From NCBI RefSeq assembly GCF_003399635.1, contig NZ_NBXB01000013.1:1-53721 (forward strand): 53,721 nt of DNA. Reading direction: 5' to 3'. How positions within the stretch are numbered: the first letter of the stretch is position 1; the number at the start of each line of letters is the position of its first letter. Both the position numbers and the translations under genes were made by a program. A model generated the notes under the pieces. It was not told the DNA's origin and did no database searches. It was given only the letters and a program-made list of their open reading frames with translations. Origin of the DNA: Subtercola boreus. Its GTDB lineage: Bacteria; Actinomycetota; Actinomycetes; Actinomycetales; Microbacteriaceae. Below are positions 1 to 53,721 of the stretch, in pieces.

Positions 1-78
1 GCGACGGGCTGAGCGGGGGCGCTTGGGGCGCCGCGCGGGGGCGCGCGGGCGGCGCGGGCCCCGGTGCCGCGGGGCGCG
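1..78. other. GC-rich edge, no gene seen
   Basis: The first 78 bases are almost pure G+C with runs of G and CGCG. They lie downstream of the leftmost minus-strand gene. I see no complete reading frame or clear terminator before the window edge. Confidence 0.5.
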
Positions 79-981
79 TCAGCGCGGGGTGGGGCCCGCG
101 AGGATCGTCGCGCCCGACGGGTCGGCCGCCGCGTCCCAGGGGGTCGGCATGCCGATCGGGTTCGGCTGCGGGTAGAGCGGCGCGCAGGCGTTGGCGAGGG
201 GGGCGAGCGCCGCCGCGACCGCTGCGAGCCGGGCATCGCTGAGGCCCGACCAGGGGGTGGTCGCGAGGCGGTTCGTCAGCTGCTCGGCGCGGTCGATCGT
301 GTCACGGCCGGCGGAAGTGATGAGGCCGTCGGAGTCGAGCATCCCGCGGTCGACGAGGTCGGACTGTTCGTCATCCCACTCCTCGTCGCTCCAGCCGCGC
401 GACCGCTTCATCGACGAGGTGTCGAGGTCGAGGCCGCTCCGCAGAACGACGGTGGTGAGGCCCGCGATGTTCTCGGTGACCAGGGCGAGCACATGACCGT
501 CGCCGCGGTGCTCGCGGAGGGTGGCCGTCGCCTGCCAGAGGTCGCGGTACGGGTCGCCGGTGGCGGTGAGGGCGCGGTTCGCTGCGGCGAGCGGACGCCC
601 GATGGTGTCCACTTCGGCCGCGATGGGGGCGAGGGCCGCGACGGCGCGGGCCGCGACATCCTCGTCGGGCACCAGGGTTCGGAGGGTGGATGCCGCACCG
701 GCCGCCCGGGCATCCAGAACTGCGGCGGGCGAAGCGACCGACCACGCAGCGGGCAGCGCGCGCTCGACGAGCATCGGGGCGAACCCGCTGAACAGGGCGG
801 TGACGGGGGCAGCGGACACCGCGCCGAGCGGGGCGGACCGACCCGCAAAGTAGCCGTCCCAGTAGCGTGTCAGGCCGATGGCGGCGAAGGCCGCACGCGA
901 CTCCGCCGAGAAGTACGTCACCGCGTGGATGGGTTCGAAGAGGGTCCAGAGCCCTCTGACCAGTGTGTCCCTCGACGTCAT
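79..981 (-). CDS. SCO6745 family protein (SalK-like)
   Basis: This is a protein of about 300 residues resembling the actinobacterial SCO6745/SalK group, which lacks a firmly assigned reaction. The start is MTSRDTLVRGLW at 981; an upstream extension of the frame would run into the divergent kinase gene. Seen: an N-terminal ARxLWTLFEPIH-type segment, alanine-rich helices, a central WQATATLREHRGDGH segment, and a C-terminal winged-helix-like part (GLITSAGRDTIDRAEQLTNRL). The WxxxxLREHRGDGHV motif is characteristic of the family. It is divergent from the PfkB kinase, with 78 bases between start codons. The family assignment is fairly sure; the function is unknown. Confidence 0.72.
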   Translation of the reverse strand: MTSRDTLVRGLWTLFEPIHAVTYFSAESRAAFAAIGLTRYWDGYFAGRSAPLGAVSAAPVTALFSGFAPMLVERALPAAWSVASPAAVLDARAAGAASTLRTLVPDEDVAARAVAALAPIAAEVDTIGRPLAAANRALTATGDPYRDLWQATATLREHRGDGHVLALVTENIAGLTTVVLRSGLDLDTSSMKRSRGWSDEEWDDEQSDLVDRGMLDSDGLITSAGRDTIDRAEQLTNRLATTPWSGLSDARLAAVAAALAPLANACAPLYPQPNPIGMPTPWDAAADPSGATILAGPTPR

Positions 982-1047
982 CGTTGCCTGCTTCCTCGAC
1001 TGCACCACGTGGGCCCGTCCGGCCGTGGCCGGTGCCCGAGCCCAGTC

Positions 1048-1053
1048 TAGGAT
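1048..1053 (+). promoter_or_regulatory. -10 box for a leaderless kinase mRNA
   Basis: TAGGAT ends six bases before the GTG start at 1060 and no ribosome-binding site lies between. This is the spacing of a leaderless transcript, as seen at many other starts in this window. Confidence 0.5.
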
Positions 1054-1059
1054 GGTGGC

Positions 1060-2070
1060 GTGACCGTCAGCGAAGACCCGCAGCCCCCGTCCGTGCTGGC
1101 TTCCGGCGCGCTGCCGCCGGAGGTGCTGGTCCCCGCCGTGCTTGTCCCCGCCGTCCTGGTCATCGGGGAGGCGCTCGTCGACATCGTCGTGCGGGACGGC
1201 GACGCGAGTGCCGCAGACGACAGAGCTCCGGTCGTGCATCCGGGTGGCAGCCCGCTGAACGTCGCCTACGGGCTCGCGCGGCTGGGCGTGCCCACGACCT
1301 TCCGCGCGCAGGTCGGCTCAGACGAGTACGGGCGGACCATCATCCGGCACCTCGAGCAGGCCGGCGTGGTGCTCGAGCAGGCCACGGCTCTGGATGCCCC
1401 GACCTCCACCGCCACGGCGCACCTCGACGCCGAAGGCCGGGCCAGCTACGAATTCGACATCGTGTGGGAGCTCGACCGCGGCGAGATCGCGGACGGCACG
1501 AGTATGCTCCACACCGGATCGATCGCGTCGGTGCTGCGTCCCGGGGCCGGCGAGATCCGCCGGTTGTTCGCGGATGCCCGGGCGCGAGGCGACGTGCTGC
1601 TCAGTTACGACCCGAACGTCCGGCCGAGCATCACACCCGACAGGGAATCGGTCGTGGCTGATGTCGAAGCGCTCGCAGCGGATGCGCATGTGGTGAAGCT
1701 CAGCGATGAAGATGCCGAGTGGCTGTATCCGGGCGTCGATCTCGAGACGGTCGTCTCGCGCTTTCTCGATGCGGGGAGCCTACTCGTGGGTGTGACGCGG
1801 GGAGGGGAGGGCTGCCTGCTCGCGGCCCCCGGCGTTCGCGTGGCACTGCCCGCGCAGCCAGTCGAGGTGGTCGACACCATCGGAGCGGGCGATTCGTTCA
1901 TGTCGGGGATGCTGTATGCGATCCTCCGCGACGGACTCGTGCCCGAGATTCTGGCCGGACGCCTCGACGGTGAGCAGGTAGAGGCCATCGCGCGCACGGC
2001 GCTCGAGAGTGCCCGCATCACGGTCTCCCGGGCCGGGGCGCACCCGCCATCGCTCGCCGAGCTCGGTTGA
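1060..2070 (+). CDS. PfkB family carbohydrate kinase
   Basis: This is a cytoplasmic ribokinase/fructokinase-type sugar kinase of 336 residues. Seen: the N-terminal PfkB signature region (GGSPLNVAYGLARLG, about residues 63-77) and the C-terminal signature DTIGAGDSFMSGML (about 271-284) with the catalytic Asp of GAGD. Fructokinase is the likeliest substrate class, but the substrate cannot be read from sequence. The GTG start at 1060 follows a -10 box. The N-terminus is odd: a 15-base unit repeated nearly twice encodes VLVPAVLVPAVLV before the first core strand (VLVIGEALVDI). The native start could lie inside that repeat. It stands alone, with the next gene having its own promoter. Confidence 0.85.
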   Translation: MTVSEDPQPPSVLASGALPPEVLVPAVLVPAVLVIGEALVDIVVRDGDASAADDRAPVVHPGGSPLNVAYGLARLGVPTTFRAQVGSDEYGRTIIRHLEQAGVVLEQATALDAPTSTATAHLDAEGRASYEFDIVWELDRGEIADGTSMLHTGSIASVLRPGAGEIRRLFADARARGDVLLSYDPNVRPSITPDRESVVADVEALAADAHVVKLSDEDAEWLYPGVDLETVVSRFLDAGSLLVGVTRGGEGCLLAAPGVRVALPAQPVEVVDTIGAGDSFMSGMLYAILRDGLVPEILAGRLDGEQVEAIARTALESARITVSRAGAHPPSLAELG

Positions 2071-2124
2071 CTCGGCGATTTCGGTGAACTCGCTGCAATC
2101 TGACGTCCGGGCCGCCCGCGGGCC

Positions 2125-2130
2125 TACGAT
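2125..2130 (+). promoter_or_regulatory. -10 box for a leaderless mRNA
   Basis: TACGAT ends six bases before the ATG at 2137 with no Shine-Dalgarno sequence between, so a leaderless transcript is likely. Confidence 0.5.
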
Positions 2131-2136
2131 CGGGTC

Positions 2137-3033
2137 ATGGCTCTTCTTTACAAAGCGGTACTGACCCCATCGAAACTCGAGCTGCTGCAGGGGTGGGTGC
2201 CCGGGCAGCCGTGGTTCAGTGCTGCGGACGAGCCTTCGCGAGGCACGGATGCCTCCAGCGGCGCGTTGGCGCAGGTCGGCTCCTTCCGGTTCGACGACCC
2301 CGCGGGTGAGGTGGGCATCGAGACGATGCTGCTCCGGGCGGAGGAGGGGGAGACCGCTGGGCCGGTGCTGCAGGTTCCGGTGACGTACCGCGCGGCCCCG
2401 CTCGACGGAGCCGACGCTTCACTGATCGGACGAGTCGAGCACTCGGTGCTCGGCACGCGGTGGGTGTATGACGCCTGCGGTGACCCGGTCTACGCGGCGG
2501 TGCTCGCCACGGTCATCCTGAACGGCGGAAGCCACGTCGAGCAGCACTGGGTGGTCGACGGCGAGGAGGTGGCGAAACCGCTCGACACGCTGGTCGAGGG
2601 CACGGGCGGGCGAGCGGTGCTCGGCAGCGGTGGGGCGGGGCCCGGTGGGGGCGCAGGCGCGGATGTCGGTGCTATGGACGGAGGTGCTGTGGACGGAGGT
2701 GCTGTGGACGGCGGGGATGCGGATGGCGGAGGTGGCGCCGGCGCACACAGTGGTGGGGGCGCCGACGCTGATCCCCGGCCGGAGTCGACCGTGATCGTCG
2801 CCGTCGAGACGGGAACCGAGTCGACGCTGATCCGTACCGGCGACCTGGTGATCGAGGTGCTGCGCCGGGTGACCGGCGAGGGTGCGCTGTCTGCTGCCGA
2901 GGCGGCGTCTGCCGCCCGCGCCGACTCAGCGGCGGCGATCGCGGGCACGAGCGCAATGCTGCTCGGCCGGTGGCCCGGTGAGCCCGAGCCGCGTCTGTTG
3001 GCGAGCGCCACCGCCGCGGCATCCGGGGCCTGA
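2137..3033 (+). CDS. Maltokinase N-terminal cap-like (CG0192-type) protein
   Basis: The 298-residue protein opens with MALLYKAVLTPSKLELLQGW followed by PGQPWF. This resembles the N-terminal cap domain of maltokinases and the corynebacterial CG0192-related proteins. Residues 1-150 look folded (GSFRFDDP, VGIETML, SVLGTRWVYDACGDPVY). Residues about 165-210 are a Gly/Asp/Ala spacer encoded partly by a short tandem repeat near 2670-2720 (AVDGG units). The C-terminal part is a second beta/alpha segment ending in alanine-rich helices. There is no kinase catalytic domain, so it is a cap without a kinase. Function is unknown; a glycogen/maltose link is inference from the domain only. Confidence 0.6.
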   Translation: MALLYKAVLTPSKLELLQGWVPGQPWFSAADEPSRGTDASSGALAQVGSFRFDDPAGEVGIETMLLRAEEGETAGPVLQVPVTYRAAPLDGADASLIGRVEHSVLGTRWVYDACGDPVYAAVLATVILNGGSHVEQHWVVDGEEVAKPLDTLVEGTGGRAVLGSGGAGPGGGAGADVGAMDGGAVDGGAVDGGDADGGGGAGAHSGGGADADPRPESTVIVAVETGTESTLIRTGDLVIEVLRRVTGEGALSAAEAASAARADSAAAIAGTSAMLLGRWPGEPEPRLLASATAAASGA

Positions 3034-3262
3034 TGGAGGTGGCCGGCGGCGCGACCGGCTCGAACGGCTTAAAAGCCCGCTGATAGCCTGATCCGCGCTT
3101 CCGGCGCTCCGAAAATCCACCCCGTCCCCGACAGCGAGACCGCCACTTCGGGCCGAGACCGCCGAGTGGAGCTGGCGATCCCGACCGCACCTGGCGGTCC
3201 CGAGGGAGGGTCGGGCGGGACGGGCCGAGCGGGAAGGCTCGGGCCGGAGGGCGCGGCGCCCG
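3034..3262. other. Non-coding, GC-rich; no gene seen
   Basis: These 229 bases separate the cap-like gene from the remnant of an iron transporter transcribed toward them. They contain short GC-rich inverted segments (for example GGCTTAAAAGCC near 3067) that might end transcription, but no convincing reading frame. Confidence 0.4.
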
Positions 3263-3617
3263 CTACCTGGCGGCGGCCGTGGCCAGCAGTGGCACGAGCT
3301 GGTCGAGCACGACGGGGATGCTCAGCACGCTGGCCGCGCTGTACGCCTTCGTGACCTCGGCGTCGGGGTCGAGGATGACCGAGCAGCCCCGGGTCGCCCA
3401 GGGGGTCGCGAGTGATGGCCTGCATGAGGGCCCCGCCGAGGCCGAGCGCGCTGCCGACGAGGAGGGCGAGAAGCATCCGGGGCACCCTGAAGTTGTTGAC
3501 GAGCAGCAGCAGGAGGAGCAGCAGTGCCAGCAGGAAGAGCGTGCGGCGGCTCGCGGTGGCTGCGACCGCTCCGCACGGGGGAGCTTCTGTGCGCGTGCGC
3601 GGCAGAGTCGACGCCAC
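3263..3617 (-). pseudogene. Collapsed iron-siderophore ABC transporter (FecCD start joined to binding-protein end)
   Basis: Read on the minus strand from GTG at 3617, the frame gives a permease N-terminus ([14 protein letters not shown]), a leucine-rich membrane segment, then [18 protein letters not shown], a hallmark of FecCD siderophore permeases. Just after DPGLLG, near 3380, similarity ends. One frame over, the sequence continues as [18 protein letters not shown] then [11 protein letters not shown], typical of the C-terminus of iron-siderophore substrate-binding proteins, stopping at TAG 3265-3263. The middle of the permease, any second permease or ATPase, and most of the binding protein are gone. 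The leucine run also looks shortened relative to intact permeases. This is a deletion scar, not a functional gene; the iron box at its start survives. Confidence 0.78.
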
Positions 3618-3633
3618 GGTAAGCCTTACCTTA
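3615..3633 (-). promoter_or_regulatory. DtxR/IdeR-type iron box
   Basis: A perfect inverted repeat, GGTAAG-C-CTTACC (3618-3630), sits inside a 19-base site that resembles the actinobacterial DtxR/IdeR/DmdR operator. It overlaps the GTG start of the siderophore-permease remnant. It would have repressed the transporter when iron was plentiful; its target is now broken. Confidence 0.7.
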
Positions 3634-3696
3634 CCGTCGGCACCTGTGTTGCCGCCTGTGTCGGCGCCGGGCAGGTGCTGAGTTGAGCGTCGGGTC

Positions 3697-4680
3697 TCAG
3701 GGCAGGCGGAAGACGATTCCCGCGTAGGTGAGTCCCGCGCCGAACCCGACGGAGAGCACGAGGTCACCCGACTTCAGCGTGCCGGCCTCGCGCATGCGCG
3801 CGATAGCGATCGGGATCGACGCCGACGATGTGTTGCCCGTCGTGACGATGTCGTCGGCCACGATCAGGTCGTCGCGGGCGCCTGCGTCCTTCACTTTATG
3901 GGCGATCGCCTCGACGATCCGGAGGTTCGCCTGATGCGTGACGAGCGCGTCGATGTCCCCGAGGGCGACCCCGGATGCGTCGACGGCACGCAGGGCGACA
4001 GGAGCGATCGCGGTCGACGCCCAGCGGAACACCGACTGGCCCTCCTGGAAGATGAACGAGTCGCGGTCCTTGATGTGGATGGTCGACACGAGTTTCTCGG
4101 CTGAGCCCCACGCCACCCGGCCGATCTCATCGACCTCGCTCGCCGTCACCACGACGGCTCCCGCGCCGTCGCCGAAGATGATCGCGTTGCCACGGTCGGT
4201 CTGGTCCACCCAGTCCGTGAGCTTCTCGGCGCCGATCAGCAGCACGTTCCTCGCGGCGCCGTTCTTGATGGCGCTCGACGCAACACCGAGGCCGTAACAG
4301 AACCCTGCGCAGGCGGCATTGAGGTCGAACGAGCCCGGAGCTTCGATGCCGAGTCCGGCGGCGACCTGCGTCGCGGCGTGCGGGATCTGCGACGGCATCG
4401 TGCAGGTGGCCACGATGACGGTGTCGATGTCGGCGGGCAGCATCCCGGCATCCTCGAGGGCCATGCGGCCGGCTGTGACAGCCATGGAGACGACGGTCTC
4501 GTCGGCGGTCGCGAAACGGCGCTCACGGATGCCGACCCGGCGGGTGATCCACTCGTCGTTGGTGTCGAACGTCTGGGACAGATCGTCGTTCGTGACGATG
4601 CGCGAGCCCCTGTCGAAGCCGAAGCCGGCGATGCGGGCCCCGGGCGAGGTGGGGGCGGGAACGATCTGCGCTGTGCTCAT
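3697..4680 (-). CDS. fabH: Beta-ketoacyl-ACP synthase III (FabH)
   Basis: FabH starts fatty-acid synthesis by condensing an acyl-CoA primer with malonyl-ACP in the cytoplasm. The protein has 327 residues, normal for the family, and keeps the full Cys-His-Asn triad: Cys124 ([13 protein letters not shown]), His249 (VTHQANLRI) and Asn283 ([11 protein letters not shown]). The glycine-rich end ([17 protein letters not shown]) is typical. The start at 4680 has an AGGAG 12 bases upstream. It lies apart from any fabD-acpP-fabF cluster and instead follows an acyl-CoA dehydrogenase on the same strand, 71 bases downstream. It could be the housekeeping enzyme or a specialised paralogue for branched or unusual primers. 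Confidence 0.9.
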
Positions 4681-4751
4681 CGGATGCTGGCTCCTCTTGG
4701 TACGAAGTACCTCGTCAACGATAACGACAATCGCCCCCGTGCGGTGACGGC

Positions 4752-5996
4752 TCAGGCGAAGGCGGAGACCCCCGTGATGGAACGCCCGATCAGGAGGGCC
4801 TGGATGGTCTCGGTGCCCTCGTAGGTGTGCAGCGACTCCAGATCGGCGAGGTGGCGCGCGACCGAGTGCTTCAGCAGGATGCCGTTGCCGCCGAGCAGGT
4901 CCCGCGCGTTGGACGCGATGGCGCGGGCGGTTCGCGTGCTGGTGAATTTCGTGAGACTGGCCTGCGTGGCCGTGAGGGCGCTGCGGGCATCCAGAGCCGT
5001 CGCCTGGAAGCAGTACAACTGGATCGTGCCGAGCTCGCTCAGCATGCGGGCGAGCCGCTCCTGCACGATCTGCGAAGCGGCCAGGGGACGGCCGAACTGG
5101 CTCCGCTGGGCCGCGTACTGCACCGCCGCCTCGTAGCAGGCGGTGGCGTGCCCGAGGGCGGCCCAGGAGACTGAGAGGCGGGTCGCCTGGATGGATCGGG
5201 CCGTCTCGCGGAACGAGGTCGCCCCGGGCAGAAGGGCATTCTCCGGCACGAACACCTCACGAAGTACGATGTGCGTCTGCCAGATCGCGCGGAGTGAGGC
5301 CTTCTGCTCAATGACCGTGGCCCGGTATCCGGGAGTCTCCTGGTCGACGAGGAAGCCGCGCACCGCCCCGTCGGCCGTTCGTGCCCAGACGATCGTGAGG
5401 CCGCCGAGGGAGCCGTTGCCGATCCACTTCTTCTCGCCGTTCAGGAGGTAACCGGCGGTACCGTCCCGGGTCGCCTCCGTCGCGGTGCTCTCGAGCGCCA
5501 CGGAATCCGAGCCGTGCGTCGGTTCGGTGAGGGCGAAGGCGCCGAACTCCGTCGCGCGGGCGAGGGGTTCGAGCCAGCGGCTCTTCTGCTCGTCGGTGCC
5601 GAAGGCCGCGACCGACCGGAGCGCGAGCCCGCCCTGCACGCCGATGAACGCCCCGAGCGAGCCGTCGCCCCGATTGATCTCGAGGTTCACGAGCCCGGCG
5701 GCGAGTTTCGACATCGGAGCGAACCCCGGGATGTCGGTACCCTCCCGCAGCAGGTCGAGCTCGCCGAGGCGGCGGGCGAGCTGCGCGGGGAACTCCGCGC
5801 GGTCCCAGTAGCCGTCGATCACCGGCAGCACCTCGACCTCGACGAAACCGCGCGCGCGGGCGGCGTAGGCGAGGTCTTCGGCGGGCAGGCCCTCGAACAG
5901 CCCGAGGGGATCGGTGTCGAGCGCGGTCGTGAGCTCGTACTCGGGCTCGGTGGTGCCGACTTTGGGTGCGCTTCGCTGGGCCACCTGGTGCTCCAT
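4752..5996 (-). CDS. Acyl-CoA dehydrogenase, glutaryl-CoA dehydrogenase-like
   Basis: This 414-residue FAD enzyme would oxidise an acyl-CoA to the enoyl-CoA. Seen in order: an alpha N-terminal domain (YAARARGFVEVEVLPVIDGY), the FAD/substrate beta domain (FGAFALTEPTHGSDSVAL, KKWIGNGSLGGLTIVWAR), and the C-terminal helices (QFGRPLAASQIVQERLARML). The YEGTETIQALLIGRSITG segment near residue 392 places the catalytic Glu (E393) as in the glutaryl-CoA/isovaleryl-type group. No promoter is obvious; a strong hairpin lies only 8 bases before its start. It precedes fabH on the same strand, so an acyl-chain role is plausible. The exact substrate is not readable. Confidence 0.85.
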   Translation of the reverse strand: MEHQVAQRSAPKVGTTEPEYELTTALDTDPLGLFEGLPAEDLAYAARARGFVEVEVLPVIDGYWDRAEFPAQLARRLGELDLLREGTDIPGFAPMSKLAAGLVNLEINRGDGSLGAFIGVQGGLALRSVAAFGTDEQKSRWLEPLARATEFGAFALTEPTHGSDSVALESTATEATRDGTAGYLLNGEKKWIGNGSLGGLTIVWARTADGAVRGFLVDQETPGYRATVIEQKASLRAIWQTHIVLREVFVPENALLPGATSFRETARSIQATRLSVSWAALGHATACYEAAVQYAAQRSQFGRPLAASQIVQERLARMLSELGTIQLYCFQATALDARSALTATQASLTKFTSTRTARAIASNARDLLGGNGILLKHSVARHLADLESLHTYEGTETIQALLIGRSITGVSAFA

Positions 5997-6004
5997 TCAA
6001 GAGA

Positions 6005-6034
6005 GAAGGGCCCCCGCCGAAGCGAGGGCCCTTC
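6005..6034 (-). terminator. Perfect hairpin with UUCG loop between two genes
   Basis: A 13-bp stem with a single G-U type pair closes on a UUCG tetraloop. It begins 19 bases after the ferritin-like gene stops and ends 8 bases before the acyl-CoA dehydrogenase start. There is only a weak T-run after it. It could be a terminator for the upstream gene or an attenuating or processing hairpin for the downstream one. Confidence 0.7.
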
Positions 6035-6052
6035 CCAGTATGCGGTTGCGGG

Positions 6053-7003
6053 TTACGCAGCGCCGCCTGAGGTGTTCAGGTCGCCGTTGACGCCGGCCGG
6101 GAAGAACCCGCCCTTCTTGACGGCCTTCGGGTTCAGGTAGGCGATGTTCAGCACCTGGCCGGGCGTACGGCTGTAGGTGATGCCGTTCGAGTCGGTCGGA
6201 ACGAGGTTCGCCTTACCGTTGACCGTGATGCCCTGGTCGAGGCTGGTCGAGCCGTCGAGGCTGTCGCGGGCGGCCGAGATCTTGTTGACCGTGTCGATGA
6301 CCGCGGGGGTCTCGACGCCGATGCGGTAGAGGCTCGTGCGCACGATTCCGGCGTGGTACGCCTCGACTGAGAGGATGCCCGCAGCGGCTTCGAGGTACGT
6401 CTTGTTGGTGACGAGAGCTGCTGCACCCTTGTAGGCGGTGACTCCGACGTCTTCGAAGATGAAGGCACCGATGAGGAAGCTGACCTCGTCGGCATACGGG
6501 TCGAAGGTCTGGCCCTGCTTGATCACGCCGGCCGCGACGGCAGCCGAGGTGAAGGCGTCCGAGATGTTGATCGCGGGGCGCGAGACGGCAGCGGAGCCGA
6601 GTGCTGCACGCAGGAACGCGACGTGCGCACGCTCGTCGGCCGCGATCTCCTCGGCGTAGGCCTTGATCGCGGGCGTCGCGAACTTGACCTGCTTGCCACC
6701 GGTCACCGCACCGACGGTCTGCTTGCCACCGGTGAGGCTCGCGGGCAGACCCGCACCCGTCACGGCGTGCAGGTAGAACTCAGCCTCGAGGTATTCGAGG
6801 TTGAGCGCGAAGTTCAGGATCGAACCGTCGCTGATGCCGGCAGCCGAGACGGCGGGGGCCGCGACAGCGCCGGCGGCCGGGGCGAGAACGGCGGCGCCGA
6901 TGCCGGCGGCACCGATCCCTGCGGCTGCGAGCAGCTTGCGGCGGTCGAGCTTGGTCTCAGCGCTGCGGTTGATGGCGTTGGTGATGAATTTCTCGTCGAA
7001 CAT
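6053..7003 (-). CDS. Ferritin-like domain protein with Tat-type signal
   Basis: This 316-residue protein has an N-terminal DRRKLLAAAGIGAAGIG segment, a twin-arginine motif followed by a hydrophobic stretch, so export by Tat is likely. After cleavage it carries a ferritin-like four-helix domain (PF13668 type): FALNLEYLEAEFYLHAV, a central AEEIAADERAHVAFLRAAL, then a later helix with EAYHAGIVRTSLY. The ExxY and DExxH residues are the expected metal ligands. The start is ATG 7003, with GGAG 8 bases upstream; a longer frame from TTG 7015 is less likely. It follows the sortase-anchored protein gene by 107 bases on the same strand. Iron storage or oxidant defence outside the cell is inference. Confidence 0.8.
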   Translation of the reverse strand: MFDEKFITNAINRSAETKLDRRKLLAAAGIGAAGIGAAVLAPAAGAVAAPAVSAAGISDGSILNFALNLEYLEAEFYLHAVTGAGLPASLTGGKQTVGAVTGGKQVKFATPAIKAYAEEIAADERAHVAFLRAALGSAAVSRPAINISDAFTSAAVAAGVIKQGQTFDPYADEVSFLIGAFIFEDVGVTAYKGAAALVTNKTYLEAAAGILSVEAYHAGIVRTSLYRIGVETPAVIDTVNKISAARDSLDGSTSLDQGITVNGKANLVPTDSNGITYSRTPGQVLNIAYLNPKAVKKGGFFPAGVNGDLNTSGGAA

Positions 7004-7050
7004 GTGGAGCTCCAAACGGGTGAGAAGAAGAAAAGAGAAAGGTGTTCAGT

Positions 7051-7086
7051 GACGCCAGTGGTGAAGCTGACGCCAGTGGTGAAGCT
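7051..7086. repeat. Perfect 18-bp tandem duplication
   Basis: GACGCCAGTGGTGAAGCT occurs twice head to tail between the surface-protein gene and the ferritin-like gene. It lies in the untranslated spacer. No function is evident; it may be recent slippage. Confidence 0.85.
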
Positions 7087-7110
7087 GGCGCGAGAGGTGA
7101 CGCCGAGGCG

Positions 7111-8445
7111 TTACGCGTTCGCCTTGCGACGGAAGGCGAAGACCACGCCGGCTCCGACGAGCAGGAATCCACCGGCGAGGGCGCCGATGCCTGATGCGTC
7201 GAGACCCGTGTTGGCCAGGCTGCCGGTTCCGCTGCTGCCGGATCCGCTGCCGCCCGATCCGCTACCGCCACCGTTGGCCGGTGTGGTGGGGGTCGGCGTC
7301 GGGGTGGGGGTCGGCGTCGGGTCGGCGACGACCGTGAAGGTGCCGGTTGCCACTCGCGCGGAGCGGTCACCCGTCAGGGCGACGGTGTAGTCGCCGACGG
7401 GGGCGTTGGCCGCGAGGATGATCGCACCCTTGGCGCTGCCGTCCTTCGCATCAGCGAAGAGCTGGGCGGCCGTGTCGGCACCGGGCAGAACGACGACCGT
7501 GCCGGTCGGATCCTTGATGAGGAGCGTGAGCGACTCGGCGGGGCTGAAGCCCGTGGCCGTGAAGGCGATTCCGGTCAGGGCGGTGTTGGAGACGGTGGTC
7601 GAGGTCGGGTCGAGCGTGAGGCTCAGCGGGATCAGCGGCACCGGTGCGGTCGCGAAGTAGAACACGATGGCCTGGCGGTCGGCTCCGGGGAGTTCGTTTC
7701 CGTCGGCGTCCGTCTGGTAGGTGAGAACGCGGATGCCGTCGGTCTCGACGGTGCCTCCACCGGGCTCGAGGTCGCTGAAGTCAGTGGTGATCGACCACGT
7801 CTTGTCGGCCTTGACGGTGGTCTTGCCGGCGCTGTCCTGGTTGCCTGCGCGGCCCGTGTACTGGATCTCGACGGTGGCACCTGGGGTGCCGGTTCCCTTG
7901 AAGACCGGGGTGGCCGTGTCGACGGTGCTCAGCTGCTCGGGCGAGGTGACCGCAAACGGATCACCGGGCACGGGTGCGTCCTTGAAGGTGAAGGCATAGG
8001 GAGGGAGGGTCGCGACGACGGTTCCTGCTTCGTTGTCCTTCAGCTCCTTGACCGTGACGTTGACCAGGGTCTGACCGGGCGCGAGGGCGCCGAAGTTCGC
8101 GATCGCATTCCAGTTGCCGTCGCCGTCGACCTGAACGCCGCCGAAGATGGCGGGCGTGTTCACGGTTCCGTCGGCAGCGGTGTAGTACACCTGCACGGTG
8201 TCGCCAGCGTTGAGGTTTGTGCCGGTGAAGCCGGTGAGGCCGGGGCCGGCCTGCGCGACGTTGGTGTCCCCGGCTGCGGGGGAGGTGACGCTGAATTCGC
8301 CAGCAGCGAAGGCTGCGGGGGCGAGAGCGAGCGACGGTACGACAGCGAGAGCCGCTGCTGCGCCGAAGATGGCCAGTCTTTTCGCGAGACCGCGCGAAGC
8401 CGGTGGCCGGCTCGTGGCGCGCTCAGGTAGGGAAATACCGTGCAT
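7111..8445 (-). CDS. Sortase-anchored surface protein with Ig-like domains (LANTG signal)
   Basis: This is an exported cell-wall protein of 444 residues. The start is ATG 8445 with AGGAG five bases upstream (5-base spacer); upstream codons in frame lack a site. Seen: an N-terminal signal peptide (KRLAIFGAAAALAVV, ending near AAFAAG), beta-sandwich modules (FSVTSPAAGDTNV, then PFAVTSPEQLSTVDT, then LTLDPTSTTVSNTAL), a Thr-Pro repeat linker, a Gly/Ser linker, then LANTG, a hydrophobic helix and RRKANA. LAxTG is the motif used by class E sortases of high-GC actinobacteria; no sortase gene is in the window. The ferritin-like exported protein downstream may be co-transcribed. Adhesion or cell-surface display is a reasonable guess, not proven. 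Confidence 0.82.
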   Translation of the reverse strand: MHGISLPERATSRPPASRGLAKRLAIFGAAAALAVVPSLALAPAAFAAGEFSVTSPAAGDTNVAQAGPGLTGFTGTNLNAGDTVQVYYTAADGTVNTPAIFGGVQVDGDGNWNAIANFGALAPGQTLVNVTVKELKDNEAGTVVATLPPYAFTFKDAPVPGDPFAVTSPEQLSTVDTATPVFKGTGTPGATVEIQYTGRAGNQDSAGKTTVKADKTWSITTDFSDLEPGGGTVETDGIRVLTYQTDADGNELPGADRQAIVFYFATAPVPLIPLSLTLDPTSTTVSNTALTGIAFTATGFSPAESLTLLIKDPTGTVVVLPGADTAAQLFADAKDGSAKGAIILAANAPVGDYTVALTGDRSARVATGTFTVVADPTPTPTPTPTPTTPANGGGSGSGGSGSGSSGTGSLANTGLDASGIGALAGGFLLVGAGVVFAFRRKANA

Positions 8446-8561
8446 GGGTGCTCCTGAAGTGGAATTGACAAAGGAAGAGCGCCCCCTGCGACGGCGACAT
8501 CGGGAAGAACGTATCCGATGAGACATGCATTTGTCACTTGTTTTTTCATATGTTCACCTTT

Positions 8562-8591
8562 TTGACTTCAAAGCAGACTTTCAGCTATAAG
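8562..8591 (+). promoter_or_regulatory. Sigma70-type promoter
   Basis: TTGACT (8562-8567), 18 bases, TATAAG (8586-8591). It points at the small broken DUF6504-like gene at 8669 and stands in the AT-richer spacer between the surface-protein gene and the DUF4097 gene. Confidence 0.6.
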
Positions 8592-8668
8592 CACTGTTTG
8601 GCGTGTCCACCTTTTTCGGCCTACAGTCAGCTATTCGAACGTATCTTCGAACAAACAGGAGGAGGCGC

Positions 8669-8813
8669 GTGGTGCAGGTCGACGAGGTGGTGGCCGTCTG
8701 GCTGAAGGAGGGGCGGCCGAATCGGCTCGTCTGGGGCTCCCGGAGGTTCCGGGTGACGGACTCGCCGACGCGCCCACCAGCATCTCTGGCAGTTGCTGAG
8801 AACGTATGACTGA
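8669..8813 (+). pseudogene. Shrunken DUF6504-like small gene
   Basis: A strong AGGAGGAGG (8657-8665) precedes GTG 8669/8672. The frame reads VQVDEVVAVWLKEGRPNRLV then WGSRRFRVTDSPTR, resembling the N-terminal half of actinobacterial DUF6504 proteins. It then stops after about 46 residues at 8809. In the next frame the bases 8775-8813 read HQHLWQLLRTYD and stop, which looks like the C-terminal end of such a protein. The simplest reading is an out-of-frame internal deletion that left both ends. A short but intact protein is the alternative. The C-terminal match is from memory of the family and is the weak point. Confidence 0.45.
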
Positions 8814-8816
8814 ACT

Positions 8817-8828
8817 CGCGATATAGCT
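8817..8828 (+). promoter_or_regulatory. Operator-like direct repeat, copy 1
   Basis: CGCGATATAGCT lies directly upstream of, and touches, the -35 box of the DUF4097-PadR promoter. An identical copy lies 48 bases downstream. A regulator bound here would contact the polymerase site. Confidence 0.6.
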
Positions 8829-8856
8829 TGACGCGCAACATCCTGCTGCCTACTCT
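8828..8856 (+). promoter_or_regulatory. Promoter of the DUF4097-PadR operon
   Basis: TTGACG (8828-8833), 17 bases, TACTCT (8851-8856). The predicted start of transcription is near 8863, between the two CGCGATATAGCT copies. Confidence 0.7.
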
Positions 8857-8864
8857 GGGTAAAA

Positions 8865-8876
8865 CGCGATATAGCT
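8865..8876 (+). promoter_or_regulatory. Operator-like direct repeat, copy 2
   Basis: This is the second perfect CGCGATATAGCT. It lies just after the predicted transcription start and before the AAGGAG site of the DUF4097 gene, a position suited to repression by the PadR protein encoded in the same operon. Confidence 0.6.
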
Positions 8877-8891
8877 CGAAGGAGAAAGTAC

Positions 8892-9746
8892 ATGGCGCTG
8901 GAGAAATGGCTCATCGGAGGGCCCAAAGTGATCGACCTCGAACTGGTGCGTTCGGTGAAGATCAGCCTCATCGGCGGCAGGATCGATGTCATCGGCCACG
9001 ATGAGCCCGGCGCGCGCGTCGAGATCCACTCGGTACAAGGCAAGGACCTGAAGGTGTCGATCGACGACGACCTACTCGAGATCGACCACCCGCAGCTCCG
9101 CTGGGACAACTTCATCGACGTCTTCGCCTCCTTCCGGGGAACGGCGAAGGCCGACATCAGCCTGCTCGTCCCTCGCCACATCGCCCTGAAGTTCGGCGTC
9201 GTATCGGCGAGTGCCCTCCTCTCGGGGCTGGCGGCCGACGCCAAGGTCAGCACCGTCTCCGGAGACATCGTGATCGACGGGGTCGCCGGCAGCCTCGAGA
9301 TCAACACGGTCAACGGTGAGGTCTCCGTGCAGAACCACACGGGGCCGATCGTGGCGCACAGCGTCTCGGGCGATCTCACGGTGAGTGGCCGCATCCCGAC
9401 GTTCTCGGCCGACGGCGTCTCCTCAGCCGTGTTCCTCGACATCACCGGCCCCGTCGACGCCCTGACCAACAACACGGTCTCCGGCGACTTCACCGTTCGG
9501 CTCGACGAGGGCTTCGGCGCGCGTTACAACGTGAACACGGTCTCGGGTGTTCTGACCCTCGACGGTTCGACCTTCCGTTCGACGCGCGGCAAGGGCAACA
9601 ACTTCACCAGCGGCTCGCTCGACGGCCACTTCGTGGAGGTTCGTGCCAACTCCGTCTCGGGCGACATCACCTCGATGAGGAGAGTGGATGCTCCACCGAC
9701 GACCGGCGAACCGGGGCTCCTGCCTCAGGGCGGAGTGCCCGCGTGA
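8892..9746 (+). CDS. DUF4097 family beta-strand repeat protein
   Basis: This 284-residue protein begins MALEKWLIGGPKVIDLELVR and has no clear signal peptide or membrane helix. From about residue 110 onward it repeats NTVSGDxxV units (STVSGDIVIDG, NTVNGEVSV, HSVSGDLTV, NTVSGDFTV, NTVSGVLTL, NSVSGDITS), the pattern of a right-handed beta-solenoid of the DUF4097 adhesin-like family. An AAGGAG precedes the ATG. The stop overlaps the PadR start by four bases, so the two are translated together. The pairing of DUF4097 with PadR recurs in actinobacteria and suggests a small autoregulated stress or envelope module; the molecular role is unknown. Confidence 0.85.
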   Translation: MALEKWLIGGPKVIDLELVRSVKISLIGGRIDVIGHDEPGARVEIHSVQGKDLKVSIDDDLLEIDHPQLRWDNFIDVFASFRGTAKADISLLVPRHIALKFGVVSASALLSGLAADAKVSTVSGDIVIDGVAGSLEINTVNGEVSVQNHTGPIVAHSVSGDLTVSGRIPTFSADGVSSAVFLDITGPVDALTNNTVSGDFTVRLDEGFGARYNVNTVSGVLTLDGSTFRSTRGKGNNFTSGSLDGHFVEVRANSVSGDITSMRRVDAPPTTGEPGLLPQGGVPA

Positions 9747-10363
9747 ACCCCGTCTTCGGCCACGGTCACCTGCGGCTGTACCTCCTGAACCTCCTCGCTG
9801 AACAGCCCCGGCACGGCTACGAACTCATCCAGGCCCTCAGCGACCGCTTCGGCGGCACCTACAGCCCGAGCGCCGGCACGATCTACCCGCGCCTCGCGAA
9901 GCTCGAAGAAGACGGCCTGGTCACCAAGTCCACGGATGGCCGGAAGACCGTCTACGAGATCACCGATGCGGGCCGCGCAGAACTGGACTCCCGCCTGCCC
10001 GAGCTCTCGAACATTGAAGACAAGGTGACAGACTCGGTACGGATGCTCGCCGACGGCCTCAGGGCAGGCGTGAACGATGCGATGCGAAGCCTCCGTGCCG
10101 AACTCGCGGCGGCGGCGCGTGACACGCGCGACGGCGCCGATCAGTCGGCCGCTGCAGCATCGCAGAGCGCTGACGCCGTGCGCACCCTCAACGCGTCGAC
10201 CCTCCGCGAGGTGGATGTTCTGCTGAACAGCTTTCGCGCGGCCGTTCGCACAGAACTCCGGAAGCGCGCAGCCGACGGAGCACTCGACCAGGCGGCCGTC
10301 GCCACCTTCACCTCGGAACTCCGCCGTATCCAGTCCGACCTGAAACAGAGCGTGCGTTACTGA
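9743..10363 (+). CDS. PadR family transcriptional regulator
   Basis: This is a DNA-binding repressor of 206 residues. The N-terminal winged helix shows the PadR core: LYLLNLLAEQPRHGYELIQA, then GTYSPSAGTIYPRLAKLEED and a wing (DGRKTVYEITDAGRAEL). The C-terminal half is a long, charged, probably coiled-coil region (residues 90-206), larger than in minimal PadR proteins. The GTG start overlaps the DUF4097 stop (GTGA). Its likely target is the pair of CGCGATATAGCT repeats at its own operon promoter, an inference from position. Confidence 0.9.
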   Translation: MNPVFGHGHLRLYLLNLLAEQPRHGYELIQALSDRFGGTYSPSAGTIYPRLAKLEEDGLVTKSTDGRKTVYEITDAGRAELDSRLPELSNIEDKVTDSVRMLADGLRAGVNDAMRSLRAELAAAARDTRDGADQSAAAASQSADAVRTLNASTLREVDVLLNSFRAAVRTELRKRAADGALDQAAVATFTSELRRIQSDLKQSVRY

Positions 10364-10399
10364 CGGTGTCGGCCGGGAATCAATCCGGGGGTGCGCGGT

Positions 10400-10405
10400 T
10401 AGAAT
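10400..10405 (+). promoter_or_regulatory. -10 box of leuCD
   Basis: TAGAAT lies 35 bases before the leuC ATG. No convincing -35 box or leader peptide rich in leucine codons is seen, so attenuation is unlikely. Confidence 0.45.
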
Positions 10406-10440
10406 GAGCGGATAGATTGCCGCATTCGAAGGTGGGAAGC

Positions 10441-11913
10441 ATGTCGGAGACCAGGGGACTGACCCTCGCAGAGAAAGTCTGGAACGACCATCTGGTCGTC
10501 AAGGGTGAAGACGGTGCCCCCGACCTCCTCTACATCGACCTCCACCTCGTGCACGAGGTGACGAGCCCGCAGGCCTTCGACGGCCTGCGGCAGGCTGGCC
10601 GCCCGGTGAGGCGTCCCGACCTGACCATCGCCACCGAAGACCACAACACCCCGACACTCGGCATCAACAAGCCGATCGCCGACCTGACGAGTCGCACCCA
10701 GATCGACACCCTCCGGGGCAACGCGAAGGAGTTCGGCGTGCGCCTGCACTCGCTCGGCGACGTCGAGCAGGGCATCGTGCACGTCGTCGGCCCGCAGCTC
10801 GGGCTCACCATGCCCGGCATCACGGTGGTCTGCGGCGACTCGCACACCTCGACCCATGGCGCGTTCGGTGCGATGGCGTTCGGCATCGGCACGAGCGAGG
10901 TCGAGCACGTGCTGGCCACGCAGACCCTGCCGCTGAAGGCTTTCAAGACGATGGCGATCACGGTCGAGGGCGCGCTCCGACCGGGCGTCACGGCAAAGGA
11001 CATCATCCTCGCGGTCATCGCGAAGATCGGCACCGGCGGCGGGCAGGGCTACGTGCTCGAATACCGTGGATCGGCCATCCGGAGCCTCTCGATGGAGGGG
11101 CGGATGACCGTCTGCAACATGTCGATCGAAGCCGGTGCGCGGGCGGGCATGGTCGCGCCCGACCAGATCACGTACGACTATCTCGAAGGCCGCCCGCATG
11201 CTCCCGCCGGAGCCGACTGGGACGACGCCGTCGCCTACTGGAACACCCTCCAGACCGACGACGACGCCGTCTTCGACGCCGAAGTGTTCCTCGACGCAGA
11301 CACCCTCGAACCGTTCGTCACCTGGGGTACGAACCCCGGCCAGGGCGTCTCGCTGAGCGAGAACGTGCCCGACCCGTCGACCATCATCGATGCGAACGAC
11401 CGGGCGAACGCCGAACGGGCTCTCGAATACATGGCGCTCACCGCCAACACCCCGATGAAGGAGATCGCCGTCGATGCGGTCTTCATGGGGTCGTGCACGA
11501 ACAGCCGCATCGAAGACCTACGGGCCTTCGCCTCGGTCATCAAGGGGCAGAAGAAGGCCGACAATGTTCGCGTCATGGTCGTTCCGGGCTCTGCCCGGGT
11601 GCGCATCGAGGCCGAAGCCGAGGGGATCGACAAGATCGTCGAGGAGTTCGGCGCCGAATGGCGCTTCGCCGGCTGCTCGATGTGCCTCGGCATGAACCCC
11701 GACCAGCTTGCGCCGGGTGAGAGGTGCGCATCCACCTCCAACCGCAACTTCGAGGGCCGCCAGGGCAAGGGCGGGCGCACCCACCTGGTGTCGCCGCTGG
11801 TCGCGGCCGCGACCGCGATCCGTGGAACGCTGTCGAGCCCGTGGGACCTCGAGCAGGCCCCTGAACTCGCCACCACAGACGAACTCGCCACCACAGCACC
11901 GAAGGCGGTCTAG
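10441..11913 (+). CDS. leuC: 3-isopropylmalate dehydratase large subunit
   Basis: LeuC with LeuD isomerises 2-isopropylmalate to 3-isopropylmalate in leucine synthesis. At 490 residues it is of normal length. The [4Fe-4S] cluster ligands are visible: Cys in [12 protein letters not shown] and two Cys in [15 protein letters not shown]. Aconitase-family segments [20 protein letters not shown] and [20 protein letters not shown] are intact. The start is ATG 10441 with AAGGTGGG upstream; the frame extends eight codons further but without a site. It is followed after three bases by leuD. Confidence 0.97.
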
Positions 11914-11916
11914 ACC

Positions 11917-12513
11917 ATGGAAGCCGTTTCCGTCATCACCGGCATCGCCGCACCGCTGAAGCGGTCGAATGTCGACACCGATCAGATCATCCCCGCCGTC
12001 TTCCTGAAGCGGGTCACCAAGACCGGCTTCGAAGACGCTCTCTTCTCCGGCTGGCGCCAGGATCCCGAATTCGTGTTGAACCAGCCCGCGTTCGCCGGGG
12101 CGAAGGTGCTCGTCGCCGGCCCCGACTTCGGCACCGGCTCCTCTCGCGAGCATGCCGTCTGGGCGCTTCGTGACTATGGCTTCGCGGCCGTGCTGAGCTC
12201 CCGTTTCGGCGACATCTTCCGGGGCAACTCGGGCAAGCAGGGGTTGCTCGCGGCTCAGCTCACCGAGGCCGACATCGAGTCGATCTGGGCCGCGATCGAC
12301 GCCGAACCCGGCCGGGAGATCACCGTCGACCTGCTCTCGAAGACGGTCTCTGTCGGGTCGCTCACAGTCCCGTTCGACATCGATGACTACACTCGATGGA
12401 GGCTGCTCGAAGGTCTTGATGACATCGGGCTCACTCTGCGAAGCGAGGCAGAGATCACAGATTTCGAGAGTCGCCGGCAGAGCTGGCGACCGAAGACCCT
12501 CCCAGTGAAGTAG
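11917..12513 (+). CDS. leuD: 3-isopropylmalate dehydratase small subunit
   Basis: LeuD supplies the swivelling domain of isopropylmalate isomerase. The 198-residue protein shows [20 protein letters not shown], then [20 protein letters not shown], the substrate-binding loop, and [15 protein letters not shown]. The start is ATG three bases after the leuC stop, so the subunits are coupled. It is followed 13 bases later by murA, also on this strand. Confidence 0.97.
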
Positions 12514-12526
12514 GCAGCACCCTTAT

Positions 12527-13915
12527 ATGAACACTCTCCTCCAAGACGCCCAGCTCGTTCTCGACGCACAGAAGGCGGCGGCCCACGTGGGTCTTCTCTC
12601 CGACACGATCATCGTGCACGGCGGTCGCCCGCTCCGGGGCCGGATCGACGTGCGCGGCGCGAAGAATCTCGTCACGAAAGCCATGGTCGCGGCCCTCCTC
12701 GGTGACACCAAGAGTGTGCTCCGCGACGTGCCCGACATCAGCGACGTGCACGTTGTGTCGCGTCTCCTCGAGATCCACGGCGTCGAGATCACCGGGAGCC
12801 CCGAGTCCGGCACCCTCGTGCTCGACCCGGCCAATGTGGCGATCGCCCAGAGCGCCGAGATCGACGCGCTCTCGGGCTCGTCGCGCATCCCGATCCTGTT
12901 CTGCGGCCCGTTGCTCCACCGTCTCGGGCACGCCTTCATCCCCGACCTCGGCGGCTGCCGCATCGGTGACCGCCCGATCGACTTCCACCTCGATGCGCTC
13001 CGTGCCTTCGGCGCCGTCGTCGAGAAGCTCCCGAGCGGCATCAACATCACCGCGCCCCACGGGCTGAAGGGCGCCAACATCGAGCTGCCCTACCCGAGCG
13101 TCGGCGCCACCGAGCAGGTCCTGCTCACCGGTGTGCGCGCCCAGGGCACCACCGAGCTGAAGAACGCGGCCATCGAGCCCGAGATCATGGACCTGATCGC
13201 GGTGCTGCAGAAGATGGGCGCGATCATCTCGATCGAGCCGAACCGCGTCATCCTCATCGAGGGCGTCGAGAAGCTCAAGGGTTACGACCACCGCGCGCTG
13301 TTCGACCGCAACGAGGCCGCGAGCTGGGCATCCGCCGCCCTCGCCACCAAGGGCGACATCTTCTGCGTCGGCGCGAAGCAGCAGGAGATGATGACCTTCC
13401 TGAACGTCTTCCGCAAGATCGGTGGCGACTTCGACATCGAAGAGGACGGCATCCGCTTCTTCCACCCGGGCGGCGACCTCAAGCCCGTCGTGATCGAGAC
13501 CGATGTGCACCCCGGCTTCATGACCGACTGGCAGCAGCCGCTCATCGTCGCTCTCACCCAGGCGATCGGAACGTCGACCGTGCACGAAACCGTGTACGAG
13601 AACCGCTTCGGTTTCACCGACGCTCTCGTCGAGATGGGCGCCGACATCGAGGTGCACAAGAACGGCCTCGAGGGCGGCAACCGCCGCGTTCCCCGTCGTG
13701 CGCTCGAGCAGGCCGCGGTCATCACCGGCCCGACCAAGCTGCACGGTGCCGACATCGAGGTTCCCGACCTGCGGGGCGGCTTCAGCCACCTCATCGCAGC
13801 TCTCACGGCCCAGGGCACGTCGCGCGTCTCGAACGTCGGGCTGATCAGCCGCGGCTACGGCGACTTCACCGGCAAGCTCAAGAAGCTGGGAGCCGACTTC
13901 TCCTTCGAGGCGTAG
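12527..13915 (+). CDS. murA: UDP-N-acetylglucosamine 1-carboxyvinyltransferase
   Basis: MurA transfers enolpyruvate from PEP to UDP-GlcNAc, the first committed step of peptidoglycan synthesis. The 462-residue protein has an N-terminal extension of about 25 residues before DTIIVHGGRPLRGRIDVRGA followed by KN. The catalytic loop reads DLGGCRIGDRPIDFH with Cys144 present, not the Asp found in intrinsically fosfomycin-resistant MurA of mycobacteria. The gene is directly followed by plsC and gpsA, joining wall and membrane-lipid synthesis in one run. Confidence 0.95.
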   Translation: MNTLLQDAQLVLDAQKAAAHVGLLSDTIIVHGGRPLRGRIDVRGAKNLVTKAMVAALLGDTKSVLRDVPDISDVHVVSRLLEIHGVEITGSPESGTLVLDPANVAIAQSAEIDALSGSSRIPILFCGPLLHRLGHAFIPDLGGCRIGDRPIDFHLDALRAFGAVVEKLPSGINITAPHGLKGANIELPYPSVGATEQVLLTGVRAQGTTELKNAAIEPEIMDLIAVLQKMGAIISIEPNRVILIEGVEKLKGYDHRALFDRNEAASWASAALATKGDIFCVGAKQQEMMTFLNVFRKIGGDFDIEEDGIRFFHPGGDLKPVVIETDVHPGFMTDWQQPLIVALTQAIGTSTVHETVYENRFGFTDALVEMGADIEVHKNGLEGGNRRVPRRALEQAAVITGPTKLHGADIEVPDLRGGFSHLIAALTAQGTSRVSNVGLISRGYGDFTGKLKKLGADFSFEA

Positions 13916-13917
13916 GC

Positions 13918-14676
13918 GTGGGCGTGGCTGGGGGCCAGGCCGATTCGCGCCGCTCGGAGAAGAACCTCACCTTTCGCCTGCTGGCCGCCCCGGTCATCCC
14001 GGTGGTCGCCCTGTTGGCGAAGCTCGAGGTTCAGGATGCCCAGAAGCTCCCGCGCGCGGGAGCCTTCGTGTTGACACCGAACCACTACAGCGACATCGAT
14101 CCGGTCATCATCGGCTGGTCGGTCTGGCGGCTCGGTCGGGTTCCGCGGTTCCTCGCCAAGGCGTCGCTGTTCGAGGTTCCGGTGCTCGGCAGGGCGCTCC
14201 GGGCGATCAAACAGGTGCCCGTCGAGCGGTCGGGCCGTACGCACGGCAACAATCCGCTCGACGCGGCTCTTTCGTTGACCTCGGCGGGGGAGGGTGTGAT
14301 CGTCTACCCCGAGGGCACGCTGACCCGAGACCCTGGGCTCTGGCCGATGCGGGGCAAGAGCGGCGCCGTGCGGATCGCGCTCGAGAACGGTCTGCCGGTC
14401 ATCCCGGTCGCCCACTGGGGAACCCAGGCGATCCTGCCCCGGTGGAGCAAGAAGATCAGCGTGTTCCCGCGGAAGACGGTTCACATCAAGTACGGCGACG
14501 AGGTCGACCTCGCGCGTTTCCGGGGAGCGCCGCTCACCCAGTCGGCGCTTGCCGAGGCGACGGCGCTGGTGATGGATGCCATCACCAGACTTCTCGAAGA
14601 CCTTCGGGGCGAGAGAGCGCCGACCGAGCGCTGGAACCCGGCCGAGCACGACCAGAGCGAATACGGGCGACTGTGA
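13918..14676 (+). CDS. plsC: 1-acyl-sn-glycerol-3-phosphate acyltransferase
   Basis: PlsC acylates lysophosphatidic acid to phosphatidic acid at the inner face of the membrane. In 252 residues it shows the HX4D motif (TPNHYSDIDPVI), the substrate motif (FLAKASLFEVPVLG), the PEGT motif (IVYPEGTLTRD) and the later IPVAHWG block. A hydrophobic stretch near residues 20-35 may anchor it. The GTG start is two bases after the murA stop. The gpsA start follows after ten bases, supplying its glycerol-3-phosphate pathway. Confidence 0.92.
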   Translation: MGVAGGQADSRRSEKNLTFRLLAAPVIPVVALLAKLEVQDAQKLPRAGAFVLTPNHYSDIDPVIIGWSVWRLGRVPRFLAKASLFEVPVLGRALRAIKQVPVERSGRTHGNNPLDAALSLTSAGEGVIVYPEGTLTRDPGLWPMRGKSGAVRIALENGLPVIPVAHWGTQAILPRWSKKISVFPRKTVHIKYGDEVDLARFRGAPLTQSALAEATALVMDAITRLLEDLRGERAPTERWNPAEHDQSEYGRL

Positions 14677-14686
14677 GAACCCGACG

Positions 14687-15841
14687 GTGAGCCCCCTCTT
14701 CGGGCGGCGGAAGCCCCCGATCGTCGTTCCGCCCGTGCCGCAGGTCACCATCCTGGGGGCGGGCAGCTGGGGCACGACGTTCGCCAAGATCCTCGCCGAC
14801 GGCGGTGCCGACGTGACGCTCTGGGCCAGGCGACCCGAGCTCGCGCGGGAGATCGGCCTGGCCAAGCGCAACAGCGACTACCTCCCGGGCATCAACCTGC
14901 CGCCGAGCATCCGGGCGACGTCGTCGCTCGCGGAGGCCGTCGGGTCGTCAGCGTTCGTGTTCGTGTCGATTCCAAGCCAGTCGCTGCGGTCCAACCTCGC
15001 TGCGCTCTCTGGGCTGATCGGGCCCGAGACGATCGTCATCAGCCTGATGAAGGGGGTCGAGAAGGGCACCGGCCTCCGGATGAGCGAGGTGCTCGAACAG
15101 GGGCTCGTCATTGATCGGGACCGGCTGGCCGTGGCATCCGGGCCCAACCTCGCCCTCGAGATCGCCAAGGAACAGCCGACGGCCGCGGTCATCTCGTCTG
15201 CCTCGCTGGCGACCGCTGAGGCTGTCGCAATGGTCGCCACCAATCGCTACTTCCGTTCGTTCGTGAACACGGATGTCATCGGTACCGAATTCGGCGGGGT
15301 GCTGAAGAACCTCATCGCCGTGGCGATCGGTATCGTCGACGGGGTGGGCTACGGCGAGAACACGAAGGCGTCGATCCTGACCCGTGGGCTTGCCGAGATG
15401 ACCGATTTCGCCGTGGCCTTTGGTGCGCGCCCCGAGACGATGTCGGGGCTCGCCGGTCTCGGGGATCTCATTGCGACCTCCTCGTCTCCGCTCTCCCGCA
15501 ACAACACGGCGGGCCGCCTGCTCGGCCAGGGCTACAGCTTCACCGATGTCGTCGCGCGCATGCAGCAGACCGCCGAGGGGCTCGCGTCGGTCGCGCCGAT
15601 TCTCACACTGGCGGCAGCCCGCGGGGTCGACATGCCCATCGTGCAACAGGTGAGCCAGGTGCTTGCCGGTACGCTGAACCCTCGGGACATCGCGCCCCAC
15701 CTCACAACCGATTCACTCGAACCCCAGGGCGAAAGGCCGATCGATGGCAGAAAGAACCGTGGTGGCCCTGCTCTTCGGCGGCCGTTCCAGCGAACACTCG
15801 ATCAGTTGCGCAACGGCGGGCGGGGTGCTGGCGGCCATTGA
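14687..15841 (+). CDS. gpsA: NAD(P)-dependent glycerol-3-phosphate dehydrogenase
   Basis: GpsA reduces dihydroxyacetone phosphate to glycerol-3-phosphate for phospholipids. From the GTG at 14687 it has 384 residues. The Rossmann motif is TILGAGSWGTTFAKILADGG and the catalytic Lys lies in FGGVLKNLIAVAIG. The C-terminus is odd: family members usually end near the EPQGE seen around 15728, but here the frame runs about 35 residues further (basic, Arg/Gly-rich) and overlaps the first 98 bases of ddl in another frame. A lost stop codon by small indel would explain it; the extension is probably not functional. Confidence 0.93.
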   Translation: MSPLFGRRKPPIVVPPVPQVTILGAGSWGTTFAKILADGGADVTLWARRPELAREIGLAKRNSDYLPGINLPPSIRATSSLAEAVGSSAFVFVSIPSQSLRSNLAALSGLIGPETIVISLMKGVEKGTGLRMSEVLEQGLVIDRDRLAVASGPNLALEIAKEQPTAAVISSASLATAEAVAMVATNRYFRSFVNTDVIGTEFGGVLKNLIAVAIGIVDGVGYGENTKASILTRGLAEMTDFAVAFGARPETMSGLAGLGDLIATSSSPLSRNNTAGRLLGQGYSFTDVVARMQQTAEGLASVAPILTLAAARGVDMPIVQQVSQVLAGTLNPRDIAPHLTTDSLEPQGERPIDGRKNRGGPALRRPFQRTLDQLRNGGRGAGGH

Positions 15842-16832
15842 CCGCTCGCTCTACGAGGTGATCCCGATCGGTATCACCCGTGACGGAGCCTTCGTGCTCG
15901 AAGACGATGACGCTTCGAAGTTCACGCTCGACGCATCGGCCATGCCGTCGGTTCTCGACAACGGCACGCGGGTGGCCTGGCCGTCGTCTGCCCTGTCGCG
16001 CGAGCTGACGGTTCTGGATGCCGCGGGCGCCGCACGCTCACTCGGAGACATCGACGTGGTGTTCCCGATCCTGCACGGGCCGTGGGGCGAAGACGGAACC
16101 GTCCAGGGCCTGCTCGAACTCGTCTCTCTGCCGTACGTCGGGTCGGGCGTGCTCGCGTCGTCGCTCGGCATGGACAAGCACTTCACGAAGACCGTGCTCG
16201 CGGCATCCGGCATCGCCGTCGCGCCCTGGCAGACGGTGACTGCCGCGGCGTGGGCTGCGACGCCCACAGCGGTTCAGGATGCCGCGGCGTCTGCGCTCGC
16301 ACTGCCGGTGTTCGTGAAGCCGGCGCGCGCGGGTTCGTCGGTCGGCGTGAGCAAGGTCAAAGACTGGTCCACGTTCGCCGCGGCAATGGAGGTCGCCTTC
16401 GCCGAGGACGACCGGGTGCTCGTCGAGGAGGGGATCGTCGGGCGCGAGGTGGAGTGCGGCGTACTGGGCTCCCTCGGTGGGGCGGAGCCCCGGGCATCCG
16501 TCGCCGGGGAGGTCGTGATGACCGACCGCGAGTTCTACGACTTCGATGCCAAATACCTCGGGGCTGCGGGCATCGAGCTGGTGTGCCCCGCCGTGTTGAC
16601 CGACGCTGAGCTGGCCGAGATGCGGGAGCTCGCCGTGCGCGCCTTCACCGCGATCGGCTGTGAAGGGCTCGCGCGGGTCGACTTCTTTCTCACGCCGACA
16701 GGTTTCGTCGTAAACGAGATCAACACAATGCCCGGGTTCACGCCCATCAGCATGTTCCCCGCCTGCTGGATCGCCACCGGGGTCTCCTACCCCGCCCTGA
16801 TCACGCACCTCCTTACCCTGGCCCTCGAGTAG
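15744..16832 (+). CDS. ddl: D-alanine--D-alanine ligase
   Basis: Ddl joins two D-alanines with ATP for the peptidoglycan stem peptide. The 362-residue ATP-grasp enzyme shows LLFGGRSSEHSISCATAGGV, the ATP-binding FVKPARAGSSVGVSKV, and the metal/active-site region RVDFFLTPTGFVVNEINTMP with GFTPISMFP. The start ATG 15744 lies inside the 3' end of gpsA (98-base overlap), so translation is coupled. In many actinobacteria DUF3515 and thiL come next; here an aldo/keto reductase and two other genes intervene. Confidence 0.95.
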   Translation: MAERTVVALLFGGRSSEHSISCATAGGVLAAIDRSLYEVIPIGITRDGAFVLEDDDASKFTLDASAMPSVLDNGTRVAWPSSALSRELTVLDAAGAARSLGDIDVVFPILHGPWGEDGTVQGLLELVSLPYVGSGVLASSLGMDKHFTKTVLAASGIAVAPWQTVTAAAWAATPTAVQDAAASALALPVFVKPARAGSSVGVSKVKDWSTFAAAMEVAFAEDDRVLVEEGIVGREVECGVLGSLGGAEPRASVAGEVVMTDREFYDFDAKYLGAAGIELVCPAVLTDAELAEMRELAVRAFTAIGCEGLARVDFFLTPTGFVVNEINTMPGFTPISMFPACWIATGVSYPALITHLLTLALE

Positions 16833-16891
16833 CCCCCCGCCCCCGCCCCCTGCCCTCCCCCCGCCCCCTGACCACCCGACGCGATCCGCGG

Positions 16892-16933
16892 GCAAAAATG
16901 CACCCAAAACCGGAGTTATGGGTGCATTTCTGC
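16892..16933. terminator. Long inverted repeat between convergent genes
   Basis: An 11-bp perfect stem, AAATGCACCCA / TGGGTGCATTT, with a 12-base loop, extends by three more pairs past one mismatch. It separates ddl from the convergent aldo/keto reductase and can serve both strands. It is preceded by a C-rich run (16833-16865). Confidence 0.75.
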
Positions 16934-16983
16934 CTGTCGTGGCCGTGGCGGGCGGTAGGAGAAGGAGAAGGTGAGGGTGCGGG

Positions 16984-17817
16984 TCAGTCGGGGATGTAGT
17001 TGAACTCGTCGGGGTTCGGGCCCGTGCGCTCGTCGCGGTTCAGGCCATCCAGGGCCGCGAGGTCAGCGTCGGTCAGTGCGAAGTCGAAGAGGGCGAAGTT
17101 CTCCTCGACGCGGGAGCGCGTCACCGACTTGGGGAAGACGATGTCGCCGCGCTGGATGTGCCAGCGCAGGGTGACCTGGGCGGGGGAATTTCCGAGGCGG
17201 TCGGCGATGGCCGTGATGGCCTCGTCGTCGAGCACCTTGCCCTGGGCGATGGGCGACCAGGCCTCGGTCGCGATGCCGTGTTCGGTGTCGAAGGCCCGCA
17301 GAACATCCTGCGTCAGGTACGGGTGCACCTCGATCTGGTTGACGGCGGGCACGATCTCAGCCTCGTCGAACAGGCGCTGCAGGTGGTGCTGCTGGAAGTT
17401 CGAGACGCCGATGGCCTTGACCCGTCCCGAGGCGAGGATCTCCTCCATCGCCTTCCAGGTCTCGAGGTAGTCGCCGACCTTCGGCAGCGGCCAGTGGATC
17501 AGGAACAGGTCGAGGTACTCGAACCCCAGTGCCTCGAGCGTGCCGTCGAACGCCTTGAGCGCGGCATCCCGGGCGTGGAAGCCGTTGTTCAGCTTGCTCG
17601 TGACGAAGATGTCCTCGCGTGCGAGGCCCGACGCGGCAACGGCCTGCCCGACCTCTTTCTCGTTGCCGTACATCTCGGCCGTGTCGATGTGGCGGTAGCC
17701 GACTTCGAGGGCGGCGAGCGTGGCGTCCTTCGTGTCGGTGGGATGGATCTGGAACACGCCGAAGCCCAGCTGGGGGATCTCCACGCCGTTGTTCAGGGTC
17801 ACTGTGGGAACTGTCAT
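16984..17817 (-). CDS. Aldo/keto reductase
   Basis: This is an NADPH-dependent carbonyl reductase of the 2,5-diketo-D-gluconate reductase type, 277 residues from ATG 17817. The tetrad is visible: Asp and Tyr in RHIDTAEMYGNEKEVG, Lys in FVTSKLNNGFH, His in LFLIHWPLP. The cofactor-binding end reads GDIVFPKSVTRSRVEENFALF. The longer frame from 17898 is unlikely because it crosses the divergent region. The physiological substrate is unknown; such enzymes detoxify aldehydes or reduce keto-sugars. Confidence 0.92.
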   Translation of the reverse strand: MTVPTVTLNNGVEIPQLGFGVFQIHPTDTKDATLAALEVGYRHIDTAEMYGNEKEVGQAVAASGLAREDIFVTSKLNNGFHARDAALKAFDGTLEALGFEYLDLFLIHWPLPKVGDYLETWKAMEEILASGRVKAIGVSNFQQHHLQRLFDEAEIVPAVNQIEVHPYLTQDVLRAFDTEHGIATEAWSPIAQGKVLDDEAITAIADRLGNSPAQVTLRWHIQRGDIVFPKSVTRSRVEENFALFDFALTDADLAALDGLNRDERTGPNPDEFNYIPD

Positions 17818-17897
17818 GCTTCCAACGCTACGCTCGCTTCGACAAGGCAGGCCAATTGGCAGCTGACCCTTGCGCTCGCGCGTCTGGATGCTCGTCA

Positions 17898-17903
17898 TAG
17901 GCT
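17898..17903 (+). promoter_or_regulatory. -10 box in front of the M3 peptidase remnant
   Basis: TAGGCT ends seven bases before ATG 17911. The promoter has survived though the gene has collapsed. Confidence 0.4.
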
Positions 17904-17910
17904 TCAGGGC

Positions 17911-18024
17911 ATGAGCAATCCGTTCTTCGAGTCCGGCACCGTGCCGTATGCGTTGCCGCCGTTCGAGGGGTGGCGTGCCGCAGAGATCGCTCCGCTCCTG
18001 GCGCGCCGAGGGCTGGACGGCTAG
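17911..18024 (+). pseudogene. In-frame collapsed M3 metallopeptidase (Dcp-type), 37 codons
   Basis: The frame starts MSNPFFESGTVPYALPPF, closely resembling the first residues of M3 oligopeptidases/dipeptidyl carboxypeptidases (NPFF..STLPY.LPPF). It ends EIAPLLARRGLDG, resembling their last residues (I.PLL.RRGL). About 2 kb of catalytic domain, including the HEXXH zinc site, is missing. The deletion junction lies near codons 20-24 and kept the frame. A -10 box remains. The stop codon TAG shares the palindrome CTAG with the stop of the convergent DUF2809 gene. The peptide has no expected enzyme activity. Confidence 0.7.
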
Positions 18025-18494
18025 CGCTCGGGCGTGCGCGGCCCGACCGGCCGGGCCCGCAGGGCCCTGCGGGCGGTGGCGTCGAGCGCGGTGACGACGG
18101 CGATCCCCGCCGCGTAGGCGAGGAGGTCGACGGGCGAGAAGGTACTGCCGAGCAGCAGTGCAGCGGGTGGGAACGTGCTCGCGATGCTCAGGGGAACACC
18201 GGTGAGCTGGAAGAGCTCCACCGCGGCGCAGAGGACCAGGGCAACGAGGCCGACGCGCACCGGGTGCACTCGCGGTGCGATCACAGCGACCACGAGGTAG
18301 ACGAGCACGGCGTAGAGCGCGTCGCCGGCGATGTCGCCAGGAGCGCCGGTGGCCTGGGTGTGCACGGAAAGCCCGGCGACGATCGTGACCAGCGCCGCGG
18401 AGCCCAACGCGAGGCGCCTCCGCAGTGTGCGGCTCCTCGGCAGTCCGTCGTGCGGCGGAATACCCGGGTCCGGAGCGGAGGCCGTGGGATCCAT
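18021..18494 (-). CDS. DUF2809 family membrane protein
   Basis: This 157-residue protein has about four membrane helices: LALGSAALVTIVAGLSVH, GDALYAVLVYLVVAVIAP, VGLVALVLCAAVELFQLTG and a last one containing FSPVDLLAYAAGIAVVTAL. The GDALYA ... AAVELFQL ... LGSTFSPVDLLAYAAG pattern fits DUF2809. No function is known. It lies 18 bases downstream of the DUF3515 lipoprotein gene and is probably co-transcribed with it. It converges on the M3 peptidase remnant, with which it shares a CTAG stop. Confidence 0.75.
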   Translation of the reverse strand: MDPTASAPDPGIPPHDGLPRSRTLRRRLALGSAALVTIVAGLSVHTQATGAPGDIAGDALYAVLVYLVVAVIAPRVHPVRVGLVALVLCAAVELFQLTGVPLSIASTFPPAALLLGSTFSPVDLLAYAAGIAVVTALDATARRALRARPVGPRTPER

Positions 18495-18512
18495 CAGGGC
18501 GGGGCGGGGGCG

Positions 18513-19181
18513 TCAGCCGGCCGGAGTCGGCGGAGTGGTCTCGATGACGAACGGCGCGCCGGTGTCAGCGGGTGCGGACGTGGCGGGATCGGGTATGGGG
18601 GCGGTGGCTCCGCCTGTTGCTCCACCGGTGGCGGGGTCGGTTGCCCCGCCCGTCGCTCCGCCCGTGGCGGTGCCTCCCGTTCCGAGCACATTATCGGGAT
18701 TGGTGCAGACCGACGTCTGCGGGATGGAGGCGATGGCGCTCTGCAGGTCGATCAGCACGGTGGTCGCAGAGACCGCAGTGGAATCCACGATCACCTGGGT
18801 CGCAGGGTTCCGGCCGAACGTCGTGTAGGTGTAGCTGGGCTTCTCGGAGTCGTCTTCGATCCACTGGATGCTCTGGCCGGTCTGCCCGGTCGTTGTTCCG
18901 ATGTCGAGGCAGGGGAGCGTCGTCGGGCCGTACTCGGCCACCCCGCAGCGGAGAAGCACCGAGGCAGGCGAACCCCACGCCGCCGTCGCCTGGGCATTCG
19001 TCTCACGGCTCGACTCGTCCGCGACCGTCAACGGAAGCCTCACCATCACTTCGGCGCACCCGGGGTCGGTGGCGCCGGCTGCGGGATCGAGAGCCACGGT
19101 CGGAGCGCAACCTGTCACGGCTGCGACGACGAGGGCAGCCGCGAGGGCACCCGGAACCAGGAGGCGTTTACGGGGAGGCAT
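18513..19181 (-). CDS. DUF3515 family lipoprotein
   Basis: The 222-residue product from ATG 19181 has a basic N-terminus (MPPRKR), a hydrophobic core and a lipobox ending AVTGC, so it should be a membrane-anchored lipoprotein outside the cell. The DUF3515 domain includes CAEVMVRLPLTVA and a run to WGSPASVLLRCGVAEYGPTT with two Cys, later CLDI and SVCTNP. The C-terminus is a Thr/Gly/Ala repeat tail (GGATGGATDPATGGATGGAT), encoded by a short tandem repeat near 18605-18680. In actinobacteria DUF3515 commonly sits between ddl and thiL; here it is inverted relative to both. Function unknown. Confidence 0.85.
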   Translation of the reverse strand: MPPRKRLLVPGALAAALVVAAVTGCAPTVALDPAAGATDPGCAEVMVRLPLTVADESSRETNAQATAAWGSPASVLLRCGVAEYGPTTLPCLDIGTTTGQTGQSIQWIEDDSEKPSYTYTTFGRNPATQVIVDSTAVSATTVLIDLQSAIASIPQTSVCTNPDNVLGTGGTATGGATGGATDPATGGATGGATAPIPDPATSAPADTGAPFVIETTPPTPAG

Positions 19182-19188
19182 CACCAAC

Positions 19189-19198
19189 AGGCTACCGT
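19189..19198. promoter_or_regulatory. Overlapping divergent -10 boxes
   Basis: Minus-strand TAGCCT (19194-19189) stands seven bases before the DUF3515 ATG. Plus-strand TACCGT (19193-19198) stands six bases before the thiL GTG. The boxes share two base pairs, and only 23 bases separate the two start codons. Both mRNAs would be leaderless and could not be started at once. Confidence 0.55.
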
Positions 19199-19204
19199 TG
19201 AGCT

Positions 19205-20404
19205 GTGGACACCCGTGGGGCAGACCCTCAGCTTTCGCGCGAAGACGCACCCGGCAACCCGCGTGCCGGAGGGCAGGCCGCCGCTTCGCCGGAGGACACC
19301 CTCGCCAGCGTCGGCGAGGTCGCTGCCCTGGCGCGCATCTTCCCTCGGCTGCCGGATGCCGACGCGGCGCTGGTCGGCCCGGGAGACGACGCCGCCGTCG
19401 TGGCCGCGCCCGACGGTCGGTTCGTGGTGACGACGGACACGATGATCCACGGCCCCGATTTCCGGCTCGCCTGGTCGACGCCGCACGATCTGGGCTGGAA
19501 GGCCGCCGTGACGAACCTGTCGGATGTCGCAGCGATGGGAGCCACGCCGAGCGCACTCGTCGTGGCTATCGCTGCACCACTCGGCACGACGGTCACTGCC
19601 CTCGAGGGCATCGCCGACGGGCTCCGGGACGCCTGCGCGGCGCTCTCACCCGGCACCGGCGTGGTCGGCGGAGACCTGTCGGTGTCGAACACCCTCGTGC
19701 TGGCGGTGACGGCGTTCGGAGACCTGGCTGGACGTGCGCCGGTACTGCGGTCGGGGGCGCGCCCGGGCGACCGGGTCGCCGTGGCGGGAGCGCTCGGCCT
19801 TGCGGGGGCGGGTATCGCCAAACTGTTCGCCGAGGGGCAGTCCGACGCCAGCGCGCCCGACGGCCTGCCACCAGGCACGCAGCACGGCCTGCCAAAAGTC
19901 GTGCCAGCGACCGGCCGTCAGGCCGGCATCCTCAGCCCCGACGTCGCCGCCGGGCGTGCTGTGCGTGCTGCGCACCCCGCCATTGTGGAGGCGCAGCTGG
20001 CGCCGGTCTCGCCTCTGGCAGCCGGACCGCGCGCGGCCGATGCCGGTGCCACCGCGATGCTCGACGTGTCTGACGGGCTGGTGCTCGACGCGGGGCGTAT
20101 CGCCGTGGCGAGTGGGTGTTCTCTCGAGTTGTTCCATGACGCCATCGAAGCCGAAGGCCGGACCCTCCGGGAGCTCGACGGCTCGATCGGTGGAGACGCA
20201 GAGGATTTCGTGCTCTGTGGAGGAGAGGACCACTCCCTCCTTGCGACCTTCCCGCCGGGTGCGACACTGCCGGAGGAGTTCCGGGTGATCGGCGAGGTGC
20301 GCGAAGGGGAGGACGGGCATCCGCGGGTCACCGTGGGCGGCAGAGCCTACGTGAGGCCGGGTGGCTGGGACCCGTTCGACGACTGGAACGGCGCAATCGG
20401 CTGA
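19205..20404 (+). CDS. thiL: Thiamine-monophosphate kinase
   Basis: ThiL phosphorylates thiamine monophosphate to the active diphosphate. From GTG 19205 the protein has 399 residues, longer than usual. The first 35 residues are a Gly/Pro/Ala-rich extension. Core motifs: LVGPGDDAAVVAAPDG (Mg-binding Asp pair), TTDTMIHGPDFR, LGWKAAVTNLSDVAAMGA, VGGDLSVSN. An insertion of about 65 residues (QSDASAPDGLPPGTQHGLP onward) lies between the RVAVAGALGLAGAG strand and MLDVSDGLVLDAG. The gene is leaderless by its -10 position. Confidence 0.93.
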   Translation: MDTRGADPQLSREDAPGNPRAGGQAAASPEDTLASVGEVAALARIFPRLPDADAALVGPGDDAAVVAAPDGRFVVTTDTMIHGPDFRLAWSTPHDLGWKAAVTNLSDVAAMGATPSALVVAIAAPLGTTVTALEGIADGLRDACAALSPGTGVVGGDLSVSNTLVLAVTAFGDLAGRAPVLRSGARPGDRVAVAGALGLAGAGIAKLFAEGQSDASAPDGLPPGTQHGLPKVVPATGRQAGILSPDVAAGRAVRAAHPAIVEAQLAPVSPLAAGPRAADAGATAMLDVSDGLVLDAGRIAVASGCSLELFHDAIEAEGRTLRELDGSIGGDAEDFVLCGGEDHSLLATFPPGATLPEEFRVIGEVREGEDGHPRVTVGGRAYVRPGGWDPFDDWNGAIG

Positions 20405-20490
20405 GTCTGGATCCCCGATTAGACTGTGGGATTGTATTGGCGCGATCGAGCAGTGAACGCGTGACCTGGCTGAACGGAATGAGCGCGAAC

Positions 20491-20799
20491 ATGGGCAAAC
20501 TGATCTATGGCACGCCTGGTGTGGAGATCGAGTTCGACGACCGGGTGCTCGCGCACCTGCGAGTGGTCATCGTCACGAAGCTCCGCCGGGCCGAGTCGTT
20601 CACAATGCAGTACGCCTACGGTCCGGATGCGGGAGCCGGTCACGCGTCTCTCTGGATGCATCCGTCGATTCCGCTGCAGTTCAAGTTCTACGGCAGCAAG
20701 GAGCCGGTGCTGAACCGTGCCTGGATCGAAGCGCTGATGCTCGGTGCGAGCACCACCGTCGGCCTGCAACTGCTCCCGGAGCCCGACCCCGGGCGCTGA
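20491..20799 (+). CDS. DUF7882 family small protein
   Basis: The 102-residue protein starts MGKLIYGTPGVEIEFDDRVL and ends in an acidic tail. Conserved-looking blocks are AHLRVVIVTKLRRAESF, WMHPSIPLQFKF and LNRAWIEALM. Such proteins are common in Microbacteriaceae and are often mislabelled ATP-dependent DNA ligase, for which no motif is present. The start could be ATG 20479 (MSANMGK), but the family begins MGKLIYG. A -10 box, TAGACT, lies at 20420-20425. Function unknown. Confidence 0.75.
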   Translation: MGKLIYGTPGVEIEFDDRVLAHLRVVIVTKLRRAESFTMQYAYGPDAGAGHASLWMHPSIPLQFKFYGSKEPVLNRAWIEALMLGASTTVGLQLLPEPDPGR

Positions 20800-20824
20800 C
20801 GTTCCGACCCTCCCGAAACGCAGA

Positions 20825-20884
20825 GCCGACTTTCCCGTTTGCGCCGCCCTTCGGGCGTTTTGGTGCACAAACGGGAAAGTCGGC
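20825..20884. terminator. Perfect 17-bp inverted repeat enclosing a small terminator
   Basis: The arms GCCGACTTTCCCGTTTG and its exact complement (20825-20841, 20868-20884) enclose CGCCC-TTC-GGGCG followed by TTTT (20845-20861). It lies between the DUF7882 gene and the convergent drug exporter. The inner hairpin is a classic plus-strand terminator; the outer arms work on both strands. Confidence 0.85.
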
Positions 20885-20919
20885 GTGGGTGGGCGAGGGG
20901 CGCGCGGGTGGGCGGACGC

Positions 20920-22503
20920 TCAGCGGCTGAGCGACGCACCTTCGGTAGCGGGAGCTGCGTCACGGTCGAGCGTCGTCGCCAGAGGCTTCTCCTTCACGAA
21001 GAAGAGCAGAACCGTCGCGATGAGCACTAGCGGCACCATGTAGAGGAACACTGGGGTCAGAGCGTCGTTGTACGACCCGACGATGATGTCGCGCACCGCG
21101 GACGGCAGGCTCCGCACCAGATCGGGTGTGAACGAATTGCTGCCACCGGCCGTGCCCGCACCGGCGGGAAGGCGCTCGGCCATCAGCGAGGTCAGCTTGG
21201 CGACGAACAGCGAACCGACCACGGCGGAGCCCAGTGAGGCACCGATCTGGCGGAAGTAGTTGTTCGACGCGGTCGCCGTGCCCACCTCACGGAGGGGGAA
21301 GGAGTTCTGAACGATGAGGATCAGTATCTGCATGCACATACCGAGCCCGATACCCATGATCGCGAGGTAGGCGCAGATGATCCAGACGGGCATCCCGGCA
21401 GTCATGGTCGACAGCAGCAGGAGCGCGACCGCCGTGATGACCGTGCCGATGATCGGCAGGAACTTGTAGTGGCCCGTGCGGCTGACCAGCTGGCCAGACC
21501 CGATCGAAATGACCAGCAGGCCCGCCATCAGCGGAATCAGCAGCAGACCGGCCTGGGTGGCGGTCGCCCCCGTCACCATCTGCATGTAGGTCGGCAGGTA
21601 CGCCAGGGCTCCGAACATCGCGATGCCGATGATCAGGCCGGCGATCGTCGTCAGGTTGAAGTTGCGGTCCTTGAACAGATGCGGAGGCATGATCGGCTCC
21701 ACGGCGCGCCGTTCGACCATGATGAAGGCGATCGCCGCCAGCACGGTTCCGGCGATCAGGCCGACGATGGTGGGCGAATCCCAGGCGTAGGTGTTGCCAC
21801 CCCAGGTCGTGGTCAGCACGAGGCCGGTCGACGCGAGGGCCAGGAGCACCATGCCGGGGAAGTCGATCCGCGGCTTCGTCTGGGACCCCTTCGGCAGGTG
21901 CAGGAACATCACGGCTGACAGGATCGCCAGGAGGCCCAGGGGGATGTTCATCCAGAATCCCCATCGCCAGCCGGGACCCTCGGTGAACCAGCCGCCGAGC
22001 AGCGGACCGGCAACCGACGACAGCGCGAACACGCCGCCCATGATTCCCATGTACTTGCCGCGCTCGCGGGCAGGCACGACGTCGGCGATGATGGCCTGCG
22101 AGAGGATCATCAGCCCGCCGCCACCGAGGCCCTGGATGGCGCGGCCCACGATGAGCTGCCCCATGTCGGGGGCGAGCCCTCCTACGATCGAGCCGAGGAT
22201 GAACAGGCTGATCGCCGCGATGAAGAGGCCCTTGCGGCCGATGAGGTCGCCGAGCTTGCCGTAGACCGGCAGCATGATGGTGGATGCCAGGATGTAGGCG
22301 GTGGTGACCCACAGCATGTACTGCACGCCGTTCAGTTCACCGACAATCGTGGGCAGTGCGGTGCTGAAGATGGTCTGGTCGAGCGATGCGAGCAGCATCG
22401 TCACCATCAGGCCGGCGAAGACGAGCAGGATGTTGCGTCTGGTTGCCTGATCGGCCGCAGGCGTTGGTGCTGCGGCGACTTTCGGTGCGGTTGCGGTACT
22501 CAT
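20920..22503 (-). CDS. MFS multidrug exporter, DHA2 (EmrB/QacA) family
   Basis: This 527-residue inner-membrane proton antiporter has the layout of 14-helix drug exporters. Seen: the first helix motif SLDQTIFSTALPTIVGEL, the loop GKLGDLIGRKGLFIAAISLF, and the antiporter motif in GLGGGGLMILSQAIIADVV and ALSSVAGPLLGGWFTEG. The C-terminal tail is short and acidic. The start ATG overlaps the TetR gene stop by four bases, so regulator and pump form one operon. The drug substrate is unknown. Confidence 0.93.
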   Translation of the reverse strand: MSTATAPKVAAAPTPAADQATRRNILLVFAGLMVTMLLASLDQTIFSTALPTIVGELNGVQYMLWVTTAYILASTIMLPVYGKLGDLIGRKGLFIAAISLFILGSIVGGLAPDMGQLIVGRAIQGLGGGGLMILSQAIIADVVPARERGKYMGIMGGVFALSSVAGPLLGGWFTEGPGWRWGFWMNIPLGLLAILSAVMFLHLPKGSQTKPRIDFPGMVLLALASTGLVLTTTWGGNTYAWDSPTIVGLIAGTVLAAIAFIMVERRAVEPIMPPHLFKDRNFNLTTIAGLIIGIAMFGALAYLPTYMQMVTGATATQAGLLLIPLMAGLLVISIGSGQLVSRTGHYKFLPIIGTVITAVALLLLSTMTAGMPVWIICAYLAIMGIGLGMCMQILILIVQNSFPLREVGTATASNNYFRQIGASLGSAVVGSLFVAKLTSLMAERLPAGAGTAGGSNSFTPDLVRSLPSAVRDIIVGSYNDALTPVFLYMVPLVLIATVLLFFVKEKPLATTLDRDAAPATEGASLSR

Positions 22504-23120
22504 TGGATCTTCTTCGTTACCTCTCTGACGAGCGAGACCGCTCGTGATTCAAGCTGTTCTGGGGGAGTTGTGCTGCCGGTGGCGACCCACTCCCTGATCG
22601 CGATCCGAACGCCGCTGCCGCAGAGCGCGAGCAGCATCTCGGCGTTGGTCTCTCGAGGGGACGGATCGGGATCGCTCTCGACGAGCGTTCTGACGGCGGC
22701 GATGAGTTCATCGGCCATGCGCGTCATCTGGTTGAGCTGCCGGGAGAGCAGCTCGGGGTGCGCCTTGACGAGGTTCATGCGCTGTTCGCGGAGGTCGGTC
22801 TCGCCGATCATCGGCGCGATGACCGCGAGCAGCAGCCGCACGACAGACGACACGAGCTCGCTGCCGTCGGCGCGAACGGTGTAGAGGCCGATCGTCTGGC
22901 TGGTGAGCTGGAAGTCGCGCACGCCCAGTACGGCGTCTTCCTTACTGTCGAAGTAGTTGAAGAACGTGCGCGGCGAGACTCCCGCTTCTTCGCTGATCGC
23001 ATCGACGGTCGCCGGGGCCAGTCCGTCCCGAAGCGCGAGCGTGACCGCAGCGAGTTCAAGCCGGGCTCGTGTCTCGATGCGCTTGCGATCGCGCAGCCCG
23101 AGCTCGGAGGGAATATTCAT
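22500..23120 (-). CDS. TetR family transcriptional regulator
   Basis: This is a one-component repressor of 206 residues. The N-terminal helix-turn-helix reads ATVDAISEEAGVSPRTFFNY then FDSKEDAVL. The C-terminal ligand domain is helical and variable. It is encoded upstream of, and overlapping, the MFS exporter, so it most likely represses the exporter until the drug binds. The start at 23120 lies seven bases after a TAAAGT box, suggesting a leaderless mRNA. Two inverted repeats lie just upstream. Confidence 0.9.
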   Translation of the reverse strand: MNIPSELGLRDRKRIETRARLELAAVTLALRDGLAPATVDAISEEAGVSPRTFFNYFDSKEDAVLGVRDFQLTSQTIGLYTVRADGSELVSSVVRLLLAVIAPMIGETDLREQRMNLVKAHPELLSRQLNQMTRMADELIAAVRTLVESDPDPSPRETNAEMLLALCGSGVRIAIREWVATGSTTPPEQLESRAVSLVREVTKKIQ

Positions 23121-23126
23121 AGCCGC

Positions 23127-23167
23127 AACTTTACGCTTTATGCAAAGTTACGCAAGTGCAAACTTGC
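23127..23167 (-). promoter_or_regulatory. TetR operator region
   Basis: Two inverted repeats sit side by side: AACTTT-N11-AAAGTT (23127-23149), covering the -10 box TAAAGT (23133-23128), and a perfect GCAAGT-N4-ACTTGC (23152-23167) near the expected -35. Both are placed for autorepression by the TetR protein. Confidence 0.6.
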
Positions 23168-23217
23168 AGTACTGCAGCTATTACTCAGATTGGGTGCGAA
23201 TTCTGAGAGAACTCAGA

Positions 23218-23799
23218 TCACGCCGTAGTGAGCCACCACAGCGTCGTCTCGCCGTAGTCCTTGCGGCGATCGGCCACCAGGGTCGCCGGAAGTGTCGGCT
23301 GAGGGGAGCGGGAGGTGCGTTCGACCACGATCACGGCGCCCGGCATGACCCGGGAGCCGAGCATCCGCAGACCGTCCGCCAGCTCGTCCTCGGGCAGGTC
23401 GTAGGGCGGGTCCACGAAGACGATGTCGAACGTCGAGACGGTCGCGGCGAGAAAATGCGCCACCGACTGGGTCAGAACGTGGATGCGCGGCTTCCCAGCG
23501 CCGCGCTGCCCGGCACCGGCGGCCGCCTTCTGGATGACCGCAGCATTGTTCTTCGCCACGCGGGCAGCCCCGGGGTTCTTCTCGACCAGGGTGATCTCCG
23601 CGGCGCCGCGACTGGCGGCTTCCAGTCCGAGCGCTCCCGAGCCGGCATACAGGTCGAGCACTGCGGAGCCGGCCACGACGCCTCGTGCTTCGAGGGCCGA
23701 GAAGATCGCCTCGCGCACGCGGTCGCTGGTCGGGCGCGTGCCTGTCGGCGGGACGGCGAGCCGCTGGGATCCGGCGTATCCGGCGATGATGCGGGTCAT
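23218..23799 (-). CDS. rsmD: 16S rRNA (guanine(966)-N(2))-methyltransferase
   Basis: RsmD methylates G966 of 16S rRNA during 30S assembly. The 193-residue protein starts MTRIIAGYAGSQRLAVPPTG. It has the SAM-binding LDLYAGSGALGLEAASRGA and the catalytic motif FVDPPYDLPEDEL. An insertion of about 12 residues (KAAAGAGQRGAGK) sits in a surface loop. Its -10 box is seven bases upstream of the ATG. It is divergent from recG. Confidence 0.95.
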   Translation of the reverse strand: MTRIIAGYAGSQRLAVPPTGTRPTSDRVREAIFSALEARGVVAGSAVLDLYAGSGALGLEAASRGAAEITLVEKNPGAARVAKNNAAVIQKAAAGAGQRGAGKPRIHVLTQSVAHFLAATVSTFDIVFVDPPYDLPEDELADGLRMLGSRVMPGAVIVVERTSRSPQPTLPATLVADRRKDYGETTLWWLTTA

Positions 23800-23806
23800 T
23801 GAAGAA

Positions 23807-23844
23807 ACCCTAGCGCTCCCGCTGTCGGGGGCGACGCCTAGAAT
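23807..23844. promoter_or_regulatory. Divergent leaderless promoters of rsmD and recG
   Basis: Minus-strand TAGGGT (23812-23807) lies seven bases before the rsmD ATG. Plus-strand TAGAAT (23839-23844) lies six bases before the recG ATG. Only 26 bases separate the boxes, so the -35 contacts must overlap. Confidence 0.55.
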
Positions 23845-23850
23845 CGGCGT

Positions 23851-26169
23851 ATGAATGCGGCGGCAGGTCCATCCGGAGGCAGGGCGAGTCGTGCAGCAGC
23901 CGCGCTCGCCGCACCGATCGACCCCGACATCGGGAAGGTGCCGCCGTCTCCCGCTGTTCCCCGGGGCAGCGCGACGCTCGACTCGAAGGTCGCGGCCATC
24001 CTCGGCGGCCGCACTGCCGGCGCCCTGCAGAAGGCGTTCGGCATCAGCACGGTCGCCGACATGCTCGCCCACTATCCGCGCCGTTACGCACGCCGGGGTG
24101 AACTGACCGCCCTCGACGAACTGCCCAAAGGCGAGACGGTGACGATCGTCGCCGAGGTGCGGTCGGTGTCGGAGCGCAGCATGAAGGCCCGCCGCGGCTC
24201 GATCCTCGAGGTCTCGATCTCCGACGGCCACGGCATCCTTTCGCTCACGTTCTTCAACCAGTCGTGGCGCGCGAACCAGCTCCGCCCCGGGGTGCGCGGA
24301 ATCTTCGCCGGCAAGGTCTCCGACTACCGGGGGGCGCTGCAGCTCGCCCATCCCGACTACGAACTCTTCGACGACCTCACTCTTGACACGGGCTCCGCGT
24401 CGGCCAAGAAGTGGGCGGAGATGCCGATCCCGATCTATCCGGCGAGCGCGTCGATGGCGAGCTGGCAGGTGCAGAAGTCCGTCGAACTGGTTCTGGATGC
24501 CCTGGGTGCCGTCGGCGACCCGGTGCCGGTCGACGTGCGAACCGAGCGCGGTCTCGTCGACTTTCGTGAAGCGCTCGAACTCGTGCATCGCCCGCAGCGC
24601 GACAGCGACTGGAAACGGGCGCGGGAGGCGCTGCGGTACCAGGAGGCGTTCGTGCTCCAGATGGCACTGCTCGAACAGCGCCAGGCCGCGCATGCGCTGA
24701 AGGCCGTGCCACGCGTGCCGAAGCCCGGTGGCTACCTCGAACGGTTCGACCGTGCGCTCGCCTTCACCCTGACCGGCGACCAACAGCTCGTGGGCAGCGA
24801 GATCAGCACCGATCTGGCACGCGGCGAACCGATGAACCGCCTCGTCCAGGGTGAGGTGGGGTCGGGCAAGACGCTGGTGGCGCTGCGGGCGATGCTCGCC
24901 GTCGCCGACTCGGGCGGTCAGGCGGCCCTCCTCGCCCCCACCGAGGTGTTGGCCTCGCAGCATCTCCGCTCGATCGTCCGAACACTCGGCCCGGACCTCG
25001 CCGCCGAACTCGTTCCCACCCTGCACACCGGCCAGCTCCCCGTCGCGGCCCGGCGCAAGGCCCTGCTCCGGATGGTGTCGGGCCAGGCCAAGATCGTGAT
25101 CGGCACCCATGCGCTCCTGAGCGACAACGTGCAGTTCTACGATCTCGGCCTCGTCGTCGTCGACGAGCAGCACCGCTTCGGAGTCGAACAGCGCGAGGCG
25201 CTCCGCAAGAAGGGCGCCCAACCCCCGCACGTGCTGGTGCTGACGGCCACGCCGATCCCGCGAACCGTGGCGATGACCGTGTTCGGCGACCTCGACATCT
25301 CGACGATCAGCGAGCTCCCTGCGGGTCGGCAGGGCATCTCGAGTTTCGTGGTGCCTCTCGCCGAGAAGCCCGGCTGGGTCGGGCGGATCTGGGAACGGAC
25401 GGCCGAGGAGCTGGCGCTCGGTCGGCAGGCCTTCGTGGTCTGCCCCGCCATCGAACCCACCGTGGCCGAGAACGCCGACGCTCTCGAAGACGACAGTCTT
25501 GAAGACGACACTGAGGAGGCCGACGGCCCGGAGGGCGGGGCCGGGCCGAAACGCCCGCTCGCCTCGGTGTCGACCGTGCTGCTCGAGCTCCGCGCCAATC
25601 CCCTGCTGGCCAGGGCGCGCATCGAGCCCCTGCACGGCCGCATGACGGCCGATGAGAAAGACCAGACCATGCAGGCCTTCGCGGCCGGCGAGATCGACCT
25701 CCTGGTGGCCACAACGGTCATCGAGGTGGGTGTCGACGTTCCGAACGCCTCCACCATGGTGGTTCTGGATGCCGAGCGGTTCGGTGTCTCACAGCTGCAC
25801 CAGCTCCGCGGCCGGGTGGGGAGAGGCAGCGTGCCGGGGCTCTGCCTCCTGGTGACGAACGCACCGCTCGAGACGCTCGGACGGGAGCGAGTGGATGCCG
25901 TGGCCTCCACCATCGACGGCTTCGAGCTCGCCCAGATCGATCTCGAGCTCCGCCGGGAGGGCAACGTGCTCGGCAGCAACCAGTCCGGCGGCCGGTCGTC
26001 GCTTCGTTTGCTCCGAGTGGTGAGCGACGGCGACCTCATCGGCGAGGCGAGGCAGGCCGCGGCAGAAGTGCTGGCCTCCGATGCCACGCTCGCCGGGCAT
26101 CCGGAGCTGCGGGCGGCCCTCACGCGTCGACTCGACGAGAACGATCGGGCCTTCCTTGCGAAGAGCTGA
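23851..26169 (+). CDS. recG: ATP-dependent DNA helicase RecG
   Basis: RecG remodels stalled forks and branched DNA. The 772-residue protein has an N-terminal wedge/OB domain (GISTVADMLAHYPRRYARRG; TIVAEVRSVSERS), then helicase motifs: I GEVGSGKTLVALRAM, Ia APTEVLASQHL, II VVVDEQHRFGVEQRE, III VLTATPIPRTVAMT. Domain 2 includes TTVIEVGVDVPNASTMVV and HQLRGRVGRGS. An acidic insertion of about 30 residues (ENADALEDDSLEDDTEEADG) is unusual. The first 45 residues are Ala/Pro-rich. Confidence 0.96.
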   Translation: MNAAAGPSGGRASRAAAALAAPIDPDIGKVPPSPAVPRGSATLDSKVAAILGGRTAGALQKAFGISTVADMLAHYPRRYARRGELTALDELPKGETVTIVAEVRSVSERSMKARRGSILEVSISDGHGILSLTFFNQSWRANQLRPGVRGIFAGKVSDYRGALQLAHPDYELFDDLTLDTGSASAKKWAEMPIPIYPASASMASWQVQKSVELVLDALGAVGDPVPVDVRTERGLVDFREALELVHRPQRDSDWKRAREALRYQEAFVLQMALLEQRQAAHALKAVPRVPKPGGYLERFDRALAFTLTGDQQLVGSEISTDLARGEPMNRLVQGEVGSGKTLVALRAMLAVADSGGQAALLAPTEVLASQHLRSIVRTLGPDLAAELVPTLHTGQLPVAARRKALLRMVSGQAKIVIGTHALLSDNVQFYDLGLVVVDEQHRFGVEQREALRKKGAQPPHVLVLTATPIPRTVAMTVFGDLDISTISELPAGRQGISSFVVPLAEKPGWVGRIWERTAEELALGRQAFVVCPAIEPTVAENADALEDDSLEDDTEEADGPEGGAGPKRPLASVSTVLLELRANPLLARARIEPLHGRMTADEKDQTMQAFAAGEIDLLVATTVIEVGVDVPNASTMVVLDAERFGVSQLHQLRGRVGRGSVPGLCLLVTNAPLETLGRERVDAVASTIDGFELAQIDLELRREGNVLGSNQSGGRSSLRLLRVVSDGDLIGEARQAAAEVLASDATLAGHPELRAALTRRLDENDRAFLAKS

Positions 26170-26182
26170 GCCGGGGGCTTGC

Positions 26183-26188
26183 TAATCT
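26183..26188 (+). promoter_or_regulatory. -10 box of coaD
   Basis: TAATCT ends six bases before the ATG at 26195. The site lies between recG and coaD, so coaD probably has its own leaderless transcript. Confidence 0.5.
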
Positions 26189-26194
26189 GAGGGC

Positions 26195-26680
26195 ATGAGC
26201 ACCATTGCGGTCGTCCCCGGTTCGTTCGACCCGGTGACCCTCGGCCACCTCGATGTGATCGGGCGTGCCGCCGGGATCTTCGATGAAGTCCACGTGCTGG
26301 TGGTGCACAATCCCGACAAGTCGGCTCTGCTGCCGATCGCCCAGCGTGTCTCCCTCATCCAGCAGGCGATCGTCGACGGCGGTCTGCCGGGAAACATCAT
26401 CGTCACCTCATGGAGCGTCGGCCTGCTGGTCGACTACTGCGTCGAGGTTGGCGCGAAAGTGCTCGTCAAGGGCATCCGCTCGCAAGTCGACGTGGCCTAC
26501 GAGACGCCGATGGCGATCGTGAACCGCAACCTCTCGGGCGTGGAGACGGTCTTCCTGCTGCCCGACCCGGGGCACGCCCACGTCTCCAGTTCGCTCGTGC
26601 GCCAGGTCGCCGGTCTCGGTGGCGACGTCTCGCCCTACGTGCCGCCGGTGGTCGCCGAGTTCCTCCAGTCCCCCCGCTGA
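26195..26680 (+). CDS. coaD: Phosphopantetheine adenylyltransferase
   Basis: CoaD makes dephospho-CoA from 4'-phosphopantetheine and ATP. The 161-residue protein begins [20 protein letters not shown] with the T-x-G-H nucleotide-binding site. It also has [20 protein letters not shown] and the ending motif [18 protein letters not shown]. In other actinobacteria DUF177-rpmF-rnc-mutM is often nearby; here they resume 16.8 kb later. The gene after coaD is cofE, 11 bases on. Confidence 0.97.
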
Positions 26681-26691
26681 CCTTGCCGGGC

Positions 26692-27504
26692 GTGAACGTG
26701 CCTGCGATCCAGGTGTATGCCGTCGCCGGCATGGGCGAGGTGGCGGCGGGTGATTCGCTCGACGAGCTCATCGCCGAGGCTCTCGCGGGGCAGGGCCTCG
26801 ACGTCGAAGACGGCGACATCCTCGTCGTGACCAGCAAGATCGTGTCGAAGGCCGAGGGGCGTTCAGTGCGGGCGGATGATCGGGAAGAGGCCATCACGGC
26901 CGAGACCGTTCGCGTGGTCGCCACTCGCGCGCATCCGGGTGGCGTGACGCGGATAGTGGAGAACCGTCTCGGCATCGTGCAGGCCGCAGCCGGCGTGGAT
27001 GCGAGCAACACGCCGGCCGGCACCGTGCTGCTGCTGCCGGTCGACCCCGATGCGTCGGCCAGGCGGCTCGCTGCAGCCCTCCGCGAGCGGCTCGGGGTTC
27101 GGGTGGGCATCCTCGTCTCCGACACGCTCGGGCGCGCGTGGCGCGAGGGCCAGACCGATGCCGCGATCGGTTCTGCCGGCGTGCTGGTCGTCGACGACCT
27201 GCGCGGGGGAATCGACACGTTCGGGCAGAGGCTCGAGGTCACGCAGATGGCCGTCGCCGATGAGATCGCCGCCGCCGCAGACCTGGTGAAGGGCAAGGCG
27301 AGCGGGATGCCCGTGGCGCTGGTGCGCGGGCTCTCGCAGTTCGTCGTCGAATCGCTCGAGACGCCTGCGCGGGCGTTGACGCGCACCGGGCCGACGGACA
27401 TGTTCCGGCTCGGAACCGACGAGGCGCTCGCCGAGGGCCGGGCGGCCGGCTACGCCGAGGGTTTCGAGGCCGGGCGCCTGTCCGGGCTGGCCGAGCGGCC
27501 GTGA
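26692..27504 (+). CDS. cofE: Coenzyme F420-0:L-glutamate ligase
   Basis: CofE adds glutamates to F420-0 to give the functional cofactor. The 270-residue protein shows the core [60 protein letters not shown] and VLVSDT-type [20 protein letters not shown]. It lacks the C-terminal reductase domain of mycobacterial FbiB, so F420 reduction during synthesis must be done elsewhere. The start is uncertain (GTG 26692 or 26698). It overlaps cofC at GTGATG. Confidence 0.9.
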
Positions 27505-28157
27505 TGGAGTGGATCGTCGTCGTCCCGGTGAAGGGATCGGATCTCTCGAAGACCCGGCTTGCGGATCTGCCTGCCTCAGTGCTCGAGCGGCGACGACTGG
27601 CCCTGGCTTTTGCGCTCGACACCGTGGAGGCGCTCCGCGCCTCGTCGCAGGTCGCGGAGATCCTCGTCGTGACGGGCGACACCGAGTCGGCCGCCGCGCT
27701 GTCGTCGCTCGGCGCCCGCATACTGGCCGACCCCGGCGAGGGGCTGAACGCGGCCATCACGGTGGGGATCACCGAGGCGCGGTGCCGACACCCTGAGGCC
27801 CCCGTCGCCGCGATCACGGCTGACCTGCCGTCGCTCACCACAGCGGATCTCGACGATGCGCTGCACGCTGCCGCCGGTCATACCGCAGCGTTCGTAGCTG
27901 ATCTGCAGGGTGTCGGAACGACCACGATCACGGCCCAGCCCGGTGTGCCTCTCGTGCCCCGGTTCGGCCAGGGATCTGCGGCCGCTCATAGAGCGGCCGG
28001 GCTGGTGCCACTCGCGCTGCCGTCGTTTTCGACGATCCGCCGTGACGTGGATACCCCAGCTGATGTAGTGGATGCGGTGTCGACTTTCGGTAGATACACC
28101 CAACAGGTGTTGGCCGCCGACGCTGCAGACCCCCGAAGTTTCCCGGACCGGAGATGA
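27504..28157 (+). CDS. cofC: 2-phospho-L-lactate/phosphoenolpyruvate guanylyltransferase
   Basis: CofC (FbiD) activates the three-carbon phosphate (phospholactate or PEP) with GTP for F420 assembly. The 217-residue protein starts [20 protein letters not shown], a MobA-like nucleotide-binding N-terminus. It contains NAAITVGITEARCRH, ITADLPSLT and FGQGSAAAHRAAG. The start ATG 27504 shares one base with the cofE stop; GTG 27501 is the alternative. It is the last gene of this plus-strand run; cofD lies 2 kb on, on the other strand. Confidence 0.9.
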   Translation: MEWIVVVPVKGSDLSKTRLADLPASVLERRRLALAFALDTVEALRASSQVAEILVVTGDTESAAALSSLGARILADPGEGLNAAITVGITEARCRHPEAPVAAITADLPSLTTADLDDALHAAAGHTAAFVADLQGVGTTTITAQPGVPLVPRFGQGSAAAHRAAGLVPLALPSFSTIRRDVDTPADVVDAVSTFGRYTQQVLAADAADPRSFPDRR

Positions 28158-28159
28158 GA

Positions 28160-28165
28160 TATAAT
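28160..28165 (+). promoter_or_regulatory. Consensus TATAAT -10 box without an obvious large gene
   Basis: This is the only perfect TATAAT noted in the window. It lies just after cofC and 56 bases before a ten-residue frame. No good -35 is seen at 17 bases. Confidence 0.5.
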
Positions 28166-28196
28166 CGACTACGGGGCCGCGCCCGGCTCCACTGAA

Positions 28197-28210
28197 TCCA
28201 TTCGAATGGA
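28197..28210 (+). promoter_or_regulatory. Palindrome that can hide a ribosome-binding site
   Basis: TCCATTCGAATGGA is a perfect 14-base palindrome. As RNA it would fold with its 3' arm taking the first bases of the following GGAGGTGA (28208-28215), so access to that site could be gated. Confidence 0.45.
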
Positions 28211-28220
28211 GGTGACGTCG

Positions 28221-28253
28221 ATGGGTACCATGAAACCTTCGCCGCGACCTTAG
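28221..28253 (+). CDS. Possible ten-residue peptide or gene remnant
   Basis: A near-ideal GGAGGTGA and five-base spacer precede ATG 28221, which encodes MGTMKPSPRP and stops. Upstream is a perfect TATAAT. The signals are far stronger than expected by chance for so short a frame. It could be a leader peptide, the stump of a small basic-protein gene of the AURKAIP1/COX24 type (which begin MGS), or noise. No gene follows on this strand. The stop overlaps the stop of the convergent spermidine-synthase-like gene. Confidence 0.3.
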   Translation: MGTMKPSPRP

Positions 28254-29176
28254 TCGCAAGCGTCACCGACATGATCTCCCGCACTGGGCGATGGGGAGTC
28301 GGTGGCGTCAAGGTCTGTCATGGGTTTGGCGCCTGAGATCCAGTTCCGCAGCTCGTGACCGGCGAGCACGCGCGGCGGATTGTGGTCGCCCACCGGCCAG
28401 CCCGGTGCTGCGAGGAGGTCGAGTGAGCGGTTCGAGGCGAGGATCACGATGTTGCCGGCGCGAACAGGGTCGGGAATGCTGTGAGGCTCCGGATCGGGAC
28501 GGGTGTCGTCAAACATCCGCCTGTCCATCGTGACCACAACGTGATCGAAGAGCAGGCTGAGTGAGGCCGCCTGCCGACGGATGTACGCACATCCGGGCCC
28601 GTCGAGGAGGTTGACGGCGAGCATCCCGCCCGGAGCGCACATCGATTCCAGCTGAGTGTAGAACTCGATACTCGCGACCTGCGACCCGATTGTCGATCCC
28701 GCCCAGAGGTCGACCACAGTGACGTCGGCGCTCACCCATGGCGCGCGCGGATTGCCCGAATCGCTACCCGCACCACCGTCGACGATGGCTCGTGCGTCAC
28801 CGAACAGGAGGCGCACATCGCTGCCCTCGCCGAGCGGCAGGATGCCGAGCACGTCGATGGTGCGCTCCGCCTCCGACTCCACCGCGTACTGCACCGATCC
28901 TGGCCGGGTGGCCTGGACGTAGCGGGGCAGGGTCAGGGCACCGGCGCCGAGGTGGGCGAAGACGAGGGGGACTCCCGCCGCTGCCCGGGTGTCGATGGCC
29001 CGGGCGATATGGCGGGCATAGTCGAAATCGACCAGGGTGGGGTCGGCCAGGCAGATCTGAGACTGTGGCACACCGTCGACGGTCAGGCGGTAGGTGCGTG
29101 TCGGTTCGTCGACGACCGATAGTTCTGCCTGCTGGCCGTTGACGACGCTTCGGTAGATGATCTCGTCGGCTGGCAT
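28250..29176 (-). CDS. Spermidine synthase-like SAM-dependent protein
   Basis: The 308-residue protein resembles the spermidine-synthase-like fold: PLVFAHLGAGALTLPRYVQA (a glycine motif in place of GGGxG), YAVESEAERTIDVLGILPLG, LFGDARAIVDG and a VTVVDLWAGS strand where the catalytic Asp region lies. The classical GGGDG and key polyamine-binding residues are not obvious, so true spermidine synthesis is unlikely. Such proteins are widespread in actinobacteria with unknown function. A TAGAGT box six bases before the ATG indicates a leaderless mRNA. It lies between cofC and cofD but need not act in F420 metabolism. Confidence 0.78.
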   Translation of the reverse strand: MPADEIIYRSVVNGQQAELSVVDEPTRTYRLTVDGVPQSQICLADPTLVDFDYARHIARAIDTRAAAGVPLVFAHLGAGALTLPRYVQATRPGSVQYAVESEAERTIDVLGILPLGEGSDVRLLFGDARAIVDGGAGSDSGNPRAPWVSADVTVVDLWAGSTIGSQVASIEFYTQLESMCAPGGMLAVNLLDGPGCAYIRRQAASLSLLFDHVVVTMDRRMFDDTRPDPEPHSIPDPVRAGNIVILASNRSLDLLAAPGWPVGDHNPPRVLAGHELRNWISGAKPMTDLDATDSPSPSAGDHVGDACD

Positions 29177-29182
29177 TCCTCT

Positions 29183-29188
29183 ACTCTA
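29183..29188 (-). promoter_or_regulatory. -10 box, leaderless spermidine-synthase-like gene
   Basis: On the minus strand TAGAGT ends six bases before the ATG at 29176. Confidence 0.5.
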
Positions 29189-29253
29189 TGACAGACGACA
29201 AAAACTCATCAACTGTGAGCTTTCGGTTTGGGCGCCCGTAACGAACACGTGTG

Positions 29254-30237
29254 ATGAACCCCAGTGACCTTCCCACGTTCGCCCGCGACTACGGGCATTT
29301 CGGCGTGAGCTCCGATCCGGAGGCCTTCGGGCTCGAGACCTCCGTTGTCGACACATCGGCCGGGCCGATCACGGTCCGGCACGGCCGCCGTTCTCACCGG
29401 GCCGACGCAAGGGCGATCATCCTGCTGCACGGTGCGGCGGGCTCCTGGAGTACCTTCACGCCACTCCTGGCGGCTGCTTGGTTCCTTGCGGAGGCCGGCG
29501 GGCCCGCCCCGCTCGAAGACCTGGTGATTCCCGATCTCGCGGGCTGGGGCGATTCCGCTCTCGCGGCCAAGGCCGACGATCGCACCATTGAGGCCGTCGC
29601 CGCATCGGTGGCGGAGGTTGCCCGCTCCCTCGGCTACGGCCGGTGGATGATCGTGGGCCACTCCCTCGGCGGCTTCGTCGCCCTCGAACTCGCCGCCGCC
29701 CAGCAGACGGCCACCGAGCGTGTGCTCCTGGTCTCGCCGACGACGTTCGGCGTCGCAGCGGCCGTGCGGCACCCGTTCCGGGAGCTCCGGAACCTGCCCG
29801 CCTACGTCGGCATGCTCGGGGTGATGCGGGTGCTCTCGCGCCTCGGCCGGTTCGGCACGCGATTCGTCGCTGTGATCGGGCCGACCCGGTTCTTCCGACG
29901 GTCGATGGGGCCGCTGTTCGCCCACCCAGGCAGGATCGCGCAGAGTGTGTACCGTGCGCTCGCCGCCGAGGCTCGGCCCCTGTCGTTCGTGCTGGCGTCG
30001 GCTCGTGCGGGCGAGTACGACGCCAGGCGCTGGGCGGGCATCCGGTGCCCGGTTCGTTCGCTCCGCGGCAGCAGGGATGTCTTCGTCGCCGACGATGACC
30101 ACGTTCGGCTGGCGGCGACGATCCCTGACTTCGAGGGCGGCATCCTCGACGATGCGGGCCACTTCGGTCAGATCGAGCGGCCCGTCGAGGTGCTCGAGCG
30201 GCTGTTCCCGGCCACCAGCGCGTCGGCGGCGAGCTGA
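29254..30237 (+). CDS. Alpha/beta hydrolase
   Basis: This 327-residue cytoplasmic hydrolase shows the oxyanion motif IILLHGAAGSWSTF, the nucleophile elbow IVGHSLGGFVALELA (Ser in GHSLGG), an acid in RGSRDVFVADDDH and the His in DDAGHFGQIERP. A cap of about 80 residues (AAVRHPFRELRNLPAYVGML onward) covers the site. Its last 70 bases overlap the 3' end of cofD on the opposite strand. The substrate is unknown; esters or lactones are typical. Confidence 0.88.
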   Translation: MNPSDLPTFARDYGHFGVSSDPEAFGLETSVVDTSAGPITVRHGRRSHRADARAIILLHGAAGSWSTFTPLLAAAWFLAEAGGPAPLEDLVIPDLAGWGDSALAAKADDRTIEAVAASVAEVARSLGYGRWMIVGHSLGGFVALELAAAQQTATERVLLVSPTTFGVAAAVRHPFRELRNLPAYVGMLGVMRVLSRLGRFGTRFVAVIGPTRFFRRSMGPLFAHPGRIAQSVYRALAAEARPLSFVLASARAGEYDARRWAGIRCPVRSLRGSRDVFVADDDHVRLAATIPDFEGGILDDAGHFGQIERPVEVLERLFPATSASAAS

Positions 30238-31220
30238 GCAGCCTGGTCGACGGTGTTCATCCAGAGCGGAACGACGCTCACCCGGAGCCCGGCGGCCTGG
30301 ATCCCGTCGGCGAGGGAGGCGTCCGATTCGTCGATCAGCCAGGCATCCAGAAGCCCGCCGTTCGCCCGGGAGCCGTAGTGCATCCCCACCGCATCGGCGG
30401 CCACGGCCACGCCGATGGCATCGAGACAGGCCTTGGCCATTCCGCGCACCGGCGAGCCCGAGATGATGGGTGAGACGCCGACCACGGGCGCGAGTGTCGA
30501 CTGCAGGGCCTCCCGGATGCCCGGCACCGGCAGGATCGTGCCGATCGAGACCACGGGGTTCGACGGGGCGACCAGCACGACATCCGCGCCGAGAATCGCC
30601 TGCACGACGCCCGGCGCCGCCGTGGCGGACTCGAGACCGTGCTGTTCGAAACGAAGGGCCGGCAGTGACGCGCGGTAGTGCACCCACCACTCCTCGAAGT
30701 GCATGGTGCGGGTGCCGTCGGCCGCGTCGGGCCCGCCGACGACGCCGTTGCCGTCAGCAGCCACCACCACGTGCGTCTCGACCGGCTGGTCGCTCATCGG
30801 GAGCAGCGTGACCCCGAGATTCCAGCGCGCGGCGATCTCGGCCGTCACCTCGCTCAGTGTGAGTCCCTCGCGAAGGAGATGGGAGCGGGTGATGTGGGTG
30901 CCGAGGTCGAGGTCGCCCAGGGTGAACCAGGGCCAGCCCACCCCGTAGGCGGTCAGTTCGGCGCTCACCCGCTCGGATTCGCCGAGCCGTCCCCATCCGC
31001 GTACCTCATCGTTCGCGCCGCCGAGGGTGTACATGATCGAGTCGAGGTCGGGGCAGACCCGGAGCCCGGTCAGCCAGAGGTCGTCCCCGGTGTTCACGAC
31101 CACCGTCACCTCGGCGCTCGTGCCACCGCTCCCGTCGGGGAGGGTGTCACGCAGATGCTGCCTCAGCCCCCGCAGGAACTTCGCTCCACCAACGCCACCG
31201 GCCAACACGGTTATCTTCAC
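30168..31220 (-). CDS. cofD: 2-phospho-L-lactate transferase (CofD/FbiA)
   Basis: CofD joins the activated three-carbon unit to the deazaflavin Fo, giving F420-0 or its dehydro form. The 350-residue protein starts MKITVLAGGVGGAKFLRGLR, then shows VVVNTGDDLWLTGLRVCPDL, DSIMYTLGGAND, LGDLDLGTHITRSHLLREG and VLVAPSNPVVSIGTILPVPG. Its 3' end overlaps the alpha/beta hydrolase gene by 70 bases. With cofE and cofC nearby, all steps after Fo are covered; the Fo synthase (FbiC) gene is not in this window. Confidence 0.94.
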   Translation of the reverse strand: MKITVLAGGVGGAKFLRGLRQHLRDTLPDGSGGTSAEVTVVVNTGDDLWLTGLRVCPDLDSIMYTLGGANDEVRGWGRLGESERVSAELTAYGVGWPWFTLGDLDLGTHITRSHLLREGLTLSEVTAEIAARWNLGVTLLPMSDQPVETHVVVAADGNGVVGGPDAADGTRTMHFEEWWVHYRASLPALRFEQHGLESATAAPGVVQAILGADVVLVAPSNPVVSIGTILPVPGIREALQSTLAPVVGVSPIISGSPVRGMAKACLDAIGVAVAADAVGMHYGSRANGGLLDAWLIDESDASLADGIQAAGLRVSVVPLWMNTVDQAAQLAADALVAGNSRSSTSTGRSI

Positions 31221-31280
31221 ATTCCATCCTCACACCTGTGCTGCCGCCGACGAAACCGTGCGCCGCGCGGGGGCTCCGGC

Positions 31281-32189
31281 TCAGCGCCAGCCATCGAGCC
31301 GGGCCGCGACCTCCTCGAGCACCGACTCCGAAGCGGCATACACGCCCTCGGCCCGCGGCCAGTGCGTGATGACGTCGGTGAAGCCGAGACCGGATGCCCG
31401 CTCCACCATCCGCTCGAAAACCCCGGCGTTCGCCAGCGACACCTGCCCGCCCGAGTCGAGCGACAGATACCGGTCGATCGTCGCCGGGTCCCGTCCCTCC
31501 GCGTCTGCTGCGGATTCCAGCCGTTGCACCAGGGTCTCGACCGCGGCCCACCAGTCTTCGCCGACCGCACCGTCTGCCCCCGTGGTGACCCAGCCCCGGC
31601 CGAATCGGCTCACGAGTGCCAGGCCCTTCGGGCCGTTGGCTGCCAGAACGAAGGGAACGCGCGGCTCCTGCGCCGGCTGGCCCACCATTCGCGCATCGCG
31701 GGCGGTGTACCACTCGCCGTCGAACGTGATTCCGGATGATTCGGCCGCCCCCGGGGCATCCGGAGCCGCTTCAAACCGCAGCAGCCGGTCTGTCAGCTCG
31801 ACGAATTCGGCGAAACGCTCGTGGCGCTGACGGGGCGTGAGCTCCTGCTGGCCGAGCACGAAGGCGTCGAAGCCGGTACCGCCGGAACCCACCCCGAGCA
31901 GGAAGCGGCCGCCTGAGATGTCGTCGAGGGTCGCCACCTCCTTCGCGAACGGAACGGGGTGACGGAAGTTCGGTGATGACACGAAGGTTCCGAGCCGGAT
32001 GCGCGAGGTGACCGTTGCGGCTGCCGTGAGGGTCGGCATCGTCGCCCCCCACGGTTCACCGGCCAGCGATCGCCAGGAGAGGTGGTCGTAGGTCCACGCG
32101 TGGTCGAAGCCGAACTGCTCGGCGGCCTCCCATTTCGGGCGGGCCACGGCCCACGGGTCCTGGGGGAGGATGACGATTCCGAAGCGCAT
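31281..32189 (-). CDS. LLM class F420-dependent oxidoreductase
   Basis: This is a bacterial-luciferase-like TIM-barrel protein of 302 residues. Motifs: MRFGIVILPQDPW, WEAAEQFGFDHAWTYDHLSW, TSRIRLGTFVSSPNFRHPVP and SGGRFLLGVGSGGTGFD. The pattern resembles F420- rather than FMN-using members, and the gene directly follows the F420 biosynthetic genes. A TAGACT box six bases before the ATG at 32189 makes it leaderless. It lies 60 bases upstream of cofD on the same strand. The substrate is unknown. Confidence 0.85.
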   Translation of the reverse strand: MRFGIVILPQDPWAVARPKWEAAEQFGFDHAWTYDHLSWRSLAGEPWGATMPTLTAAATVTSRIRLGTFVSSPNFRHPVPFAKEVATLDDISGGRFLLGVGSGGTGFDAFVLGQQELTPRQRHERFAEFVELTDRLLRFEAAPDAPGAAESSGITFDGEWYTARDARMVGQPAQEPRVPFVLAANGPKGLALVSRFGRGWVTTGADGAVGEDWWAAVETLVQRLESAADAEGRDPATIDRYLSLDSGGQVSLANAGVFERMVERASGLGFTDVITHWPRAEGVYAASESVLEEVAARLDGWR

Positions 32190-32195
32190 GCGCCC

Positions 32196-32201
32196 AGTCT
32201 A
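32196..32201 (-). promoter_or_regulatory. -10 box of the LLM oxidoreductase gene
   Basis: Minus-strand TAGACT ends six bases before ATG 32189. Confidence 0.5.
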
Positions 32202-32245
32202 GGGATGCCCGCCGACACCGGCCCGGCGCAGAATGGATGGCCCGG

Positions 32246-33619
32246 TCAGACCGCCCGGATCACCCCGGGAGGCGTCTCCCCGAGGGCAGCCGCGGCGAGC
32301 AGTGCGGCAACCTCCTGCACGTCGTTCTGCACGAGACCTGCCGTCACCCTGACGTGCGCGCGCTGGCCGCCCCCGGGTTCCGTCGACGGCTGGAACGAGG
32401 TGCCCGCAGCCACCCGGATACCGCTCGCGGCCAACGACACCATGGCCCCCTTCTCGTCGCGCACCGGCAGCCAGAGGTTGATGCCGTCTGCCGAAGCGAC
32501 AGTGAGCCCGTGGTTCTCGAGTGCCGCAGCGAGAGCCTGCTGGCGTGCCCGGTAGGTGTCACGGGCCTCGGCGACCTGCGCCGCCGACTCCGGAGCGGTG
32601 AGCAGCTCGAACAGGATCACCTGCAGCATCCGCGAGGTCCAGCCCGGCCCGAGCATCCGTCGCGCGACGATACGGTCGATGAGCGCGGACGGACCCGCGA
32701 GGGCTCCGATCCGCAGGTCGGGGCCGTGGGACTTCGCATAGCTCCGGATGTGCAGCACCCGGTGCGGCAGCCACGAGCCGAGGCTGAGCGCGGGCGCAGA
32801 ACTGATCTCGGCCGAATGGTCGTCTTCGATGATCACCGGGTCTGTCAGGTGCGAATGCGCCCGCAGCACCCGCACGAGTTCCTCGGCGCGCCTCGGGGTC
32901 ATGGATGCGCCGGTCGGATTGTGGGCCCGCGGCTGCAGGATGATCGCGGCCGGGTTCGTGGCGAGGGCCCGGGCCAGGGCTTCCGGCCGCATGCCGTGTT
33001 CGTCGATGGCGACGGGTACCCGCTCCGCCCCGAACTGTTCGAGCAGGTCGAAGAACGGCGGGAACGAGGGGTCTTCGACGAGCACCCGGTCGCCGTAGCG
33101 CACCACCATCTCGAGCGAGCGGGAGACCGCATCGAGTGCGCCGTCGAGAATCGTCAGGCTTTCGGGTGAGTAGGGCCAGGATGCCCGGAGCTGGCGTTCG
33201 AGTTCTGGCAGCACCCGCTGGGTGAGGTAGCTCGACGTGTCGGCCCGAGCGGGTACGCGGGCCAGGGCCAAGCCGAGGGAGGGGAGGAGGGCCGGATCGG
33301 GTGTGCCTGAGGAGAGGTCGAGGCGGGCCTCGACGTGAGTGCCGGCGAGTTCGGCGAAGTGGGAGGGCATCCAGGGCGTGCCGGCCTTCAGCACGAAGCT
33401 GCCTGCGCGGCCCCGGGAGGTGATGAGGCCGACCCCGGCGAGGGCCTGCCAGGCGCTCGAGACGGTCGCCGGGCTCACCCCGAGAGCGCGTGCGAGATCA
33501 CGCACGGTGGGCAGCCGGTCGCCGGAGGCGATGCCGCCCGACCGTATCAATCGGGACACCGCCGCGGCGATGGCCTCGGGCGTCCTGTTCTCCACAGCCT
33601 CGACGATCTGGTCGATCAT
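32246..33619 (-). CDS. MocR (GntR/aminotransferase-like) regulator
   Basis: From ATG 33619 the protein has 457 residues: an N-terminal GntR winged helix (DRLPTVRDLARALGVSPATV then SSAWQALAGVGLI), a linker, and a fold-type I aminotransferase domain that binds PLP as a sensor (ILQPRAHNPTGASMT, IIEDDHSAEI, and the Schiff-base Lys in RSYAKSHGPDLRIGAL). AGAGGTG precedes the start. It is divergent from the pyrimidine-catabolic operon with 103 bases between, so it most likely controls that operon, perhaps sensing beta-alanine or another amino product through PLP. The track upstream of 33619 in this frame is not coding. Confidence 0.88.
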   Translation of the reverse strand: MIDQIVEAVENRTPEAIAAAVSRLIRSGGIASGDRLPTVRDLARALGVSPATVSSAWQALAGVGLITSRGRAGSFVLKAGTPWMPSHFAELAGTHVEARLDLSSGTPDPALLPSLGLALARVPARADTSSYLTQRVLPELERQLRASWPYSPESLTILDGALDAVSRSLEMVVRYGDRVLVEDPSFPPFFDLLEQFGAERVPVAIDEHGMRPEALARALATNPAAIILQPRAHNPTGASMTPRRAEELVRVLRAHSHLTDPVIIEDDHSAEISSAPALSLGSWLPHRVLHIRSYAKSHGPDLRIGALAGPSALIDRIVARRMLGPGWTSRMLQVILFELLTAPESAAQVAEARDTYRARQQALAAALENHGLTVASADGINLWLPVRDEKGAMVSLAASGIRVAAGTSFQPSTEPGGGQRAHVRVTAGLVQNDVQEVAALLAAAALGETPPGVIRAV

Positions 33620-33628
33620 CCACACCTC

Positions 33629-33657
33629 TTGACTTATTTTTACGCCTGCGTCACAGT
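33629..33657 (+). promoter_or_regulatory. Promoter of the pyrimidine-catabolic operon
   Basis: TTGACT (33629-33634), 17 bases, CACAGT (33652-33657), a near TANNNT box. Transcription would start near 33664, inside the operator. Confidence 0.45.
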
Positions 33658-33682
33658 CTGAAACACGAGAGAAATGTTCAGA
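33657..33682. promoter_or_regulatory. Operator-like inverted repeat
   Basis: TCTGAAACA-N9-TGTTCAGA is a nearly perfect inverted repeat (one extra base in the left arm). It lies between the divergent MocR gene and the amidohydrolase gene. Its left part, TCTGAAACAC, recurs exactly at 48171-48180 upstream of the ureide aminotransferase gene. Confidence 0.6.
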
Positions 33683-33722
33683 ACCAATAATAACAAAACG
33701 GGCTTCGAGAGGAATTGCACCA

Positions 33723-34571
33723 ATGACGGTTGTACGCGCAGCGATCACGCAGACGACCTGGACAGGCGACAAGGAGTCGATGATCCAGAAGCACGAGCAG
33801 TTCGCGCGGGATGCGGCGGCTGACGGTGCCCAGATCATCTGCTTCCAGGAGCTGTTCTACGGCCCCTACTTCGGAATCACCGAAGACAAGAAGTACTACC
33901 GCTACGCCGAGCCCGCCGACGGGCCGATCGTGCAACGGTTCGCCGCGCTCGCCAAGGAGCTGAACCTCGTCATCATCCTGCCGATCTACGAGGAGGACAT
34001 CACGGGTGTGTACTACAACACCGCGGTGATCGTCGAATCTGACGGCACGATCCTCGGCAAGTACCGCAAACACCACATCCCGCACGTCGACCGGTTCTTC
34101 GAGAAGTTCTACTTCCGCCCGGGCAACATGGGCTACCCCGTCTTCGACACCTCTGTCGGCAAGATCGGCCTGTACATCTGCTATGACCGGCACTTCCCCG
34201 AGGGGTGGCGGGAACTCGGGCTGAACGGCGCGCACATGGTCTTCAACCCGAACGCCACCAAGCCGGGGCTGTCGAACCGTCTCTGGGAGGTCGAGGGGCC
34301 GGCCGCTGCGGTCGCGAACGGTTACTTCGTGATGCAGCCCAACCGGGTGGGCCGCGAAGACAACGAGTACGGCGAACTCGCCGTCGACTTCTACGGCACC
34401 AGCCAGGTGATCGACCCGCGCGGAAACTTCGTGGGCGAACGCGGATCCGGTACCGACGAAGAGATCCTGATCCGCGACCTCGATCTCGACCTGGTGCGTG
34501 AGATGCGCGACGACTGGCAGTTCTATCGCGACCGCCGGCCCGAGTCGTACACCTCGATCCCCAAGCCGTAG
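33723..34571 (+). CDS. Beta-ureidopropionase-like carbon-nitrogen hydrolase
   Basis: This nitrilase-superfamily enzyme probably hydrolyses N-carbamoyl-beta-alanine to beta-alanine, CO2 and ammonia, the last ring-opening product of uracil breakdown. In 282 residues the triad is Glu43 (CFQELFYG), Lys116 (YRKHHIPH) and Cys153 (LYICYDRHFPEG). Segments EKFYFRPGNMGYPVF and NRVGRED fit beta-ureidopropionase-type members. GAGAGGAA precedes the ATG. It is the first gene of the operon and is followed by the dihydropyrimidinase that makes its substrate. Other N-carbamoyl amino acids are possible. Confidence 0.85.
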   Translation: MTVVRAAITQTTWTGDKESMIQKHEQFARDAAADGAQIICFQELFYGPYFGITEDKKYYRYAEPADGPIVQRFAALAKELNLVIILPIYEEDITGVYYNTAVIVESDGTILGKYRKHHIPHVDRFFEKFYFRPGNMGYPVFDTSVGKIGLYICYDRHFPEGWRELGLNGAHMVFNPNATKPGLSNRLWEVEGPAAAVANGYFVMQPNRVGREDNEYGELAVDFYGTSQVIDPRGNFVGERGSGTDEEILIRDLDLDLVREMRDDWQFYRDRRPESYTSIPKP

Positions 34572-34598
34572 GTTGTTCGAAACGAGGGAGTTGAACCG

Positions 34599-36038
34599 AT
34601 GAAGACACTCATTTCCAATGGCACCGTGGTGAACGCGACGGGTGTCGCCACCGCCGACGTGCTGATCGACGGCGAGACGATCGCGGCCGTGCTGGCGCCC
34701 GGATCGGCCCTGCTCGGGTTCGACGTCGCGGCCAACGTCGACCGGGTGATCGACGCGCGCGGCAAGTACGTCATCCCGGGCGGGATCGACGCACACACGC
34801 ACATGGAGATGCCGTTCGGCGGCACCTTCGCGAGCGACACCTTCGAGACCGGCACCCGTGCGGCGGCGTGGGGCGGCACCACCTCGATCGTCGACTTCGT
34901 CGTGCAGTACGCGGGCGAGAACATCCTCGACCAGTACCAGGCGTGGCACCAGAAGGCCGCGGGAAACTGCGCCATCGACTACGGCTTCCACCAGATCCTC
35001 TCGGACGTGCAGGACTCCTCGCTCACGGCGATGGATGAACTGCTGAACGAAGGCGTCAGCTCGTTCAAGCTCTTCATGGCCTACAAGGGCGTCTTCCTGA
35101 GTGACGACGGCCAGATCGTCAAGGCGATGCAGCGCGCCAGCGAGAACGGTGCGCTGATGATGATGCATGCCGAGAACGGCAGCGTCATCGACCTGCTCGT
35201 GCAGCAGGCTGTGGCCCGCGGCGACACGTCCCCGTACTTCCATGGCACCACGCGTCCCTGGCAGGCCGAGGAGGAGGCCACCCACCGCGCGATCATGCTC
35301 GCGAACCTCACCGGTGCGCCGCTGTACATCGTGCACGTGAGCGCGAAGCAGGCCGTCGAACAGATCGCCATCGCCCGCGATCGCGGCCAGAACGTGTTCG
35401 CGGAGACCTGCCCGCAGTACCTCTACCTCTCGCTCGAAGAGCAGCTCGGGGCATCCAGTGCCGAATGGGGCGACTTCGAGGGTGCGAAGTGGGTCTGTTC
35501 CACCCCGTTGCGCTCGCGGGCAGAAGGTCACCAGCACCACATGTGGCAGGGGCTCCGCACGAACGACCTGCAGGTCATCTCCACCGACCACTGCCCGTTC
35601 TGCATGAAGGGCCAGAAGGACTTAGGGGTAGGCGACTTTTCGAAGATCCCGAACGGCATCGGTTCGGTCGAACACCGCATGGACCTGATCTACCAGGGTG
35701 TCGTGATGGGCGAGATCAGCCTGCCGCGCTGGGTCGAGCTCACGTCGACCACGCCCGCCCGCATGTTCGGCATGTACGGCAAGAAGGGTGTGATCCAGCC
35801 CGGAGCCGACGGAGACGTGGTGATCTACGACCCGAACGGCCACACCTCGATCGGCGTGGGTGAGGGCCGCTCGCACCACATGAACATGGACTACTCGGCC
35901 TGGGAGGGCTACGAGATCGACGGCCACGTCGACACCGTCATCTCCCGCGGCAAGGTCATCGTCGACGACAACGAATACCTCGGCACCAAGGGCGACGGCA
36001 AGTATTTCAAGCGCGGCCTTTCGCAGTATCTGATCTAG
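34599..36038 (+). CDS. hydA: Dihydropyrimidinase
   Basis: This is a cyclic amidohydrolase of 479 residues that opens dihydrouracil or dihydrothymine to the N-carbamoyl amino acid. Metal ligands: His66 and His68 in GGIDAHTHMEMPFGG, the carbamylated Lys157 in SSFKLFMAYKG, His in IVHVSAKQA, and Asp in ISTDHCPF. GTRAAAWGGTTSIVDFVVQY is typical of the hydantoinase group. GAGGGAG precedes the ATG. Allantoinase activity is an alternative, since the window also carries ureide genes, but the neighbours favour pyrimidines. Confidence 0.92.
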   Translation: MKTLISNGTVVNATGVATADVLIDGETIAAVLAPGSALLGFDVAANVDRVIDARGKYVIPGGIDAHTHMEMPFGGTFASDTFETGTRAAAWGGTTSIVDFVVQYAGENILDQYQAWHQKAAGNCAIDYGFHQILSDVQDSSLTAMDELLNEGVSSFKLFMAYKGVFLSDDGQIVKAMQRASENGALMMMHAENGSVIDLLVQQAVARGDTSPYFHGTTRPWQAEEEATHRAIMLANLTGAPLYIVHVSAKQAVEQIAIARDRGQNVFAETCPQYLYLSLEEQLGASSAEWGDFEGAKWVCSTPLRSRAEGHQHHMWQGLRTNDLQVISTDHCPFCMKGQKDLGVGDFSKIPNGIGSVEHRMDLIYQGVVMGEISLPRWVELTSTTPARMFGMYGKKGVIQPGADGDVVIYDPNGHTSIGVGEGRSHHMNMDYSAWEGYEIDGHVDTVISRGKVIVDDNEYLGTKGDGKYFKRGLSQYLI

Positions 36039-36047
36039 CCATATTCT

Positions 36048-36074
36048 GCGCAGCCGGTCCCCGCCCGGCTGCGC
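36048..36074 (+). other. Intercistronic hairpin between hydA and the F420-type enzyme gene
   Basis: Perfect 10-bp arms GCGCAGCCGG / CCGGCTGCGC with a 7-base loop. There is no T-run, so it may protect or partly attenuate the mRNA rather than end it. Confidence 0.6.
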
Positions 36075-36114
36075 GTACGACACTCGGCCCCACCTCCTCG
36101 ACAGAAAGCACCAC

Positions 36115-37131
36115 ATGGAATTCGGAGCAGTTCTCCAGACCCACCCGCCGGCGTCGCGCACCCTCGCGCTCGCGAAACTCGCCGAGCAGCACGGATTCGA
36201 CTACGCGTGGACGTTCGACTCCCACCTGCTCTGGCAGGAGCCGTACGTCATCTACAGCCAGATCCTGAACGAGACGCACCGCATCAAGGTCGGCCCGATG
36301 GTGACGAACCCGGCGACCCGCGACTGGACGGTGACGGCATCCATCTTCGCGACCCTCAACGAGATGTACGGCAACCGCACCATCTGCGGCATCGGCCGGG
36401 GCGACTCAGCGGTGCGCACCACGAACGGTGCCCCGACGACGCTGAAGACCCTGCGGGAGTCGATCCACGTGATCCGGGAGCTGGCGAACAGCCGCTCAGT
36501 GGAGTACAACGGCGCGACCGTGCAGTTCCCCTGGAGCCGTGGCTCCGAACTCGAGGTCTGGGTGGCGGCCTACGGCCCGCTCGCGCTGAAGCTCACCGGG
36601 GAGGTCGGTGACGGCTTCATCCTGCAGCTCGCCGACGTCGACATCGCCGAATGGATGATCAAGACCGTCCGGAATGCGGCCGAGAAGGCCGGGCGTGACC
36701 CGATGTCCATCAAGTTCTGCGTGGCGGCGCCGATGTACGTCGGCGACGACTGGGAGCACATGCGTGACCAGTGCCGGTGGTTCGGAGGCATGGTCGGCAA
36801 CCACGTGGCCGACATCGTGTCGAAGTACGGCACCGATTCGAACGTGCCGAAAGCGCTCACCGACTACATCGAAGCGCGCCAGGGCTACGACTACAACCAG
36901 CACGGCCTCGCCGGCAATGAGCACGCGAACTTCGTTCCCGACGAGATCGTCGACCGCTTCTGCCTGCTCGGCACGGCCGACCAGCACATCGAGAAGCTCA
37001 AGGCGCTGAAGGAGCTCGGCGTCGACCAGTTCGCGGGCTACCTCCAGCACGACAACAAAGAGGAGACCCTGCGGGTCTACGGCGAAGCCGTCATCCCGGC
37101 GATGCGAGAGCACATCACGGCGACCGCATGA
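36115..37131 (+). CDS. TIGR03842-like LLM class F420-dependent oxidoreductase
   Basis: This 338-residue luciferase-like TIM barrel starts MEFGAVLQTHPPASRTLALA. It shows HGFDYAWTFDSHLLWQEPYV, HRIKVGPMVTNPATRDWTVT and YGNRTICGIGRGDSAVRTTN, a pattern fitting the group named TIGR03842. Its place between dihydropyrimidinase and the importer, with no classical dihydropyrimidine dehydrogenase in the cluster, suggests it performs the redox step on the pyrimidine ring using reduced F420. That role is inference. The next gene overlaps its stop by four bases. Confidence 0.85.
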   Translation: MEFGAVLQTHPPASRTLALAKLAEQHGFDYAWTFDSHLLWQEPYVIYSQILNETHRIKVGPMVTNPATRDWTVTASIFATLNEMYGNRTICGIGRGDSAVRTTNGAPTTLKTLRESIHVIRELANSRSVEYNGATVQFPWSRGSELEVWVAAYGPLALKLTGEVGDGFILQLADVDIAEWMIKTVRNAAEKAGRDPMSIKFCVAAPMYVGDDWEHMRDQCRWFGGMVGNHVADIVSKYGTDSNVPKALTDYIEARQGYDYNQHGLAGNEHANFVPDEIVDRFCLLGTADQHIEKLKALKELGVDQFAGYLQHDNKEETLRVYGEAVIPAMREHITATA

Positions 37132-38027
37132 CGATGACAACGGGAGCGGGCCTGGCGCGCCGTCGCTGGAGCGCCCTGCTCTGGGGCCTGCTCGGCGTGG
37201 TGCTGCTCGCGGTCCTCTGGGAGGGCTACAAGGCGATCGGCCCGCCGACCGGCGTGGTGCTGTTCGACACGAGCATCCTGCCGAAGACCGACGACCGCTC
37301 CATGCCGCACCTCGTCGACATGCTGTCCCGGGCGATCGAGCCGGTGAACACGTCCGCAGGATCCCCGCCGGTCTGGGTGGCGGTCATCGGCGCGGCGCTC
37401 ACCAGCCTCGGCGTCGCCGCAGTGGGCTGGGCGATCGGGTCGGTGGTCGGCTTCCTCATCGCGCTCCTCATGCAGCGCCTGCAGGTCGCCGAGCGCGCCG
37501 TGCTGCCCTGGCTCATCCTCAGCCAGACCGTGCCGCTCATCGCTCTCGCTCCGGTGATCGTCGCCTGGGGTGGCAAGATCCAGATCGGTGCCTTCTCCTG
37601 GGATCGCTGGATGTCCGTGGCCGTCATCGCCTCGTACCTGGCGTTCTTCCCGGTGGCCGTCGGTGCACTCCGCGGGCTGCAGTCGCCCGACACGATCCAT
37701 GTCGAACTGATGCGAACGTACAACGCGGGCTGGTTCCGCACGCTGCTGAAGCTCCGGCTGCCCGCCAGCGTTCCCTACCTGCTTCCCGCCCTCCGGCTGG
37801 GGGCCGCGAGCGCCATCGTCGGCACGGTGGTGGCAGAGGTCTCGACCGGCTACAAGGGTGGCATCGGTCGCATGATCATCGAGTTCGCACAGTCGGGCAC
37901 CTCCGACCCGGCCAAGGCCTACGCGCCGATCGCCGGCGCAGTAGTGCTCGGGCTGGTCTCGGCGGGAATCGTCGCGCTGATCGGCCTCACCCTCAAGCGT
38001 TTCAACCGACAGGAGGCGGCCTCATGA
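37128..38027 (+). CDS. ABC transporter permease (pyrimidine/NMT1-type importer)
   Basis: This 299-residue membrane protein belongs to the SsuC/TauC/ThiX-like permeases. Seen: an N-terminal helix (ALLWGLLGVVLLAVLWEGY), a long outside segment, then helices such as VAVIGAALTSLGVAAVGWAI. The cytoplasmic EAA-type loop reads MRTYNAGWFRTLLKLRLPAS. It overlaps the oxidoreductase stop (ATGA) and the ATPase start (ATGA). With the second permease (38866) it should form a heterodimer. Confidence 0.9.
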   Translation: MTMTTGAGLARRRWSALLWGLLGVVLLAVLWEGYKAIGPPTGVVLFDTSILPKTDDRSMPHLVDMLSRAIEPVNTSAGSPPVWVAVIGAALTSLGVAAVGWAIGSVVGFLIALLMQRLQVAERAVLPWLILSQTVPLIALAPVIVAWGGKIQIGAFSWDRWMSVAVIASYLAFFPVAVGALRGLQSPDTIHVELMRTYNAGWFRTLLKLRLPASVPYLLPALRLGAASAIVGTVVAEVSTGYKGGIGRMIIEFAQSGTSDPAKAYAPIAGAVVLGLVSAGIVALIGLTLKRFNRQEAAS

Positions 38028-38869
38028 CCGATACTGCCCGCACCACCGCTCCCACACCCTCCGAGGTGCTTCCGGCCATCTCCGTGCGTTCGGCCGGCAA
38101 GATCTTCACGGTGGCGAAGGGTGCCGAGGTTCAGGCGCTCACCGGCATCGACCTGACCGTCGCCCCGGGCGAGTTCGTCTCCCTCATCGGCCCCTCGGGC
38201 TGTGGCAAGAGCACCCTTCTCCGTCTGATCGCCGACCTCGACTCCGCCACCAGCGGCGAGATCCTCGTGTTCGGCAAGACTGCCCGGCAGGCCAGGCTCG
38301 ACCAGGAGTACGGCATCGCCTTCCAGAGCGCGGGGCTCCTGCCGTGGCGATCTGTGCAGGCGAACATCGAGCTGCCGCTCGAACTGCACGGCGTGGGCAA
38401 GGCCGAGCGCGCCGCGCGAGCCGAAGAACTGATCGAACTCGTCGGGCTCACAGACTTCCGGAGCCGCTTCCCCGACCAGCTCTCCGGCGGCATGCAGCAA
38501 CGGGTGGCCATTGCCCGCTCGCTCGCCGAGAGGCCGAAACTGCTGCTGATGGACGAACCGTTCGGCGCCCTCGACGAGATGACCCGCGAGCGCATGCAGC
38601 AGGAGCTCGTGCGCATCTGCTCGGAGACGGGCGCCGCTGTGGTCTTCGTCACGCACTCGATCCCCGAGGCCGTGTTCCTCTCCGACCGGGTCGTCGTGAT
38701 GTCGCCGCGGCCGGGCCGCATCGTCGACATCGTGTCGGTGGATCTCGGTCCGGGTACCTCCCGCAGCGACTCCCTCCGCGAGAACCCGGCGTTCTTCGCC
38801 GGGGTGACCGCCGTGCGGGAAGCGCTCCACGGATCACCCGTCGCCCCCCTCGGAGCGGATCTCCGATGA
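38024..38869 (+). CDS. ABC transporter ATP-binding protein
   Basis: This is the energy-coupling ATPase of the importer, 281 residues. Walker A GPSGCGKST begins at residue 57, the Q-loop is in FQSAGLLPW (Gln101), the signature LSGGMQQR spans 153-160 and Walker B LLLMDEP begins near 173, followed by the H-loop VTHSIPEA. It is of the SsuB/TauB/ThiZ type. Four-base overlaps with both permease genes ensure balanced translation. Confidence 0.95.
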   Translation: MTDTARTTAPTPSEVLPAISVRSAGKIFTVAKGAEVQALTGIDLTVAPGEFVSLIGPSGCGKSTLLRLIADLDSATSGEILVFGKTARQARLDQEYGIAFQSAGLLPWRSVQANIELPLELHGVGKAERAARAEELIELVGLTDFRSRFPDQLSGGMQQRVAIARSLAERPKLLLMDEPFGALDEMTRERMQQELVRICSETGAAVVFVTHSIPEAVFLSDRVVVMSPRPGRIVDIVSVDLGPGTSRSDSLRENPAFFAGVTAVREALHGSPVAPLGADLR

Positions 38870-39699
38870 CGACCACCGTCTCCGCCGCTGCCATGGTCAC
38901 CGATCCGTCTGCCGGCGGAGCGAGCGCCGGCCGAGGGGCCGCAGGGCGATCCGTCGCGCGCTCGGTGCTTCCCCCTGTCGTTCTCGGGGTGGCCTTCCTG
39001 CTCGTCTGGCAGCTCGCCGTGGTCGCCTTCGACATCAAGCCCTACCTGCTGCCGAGCCCGACCGACATCGTCGGCCAGATCGTCGTCGTCTTCCCGTTGC
39101 TCTGGTCCTCCCTGCTCGCAACCGGCCTGAATGCGCTGATCGGGCTCGTGCTCGGCGGTGTCCTCGCCGTCGTGCTCGCCCTTCTCGCCTCGCGGGTCAC
39201 GATCTTCGACCGGATGATCGTGCCGATCGTCGCGGCCGTCGCCGTCGTTCCGATCGTCGCTCTCGCGCCCATCCTGAACACGATGTTCGGTTCGACCTCC
39301 GACACGCCCCGGCGGGTCGTCGTGCTGATCGTCGTCTTCGCGCCGATCTTCATCAACACACTCCGCGGCCTCCGCCAGGTGCGGCCGGTGCATCGTGACC
39401 TGATGCGGGCCTACGCCGCCTCGAACTGGCAGCTCACCCGTACCGTCACGCTCCCGGGGGCCGTTCCGTTCATCTTCACCGGTCTCCGCATCGCGGCGCC
39501 GCTAGCCGTGATCTCTGCCATCGTCGCGGAGTACTTCGGCGGGCTGCAGAACGGTCTCGGTTCCCGCATCACCTCCGCCGCGGCGAACAGCGCCTACCCC
39601 CGGGCCTGGGCCTACGTGTTCGGCGCGATCATCCTGGGCCTCGTCTTCTACGGCGTCACCCTGCTGCTCGAACGGCTCGCGAGCCGCCGCCGGGCCTGA
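38866..39699 (+). CDS. Second ABC transporter permease
   Basis: From ATG 38866 the product has 277 residues. It has a 40-residue cytoplasmic N-terminus rich in Ala/Gly and about six helices (VVLGVAFLLVWQLAVVAF first). Its EAA loop is RAYAASNWQLTRTVTLPGAV. It differs clearly from the first permease, so the channel is a heterodimer. It is followed by 92 bases of C-rich sequence with imperfect GTTCCACC.GCACCACC repeats, then the binding-protein gene. Confidence 0.9.
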   Translation: MTTTVSAAAMVTDPSAGGASAGRGAAGRSVARSVLPPVVLGVAFLLVWQLAVVAFDIKPYLLPSPTDIVGQIVVVFPLLWSSLLATGLNALIGLVLGGVLAVVLALLASRVTIFDRMIVPIVAAVAVVPIVALAPILNTMFGSTSDTPRRVVVLIVVFAPIFINTLRGLRQVRPVHRDLMRAYAASNWQLTRTVTLPGAVPFIFTGLRIAAPLAVISAIVAEYFGGLQNGLGSRITSAAANSAYPRAWAYVFGAIILGLVFYGVTLLLERLASRRRA

Positions 39700-39791
39700 G
39701 AACGTTCCACCCGCACCACCGTTCCACCTGCACCACCCCCGCATCACCTTCACCGCACCACCCGTCCAGCACACAGATCAACGGAGGAAAG

Positions 39792-40946
39792 ATGAAGCAC
39801 AGCAGACGCATCACCCTCGGCGCGGCAGCCATCGCCGCGTCGGCAGCCCTCATCCTGAGCGGATGCTCGAGCTCATCGGGCACCGGCGACACTGCCAGCT
39901 CGAGCGGGGGAGCCCTGACCCCCGTGAAGCTGCAGTTGCAGTGGTTCACGCAGGCGCAGTTCGCGGGCTACTACGCCGCCCTCGACCAGGGCTACTTCGC
40001 CGACGAGGGCCTCGACGTCACCATCGTCGAAGGCGGAACGGACATCGTTCCCCAGACCCAGCTGGCCGACGGCGCCGTGGACTACGCCGTCGCCTGGGTT
40101 CCGAAGGCGCTCGCATCGCGCGAGCAGGGCGCCGGCATCACCGATGTCGCCCAGATCCTTCAGAAGTCGGGCACCCTGCAGGTGTCGATGGCCGACAAGA
40201 ACATCACGACCGCCGCCGATCTCAAGGGCAAGACCGTCGGCAACTGGGGCTACGGCAACGAGTTCGAGATGTTCGCCGGCATCACCAAGGCGGGTCTCGA
40301 TCCCGCGACCGACGTCAAACTCGTTCAGCAGGCGTTCGACGAGTCGGGCCTCCTCGACGGGTCGATCGACGCCGCGCAGGCCGAGACCTACAACGAGTAC
40401 GCGCAGATCCTCGAGACCATGAACCCGGCGACCGGCAAGCTGTACCAGCCGAGCGACCTCAACGTGATCGACTGGAACACCGAGGGCACCGCAATGCTCC
40501 AGGATGCGATCTGGGCGAACACCGAGAAGCTCAACAGCGACCAGGCCTACCAGGACCAGACCGTGAAGTTCCTCACGGCCGCGCTCAAAGGCTGGATCTA
40601 CGCCCGTGACAACCCCGAGAAGGCTTCTGCCATCGTCGTGGCCAAGGGATCGCAGCTCGGCGCGAGCCACCAGCTCTGGCAGACCAATGAGATCAACAAG
40701 CTCATCTGGCCGTCGGCAGCCGGCGTCGGAATCATCGATGACGCCTCCTGGAAGCAGACCGTCGACGTCGCCATGACGGCCAAGAACCTCGAAGGCACCA
40801 CCGTCATCACGAAGGCGCCCGACTCCGACGCGTACACGAACACCTACGTGCAGAAGGCGCTCGACGCGCTGAAGGCAGAGGGCGTCGACGTCACGGGCAC
40901 CTCCTACAAGCCCATCACCGTCACCCTCACCGAGGGCGGCAAATAA
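39792..40946 (+). CDS. NMT1/THI5-like substrate-binding lipoprotein
   Basis: The 384-residue protein has a lipoprotein signal (KHSRRITLGAAAIAASAAL to LSGC, lipidated Cys25) and an NMT1/ThiY-like domain. The opening LQLQWFTQAQFAGYYAALDQ followed by GYF is the hallmark of binding proteins for pyrimidine or thiamine-precursor ligands. LADGAVDYAVAWVPKAL and GKTVGNWGYGNEFEMFAGI continue it. GGAGGAAAG precedes the ATG. By context it would capture a pyrimidine or dihydropyrimidine. No TPP riboswitch is seen, arguing against a thiamine role. Confidence 0.9.
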   Translation: MKHSRRITLGAAAIAASAALILSGCSSSSGTGDTASSSGGALTPVKLQLQWFTQAQFAGYYAALDQGYFADEGLDVTIVEGGTDIVPQTQLADGAVDYAVAWVPKALASREQGAGITDVAQILQKSGTLQVSMADKNITTAADLKGKTVGNWGYGNEFEMFAGITKAGLDPATDVKLVQQAFDESGLLDGSIDAAQAETYNEYAQILETMNPATGKLYQPSDLNVIDWNTEGTAMLQDAIWANTEKLNSDQAYQDQTVKFLTAALKGWIYARDNPEKASAIVVAKGSQLGASHQLWQTNEINKLIWPSAAGVGIIDDASWKQTVDVAMTAKNLEGTTVITKAPDSDAYTNTYVQKALDALKAEGVDVTGTSYKPITVTLTEGGK

Positions 40947-40964
40947 GAATCCGCACCACCCCGG

Positions 40965-41014
40965 GCCGGGCATCCGTCGTCGCCCTCACAAGCGGCAGGC
41001 ACCGGATGCCCGGC
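40965..41014 (+). other. Intercistronic inverted repeat before the transaminase gene
   Basis: Perfect 12-bp arms GCCGGGCATCCG / CGGATGCCCGGC with a 26-base loop lie between the binding-protein gene and the aminotransferase. It may set relative expression within the operon. The arms contain the GCATCC hexamer that is common across this window. Confidence 0.6.
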
Positions 41015-41044
41015 TCACCACTCGACACGAAGAAGGCACCACTC

Positions 41045-42382
41045 ATGGATCTCAACCCCGAAGACGGAAAGCTCGCCTACGAACTCGACCGCGCCCACGT
41101 CTTCCACTCCTGGTCGGCTCAGGCCGCGCTGAAGCCGATGGTCATCGCCGGCGGCCTCGGCAGTACCGTCTGGGACTTCGACGGCAACCGCTACCTCGAC
41201 TTCTCGAGCCAGCTCATCAACGTGAACATCGGTCACCAGCACCCGGCCGTGACCGCGGCCATCCGCGCGCAGACCGAGGTGCTCACCACCGTCGCCCCCG
41301 CAGCGGCGAACCTCGCGCGGGGCAGAGCCGCCCAGCGCATCCTCGAACGGGCCGGCCACGACTTCAGCAAGGTCTTCTTCACCAACGGCGGCGCGGACGC
41401 CAACGAGAACGCCTTTCGCATGGCCAGGCTCTACACCGGGCGAGACAAGATCCTCTCGACCTACCGCTCGTACCATGGCAACACCGGGGCAGCGGTCGTC
41501 GCGACAGGCGACTGGCGGCGGATGCCCAACGAGTACGCTCGCGGCCACGTCCACTTCTTCGGGCCCTACGAGTACCGGAGCGAGTTCTGGTCCTCGAGCC
41601 CGGAGGAGGAGTCGGCCCGAGCCCTCCACCACCTCGAACGGGTGATCGTCTCCGAGGGGGCGTCGGGGATCGCCGCCATCGTGCTCGAGACGATTCCCGG
41701 CACCGCGGGCATCCTCGTGCCGCCGCCCGGCTATCTCGCCGGAGTGCGGGCGCTCTCGGACAAGTACGGCATCATGCTCATCTTCGACGAGGTGATGTGC
41801 GGGTTCGGGCGCGCGGGCGGCTGGTTCGCGTTCCAGGCGCTCGGCCAGGTCGAGGGCGAGACGGTCGTGCCCGATCTCATCACCTTCGCGAAGGGCGTCA
41901 ACTCGGGGTATGTGCCGGTCGGCGGGGTCATCATCCCGCCCTACATCGCTGAAGCCTTCGATGACACCGTCTTCCCCGGCGGCCTGACCTATTCCGGGCA
42001 TCCACTCGCCATGGCCTCCATCGTCGGCGCGCTCGATGCAATGGCAGCCGAGGGCATCGTCGCCAATGCCGAACGCATCGGCCGCGACGTGCTCGGGCCC
42101 GGACTCCGCGCGCTGGCCGAGAAGCACGACGTCATCGGCGAGGTGCGGGGGATCGGTGTCTTCTGGGCGCTCGACCTGGTCGCCGACCGCGAGACGCGTG
42201 AGCCCCTCCCCGCTCGGACGATCGGTGTGCTCAAGGCGAAGCTGCTCTCCCTCGGACTCCTTCCGATGTTCGCCGACAACAGGCTGCACGTCGTGCCGCC
42301 CTGCGTGGTGACCGAGGAGGAGGTCGCCCAGGCGCTCGGCATCTTCGATGAGGCGTTCGCGTCGATCGCGGTGCGCGCCTGA
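41045..42382 (+). CDS. Class III omega-amino-acid aminotransferase (beta-alanine transaminase candidate)
   Basis: This PLP enzyme of 445 residues would convert beta-alanine to malonate semialdehyde. Class III motifs: FFTNGGADANENAFRMARLY, the PLP-contact stretch SYHGNTGAAV, MLIFDEVMCGFGRAG and the Schiff-base Lys in TFAKGVNSGYVPVGG. The start is ATG 41045 rather than the in-frame ATG 41006, which lies inside the hairpin. It is the last gene of the operon; the following LysR gene has its own promoter. The amine substrate is inferred from the pathway. Confidence 0.88.
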   Translation: MDLNPEDGKLAYELDRAHVFHSWSAQAALKPMVIAGGLGSTVWDFDGNRYLDFSSQLINVNIGHQHPAVTAAIRAQTEVLTTVAPAAANLARGRAAQRILERAGHDFSKVFFTNGGADANENAFRMARLYTGRDKILSTYRSYHGNTGAAVVATGDWRRMPNEYARGHVHFFGPYEYRSEFWSSSPEEESARALHHLERVIVSEGASGIAAIVLETIPGTAGILVPPPGYLAGVRALSDKYGIMLIFDEVMCGFGRAGGWFAFQALGQVEGETVVPDLITFAKGVNSGYVPVGGVIIPPYIAEAFDDTVFPGGLTYSGHPLAMASIVGALDAMAAEGIVANAERIGRDVLGPGLRALAEKHDVIGEVRGIGVFWALDLVADRETREPLPARTIGVLKAKLLSLGLLPMFADNRLHVVPPCVVTEEEVAQALGIFDEAFASIAVRA

Positions 42383-42398
42383 CGGGTGGCTGACGGCG

Positions 42399-42410
42399 GT
42401 GCGGCCGCAC
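42399..42410. repeat. 12-base GC palindrome
   Basis: GTGCGGCCGCAC sits 17 bases after the transaminase stop. It may serve as a terminator stem though no T-run follows. Confidence 0.4.
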
Positions 42411-42476
42411 GTCACGCGCCGCGCCGCCCCGCCCCGCCACCCCGCACCTGAGCCACGCTTTCGCCGCTCGAACGAG

Positions 42477-42482
42477 TAGCGT
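42477..42482 (+). promoter_or_regulatory. -10 box of the LysR gene
   Basis: TAGCGT ends six bases before the ATG at 42489. Confidence 0.5.
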
Positions 42483-42488
42483 TCCTAC

Positions 42489-43430
42489 ATGGACGTACGC
42501 CGGCTCGAACTGCTCCGAGAACTCGCGGAGCGCGGCAGCATCACCGAGGTAGCCCGGGCGACCCACCGCACGCCCTCAGCCGTCTCGCAGCAGCTGCGCG
42601 TGCTCGAGCGCGAGGCCGGCCTTCCCCTCACCGAGAAGGCCGGCCGCGGCATCGTGCTCACCGACGCCGGCCGGGCCCTCGCCCGGAGCGCCACGGATGT
42701 CGCCATCGCCCTCGAGCGCGCCGATGCGCTCTGGGACGAGTTCCGCCACGACCCCACGGGCGAGGTGTCGCTGGCGACCTTCCCGACCGGCGGCCAGATG
42801 CTCCTGCCCGGGGTGCTGCACCGGCTCGCCGGGCAGTCGGGCCTGACCCTCCACGCCAGCGACCGCGACCCCGTCTCCGAGGGCTTCCCCGACCTCACCA
42901 ACGACTTCGACATCGTGGTCGCCCACGCGCCGTCCCGTCCGCCCTCGCTCTGGTACGGGCGGGGCCTCAGCATCGTGCATCTGATCACCGAGCCCCTCGA
43001 CGTGGCGCTTCCCCCCGGGCATCCCCTCGCCGACCAGGCCAGCGTCAGCCCCTCGGACCTGATCGGTGAACAGTGGATCGGCGTCCCCTGGGGATACCCG
43101 TTCGAACGCACCCTCTACGACATCTCCGCAGCGGCGGGCGCGCCCGTCAACATCGTGCAGCGGTTCGCCGACACCCGCGTCACCGAGGCTCTCGTGTCCT
43201 CGGGCCTCGGCGTCGCGATCCTGCCCCGGTACACCGCCGGCGGCGCGTATCTCACGTCGGATTCCCTGCCGCGCATCGCGCTGAAGCCACTCTCCGGCAT
43301 GCGGGCCGAGCGGCACATCTACGCTCTGATGCGCCCCGACCGCGCCGAGCGGCTCGCCGTGCGCACCATCGCCGATCTCCTCCGGGCCGAGGCCGACGCG
43401 ATCCGCGAGGCGAACCCCACCCCCACCTGA
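42489..43430 (+). CDS. LysR family transcriptional regulator
   Basis: The 313-residue regulator starts MDVRRLELLRELAERGSITE. Its winged helix is VARATHRTPSAVSQQLRVLE, and a substrate-binding-type C-terminal domain follows (GEVSLATFPTGGQMLLPGVL). It lies between the pyrimidine island and the conserved DUF177-rpmF run, on the same strand as both. A role in controlling the upstream catabolic genes is possible but the leaderless promoter shows it is expressed separately. Confidence 0.9.
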   Translation: MDVRRLELLRELAERGSITEVARATHRTPSAVSQQLRVLEREAGLPLTEKAGRGIVLTDAGRALARSATDVAIALERADALWDEFRHDPTGEVSLATFPTGGQMLLPGVLHRLAGQSGLTLHASDRDPVSEGFPDLTNDFDIVVAHAPSRPPSLWYGRGLSIVHLITEPLDVALPPGHPLADQASVSPSDLIGEQWIGVPWGYPFERTLYDISAAAGAPVNIVQRFADTRVTEALVSSGLGVAILPRYTAGGAYLTSDSLPRIALKPLSGMRAERHIYALMRPDRAERLAVRTIADLLRAEADAIREANPTPT

Positions 43431-43484
43431 CCCGCCGACAGCAGACACCGGGCGACGACCCGCCGACCACCCGCCGAGGCAGGG

Positions 43485-43490
43485 TAAGCT
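43485..43490 (+). promoter_or_regulatory. -10 box of the DUF177-rpmF operon
   Basis: TAAGCT ends six bases before the GTG start at 43497. Confidence 0.5.
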
Positions 43491-43496
43491 CTCGCA

Positions 43497-44117
43497 GTGA
43501 GCAAATTCAACAAGACCCCGTTCACGGTCAACGTCTGGGACCTGATGCACGTGCCCGGCGAGCTCCGCGAACGCCAGCTCGACATCGTTGTGCCGGAGAA
43601 GATGGGTGAGGGCCTCGTCGCTGTCCAGGCAGGGGCGACACTCGAGATCGATGCCCGCCTGGAGAGCCTCCACGACGGCATCCTGGCCACCGTGAGGGTC
43701 GACACCGAGGCCTCCGGAGAGTGCAGTCGCTGCCTCCGAGACATCGAATTGCCGGTTCGAGTCGAGTTTGCGGAGCTTTTCGCGTATTCTCTTGACGAAG
43801 CTTTTGATTACGAGGTTCAGGCCGATCACATCGACCTCGAACCACTGATCAGGGATGCGGTTGTTCTCGCACTCCCGTTTCAGCCGGTTTGTCGGCCAGA
43901 TTGCCCAGGACTCGACCCGGTCACGGGTGAGCGGCTGGAAGACCTGCCCGAGCGTGCCCCGCAGGAAGAATTCGATTCCCGTTGGTCGGCGCTGACCGGG
44001 CTGCTGGGCCCAAGCGGCTCGGGTGCACACGCTGAAACACTCCCAGAAGCTTCCACAGACACGGCAACCGACGGTGCGACTCCGTCTGCGAGCCCCACCG
44101 AGAGAGAAAAGAGTTAG
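43497..44117 (+). CDS. DUF177 (YceD) family protein, 23S rRNA accumulation factor
   Basis: The YceD/DUF177 family supports 23S rRNA accumulation and 50S assembly. The 206-residue protein shows the family core: ATVRVDTEASGECSRCLRDI (CxRC), later DLEPLIRDAVVLALPFQPVC and RPDCPGLD, giving four Cys that may bind metal. The last 40 residues are a Ser/Thr/Ala-rich tail. It is followed three bases after its stop by rpmF, as in most bacteria. Confidence 0.93.
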   Translation: MSKFNKTPFTVNVWDLMHVPGELRERQLDIVVPEKMGEGLVAVQAGATLEIDARLESLHDGILATVRVDTEASGECSRCLRDIELPVRVEFAELFAYSLDEAFDYEVQADHIDLEPLIRDAVVLALPFQPVCRPDCPGLDPVTGERLEDLPERAPQEEFDSRWSALTGLLGPSGSGAHAETLPEASTDTATDGATPSASPTEREKS

Positions 44118-44120
44118 CTC

Positions 44121-44324
44121 ATGGCTGTACCGAAGCGAAAGATGTCGCGGGCCTCGACCCGCATGCGTCGTGCCCAGTGGAAGGCCACCGCGCCGACCCT
44201 GGTGAAGACGATCGAGAACGGCAAGACCACCTACAGTCTCCCGCACCGCGCGAAGGTTGTCGAAGACTCCGCCGGCACCGCGCTGTTCCTTGAATACAAG
44301 GGCCGCAAGGTCGCTGACGTATAG
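44121..44324 (+). CDS. rpmF: Ribosomal protein L32
   Basis: The 67-residue large-subunit protein begins [20 protein letters not shown]. It contains no cysteine at all, so it is the zinc-free form; zinc-binding L32 carries four Cys in its C-terminal half. It is translated from the DUF177 transcript. Confidence 0.97.
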
Positions 44325-44418
44325 CATTTTCTCTGGCTCGCCCGCTGGGCGACGCGAATGAATCTGCGGCCGGGGTTCCGGCGATGTCAGACGGGGTGCG
44401 TTCGATCGGAGTGAGGCA

Positions 44419-45180
44419 GTGAGCAAGACGGCTGCAGCACCCGACCGGGCGCACCTTTTGTCGACTCTCGAGGTCCAGATTCCGGATGATCTGCTGCACC
44501 TTGCGCTGACCCACCGTTCCTGGTCGTACGAGAACGGCGGAGTGCCCACGAATGAGCGCCTCGAGTTCCTCGGCGACTCCATCCTCGGCCAGGCCGTGAC
44601 GGTCATGCTCTACACCCGCTACCCCGACCGGGGCGAGGGTGAGCTGGCCAAGCGGCGCGCGAGCCTCGTCAGCACGGTGGCCCTGGCCGGTATCGGCCGG
44701 TCGATCGGGCTGGGAGCGTTCATCCTGCTCGGCAAGGGCGAAGACCTCACGGGCGGCCGGGCCAAGGCGTCGATCCTCGCCGACACGGTCGAGGCGCTCA
44801 TTGGTGCGACCTACCTCGGGCTCGGTGGCGACGTCGCCACCGCTCTGGTGCTGCGCCTCGTCGAGCCGCTCATCTCGAACCCGGAGACCTTCGGCGAGTC
44901 GATGGACCCGAAGACCGAACTGCAGGAGCTCGCGGCAACCCTGGGCGACGCTGCCCCGGTCTACGAGATCGCCGAGAGCGGTCCCGACCACCGCAAGACA
45001 TTCGTTGCAACGGTCACTGTCGGCTCCCTCGCCACCGCGACGGGTGAGGGGTCGAGCAAGAAGCAGGCCGAGTCGATCGCAGCCCGCCGGGCGTGCCTTT
45101 TGCTCGCGCCCCCTCGCCAGCAACAGGCCGCCCCTCTGGCGCCTGCTGCCTCGCCACCCGCGACGCAGCAGGCGCCGTAG
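44419..45180 (+). CDS. rnc: Ribonuclease III
   Basis: RNase III cuts double-stranded RNA such as rRNA precursors. The 253-residue protein has the signature TNERLEFLGDSILGQAV, the second acidic site in ASILADTVEALIGATYLGLG, and a C-terminal dsRNA-binding domain (MDPKTELQELAATLGDAAPV; GEGSSKKQAESIAARRACLL). An Ala/Pro/Gln-rich tail of about 25 residues is extra. The GTG start follows GGAGTGAGGC. The stop overlaps the mutM start by one base. Confidence 0.96.
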   Translation: MSKTAAAPDRAHLLSTLEVQIPDDLLHLALTHRSWSYENGGVPTNERLEFLGDSILGQAVTVMLYTRYPDRGEGELAKRRASLVSTVALAGIGRSIGLGAFILLGKGEDLTGGRAKASILADTVEALIGATYLGLGGDVATALVLRLVEPLISNPETFGESMDPKTELQELAATLGDAAPVYEIAESGPDHRKTFVATVTVGSLATATGEGSSKKQAESIAARRACLLLAPPRQQQAAPLAPAASPPATQQAP

Positions 45181-46169
45181 TGCCCGAACTCCCCGAAGTC
45201 GAGGTCGTGCGCGCAGGTCTCGAACCCGCCGTGACCGGCTCGCTGATCACGGGCGTCGAGGTCTTCGACGTGCGCTCCCTGAAGCGGCACAGCGCGCTCG
45301 CCGGCCCGTTCGAGAGCCTGCTCTCCGGGCACCGGATACTCGCAGCCGTCCGCCGCGGAAAGTTCCTGTGGTTCCCGCTCTCCTCGGGCCGCGCCCTCGT
45401 GACGCACCTCGGCATGAGCGGGCAGGTGCTGCTGCGGGCACCGGGCGCGGTCGAAGACGGGCTGCTGCGCATCCGGGTCAGCATCGAGCATCCGGTGCAG
45501 GGTGAGCTCTGGGTGAACTTCGTCGACCAGCGCATCTTCGGCTCGATGGCCGTCGATGAGCTCGTTCCGACACCGGATGGCCGTGCCGCCGGATTCGCGG
45601 GCGCGGCCCTGCTCGAACCGGAGTGGGCGGCGCTCATCCCGAGCCAGGTGGCGCACATCGCGCGCGACCCCCTCGACCCTGCATTCGACGAGACGGCGTT
45701 CTTCTCGGCCCTGAAGCGCAAGAACACGGGAATCAAACGTGCCCTGCTCGACCAGACGCTCGTCAGCGGCATCGGCAACATCTACGCCGACGAAGCGCTC
45801 TGGGCCGCGAAACTGCACTACGAGCAGCCGACCTCGTCTCTCGGACCGCGGGTCGCCAGGCATCTGCTGGCGGAGGTGCGTCTCGTGCTCACGAAGGCCC
45901 TCGCCGAGGGCGGCACGAGTTTCGACGCCCAGTACGTCAATGTGAACGGGGCCTCGGGCTACTTCTCGCACAGCCTGAACGCCTACGGGCAGCAGGGGAA
46001 GCCGTGCCCGCGCTGCGGCCACCTCATCGTGCGCGAGCGTTTCATGAACCGCTCCTCCCACTTCTGCCCCCACTGCCAAAGACTCCGCCGCCCCGCTGCG
46101 GCCGCCCCCCGCCGCGCCGCAGCCATCCCGCCGCCCGCCACCACGCCGCCCGCCGCCACCACCCCCTGA
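45180..46169 (+). CDS. mutM: Formamidopyrimidine-DNA glycosylase (Fpg)
   Basis: MutM removes 8-oxoguanine and other oxidised purines and nicks the site. After removal of the initiator residue it begins PELPEVEVVRAGLEPAVTGS with the catalytic N-terminal Pro and Glu. The H2TH region includes DQTLVSGIGNIYADEALWAA, and the zinc finger is CPRCGHLIVRERFMN to CPHC. About 30 extra residues, rich in Ala/Pro/Arg, follow the finger, where most Fpg proteins end. The GTG start shares a base with the rnc stop. Confidence 0.95.
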   Translation: MPELPEVEVVRAGLEPAVTGSLITGVEVFDVRSLKRHSALAGPFESLLSGHRILAAVRRGKFLWFPLSSGRALVTHLGMSGQVLLRAPGAVEDGLLRIRVSIEHPVQGELWVNFVDQRIFGSMAVDELVPTPDGRAAGFAGAALLEPEWAALIPSQVAHIARDPLDPAFDETAFFSALKRKNTGIKRALLDQTLVSGIGNIYADEALWAAKLHYEQPTSSLGPRVARHLLAEVRLVLTKALAEGGTSFDAQYVNVNGASGYFSHSLNAYGQQGKPCPRCGHLIVRERFMNRSSHFCPHCQRLRRPAAAAPRRAAAIPPPATTPPAATTP

Positions 46170-46230
46170 ACCGATCCACCGAAAACTGTCGCCTCACCTC
46201 CCGCAGAGCGACAGTTTTCGGTGGATCGGT
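46170..46230. terminator. Perfect 23-bp inverted repeat between convergent genes
   Basis: Two exactly complementary 23-base arms (46170-46192 and 46208-46230) flank a 15-base loop. The arms start directly after the mutM stop codon and end just before the stop of the convergent DUF1275 gene. Each arm holds an A4/T4 run (GAAAACTGTCGC ... GCGACAGTTTTC), so it can work as a terminator on either strand. Confidence 0.9.
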
Positions 46231-46233
46231 CGC

Positions 46234-46953
46234 TCAGACCGACTTCGACGCAGCGCGCAATTCCGGCTCCTCTGTCGAGTAGCGCGCGCCGACGTGGCCG
46301 AGCACGGCGACGATCACCGTGATGAGCGCCGACAGCGACACACCCCAGCCGAGCCCGAGGCGGAGCAGCAACGCTCCCACCCCGGCGCCGGCCGCGATCA
46401 GCACGATCGCCGCGGCCCGCCGGAACCACGGCTGACCCTTCCCACCCGCCAGGCGCGAGTCGGCGGCGAACCCGGTGATGGTCGACGTCACGACGACAGT
46501 GGTGACATCCTTCACGCCGATGTGCCGCGCAGTGCCAGCCTGGATCCCCATCGCGATCGCGAGGAACATCGTCACGATGTACTCCTGTGGCTGCGGGGGT
46601 GTGCCGCCGTACACCAGCAGGCCGACCGCGAGCCCCACCATGATCACGGCGACCGCGGTCAGCAGCGAGGTGCTCCGATGGGTCCAGCCCTCCTTGATCG
46701 GCCGCAGCACCCGGCCGGCGATCACGGCGCCGAGCATGAAGCTGAGCAGGGCGATGACCGGCCCGATGACCGGCAGCCCGTCGGCCCCGGCCAGCGCCAT
46801 GCCGAGGATGACGACGTTGCCCGTCATGTTCCCCGTGAACACCCGGTCGAGCCCCAGATAGCCGACTGCATCCACCACCCCTGTCGAGAAGGTGAGCGCG
46901 AGCATGAGGGCGAGGTGGAGGTTCGGGATGTTACGGCCGAGGCGCTTGGGCAC
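46234..46953 (-). CDS. DUF1275 (YoaK-like) membrane protein
   Basis: The 239-residue protein has about six or seven helices: LHLALMLALTFSTGVVDAVG, VFTGNMTGNVVILGMALAGA, PVIALLSFMLGAVIAGRVL, STSLLTAVAVIMVGLAVGLL and others. The GYLGLDRVFTGNMTGNVV stretch is the DUF1275 signature. Family function is unsettled. It converges with mutM and diverges from the acetamidase-like gene by 69 bases. Confidence 0.85.
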   Translation of the reverse strand: MPKRLGRNIPNLHLALMLALTFSTGVVDAVGYLGLDRVFTGNMTGNVVILGMALAGADGLPVIGPVIALLSFMLGAVIAGRVLRPIKEGWTHRSTSLLTAVAVIMVGLAVGLLVYGGTPPQPQEYIVTMFLAIAMGIQAGTARHIGVKDVTTVVVTSTITGFAADSRLAGGKGQPWFRRAAAIVLIAAGAGVGALLLRLGLGWGVSLSALITVIVAVLGHVGARYSTEEPELRAASKSV

Positions 46954-46988
46954 GGGGATTCCTTGTCAGCGCGGCACTCGGCGCGCAG

Positions 46989-46994
46989 TACTCT
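46989..46994 (+). promoter_or_regulatory. -10 box before the acetamidase gene and a ten-codon frame
   Basis: TACTCT ends six bases before GTG 47001, which opens a ten-codon frame (MDERAVEDAV if started with Met) that ends at 47033, overlapping the ATG at 47023. A leaderless upstream frame or an untranslated leader of about 22 bases are both possible. Confidence 0.4.
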
Positions 46995-47022
46995 CGAAGG
47001 GTGGACGAAAGGGCAGTGGAAG

Positions 47023-48117
47023 ATGCAGTTTGACCCGCTCCAGCCGAACGCCGGCGCGATTCGATCCCCACACTATCTGCCTGCAACCGGCCGGAATGTG
47101 CTCTGGGGCCGCCTGCCGTGCGCCCGGGACGAAGCCGTGCTCGAGATCGAGTCGGGCGACGAGGTCACCATCGACACTCTCAGCCACGAGGGCATCCTCG
47201 AAGACCAGGGCCGGGACCCGCTGCGGTACTTCCAGGGCCACGGCGTCGACCGTCAACACATCCTCGACGACGCGATCGCCATTGCGGCCTCCAACTACCC
47301 GCGCGACAGGGCGGCCGACGGCCCGCACGTCGTGACCGGCCCGATCCGGGTGCGCGGGGCGAAGCCAGGCGACCTGCTGAAGATGACCCTCGTCGAGGCG
47401 CTGCCGCGCGTTCCCTACGGCGTCATCTCCAACCGGCACAGCAAGGGAGCGCTGCCGGGTGAGTACCCGGCGAGCCTCGGCGCCGTCAGTGTGTTCTCCC
47501 GCGTCGACGAAGACCCGGACGGCCGCCGCGTCGGCGTTCTGCCCGTCACCCCGGGGGGCCCGGACGTCGTGCGCTTTCCGCTGGCACCCTTCCTCGGCAT
47601 CATGGGTGTCGCGGTCGCCGGTGACACCCGGCCGCACTCCGTTCCGCCCGGCGCGCACGGCGGCAACATCGACATCAACCTGCTGACCGCCGGCAACTCG
47701 CTCTATCTCCCGGTGCAGGTGGCCGGCGCCCTCGCCTATGTGGGTGACCCGCACTTCGCCCAGGGCGACGGCGAGGTGGCGCTCACCGCCATGGAGGCGT
47801 CGCTCCGGGTGACCGTGCGCTTCGAGCTTCTCAGCCAGTCGGATGCCCTGCAGCAGTTCGGCGCGCTCGTCGGCCCGCTCGCCGAGACCCGGGAGTTCCT
47901 CGTGCCGACAGGTATGAGCGTCGACCTCGACGAGGCGGTGCAGCACTGCGTGCGCGCGGCCATCTCCCTGCTGGGTGCCCGCTACGGCATGGAGCCGCAC
48001 CTCGCTTACGCCTACCTCAGCGCGGCGACCGACTTCAACATCTCGCAGGTGGTCGACATCGTGAAGGGCGTCCACGCCCGCATCCGGGTCGCCGACTTCG
48101 CCGCGATCTCGAACTAA
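47023..48117 (+). CDS. Acetamidase/formamidase family protein
   Basis: The 364-residue enzyme is of the FmdA/AmdA family, which hydrolyses short amides to ammonia and the acid. Seen: SGDEVTIDTLSHEGILEDQG, GPIRVRGAKPGDLLKMTLVE, ISNRHSKGALPGEYP, and the metal/active-site region HSVPPGAHGGNIDINLLTAG followed by YVGDPHFAQGDGEVALTAME. It lies before the ureide genes, 101 bases upstream of the aminotransferase. Together they suggest nitrogen scavenging from amides and ureides; its natural amide is unknown. Confidence 0.9.
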   Translation: MQFDPLQPNAGAIRSPHYLPATGRNVLWGRLPCARDEAVLEIESGDEVTIDTLSHEGILEDQGRDPLRYFQGHGVDRQHILDDAIAIAASNYPRDRAADGPHVVTGPIRVRGAKPGDLLKMTLVEALPRVPYGVISNRHSKGALPGEYPASLGAVSVFSRVDEDPDGRRVGVLPVTPGGPDVVRFPLAPFLGIMGVAVAGDTRPHSVPPGAHGGNIDINLLTAGNSLYLPVQVAGALAYVGDPHFAQGDGEVALTAMEASLRVTVRFELLSQSDALQQFGALVGPLAETREFLVPTGMSVDLDEAVQHCVRAAISLLGARYGMEPHLAYAYLSAATDFNISQVVDIVKGVHARIRVADFAAISN

Positions 48118-48159
48118 GCCAGAAAGTGGCCCCGCAATACGCGTGAAACATCTGTTGCA

Positions 48160-48165
48160 TAAGCT
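48160..48165 (+). promoter_or_regulatory. -10 box of the ureide operon
   Basis: TAAGCT lies immediately before the palindrome at 48166-48179, so transcription would start inside it (about 48172). Confidence 0.45.
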
Positions 48166-48180
48166 TGTTTTCTGAAACAC
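48166..48180 (+). promoter_or_regulatory. Operator-like palindrome upstream of the ureide genes
   Basis: TGTTT-TCTG-AAACA is a perfect 5+4+5 inverted repeat. It contains TCTGAAACAC, identical to the site in the pyrimidine operon promoter at 33657-33666. A further TGAAACA lies at 48144-48150. Confidence 0.6.
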
Positions 48181-48218
48181 TTGACTCAGAGACATCCACA
48201 GCGCGCGAGGAGCACCCC

Positions 48219-49520
48219 ATCAGCAGCCAGCCCATCAACCCACCGTCGCGGCTCCTGATGGGCCCGGGCCCGATCAACGCCGATCCCCGGGTGCTGCGTG
48301 CCATGTCGGCGCAGCTCCTCGGGCAGTACGACCCGGCGATGACCGCGTACATGACCGAGACGATGGGCCTCTACCGTGAGGTCTTCCGCACCGCGAACGA
48401 GCAGACGCTCCTCGTCGACGGAACCTCCCGGGCCGGCATCGAAGCGGCTCTCGTCAGCATGATCGAGCCGGGCGATCGTGTGCTCGTGCCGATCTTCGGT
48501 CGCTTCGGTCACCTGCTCCGCGAGATCGCCGAGCGCTGCGGGGCCGAGGTGCACGTGCGCGAGGTCGAGTGGGGCCAGGTCTTCACCCCCGAGCAGATCG
48601 AGCAGGCCATCCGCGAGACGAAGCCAAAGATCCTCGCCGTCGTGCACGGCGACACCTCCACCACCATGGCGCAGCCCCTCGACGAACTCGGCGCGATCTG
48701 CCGCGAGCACGACGTGATCTTCTACACGGATGTCACGGCCTCCCTCGCGGGCAATACCTTCGAGACCGACGCCTGGGGTCTCGACGCGGTCACCGCGGGA
48801 CTCCAGAAATGCCTCGCCGGACCGAGCGGATCGGCTCCCGCAACGTTCTCGCCCCGCGCCGTCGAGCTGATCAACTCGCGCAAGAGCATCGAGGCGGGCA
48901 TCCGTTCAGAAGGCGACGAGGTTCTCCGCGCCCCCATCCGTTCGAACTACTTCGACCTGGCCATGATCTTCGACTACTGGGGCGCCAAGCGCCTGAACCA
49001 TCACACCGAGGCCACTTCGATGCTCTACGGTGCTCGCGAATGCGCCCGGCTGCTCGTCGACGAGGGCATCGGCAACGCCGTCGAGCGGCACCGGATTCAC
49101 GGAGGAGCCATGCTCGAGGGCCTGAAGGGTCTCGGGCTCGAGATCTTCGGCGACCTCTCGCACAAGATGAACAACGTGACGGCCGTGTACATCCCCGACT
49201 CGGTCTCGGGCGACGCGGTGCGCGGGGAGTTGCTCGACGACTTCGGAATCGAGATCGGCACGTCGTTCGGCCCTCTGCACGGCAAAGTCTGGCGCATCGG
49301 CACGATGGGCTACAACGCTCGGAAGGACACCGTGTTGACGACACTCGCGGCGTTCGAGCAGGTGCTGCGCCGGGCAGGCGCGACGGTCACGGCCGGCGGG
49401 GGAGTGGGCGCGGCCTACGAGTTCTACGCGAATGCGAATGCGGATGCGGCTGCGGACCCGACCGACGGCGGGGCGGCCAGGGAGGCCGAACTGGCCGACC
49501 TCGAGCGAGCCGGCCTGTGA
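48219..49520 (+). CDS. Ureidoglycine-glyoxylate aminotransferase-like PLP enzyme
   Basis: This class V aminotransferase of about 433 residues resembles PucG, which moves the amino group of (S)-ureidoglycine to glyoxylate. Seen: RLLMGPGPINADPRVLRAMS, QLLGQYDPAMTAYMTETMGL, FYTDVTASLAGNTFETDAWG, and the Schiff-base Lys in TAGLQKCLAGPSG. The start is unusual: GAGGAG (48207-48212) and a six-base spacer lead to ATC at 48219, with no ATG, GTG or TTG nearby in frame except TTG 48165, which lies in the operator, and ATG 48258, which would cut off the conserved start. The last 35 residues are an Ala/Asp-rich tail. Alanine- or serine-glyoxylate transamination is the alternative. Confidence 0.82.
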   Translation: MSSQPINPPSRLLMGPGPINADPRVLRAMSAQLLGQYDPAMTAYMTETMGLYREVFRTANEQTLLVDGTSRAGIEAALVSMIEPGDRVLVPIFGRFGHLLREIAERCGAEVHVREVEWGQVFTPEQIEQAIRETKPKILAVVHGDTSTTMAQPLDELGAICREHDVIFYTDVTASLAGNTFETDAWGLDAVTAGLQKCLAGPSGSAPATFSPRAVELINSRKSIEAGIRSEGDEVLRAPIRSNYFDLAMIFDYWGAKRLNHHTEATSMLYGARECARLLVDEGIGNAVERHRIHGGAMLEGLKGLGLEIFGDLSHKMNNVTAVYIPDSVSGDAVRGELLDDFGIEIGTSFGPLHGKVWRIGTMGYNARKDTVLTTLAAFEQVLRRAGATVTAGGGVGAAYEFYANANADAAADPTDGGAAREAELADLERAGL

Positions 49521-50869
49521 CAACGCGGCATGCGAGCACCGACGTGATCGACCGCACCGGCGCGCTCTCCCTCCTTGCCCGCTCCGACGAGCTCGCCTCG
49601 TACAGCACCCTGCCGGGTGGCCTGATCCGTCGCGTCTACCTCACCGCTGAGCACCGCGCCGTCAATGCACTCGCCGGCCAGTGGATGATCGAGGCCGGCA
49701 TGCGCACCTGGCAGGATGCCGCGGGCAATCAGTGCGGCCGCCTCGAGGGCAGCACCCCGGGGTTGCCGGCCCTGCTCCTCGGATCGCACCTCGACACGGT
49801 GCCCTCGGCCGGACGCTACGACGGCATCCTCGGGGTGCTCATCGCCATCGCGGCGGTGGACCGCATCCACGCCAGCGGCATCCGGCTCCCTTTCGCGCTC
49901 GAAGTGGTCGCATTCGGAGACGAGGAGGGAACCCGTTTCGGCCGCGCCCTGCTCGGCAGTCGAGCGCTCGCCGGAACCAGCGACCCTGCCTGGCTCGACC
50001 TCACCGACGAACAGGGCATCACCCTTCGCGAGGCCTACCGCGCGTTCGGGCTCGACCCCGACGCACTCGGCGCCGCGGCCCGGCGGCCGGAAGACCTCGT
50101 CGGCTATCTCGAAGCCCACATCGAGCAGGGCCCGTACCTCGAAGAGGCGGGCCACGCGCTGGGCATCGTCTCCACGATCGCCGGTGCACGCCGGTTCTCC
50201 CTCACCGTCAACGGCCGGGCCGGTCATTCGGGCACCCCGTTCGACCGCCGGCACGATGCGCTCGCGGGTGCCGCGGAGATCGTGACCCTCATCGAAGCCA
50301 CGGCCCGGAGCGCCGGCCTCATCGCGACCGTCGGCCACCTCGAGGTTTTCCCCAATGCCGTGAACGTGATCCCGGGCCGGGTGGAGCTGAGCCTCGACCT
50401 GCGCGCCGAGTCCGACGCCGATCGCGACAGGGTCTGGGAGCAGATCAGTGACGCCCTGACGGAGATTTGCGACCGTCGCGGCTTGACCGTCGACGCCCGC
50501 CAGACGCACAGCGCACCGGCCGTGGCCTGCAGCGCGCGGCTTCGGGGCGCCGTCGCCGCGGGAATCGCCCGCACGGGCAACGCCGATCCGCTGCTCCTGC
50601 TCAGCCGCGCGGGACACGACGGGATGGCCGTGGCCGCGGTCACCGAGATCGCGATGCTCTTCATCCGCTGCCGGGGAGGTGTGAGCCACCATCCCGACGA
50701 GCACGTGCTCGCGGCGGATGTCGCGGCGGCGACCGACGCGTTCGAAGCCGCCGTGCTCGCGCTCGTCGCAGCCGAGACGTCGCGGCCGACCCCCGCCCCG
50801 TCGCGCCCGTCCGCCAACCCGTCCGCGGTTCCGCCCGCCGCCCACGCCGACGCCACCCCGCCGGCCTGA
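49517..50869 (+). CDS. Allantoate amidohydrolase (M20-type)
   Basis: This zinc or manganese enzyme releases ammonia from allantoate to form ureidoglycine, the substrate of the preceding gene's product. In 450 residues: LLGSHLDTVPSAGRYDGILG (His/Asp ligands), VVAFGDEEGTRFGRALLGSR (catalytic Glu pair), YLEAHIEQGPYLEEAGHALG and GRAGHSGTPFDRRHDAL. The tail from about 415 on is Ala/Pro-rich. GTG 49517 overlaps the previous stop. N-carbamoyl-amino-acid hydrolase is the main alternative within this family. Confidence 0.88.
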   Translation: MTTRHASTDVIDRTGALSLLARSDELASYSTLPGGLIRRVYLTAEHRAVNALAGQWMIEAGMRTWQDAAGNQCGRLEGSTPGLPALLLGSHLDTVPSAGRYDGILGVLIAIAAVDRIHASGIRLPFALEVVAFGDEEGTRFGRALLGSRALAGTSDPAWLDLTDEQGITLREAYRAFGLDPDALGAAARRPEDLVGYLEAHIEQGPYLEEAGHALGIVSTIAGARRFSLTVNGRAGHSGTPFDRRHDALAGAAEIVTLIEATARSAGLIATVGHLEVFPNAVNVIPGRVELSLDLRAESDADRDRVWEQISDALTEICDRRGLTVDARQTHSAPAVACSARLRGAVAAGIARTGNADPLLLLSRAGHDGMAVAAVTEIAMLFIRCRGGVSHHPDEHVLAADVAAATDAFEAAVLALVAAETSRPTPAPSRPSANPSAVPPAAHADATPPA

Positions 50870-51732
50870 TGCCGCGCCCGGCCGCTCCCGACGCGCCCAT
50901 CGGCCAGCGCATCGATGAGAGCTACGCCGAACTCTCCCCGCAGGAGCAGCGCGCCGCCGACGTCATCCTCGCCCATCTTGATGACCTCGCGCTCTACAAC
51001 GCCAGCGAGATAGCCCGGTTGAGCAGCGTCTCCAAGGCCACGGTCAGCAGACTCTTCCGCAGCCTCGGTTTCGCCGATGCGCAGGAGGTGCGGGAGCACG
51101 CGCGGGCCCTTCGAAGCCAGGGGATCCCCCTCGGCGGTGTCACCCTCGACGCCGAGCGCTCCTCGGCGATCGACACCCACCTCGCGCAGGAGCAGTCGAA
51201 CCTCGCGGTGATGCTCACCACCGTCTCCGACGGCAGACTCGGCGAGGCGGCAGCCCTCATCGGGCGCGCGCGCCGGATCGTCGTGATCGGCCTCCGCAAC
51301 TCGTATCCGGTCGCGCTGCACCTGCGCCAACAGCTCGTCCTGGGGTTCGAGGATGTGCGGCTCGCCCCGCAGCCCGGCCAGTCGATTGGCGAGGAACTGG
51401 CCGGACTGACCGACGGTGACGCCGTGGCGCTCGTCGGGTTCCGTCGTCGCCCGAGCGGGTTCGGCGGGGTTCTGGATGTCGCGTCCGACCTCCGGGTGCC
51501 GGTCGTGCTGCTCGCCGACAGCTCGGCGCGGCGTCACTCCGGCCGTGTCGCGGTGTACCTCGAGTGCCCCGTCGACAGCGTGCTCGCCGTGGACAGCTAC
51601 GCCGCCGCAAACAGCCTCGTCGCTCTGCTCGCGACGGAGAGCCTAGCGGTCGCCGCTCGCGACAGCCGCACCCGGATCGCCTCCATCAACCGCCTCTACG
51701 ACGGGCTCGACGAACTCGAACCCCGGTCCTGA
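50869..51732 (+). CDS. MurR/RpiR family transcriptional regulator
   Basis: The 287-residue regulator has an N-terminal HTH of the RpiR type (YNASEIARLSSVSKATVSRL then FRSLGFADAQEVR) and a C-terminal SIS domain (RIVVIGLRNSYPVALHLRQQ) that usually senses a phosphosugar but may sense other small molecules. The ATG shares one base with the amidohydrolase stop, so it is the third gene of the ureide operon and probably controls it. Confidence 0.9.
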   Translation: MPRPAAPDAPIGQRIDESYAELSPQEQRAADVILAHLDDLALYNASEIARLSSVSKATVSRLFRSLGFADAQEVREHARALRSQGIPLGGVTLDAERSSAIDTHLAQEQSNLAVMLTTVSDGRLGEAAALIGRARRIVVIGLRNSYPVALHLRQQLVLGFEDVRLAPQPGQSIGEELAGLTDGDAVALVGFRRRPSGFGGVLDVASDLRVPVVLLADSSARRHSGRVAVYLECPVDSVLAVDSYAAANSLVALLATESLAVAARDSRTRIASINRLYDGLDELEPRS

Positions 51733-51745
51733 CGTGCGGGTGGCC

Positions 51746-52360
51746 TCACGGCCGAACGGTCTCCGCGCTGTCGATGTCCTCGCCGATCTCGAGATCCGAA
51801 CACTCCACCGAGAGCGCGTCGTGCGCCCGCAGGTAGGCCCGCGCCCCCGAATCTCCGGCGAGGTCTTCGCAAAGATCCGCCCAGTGCACCCGGCCGATGA
51901 ACACCGGATGCCCCGGACGCGAGTCGAACATCGCCTGCACGAGCGCCTCGCGCCGCTCGCTGCGCACGGAATCGGCCGCGGCTCTGACGCGGTCGATGGT
52001 CTCCGGTCGGAGCGAGGGAGTGTCGACCAGCGTCACGATGACTCCGTCGAGCTCGATCGAGGAGAGGGCGTCGATCCCGGCCCGGAGCGACTCCGACATC
52101 CCCTCGGCCCAGAGGTCTGCATTCCGCACGATGAGGCGCGGCTCGTTGCCGAAGGCGACCGCGATCAGCTGCGCGGCCTGCTGCGAGCCTGCCCCCAGAA
52201 CGACGACGACCGGCGAGCATCCGGAATCCAGCAGTACCCGGGTGCCGCGCACGACCCAGGGCTCGCCGCCCCCGGTCTGAACCAGGGCCTTCGGCATGCC
52301 CATCCGACGGCCCGCGCCGGCGGCGAGCAGCATCCCGGCCACGCCCGCTTCGTCACTCAC
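51746..52360 (-). CDS. MobA-like nucleotidyltransferase (molybdenum-cofactor type)
   Basis: The 204-residue protein from GTG 52360 opens GVAGMLLAAGAGRRMGMPKA, the nucleotide-binding loop of MobA/MocA-like transferases. It contains VVVLGAGSQQAAQLIA, ADLWAEGMSESLRAGIDALS and LVDTPSLRPETIDRV. By context it may prepare the molybdenum cofactor of a xanthine dehydrogenase, the step before uric acid; no dehydrogenase gene is in the window. A TACGAT box six bases before the GTG marks a leaderless mRNA. Confidence 0.8.
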   Translation of the reverse strand: MSDEAGVAGMLLAAGAGRRMGMPKALVQTGGGEPWVVRGTRVLLDSGCSPVVVVLGAGSQQAAQLIAVAFGNEPRLIVRNADLWAEGMSESLRAGIDALSSIELDGVIVTLVDTPSLRPETIDRVRAAADSVRSERREALVQAMFDSRPGHPVFIGRVHWADLCEDLAGDSGARAYLRAHDALSVECSDLEIGEDIDSAETVRP

Positions 52361-52366
52361 CCGTTC

Positions 52367-52372
52367 ATCGTA
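52367..52372 (-). promoter_or_regulatory. -10 box of the MobA-like gene
   Basis: Minus-strand TACGAT ends six bases before GTG 52360. A plus-strand TAAGCT at about 52396-52401 probably starts the uraD mRNA. Confidence 0.5.
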
Positions 52373-52432
52373 GGTGTCAGCGCGCCGCTCCGCCCTAAGC
52401 TGAAGACACCGTCTGTCGACCAGGAGGTCACC

Positions 52433-52921
52433 CTGCTGAACCTGCAACCGTCCGAGCTCCGTGAGCTGCTCGTCCCGTGCCTGGCGGTTCCGCGCTGGGT
52501 GGACGAGGTGGTGGATGCCGCACCCTACGATTCGGTCGACTCACTTCTGGCAGGAGCCCGGCACGCTGCAACACCGCTGAGTCCCGCAGAGGTCGCTGAG
52601 GCTCTTGCCGAACACCCGCGGATCGGCGAGAAGCCGGCGGGGGAGGGTGCAGCGCAGAACTTCTCCCGGGGGGAGCAGGCGTCGACCGATGCGGACGACG
52701 CGGTTGTCAACGCAGGGTTAGCCGAGGGGAATGCCGAATACGAGCACCGCTTCGGCCGGATATTCCTGGTCAGGGCGAAAGGACGCACCCGCGCTGAGAT
52801 CCTCGGGGAACTCCGCCGCAGGATGCTGCTCGACGATGCCACAGAGCTGCAGATCGTGGGTGCCGAACTGGCCGACATCGCCCTGCTCCGCCTCGAAACC
52901 TCCCTGGAGCAGTTGTCATGA
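52433..52921 (+). CDS. uraD: OHCU decarboxylase
   Basis: UraD decarboxylates 2-oxo-4-hydroxy-4-carboxy-5-ureidoimidazoline to (S)-allantoin. The 162-residue protein has PRWVDEVVDAAPYDSVDSLL, the catalytic His motif EHPRIGEKPAG, ASTDADDAVVNAGLAEGNAE and the closing YEHRFGRIFLVRAKGRTRAE. A perfect AGGAGG (52422-52427) stands five bases before CTG 52433, with a second CTG next. No ATG, GTG or TTG occurs in frame for at least 60 bases upstream or before the conserved LQPSELRELL, so CTG seems to be the start. It overlaps uraH by ATGA. Confidence 0.88.
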   Translation: MLNLQPSELRELLVPCLAVPRWVDEVVDAAPYDSVDSLLAGARHAATPLSPAEVAEALAEHPRIGEKPAGEGAAQNFSRGEQASTDADDAVVNAGLAEGNAEYEHRFGRIFLVRAKGRTRAEILGELRRRMLLDDATELQIVGAELADIALLRLETSLEQLS

Positions 52922-53259
52922 CCCGGAGCCACGTCACTTCACACGTTCTCGATTCGACTCTGGGGCGCCCGGCGTCGGGGGTACCGGTCTTGCTCGATCG
53001 TTCAGCCGACGGGGTCTGGATGCCCGTGGCCTCTGCCATCACCGACGACGACGGTCGCGCCACCTCCCTCGGGCCCGCCCTGTTGTCGGCGGGTACCTAC
53101 CGGGTGACGTTCGACACCGCGGCGTACTTCGAAGCGACGGGGCAACAGATCTTCTACCCGTCGGTGTCGGTGTCGTTCGTATTGGCCGAGGAGGCCGAGC
53201 ATTACCACATCCCCCTCCTCCTGAGCCCCTTCGCGTACTCGACCTACCGGGGCAGCTGA
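52918..53259 (+). CDS. uraH: 5-Hydroxyisourate hydrolase
   Basis: UraH, a transthyretin-related tetramer, hydrolyses 5-hydroxyisourate to OHCU, the substrate of UraD. The 113-residue protein has the N-terminal SHVTSHVLDSTLGRPASGVP and the C-terminal tetrapeptide YRGS, both diagnostic, with the EHYHIPLLLSPFAYSTY strand. The ATG overlaps the uraD stop. Uricase, which makes its substrate, is not in the window, and the next feature is an rRNA operon leader. Confidence 0.95.
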   Translation: MTRSHVTSHVLDSTLGRPASGVPVLLDRSADGVWMPVASAITDDDGRATSLGPALLSAGTYRVTFDTAAYFEATGQQIFYPSVSVSFVLAEEAEHYHIPLLLSPFAYSTYRGS

Positions 53260-53288
53260 GGCGTGTTTTCGGGGGTTCGCGAGTCGAT

Positions 53289-53317
53289 TTGCATTCTCGC
53301 CAAGACCTCCGTAATGT
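53289..53317 (+). promoter_or_regulatory. rRNA operon upstream promoter
   Basis: TTGCAT (53289-53294), 17 bases, TAATGT (53312-53317), 30 bases after uraH. It is the first of at least two promoters ahead of the rRNA leader. A further TAAGAT at 53429-53434 could be a middle one. Confidence 0.55.
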
Positions 53318-53503
53318 AACTACACGTCACCCCAAAGGTGCCGGAAAGCCGAAGTGCTTCTGGGCCTCAAGTGGGGGCCATCACACCTCAGAAACAGAAA
53401 TGCCTCTGGCGTTTCTGTCGCTGCAGCGTAAGATGTAAAACCACTCCCGCAACGATCGGTTCGGGTTCTTTTGGCGACTTCGGTTGCAGCGAAGAACGCG
53501 GAT

Positions 53504-53531
53504 TTGACAACGCGGCGGGAAGTGCTAAGGT
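53504..53531 (+). promoter_or_regulatory. rRNA operon proximal promoter
   Basis: Perfect -35 TTGACA (53504-53509), 16 bases, TAAGGT (53526-53531). It lies shortly before the antitermination box, as in actinobacterial rrn operons. Confidence 0.7.
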
Positions 53532-53721
53532 AGTGAAGTTGCCCCGAACAGGGTCTGGTTCTGAGAACTGGATCGGTTTGGGAGCGTCCGATCTTTGAGA
53601 ACTCAACAGCGTGCACATTGTCAAATGCCAAATCCCCGTGGCACTTTTTGGGTGTCCGGGTTCCTTTGGGAAATTGAAATTAGTAGGCCCTTCTTTGGGA
53701 GGGTTTACGGACAAGCAAGTC
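53532..53721 (+). ncRNA. rRNA operon leader (16S gene lies beyond the window)
   Basis: The leader contains ATCTTTGAGAACTCAACAGC at about 53591-53610, the boxA-like antitermination and processing element found upstream of actinobacterial 16S genes. It is followed by TGTCAAATGCC. The AT-richer end matches pre-16S spacer. The mature 16S start is not reached. Confidence 0.75.

Follow-up and report, generated by a model that had tools for sequence, protein, structure and literature searches.

A pyrimidine-catabolic operon of Subtercola boreus with a putative F420-dependent enzyme in place of dihydropyrimidine dehydrogenase

The window analysed here, a stretch of 53,721 nucleotides from Subtercola boreus (assembly GCF_003399635.1, contig NZ_NBXB01000013.1, positions 1-53,721 of the forward strand), contains an operon in which every gene named in the original prediction was recovered by profile matches (Table 1). 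The predicted MocR-type regulator, whose start was placed at M74 of the longest frame and which was seen in 53 of 80 related loci, lies 103 bp from the operon and is divergent from it. The carbon-nitrogen hydrolase belongs to PF00795 and matches no equivalog above its cut-off (240.7 bits against the N-carbamoylputrescine amidase model TIGR03381, cut-off 410.25); its E43, Lys (K113 or K116) and C153 motifs are present and presumably make up the E-K-C triad. The Lys and His motifs ascribed to the dihydropyrimidinase (K157, H66/H68, H190 and H246) were likewise seen, together with D330, and we take them to be the residues with known roles in this enzyme. The NMT1-type ABC importer is complete (two permeases, an ATPase and a binding protein at 37128-40946), and the omega-transaminase is a class III aminotransferase above the NF004718 cut-off. 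F420 genes had also been placed a few kb upstream, and cofE, cofC and cofD were found at 26410-31220. With these and a CofG match within an 891-aa frame elsewhere in the genome, the host carries F420 synthesis genes; NpdG, with a best score of 31 bits, was counted absent from the genome.

Table 1. Features of the operon and its surroundings in the window
Feature	Position	Strand	Basis
cofE, F420-0:L-glutamate ligase	26410..27504	+	TIGR01916 228.5 bits, cut-off 180.7
cofC, 2-phospho-L-lactate guanylyltransferase-type	27501..28157	+	TIGR03552 141.5 bits, cut-off 105
cofD, 2-phospho-L-lactate transferase	30168..31220	-	PF01933 178.9 bits
MocR-type regulator (GntR + aminotransferase fold)	32246..33619	-	PF00392 + Aminotran_1_2; divergent from operon
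Divergent intergenic region, 103 bp	33620..33722	.	Sequence; presumed promoter/operator
Nitrilase-type carbon-nitrogen hydrolase, presumed beta-ureidopropionase (PydC role)	33723..34571	+	PF00795 215.6 bits
Dihydropyrimidinase (PydB)	34599..36038	+	TIGR02033 543.6 bits, cut-off 393
TIGR03842 luciferase-fold oxidoreductase, presumed F420H2-dependent dihydropyrimidine (uracil/thymine) reductase	36115..37131	+	TIGR03842
ABC importer permease 1	37128..38027	+	PF00528
ABC importer ATPase	38024..38869	+	PF00005
ABC importer permease 2	38866..39699	+	PF00528
NMT1-type substrate-binding protein, presumed pyrimidine importer	39792..40946	+	PF09084 126 bits
Class III aminotransferase, presumed beta-alanine (3-aminoisobutyrate) transaminase (PydD role)	41006..42382	+	NF004718 704.6 bits, cut-off 472
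LysR-type regulator, 3' of operon; possible link to operon	42489..43430	+	PF00126/PF03466

The product of 36115-37131 scores 595.5 bits against TIGR03842 (F420_CPS_4043, hypothetical equivalog; curated cut-off 295.45), a family without known function. PF00296 is the only Pfam domain that it matches, and both the FMN domain of the dihydroorotate dehydrogenase family and the iron-sulfur partner domains of PydA/PreTA are missing from it. Its AlphaFold model (pLDDT 82.5; low confidence at residues 36-40, 96-104 and 265-268) suggests a TIM-barrel luciferase fold nearest to the F420 members: the structural comparison lists F420 enzymes in its top 14 rows (Mer ~33-34, Adf 31, FGD ~28-29), followed by the FMN enzyme SfnG at 27.6, level with R. 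jostii FGD at 27.5. Judged by this model, the closest solved relatives are methylene-tetrahydromethanopterin reductases (Mer; 8qpl, 1z69). D97 and Q171 are retained at the Asp and carboxamide positions, which in Mer/MTHFR lie at the pterin pyrimidine ring and by analogy suggest a mechanistic hint. According to passages of PMC11094777, the catalytic Glu6 of Mer activates the one-carbon unit; the TIGR03842 protein differs from Mer both in this residue and in its pathway partners. In the window protein the Glu6 position is occupied by V6; of 141 full-length homologs, 140 have V, T or C there and one has a gap. A Mer or folate reductase identity was rejected because the catalytic Glu is missing.

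RutA, an FMN-dependent uracil monooxygenase, opens the ring in an oxygen-dependent reaction that requires no dihydropyrimidinase. It is extremely improbable that the TIGR03842 protein is a ring-opening monooxygenase of this kind, for such an activity would make the dihydropyrimidinase pointless. The two have the luciferase fold in common (RutA was solved with uracil, 6sgl), but all of the 14 top-ranking entries in the structural comparison are F420 enzymes, and F420 genes co-occur with TIGR03842, in Leisingera and Paracoccus even within the same gene row.

The textbook first enzyme of reductive uracil breakdown is dihydropyrimidine dehydrogenase, an iron-sulfur flavoprotein. The original prediction had called for a search for PreTA/PydA elsewhere in the genome; profile search found no PreA/PydA in this 99.97% complete genome, and PreTA was rejected because the only PF01180 (dihydroorotate-dehydrogenase-family) protein is a quinone-type PyrD. 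PreA was also found in 0 of the 394 genomes of the class-wide sample, with E. coli and Deinobacterium controls positive. TIGR03842 exceeded its cut-off in 114 of these 394 genomes and in 62 of the 296 genomes of the phylum-wide sample. In the latter, mutual exclusion of TIGR03842 and PreA says little by itself, since PreA was above cut-off in just two genomes, one match (G191) containing a stop codon.

TIGR03842 stands directly after dihydropyrimidinase in all of the 80 closest loci, 79 of which also contain a CN-hydrolase and 66 an aminotransferase. The dihydropyrimidinase precedes it also where the NMT1 protein (23/80) or the transaminase (14/80) was not found, absences affected by the ending of some loci at contig ends. 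In the class test, dihydropyrimidinase was above cut-off in 78 of 80 genomes with TIGR03842 versus 3 of 80 without (shared descent ignored), and the two genes were on the same contig in 78/78 and no more than 4 kb apart in 77/78. Chance neighbourhood was rejected on these counts. The three genomes with a dihydropyrimidinase above cut-off and no TIGR03842 (G302, G352, G569) contained neither TIGR03842 nor PreA or PreT in the fetched stretches, the contig of G302 being just 7.2 kb long.

Across the 60 phylum-wide loci, dihydropyrimidinase was found in 44, CN-hydrolase in 33, a Zn-type hydrolase in 21, NCS1 in 27, NMT1 in 17 and PreA/PreT in none; clades differ in their partner hydrolase, which is nitrilase- or Zn-type, and in their importer, NMT1 ABC or NCS1. 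Sixteen of these loci had no dihydropyrimidinase in the stretch, and 13 of the 16 had one above cut-off elsewhere in the genome; at one locus (L160/G045), TIGR03842 has no pathway gene within 9 kb and its dihydropyrimidinase is ~50 kb away. No dihydropyrimidinase above cut-off was found genome-wide in 3 of the 60 phylum-sample genomes (G216, G234, G149) or in two of the 80 class-test genomes with TIGR03842 (G320, G357). A cofE match was present in 59 of the 62 phylum-sample genomes with TIGR03842 versus 110 of the 234 others (shared descent ignored), and absent from G119, G160 and G173. All eight genomes without a dihydropyrimidinase or cofE match are drafts of at least 160 contigs, G216 and G320 being rated 100% complete despite their draft state.

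The TIGR03842 protein could instead take the PydE role, as an F420-linked malonate semialdehyde reductase or dehydrogenase, with uracil reduced by an unrecognised enzyme. This is very unlikely: TIGR03842 stays by dihydropyrimidinase in the 14 loci where the transaminase was not found (contig ends again affecting some), and the first step would be left empty across a class sample that contains no PreA. Moreover, the PreA-positive genome G208 has the row preT-preA-Zn hydrolase-dihydropyrimidinase and no TIGR03842 above cut-off.

Exchange against preTA is seen in G208 and on plasmids of Rhodobacterales. In the two Leisingera plasmids opened, the row cofGHDCE-npdG-TIGR03842-RutR-like adjoins pntAB-AT3-Zn hydrolase-dihydropyrimidinase-NCS1, and related plasmids of Qingshengfaniella and Roseinatronobacter have preT-preA-RutR-like-Zn hydrolase-dihydropyrimidinase at the corresponding place. 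Six plasmid dihydropyrimidinase clusters outside Leisingera were opened, and preT-preA occurred in only two; those of Thalassospira and Sinorhizobium lacked both preTA and TIGR03842 within the stretch displayed. The Sulfitobacter cluster (racemase, carbamoylase) and the Paenarthrobacter cluster (NCS1, M20 hydrolase) read as hydantoinase-type by annotation; both are without TIGR03842, and neither record belongs to the 12 plasmids in which TIGR03842 was matched, which disfavours a hydantoin pathway. The F420-TIGR03842 operon is also present on a Paracoccus alcaliphilus plasmid, with no annotated dihydropyrimidinase around it between 95 and 231 kb.

Gene linkage cannot tell uracil from other cyclic ureides, and the ring redox step before dihydropyrimidinase might have a natural substrate other than uracil or thymine, such as a modified pyrimidine or a different cyclic ureide. 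The NMT1 and NCS1 transporters are not uracil-specific, the Leisingera symporter has allantoin permease models as its next matches behind the general NCS1 model, though with scores under the cut-offs, and MocR regulators are uninformative on pyrimidines. Such a substrate is nevertheless unlikely, given the RutR-like regulator adjoining TIGR03842 in Leisingera, preT-preA at the corresponding place in the two related plasmids, and the lack of TIGR03842 in the two clusters read as hydantoinase-type.

The original proposal of an F420-type enzyme in place of dihydropyrimidine dehydrogenase is thus supported, because PreA is absent from the genome and the class sample, the coupling to dihydropyrimidinase is class-wide, TIGR03842 and preTA are swapped, and a RutR-like regulator is its neighbour in Leisingera. 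Very probably, the operon degrades pyrimidines by the reductive route, with an F420H2-dependent dihydropyrimidine reductase substituted for the usual first enzyme. Judging from gene context, the substrate is probably uracil, and thymine too; reduction of uracil to dihydrouracil is favoured over the reverse because it feeds the downstream hydrolases. The imported base would receive a hydride from F420H2 at ring C6 and a proton at C5, the resulting dihydropyrimidine would be opened by dihydropyrimidinase, the nitrilase-type hydrolase would release CO2, ammonia and a beta-amino acid, and the class III aminotransferase would take the amino group off the latter.

The TIGR03842 protein shares with PydA/PreTA its place before dihydropyrimidinase and beta-ureidopropionase and the expected net reaction, but differs in its unrelated fold, without the FMN domain of the dihydroorotate dehydrogenase family or iron-sulfur domains, and in its putative use of F420 where those enzymes take NAD(P)H or ferredoxin. 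Electron donors given for PydA/PreTA in passages of PMC7332683 are NADPH, NADH or, for PydAc, ferredoxin. In the 'yanthine reductase' of Chloroflexota, a luciferase-family F420 enzyme has been put forward as a substitute for a PydA-type enzyme acting on a ring like that of uracil; in PMC12507026 this is a prediction only, and it belongs to a purine route. SSGG-03002/NpsU, a putative F420/FMN oxidoreductase, saturates the C5-C6 bond of the uracil in mureidomycin/napsamycin in vivo, as antibiotic tailoring; the in vitro assay failed, a point against the reading proposed here (sections of PMC10714638).

Among open-licence PubMed Central papers, outside which most subscription journals and preprints fall, no report of an F420-dependent dihydropyrimidine reductase was found, and searches by name returned no mention of TIGR03842 or CPS_4043. 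We consider it fairly likely that TIGR03842 is a new F420H2-dependent dihydropyrimidine reductase which, across Actinomycetes, has taken the place of dihydropyrimidine dehydrogenase as the entry to reductive pyrimidine breakdown, and that F420 operons on Rhodobacterales plasmids, such as those of Leisingera, serve this single step. If so, a widespread uncharacterised family would gain a function, the first step now missing from pyrimidine catabolism in a large bacterial class would be supplied, and F420H2 would become the fourth electron donor for dihydropyrimidine formation, beside the NADPH, NADH and ferredoxin named in the same passages of PMC7332683. Why Proteobacteria make F420 is treated as unanswered in the relevant part of a 2021 review (PMC8498797); F420 would acquire a concrete role in Alphaproteobacteria, and plasmid operons such as that of Leisingera would, for Rhodobacterales, provide the answer.

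The operon outlined in the original prediction is present with every gene named there (see the table below); its CN-hydrolase and dihydropyrimidinase (DHP) carry intact active-site motifs, as claimed, and the F420 genes said to lie nearby are cofE, cofC and cofD. Elsewhere in the window genome, a CofG match was found within an 891-aa frame, and NpdG was not found over its cut-off (31 bits). A purine/ureide breakdown set lies ~4 kb downstream of the pyrimidine operon. Judged by the luciferase-fold protein, the closest named relative is Subtercola boreus (99% identity), on which basis the window is assigned to the class Actinomycetes. The claimed absence of a dihydropyrimidine dehydrogenase also held genome-wide: a search for PreTA/PydA in the window genome (99.97% complete) found only a single dihydroorotate dehydrogenase family member, a quinone-type PyrD (NF003648, 499 bits; cut-off 433), and the dehydrogenase is really missing. 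PreA (model NF006183, on which E. coli PreA scores 688 bits) was found in none of 394 genomes of the class at E up to 1e-70, with the E. coli and Deinobacterium controls detected, and exceeded the cut-off in two of 296 phylum genomes.

Features of the pyrimidine operon and its surroundings in the window
Feature	Coordinates	Content or model match
cofE, cofC, cofD	within 26410-31220	
Second luciferase-fold protein, beside cofD	31281-32189 (-)	closest TIGR03560, under its cut-off
MocR regulator		divergent from operon
Pyrimidine operon	33723-42382	CN-hydrolase, DHP, TIGR03842, four-gene NMT1-type ABC importer, class III aminotransferase
DHP		TIGR02033, 543.6 bits (cut-off 393)
Luciferase-fold protein	36115-37131	TIGR03842, 595.5 bits (cut-off 295)
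Purine/ureide breakdown frames	46294-52921	acetamidase/formamidase, class V aminotransferase, M20 allantoate amidohydrolase, OHCU decarboxylase

TIGR03842 exceeded its cut-off in 114 of the 394 class genomes. Eighty of these, hand-picked along the list, were compared with 80 matchless genomes of the class sample, picked from 114 randomly drawn out of 258, for the presence of DHP (TIGR02033, E up to 1e-95). DHP over cut-off was detected in 78/80 genomes with TIGR03842 (all but G357 and G320) versus 3/80 without it (G302, G352 and G569; a match in G424 falls below), giving a Fisher p of 6e-39 that overstates the case, since members of the same genus do not count as independent. The 78 genomes cover 16 family labels, and the two genes share a contig in all of them, at most 4 kb apart in 77 cases and at most 250 bp apart in 60; where two DHP matches occurred, the nearer was taken (G378, G536) or the complete one, 34 kb away (G539). 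Among close relatives (the best 80 loci of at least 566 relatives among named genomes, 82-99% identity), DHP directly precedes TIGR03842 in 80/80, with 11-153 bp between tblastn-aligned ends; these loci, several truncated at contig ends, also contain the CN-hydrolase (79/80), aminotransferase (66/80), NMT1 protein (57/80) and MocR (53/80).

Across the phylum, TIGR03842 was over cut-off in 62/296 genomes, and stretches were fetched for 60, the two exceptions being the genome of the window itself and G098, where the contig breaks off inside the gene. In tblastn searches, the 60 loci included DHP (44), a nitrilase-type hydrolase (33), an unrelated Zn-type hydrolase (21), class III aminotransferase (40), NCS1 nucleobase symporter (27) and NMT1 protein (17); PreA or PreT was found in none. 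Comparison of a 69-row tree with locus gene content showed that hydrolase and importer types vary between clades and TIGR03842 stays constant. For the 16 loci lacking DHP in the stretch, DHP over cut-off was located elsewhere in 13 genomes and nowhere in G216, G234 and G149. In six loci, DHP and both hydrolases went undetected: five of these are 3.4-11.2 kb stretches ending at contig ends, and the sixth (L160, genome G045) is a full 19-kb stretch with TIGR03842 and no pathway gene, DHP lying ~50 kb off on the same contig. A TIGR03842 match in two overlapping pieces (G225:C1:2193491-2194476) may reflect a broken or mis-assembled gene. The F420-type enzyme had been proposed to perform the ring redox step; its assignment to the reduction step before DHP is very well supported by gene context.

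Natural swaps of the reductase were also observed. In phylum genome G208, PreA but not TIGR03842 is over cut-off, and the gene row reads preT-preA-Zn hydrolase-DHP. Matches to the window protein (E up to 1e-60) occurred in 12 plasmid records (ten Leisingera, one Streptomyces, one Paracoccus), and all ten Leisingera records also contain DHP. The two opened, from L. caerulea S122 and L. aquaemixtae M583, harbor cofG-cofH-cofD-cofC-cofE-npdG-TIGR03842 adjoining pntA-pntB-aminotransferase-Zn hydrolase-hydA-NCS1; their TIGR03842 protein scores 506 bits on the family model and shares 44% identity with that of the window. On two further Rhodobacterales plasmids, with DHPs of 72-74% identity, the cluster comprises an NAD(P)-dependent oxidoreductase gene, interpreted as preT, together with preA, a regulator, a Zn hydrolase and hydA. 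The Leisingera gene set suggests that PntAB would provide NADPH and NpdG F420H2, with TIGR03842 as the consumer of F420H2. In Leisingera plasmid loci L084, L086 and L187, pntAB lies between the F420 operon and the DHP genes, a placement that suggests a dedicated NADPH-to-F420H2 supply.

RutR is a regulator of pyrimidine use that senses uracil. A RutR-like gene immediately follows TIGR03842 in both Leisingera plasmids; the RutR models are its best matches, at scores below both cut-offs (TIGR03613, 198 and 194 bits, cut-off 368; NF011584, 175 and 171, cut-off 230). The annotated S. meliloti RutR (246 and 232.5 bits, respectively) is likewise under the TIGR03613 cut-off. It shares 47% identity with the L. 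aquaemixtae protein, as does the regulator from the preT-preA cluster of Qingshengfaniella.

Other plasmids speak against this reading. Paracoccus alcaliphilus NZ_CP067126 (L083, L087, L201, L202) carries a complete F420 operon with npdG, TIGR03842 and an ABC importer, and no DHP is annotated at 95 to 231 kb, a statement covering the plasmid sequence alone. Pyrimidine-type clusters on Thalassospira and Sinorhizobium plasmids contain neither reductase within the stretch; therefore, the reductase need not adjoin DHP everywhere.

F420 as the predicted cofactor of TIGR03842 is well supported. A cofE match (E up to 1e-3) was present in 59/62 phylum genomes with TIGR03842 versus 110/234 others (p = 2.5e-13, a value that likewise overstates the case, related genomes not being independent); the three in which it was not found at this threshold (G119, G160, G173) are all fragmented drafts. 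One relative has two cofE matches ~2.2 kb apart (G268:C3:53302-53982 and 56200-56892).

In the papers cited here, the reductases described for the uracil step, namely PydA/PreTA and the ferredoxin-using PydAc, all belong to the PyrD family (PMC7332683); an F420 luciferase-family 'yanthine reductase' replacing a PydA homolog is predicted in Chloroflexota uric acid clusters (PMC12507026); a putative F420/FMN oxidoreductase, SSGG-03002, is needed for uracil C5-C6 reduction in mureidomycin (knockout, NMR), its in vitro assay having failed (PMC10714638); and the reason for F420 in Proteobacteria is given as unanswered (PMC8498797). No mention of TIGR03842 or CPS_4043 was found in open-licence PubMed Central literature. 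Support for the exact substrate of this predicted reductase is moderate, and its chemistry is so far hypothetical. Taken as a whole, the system is probably a modified reductive pyrimidine pathway that starts with a predicted enzyme of a new kind.
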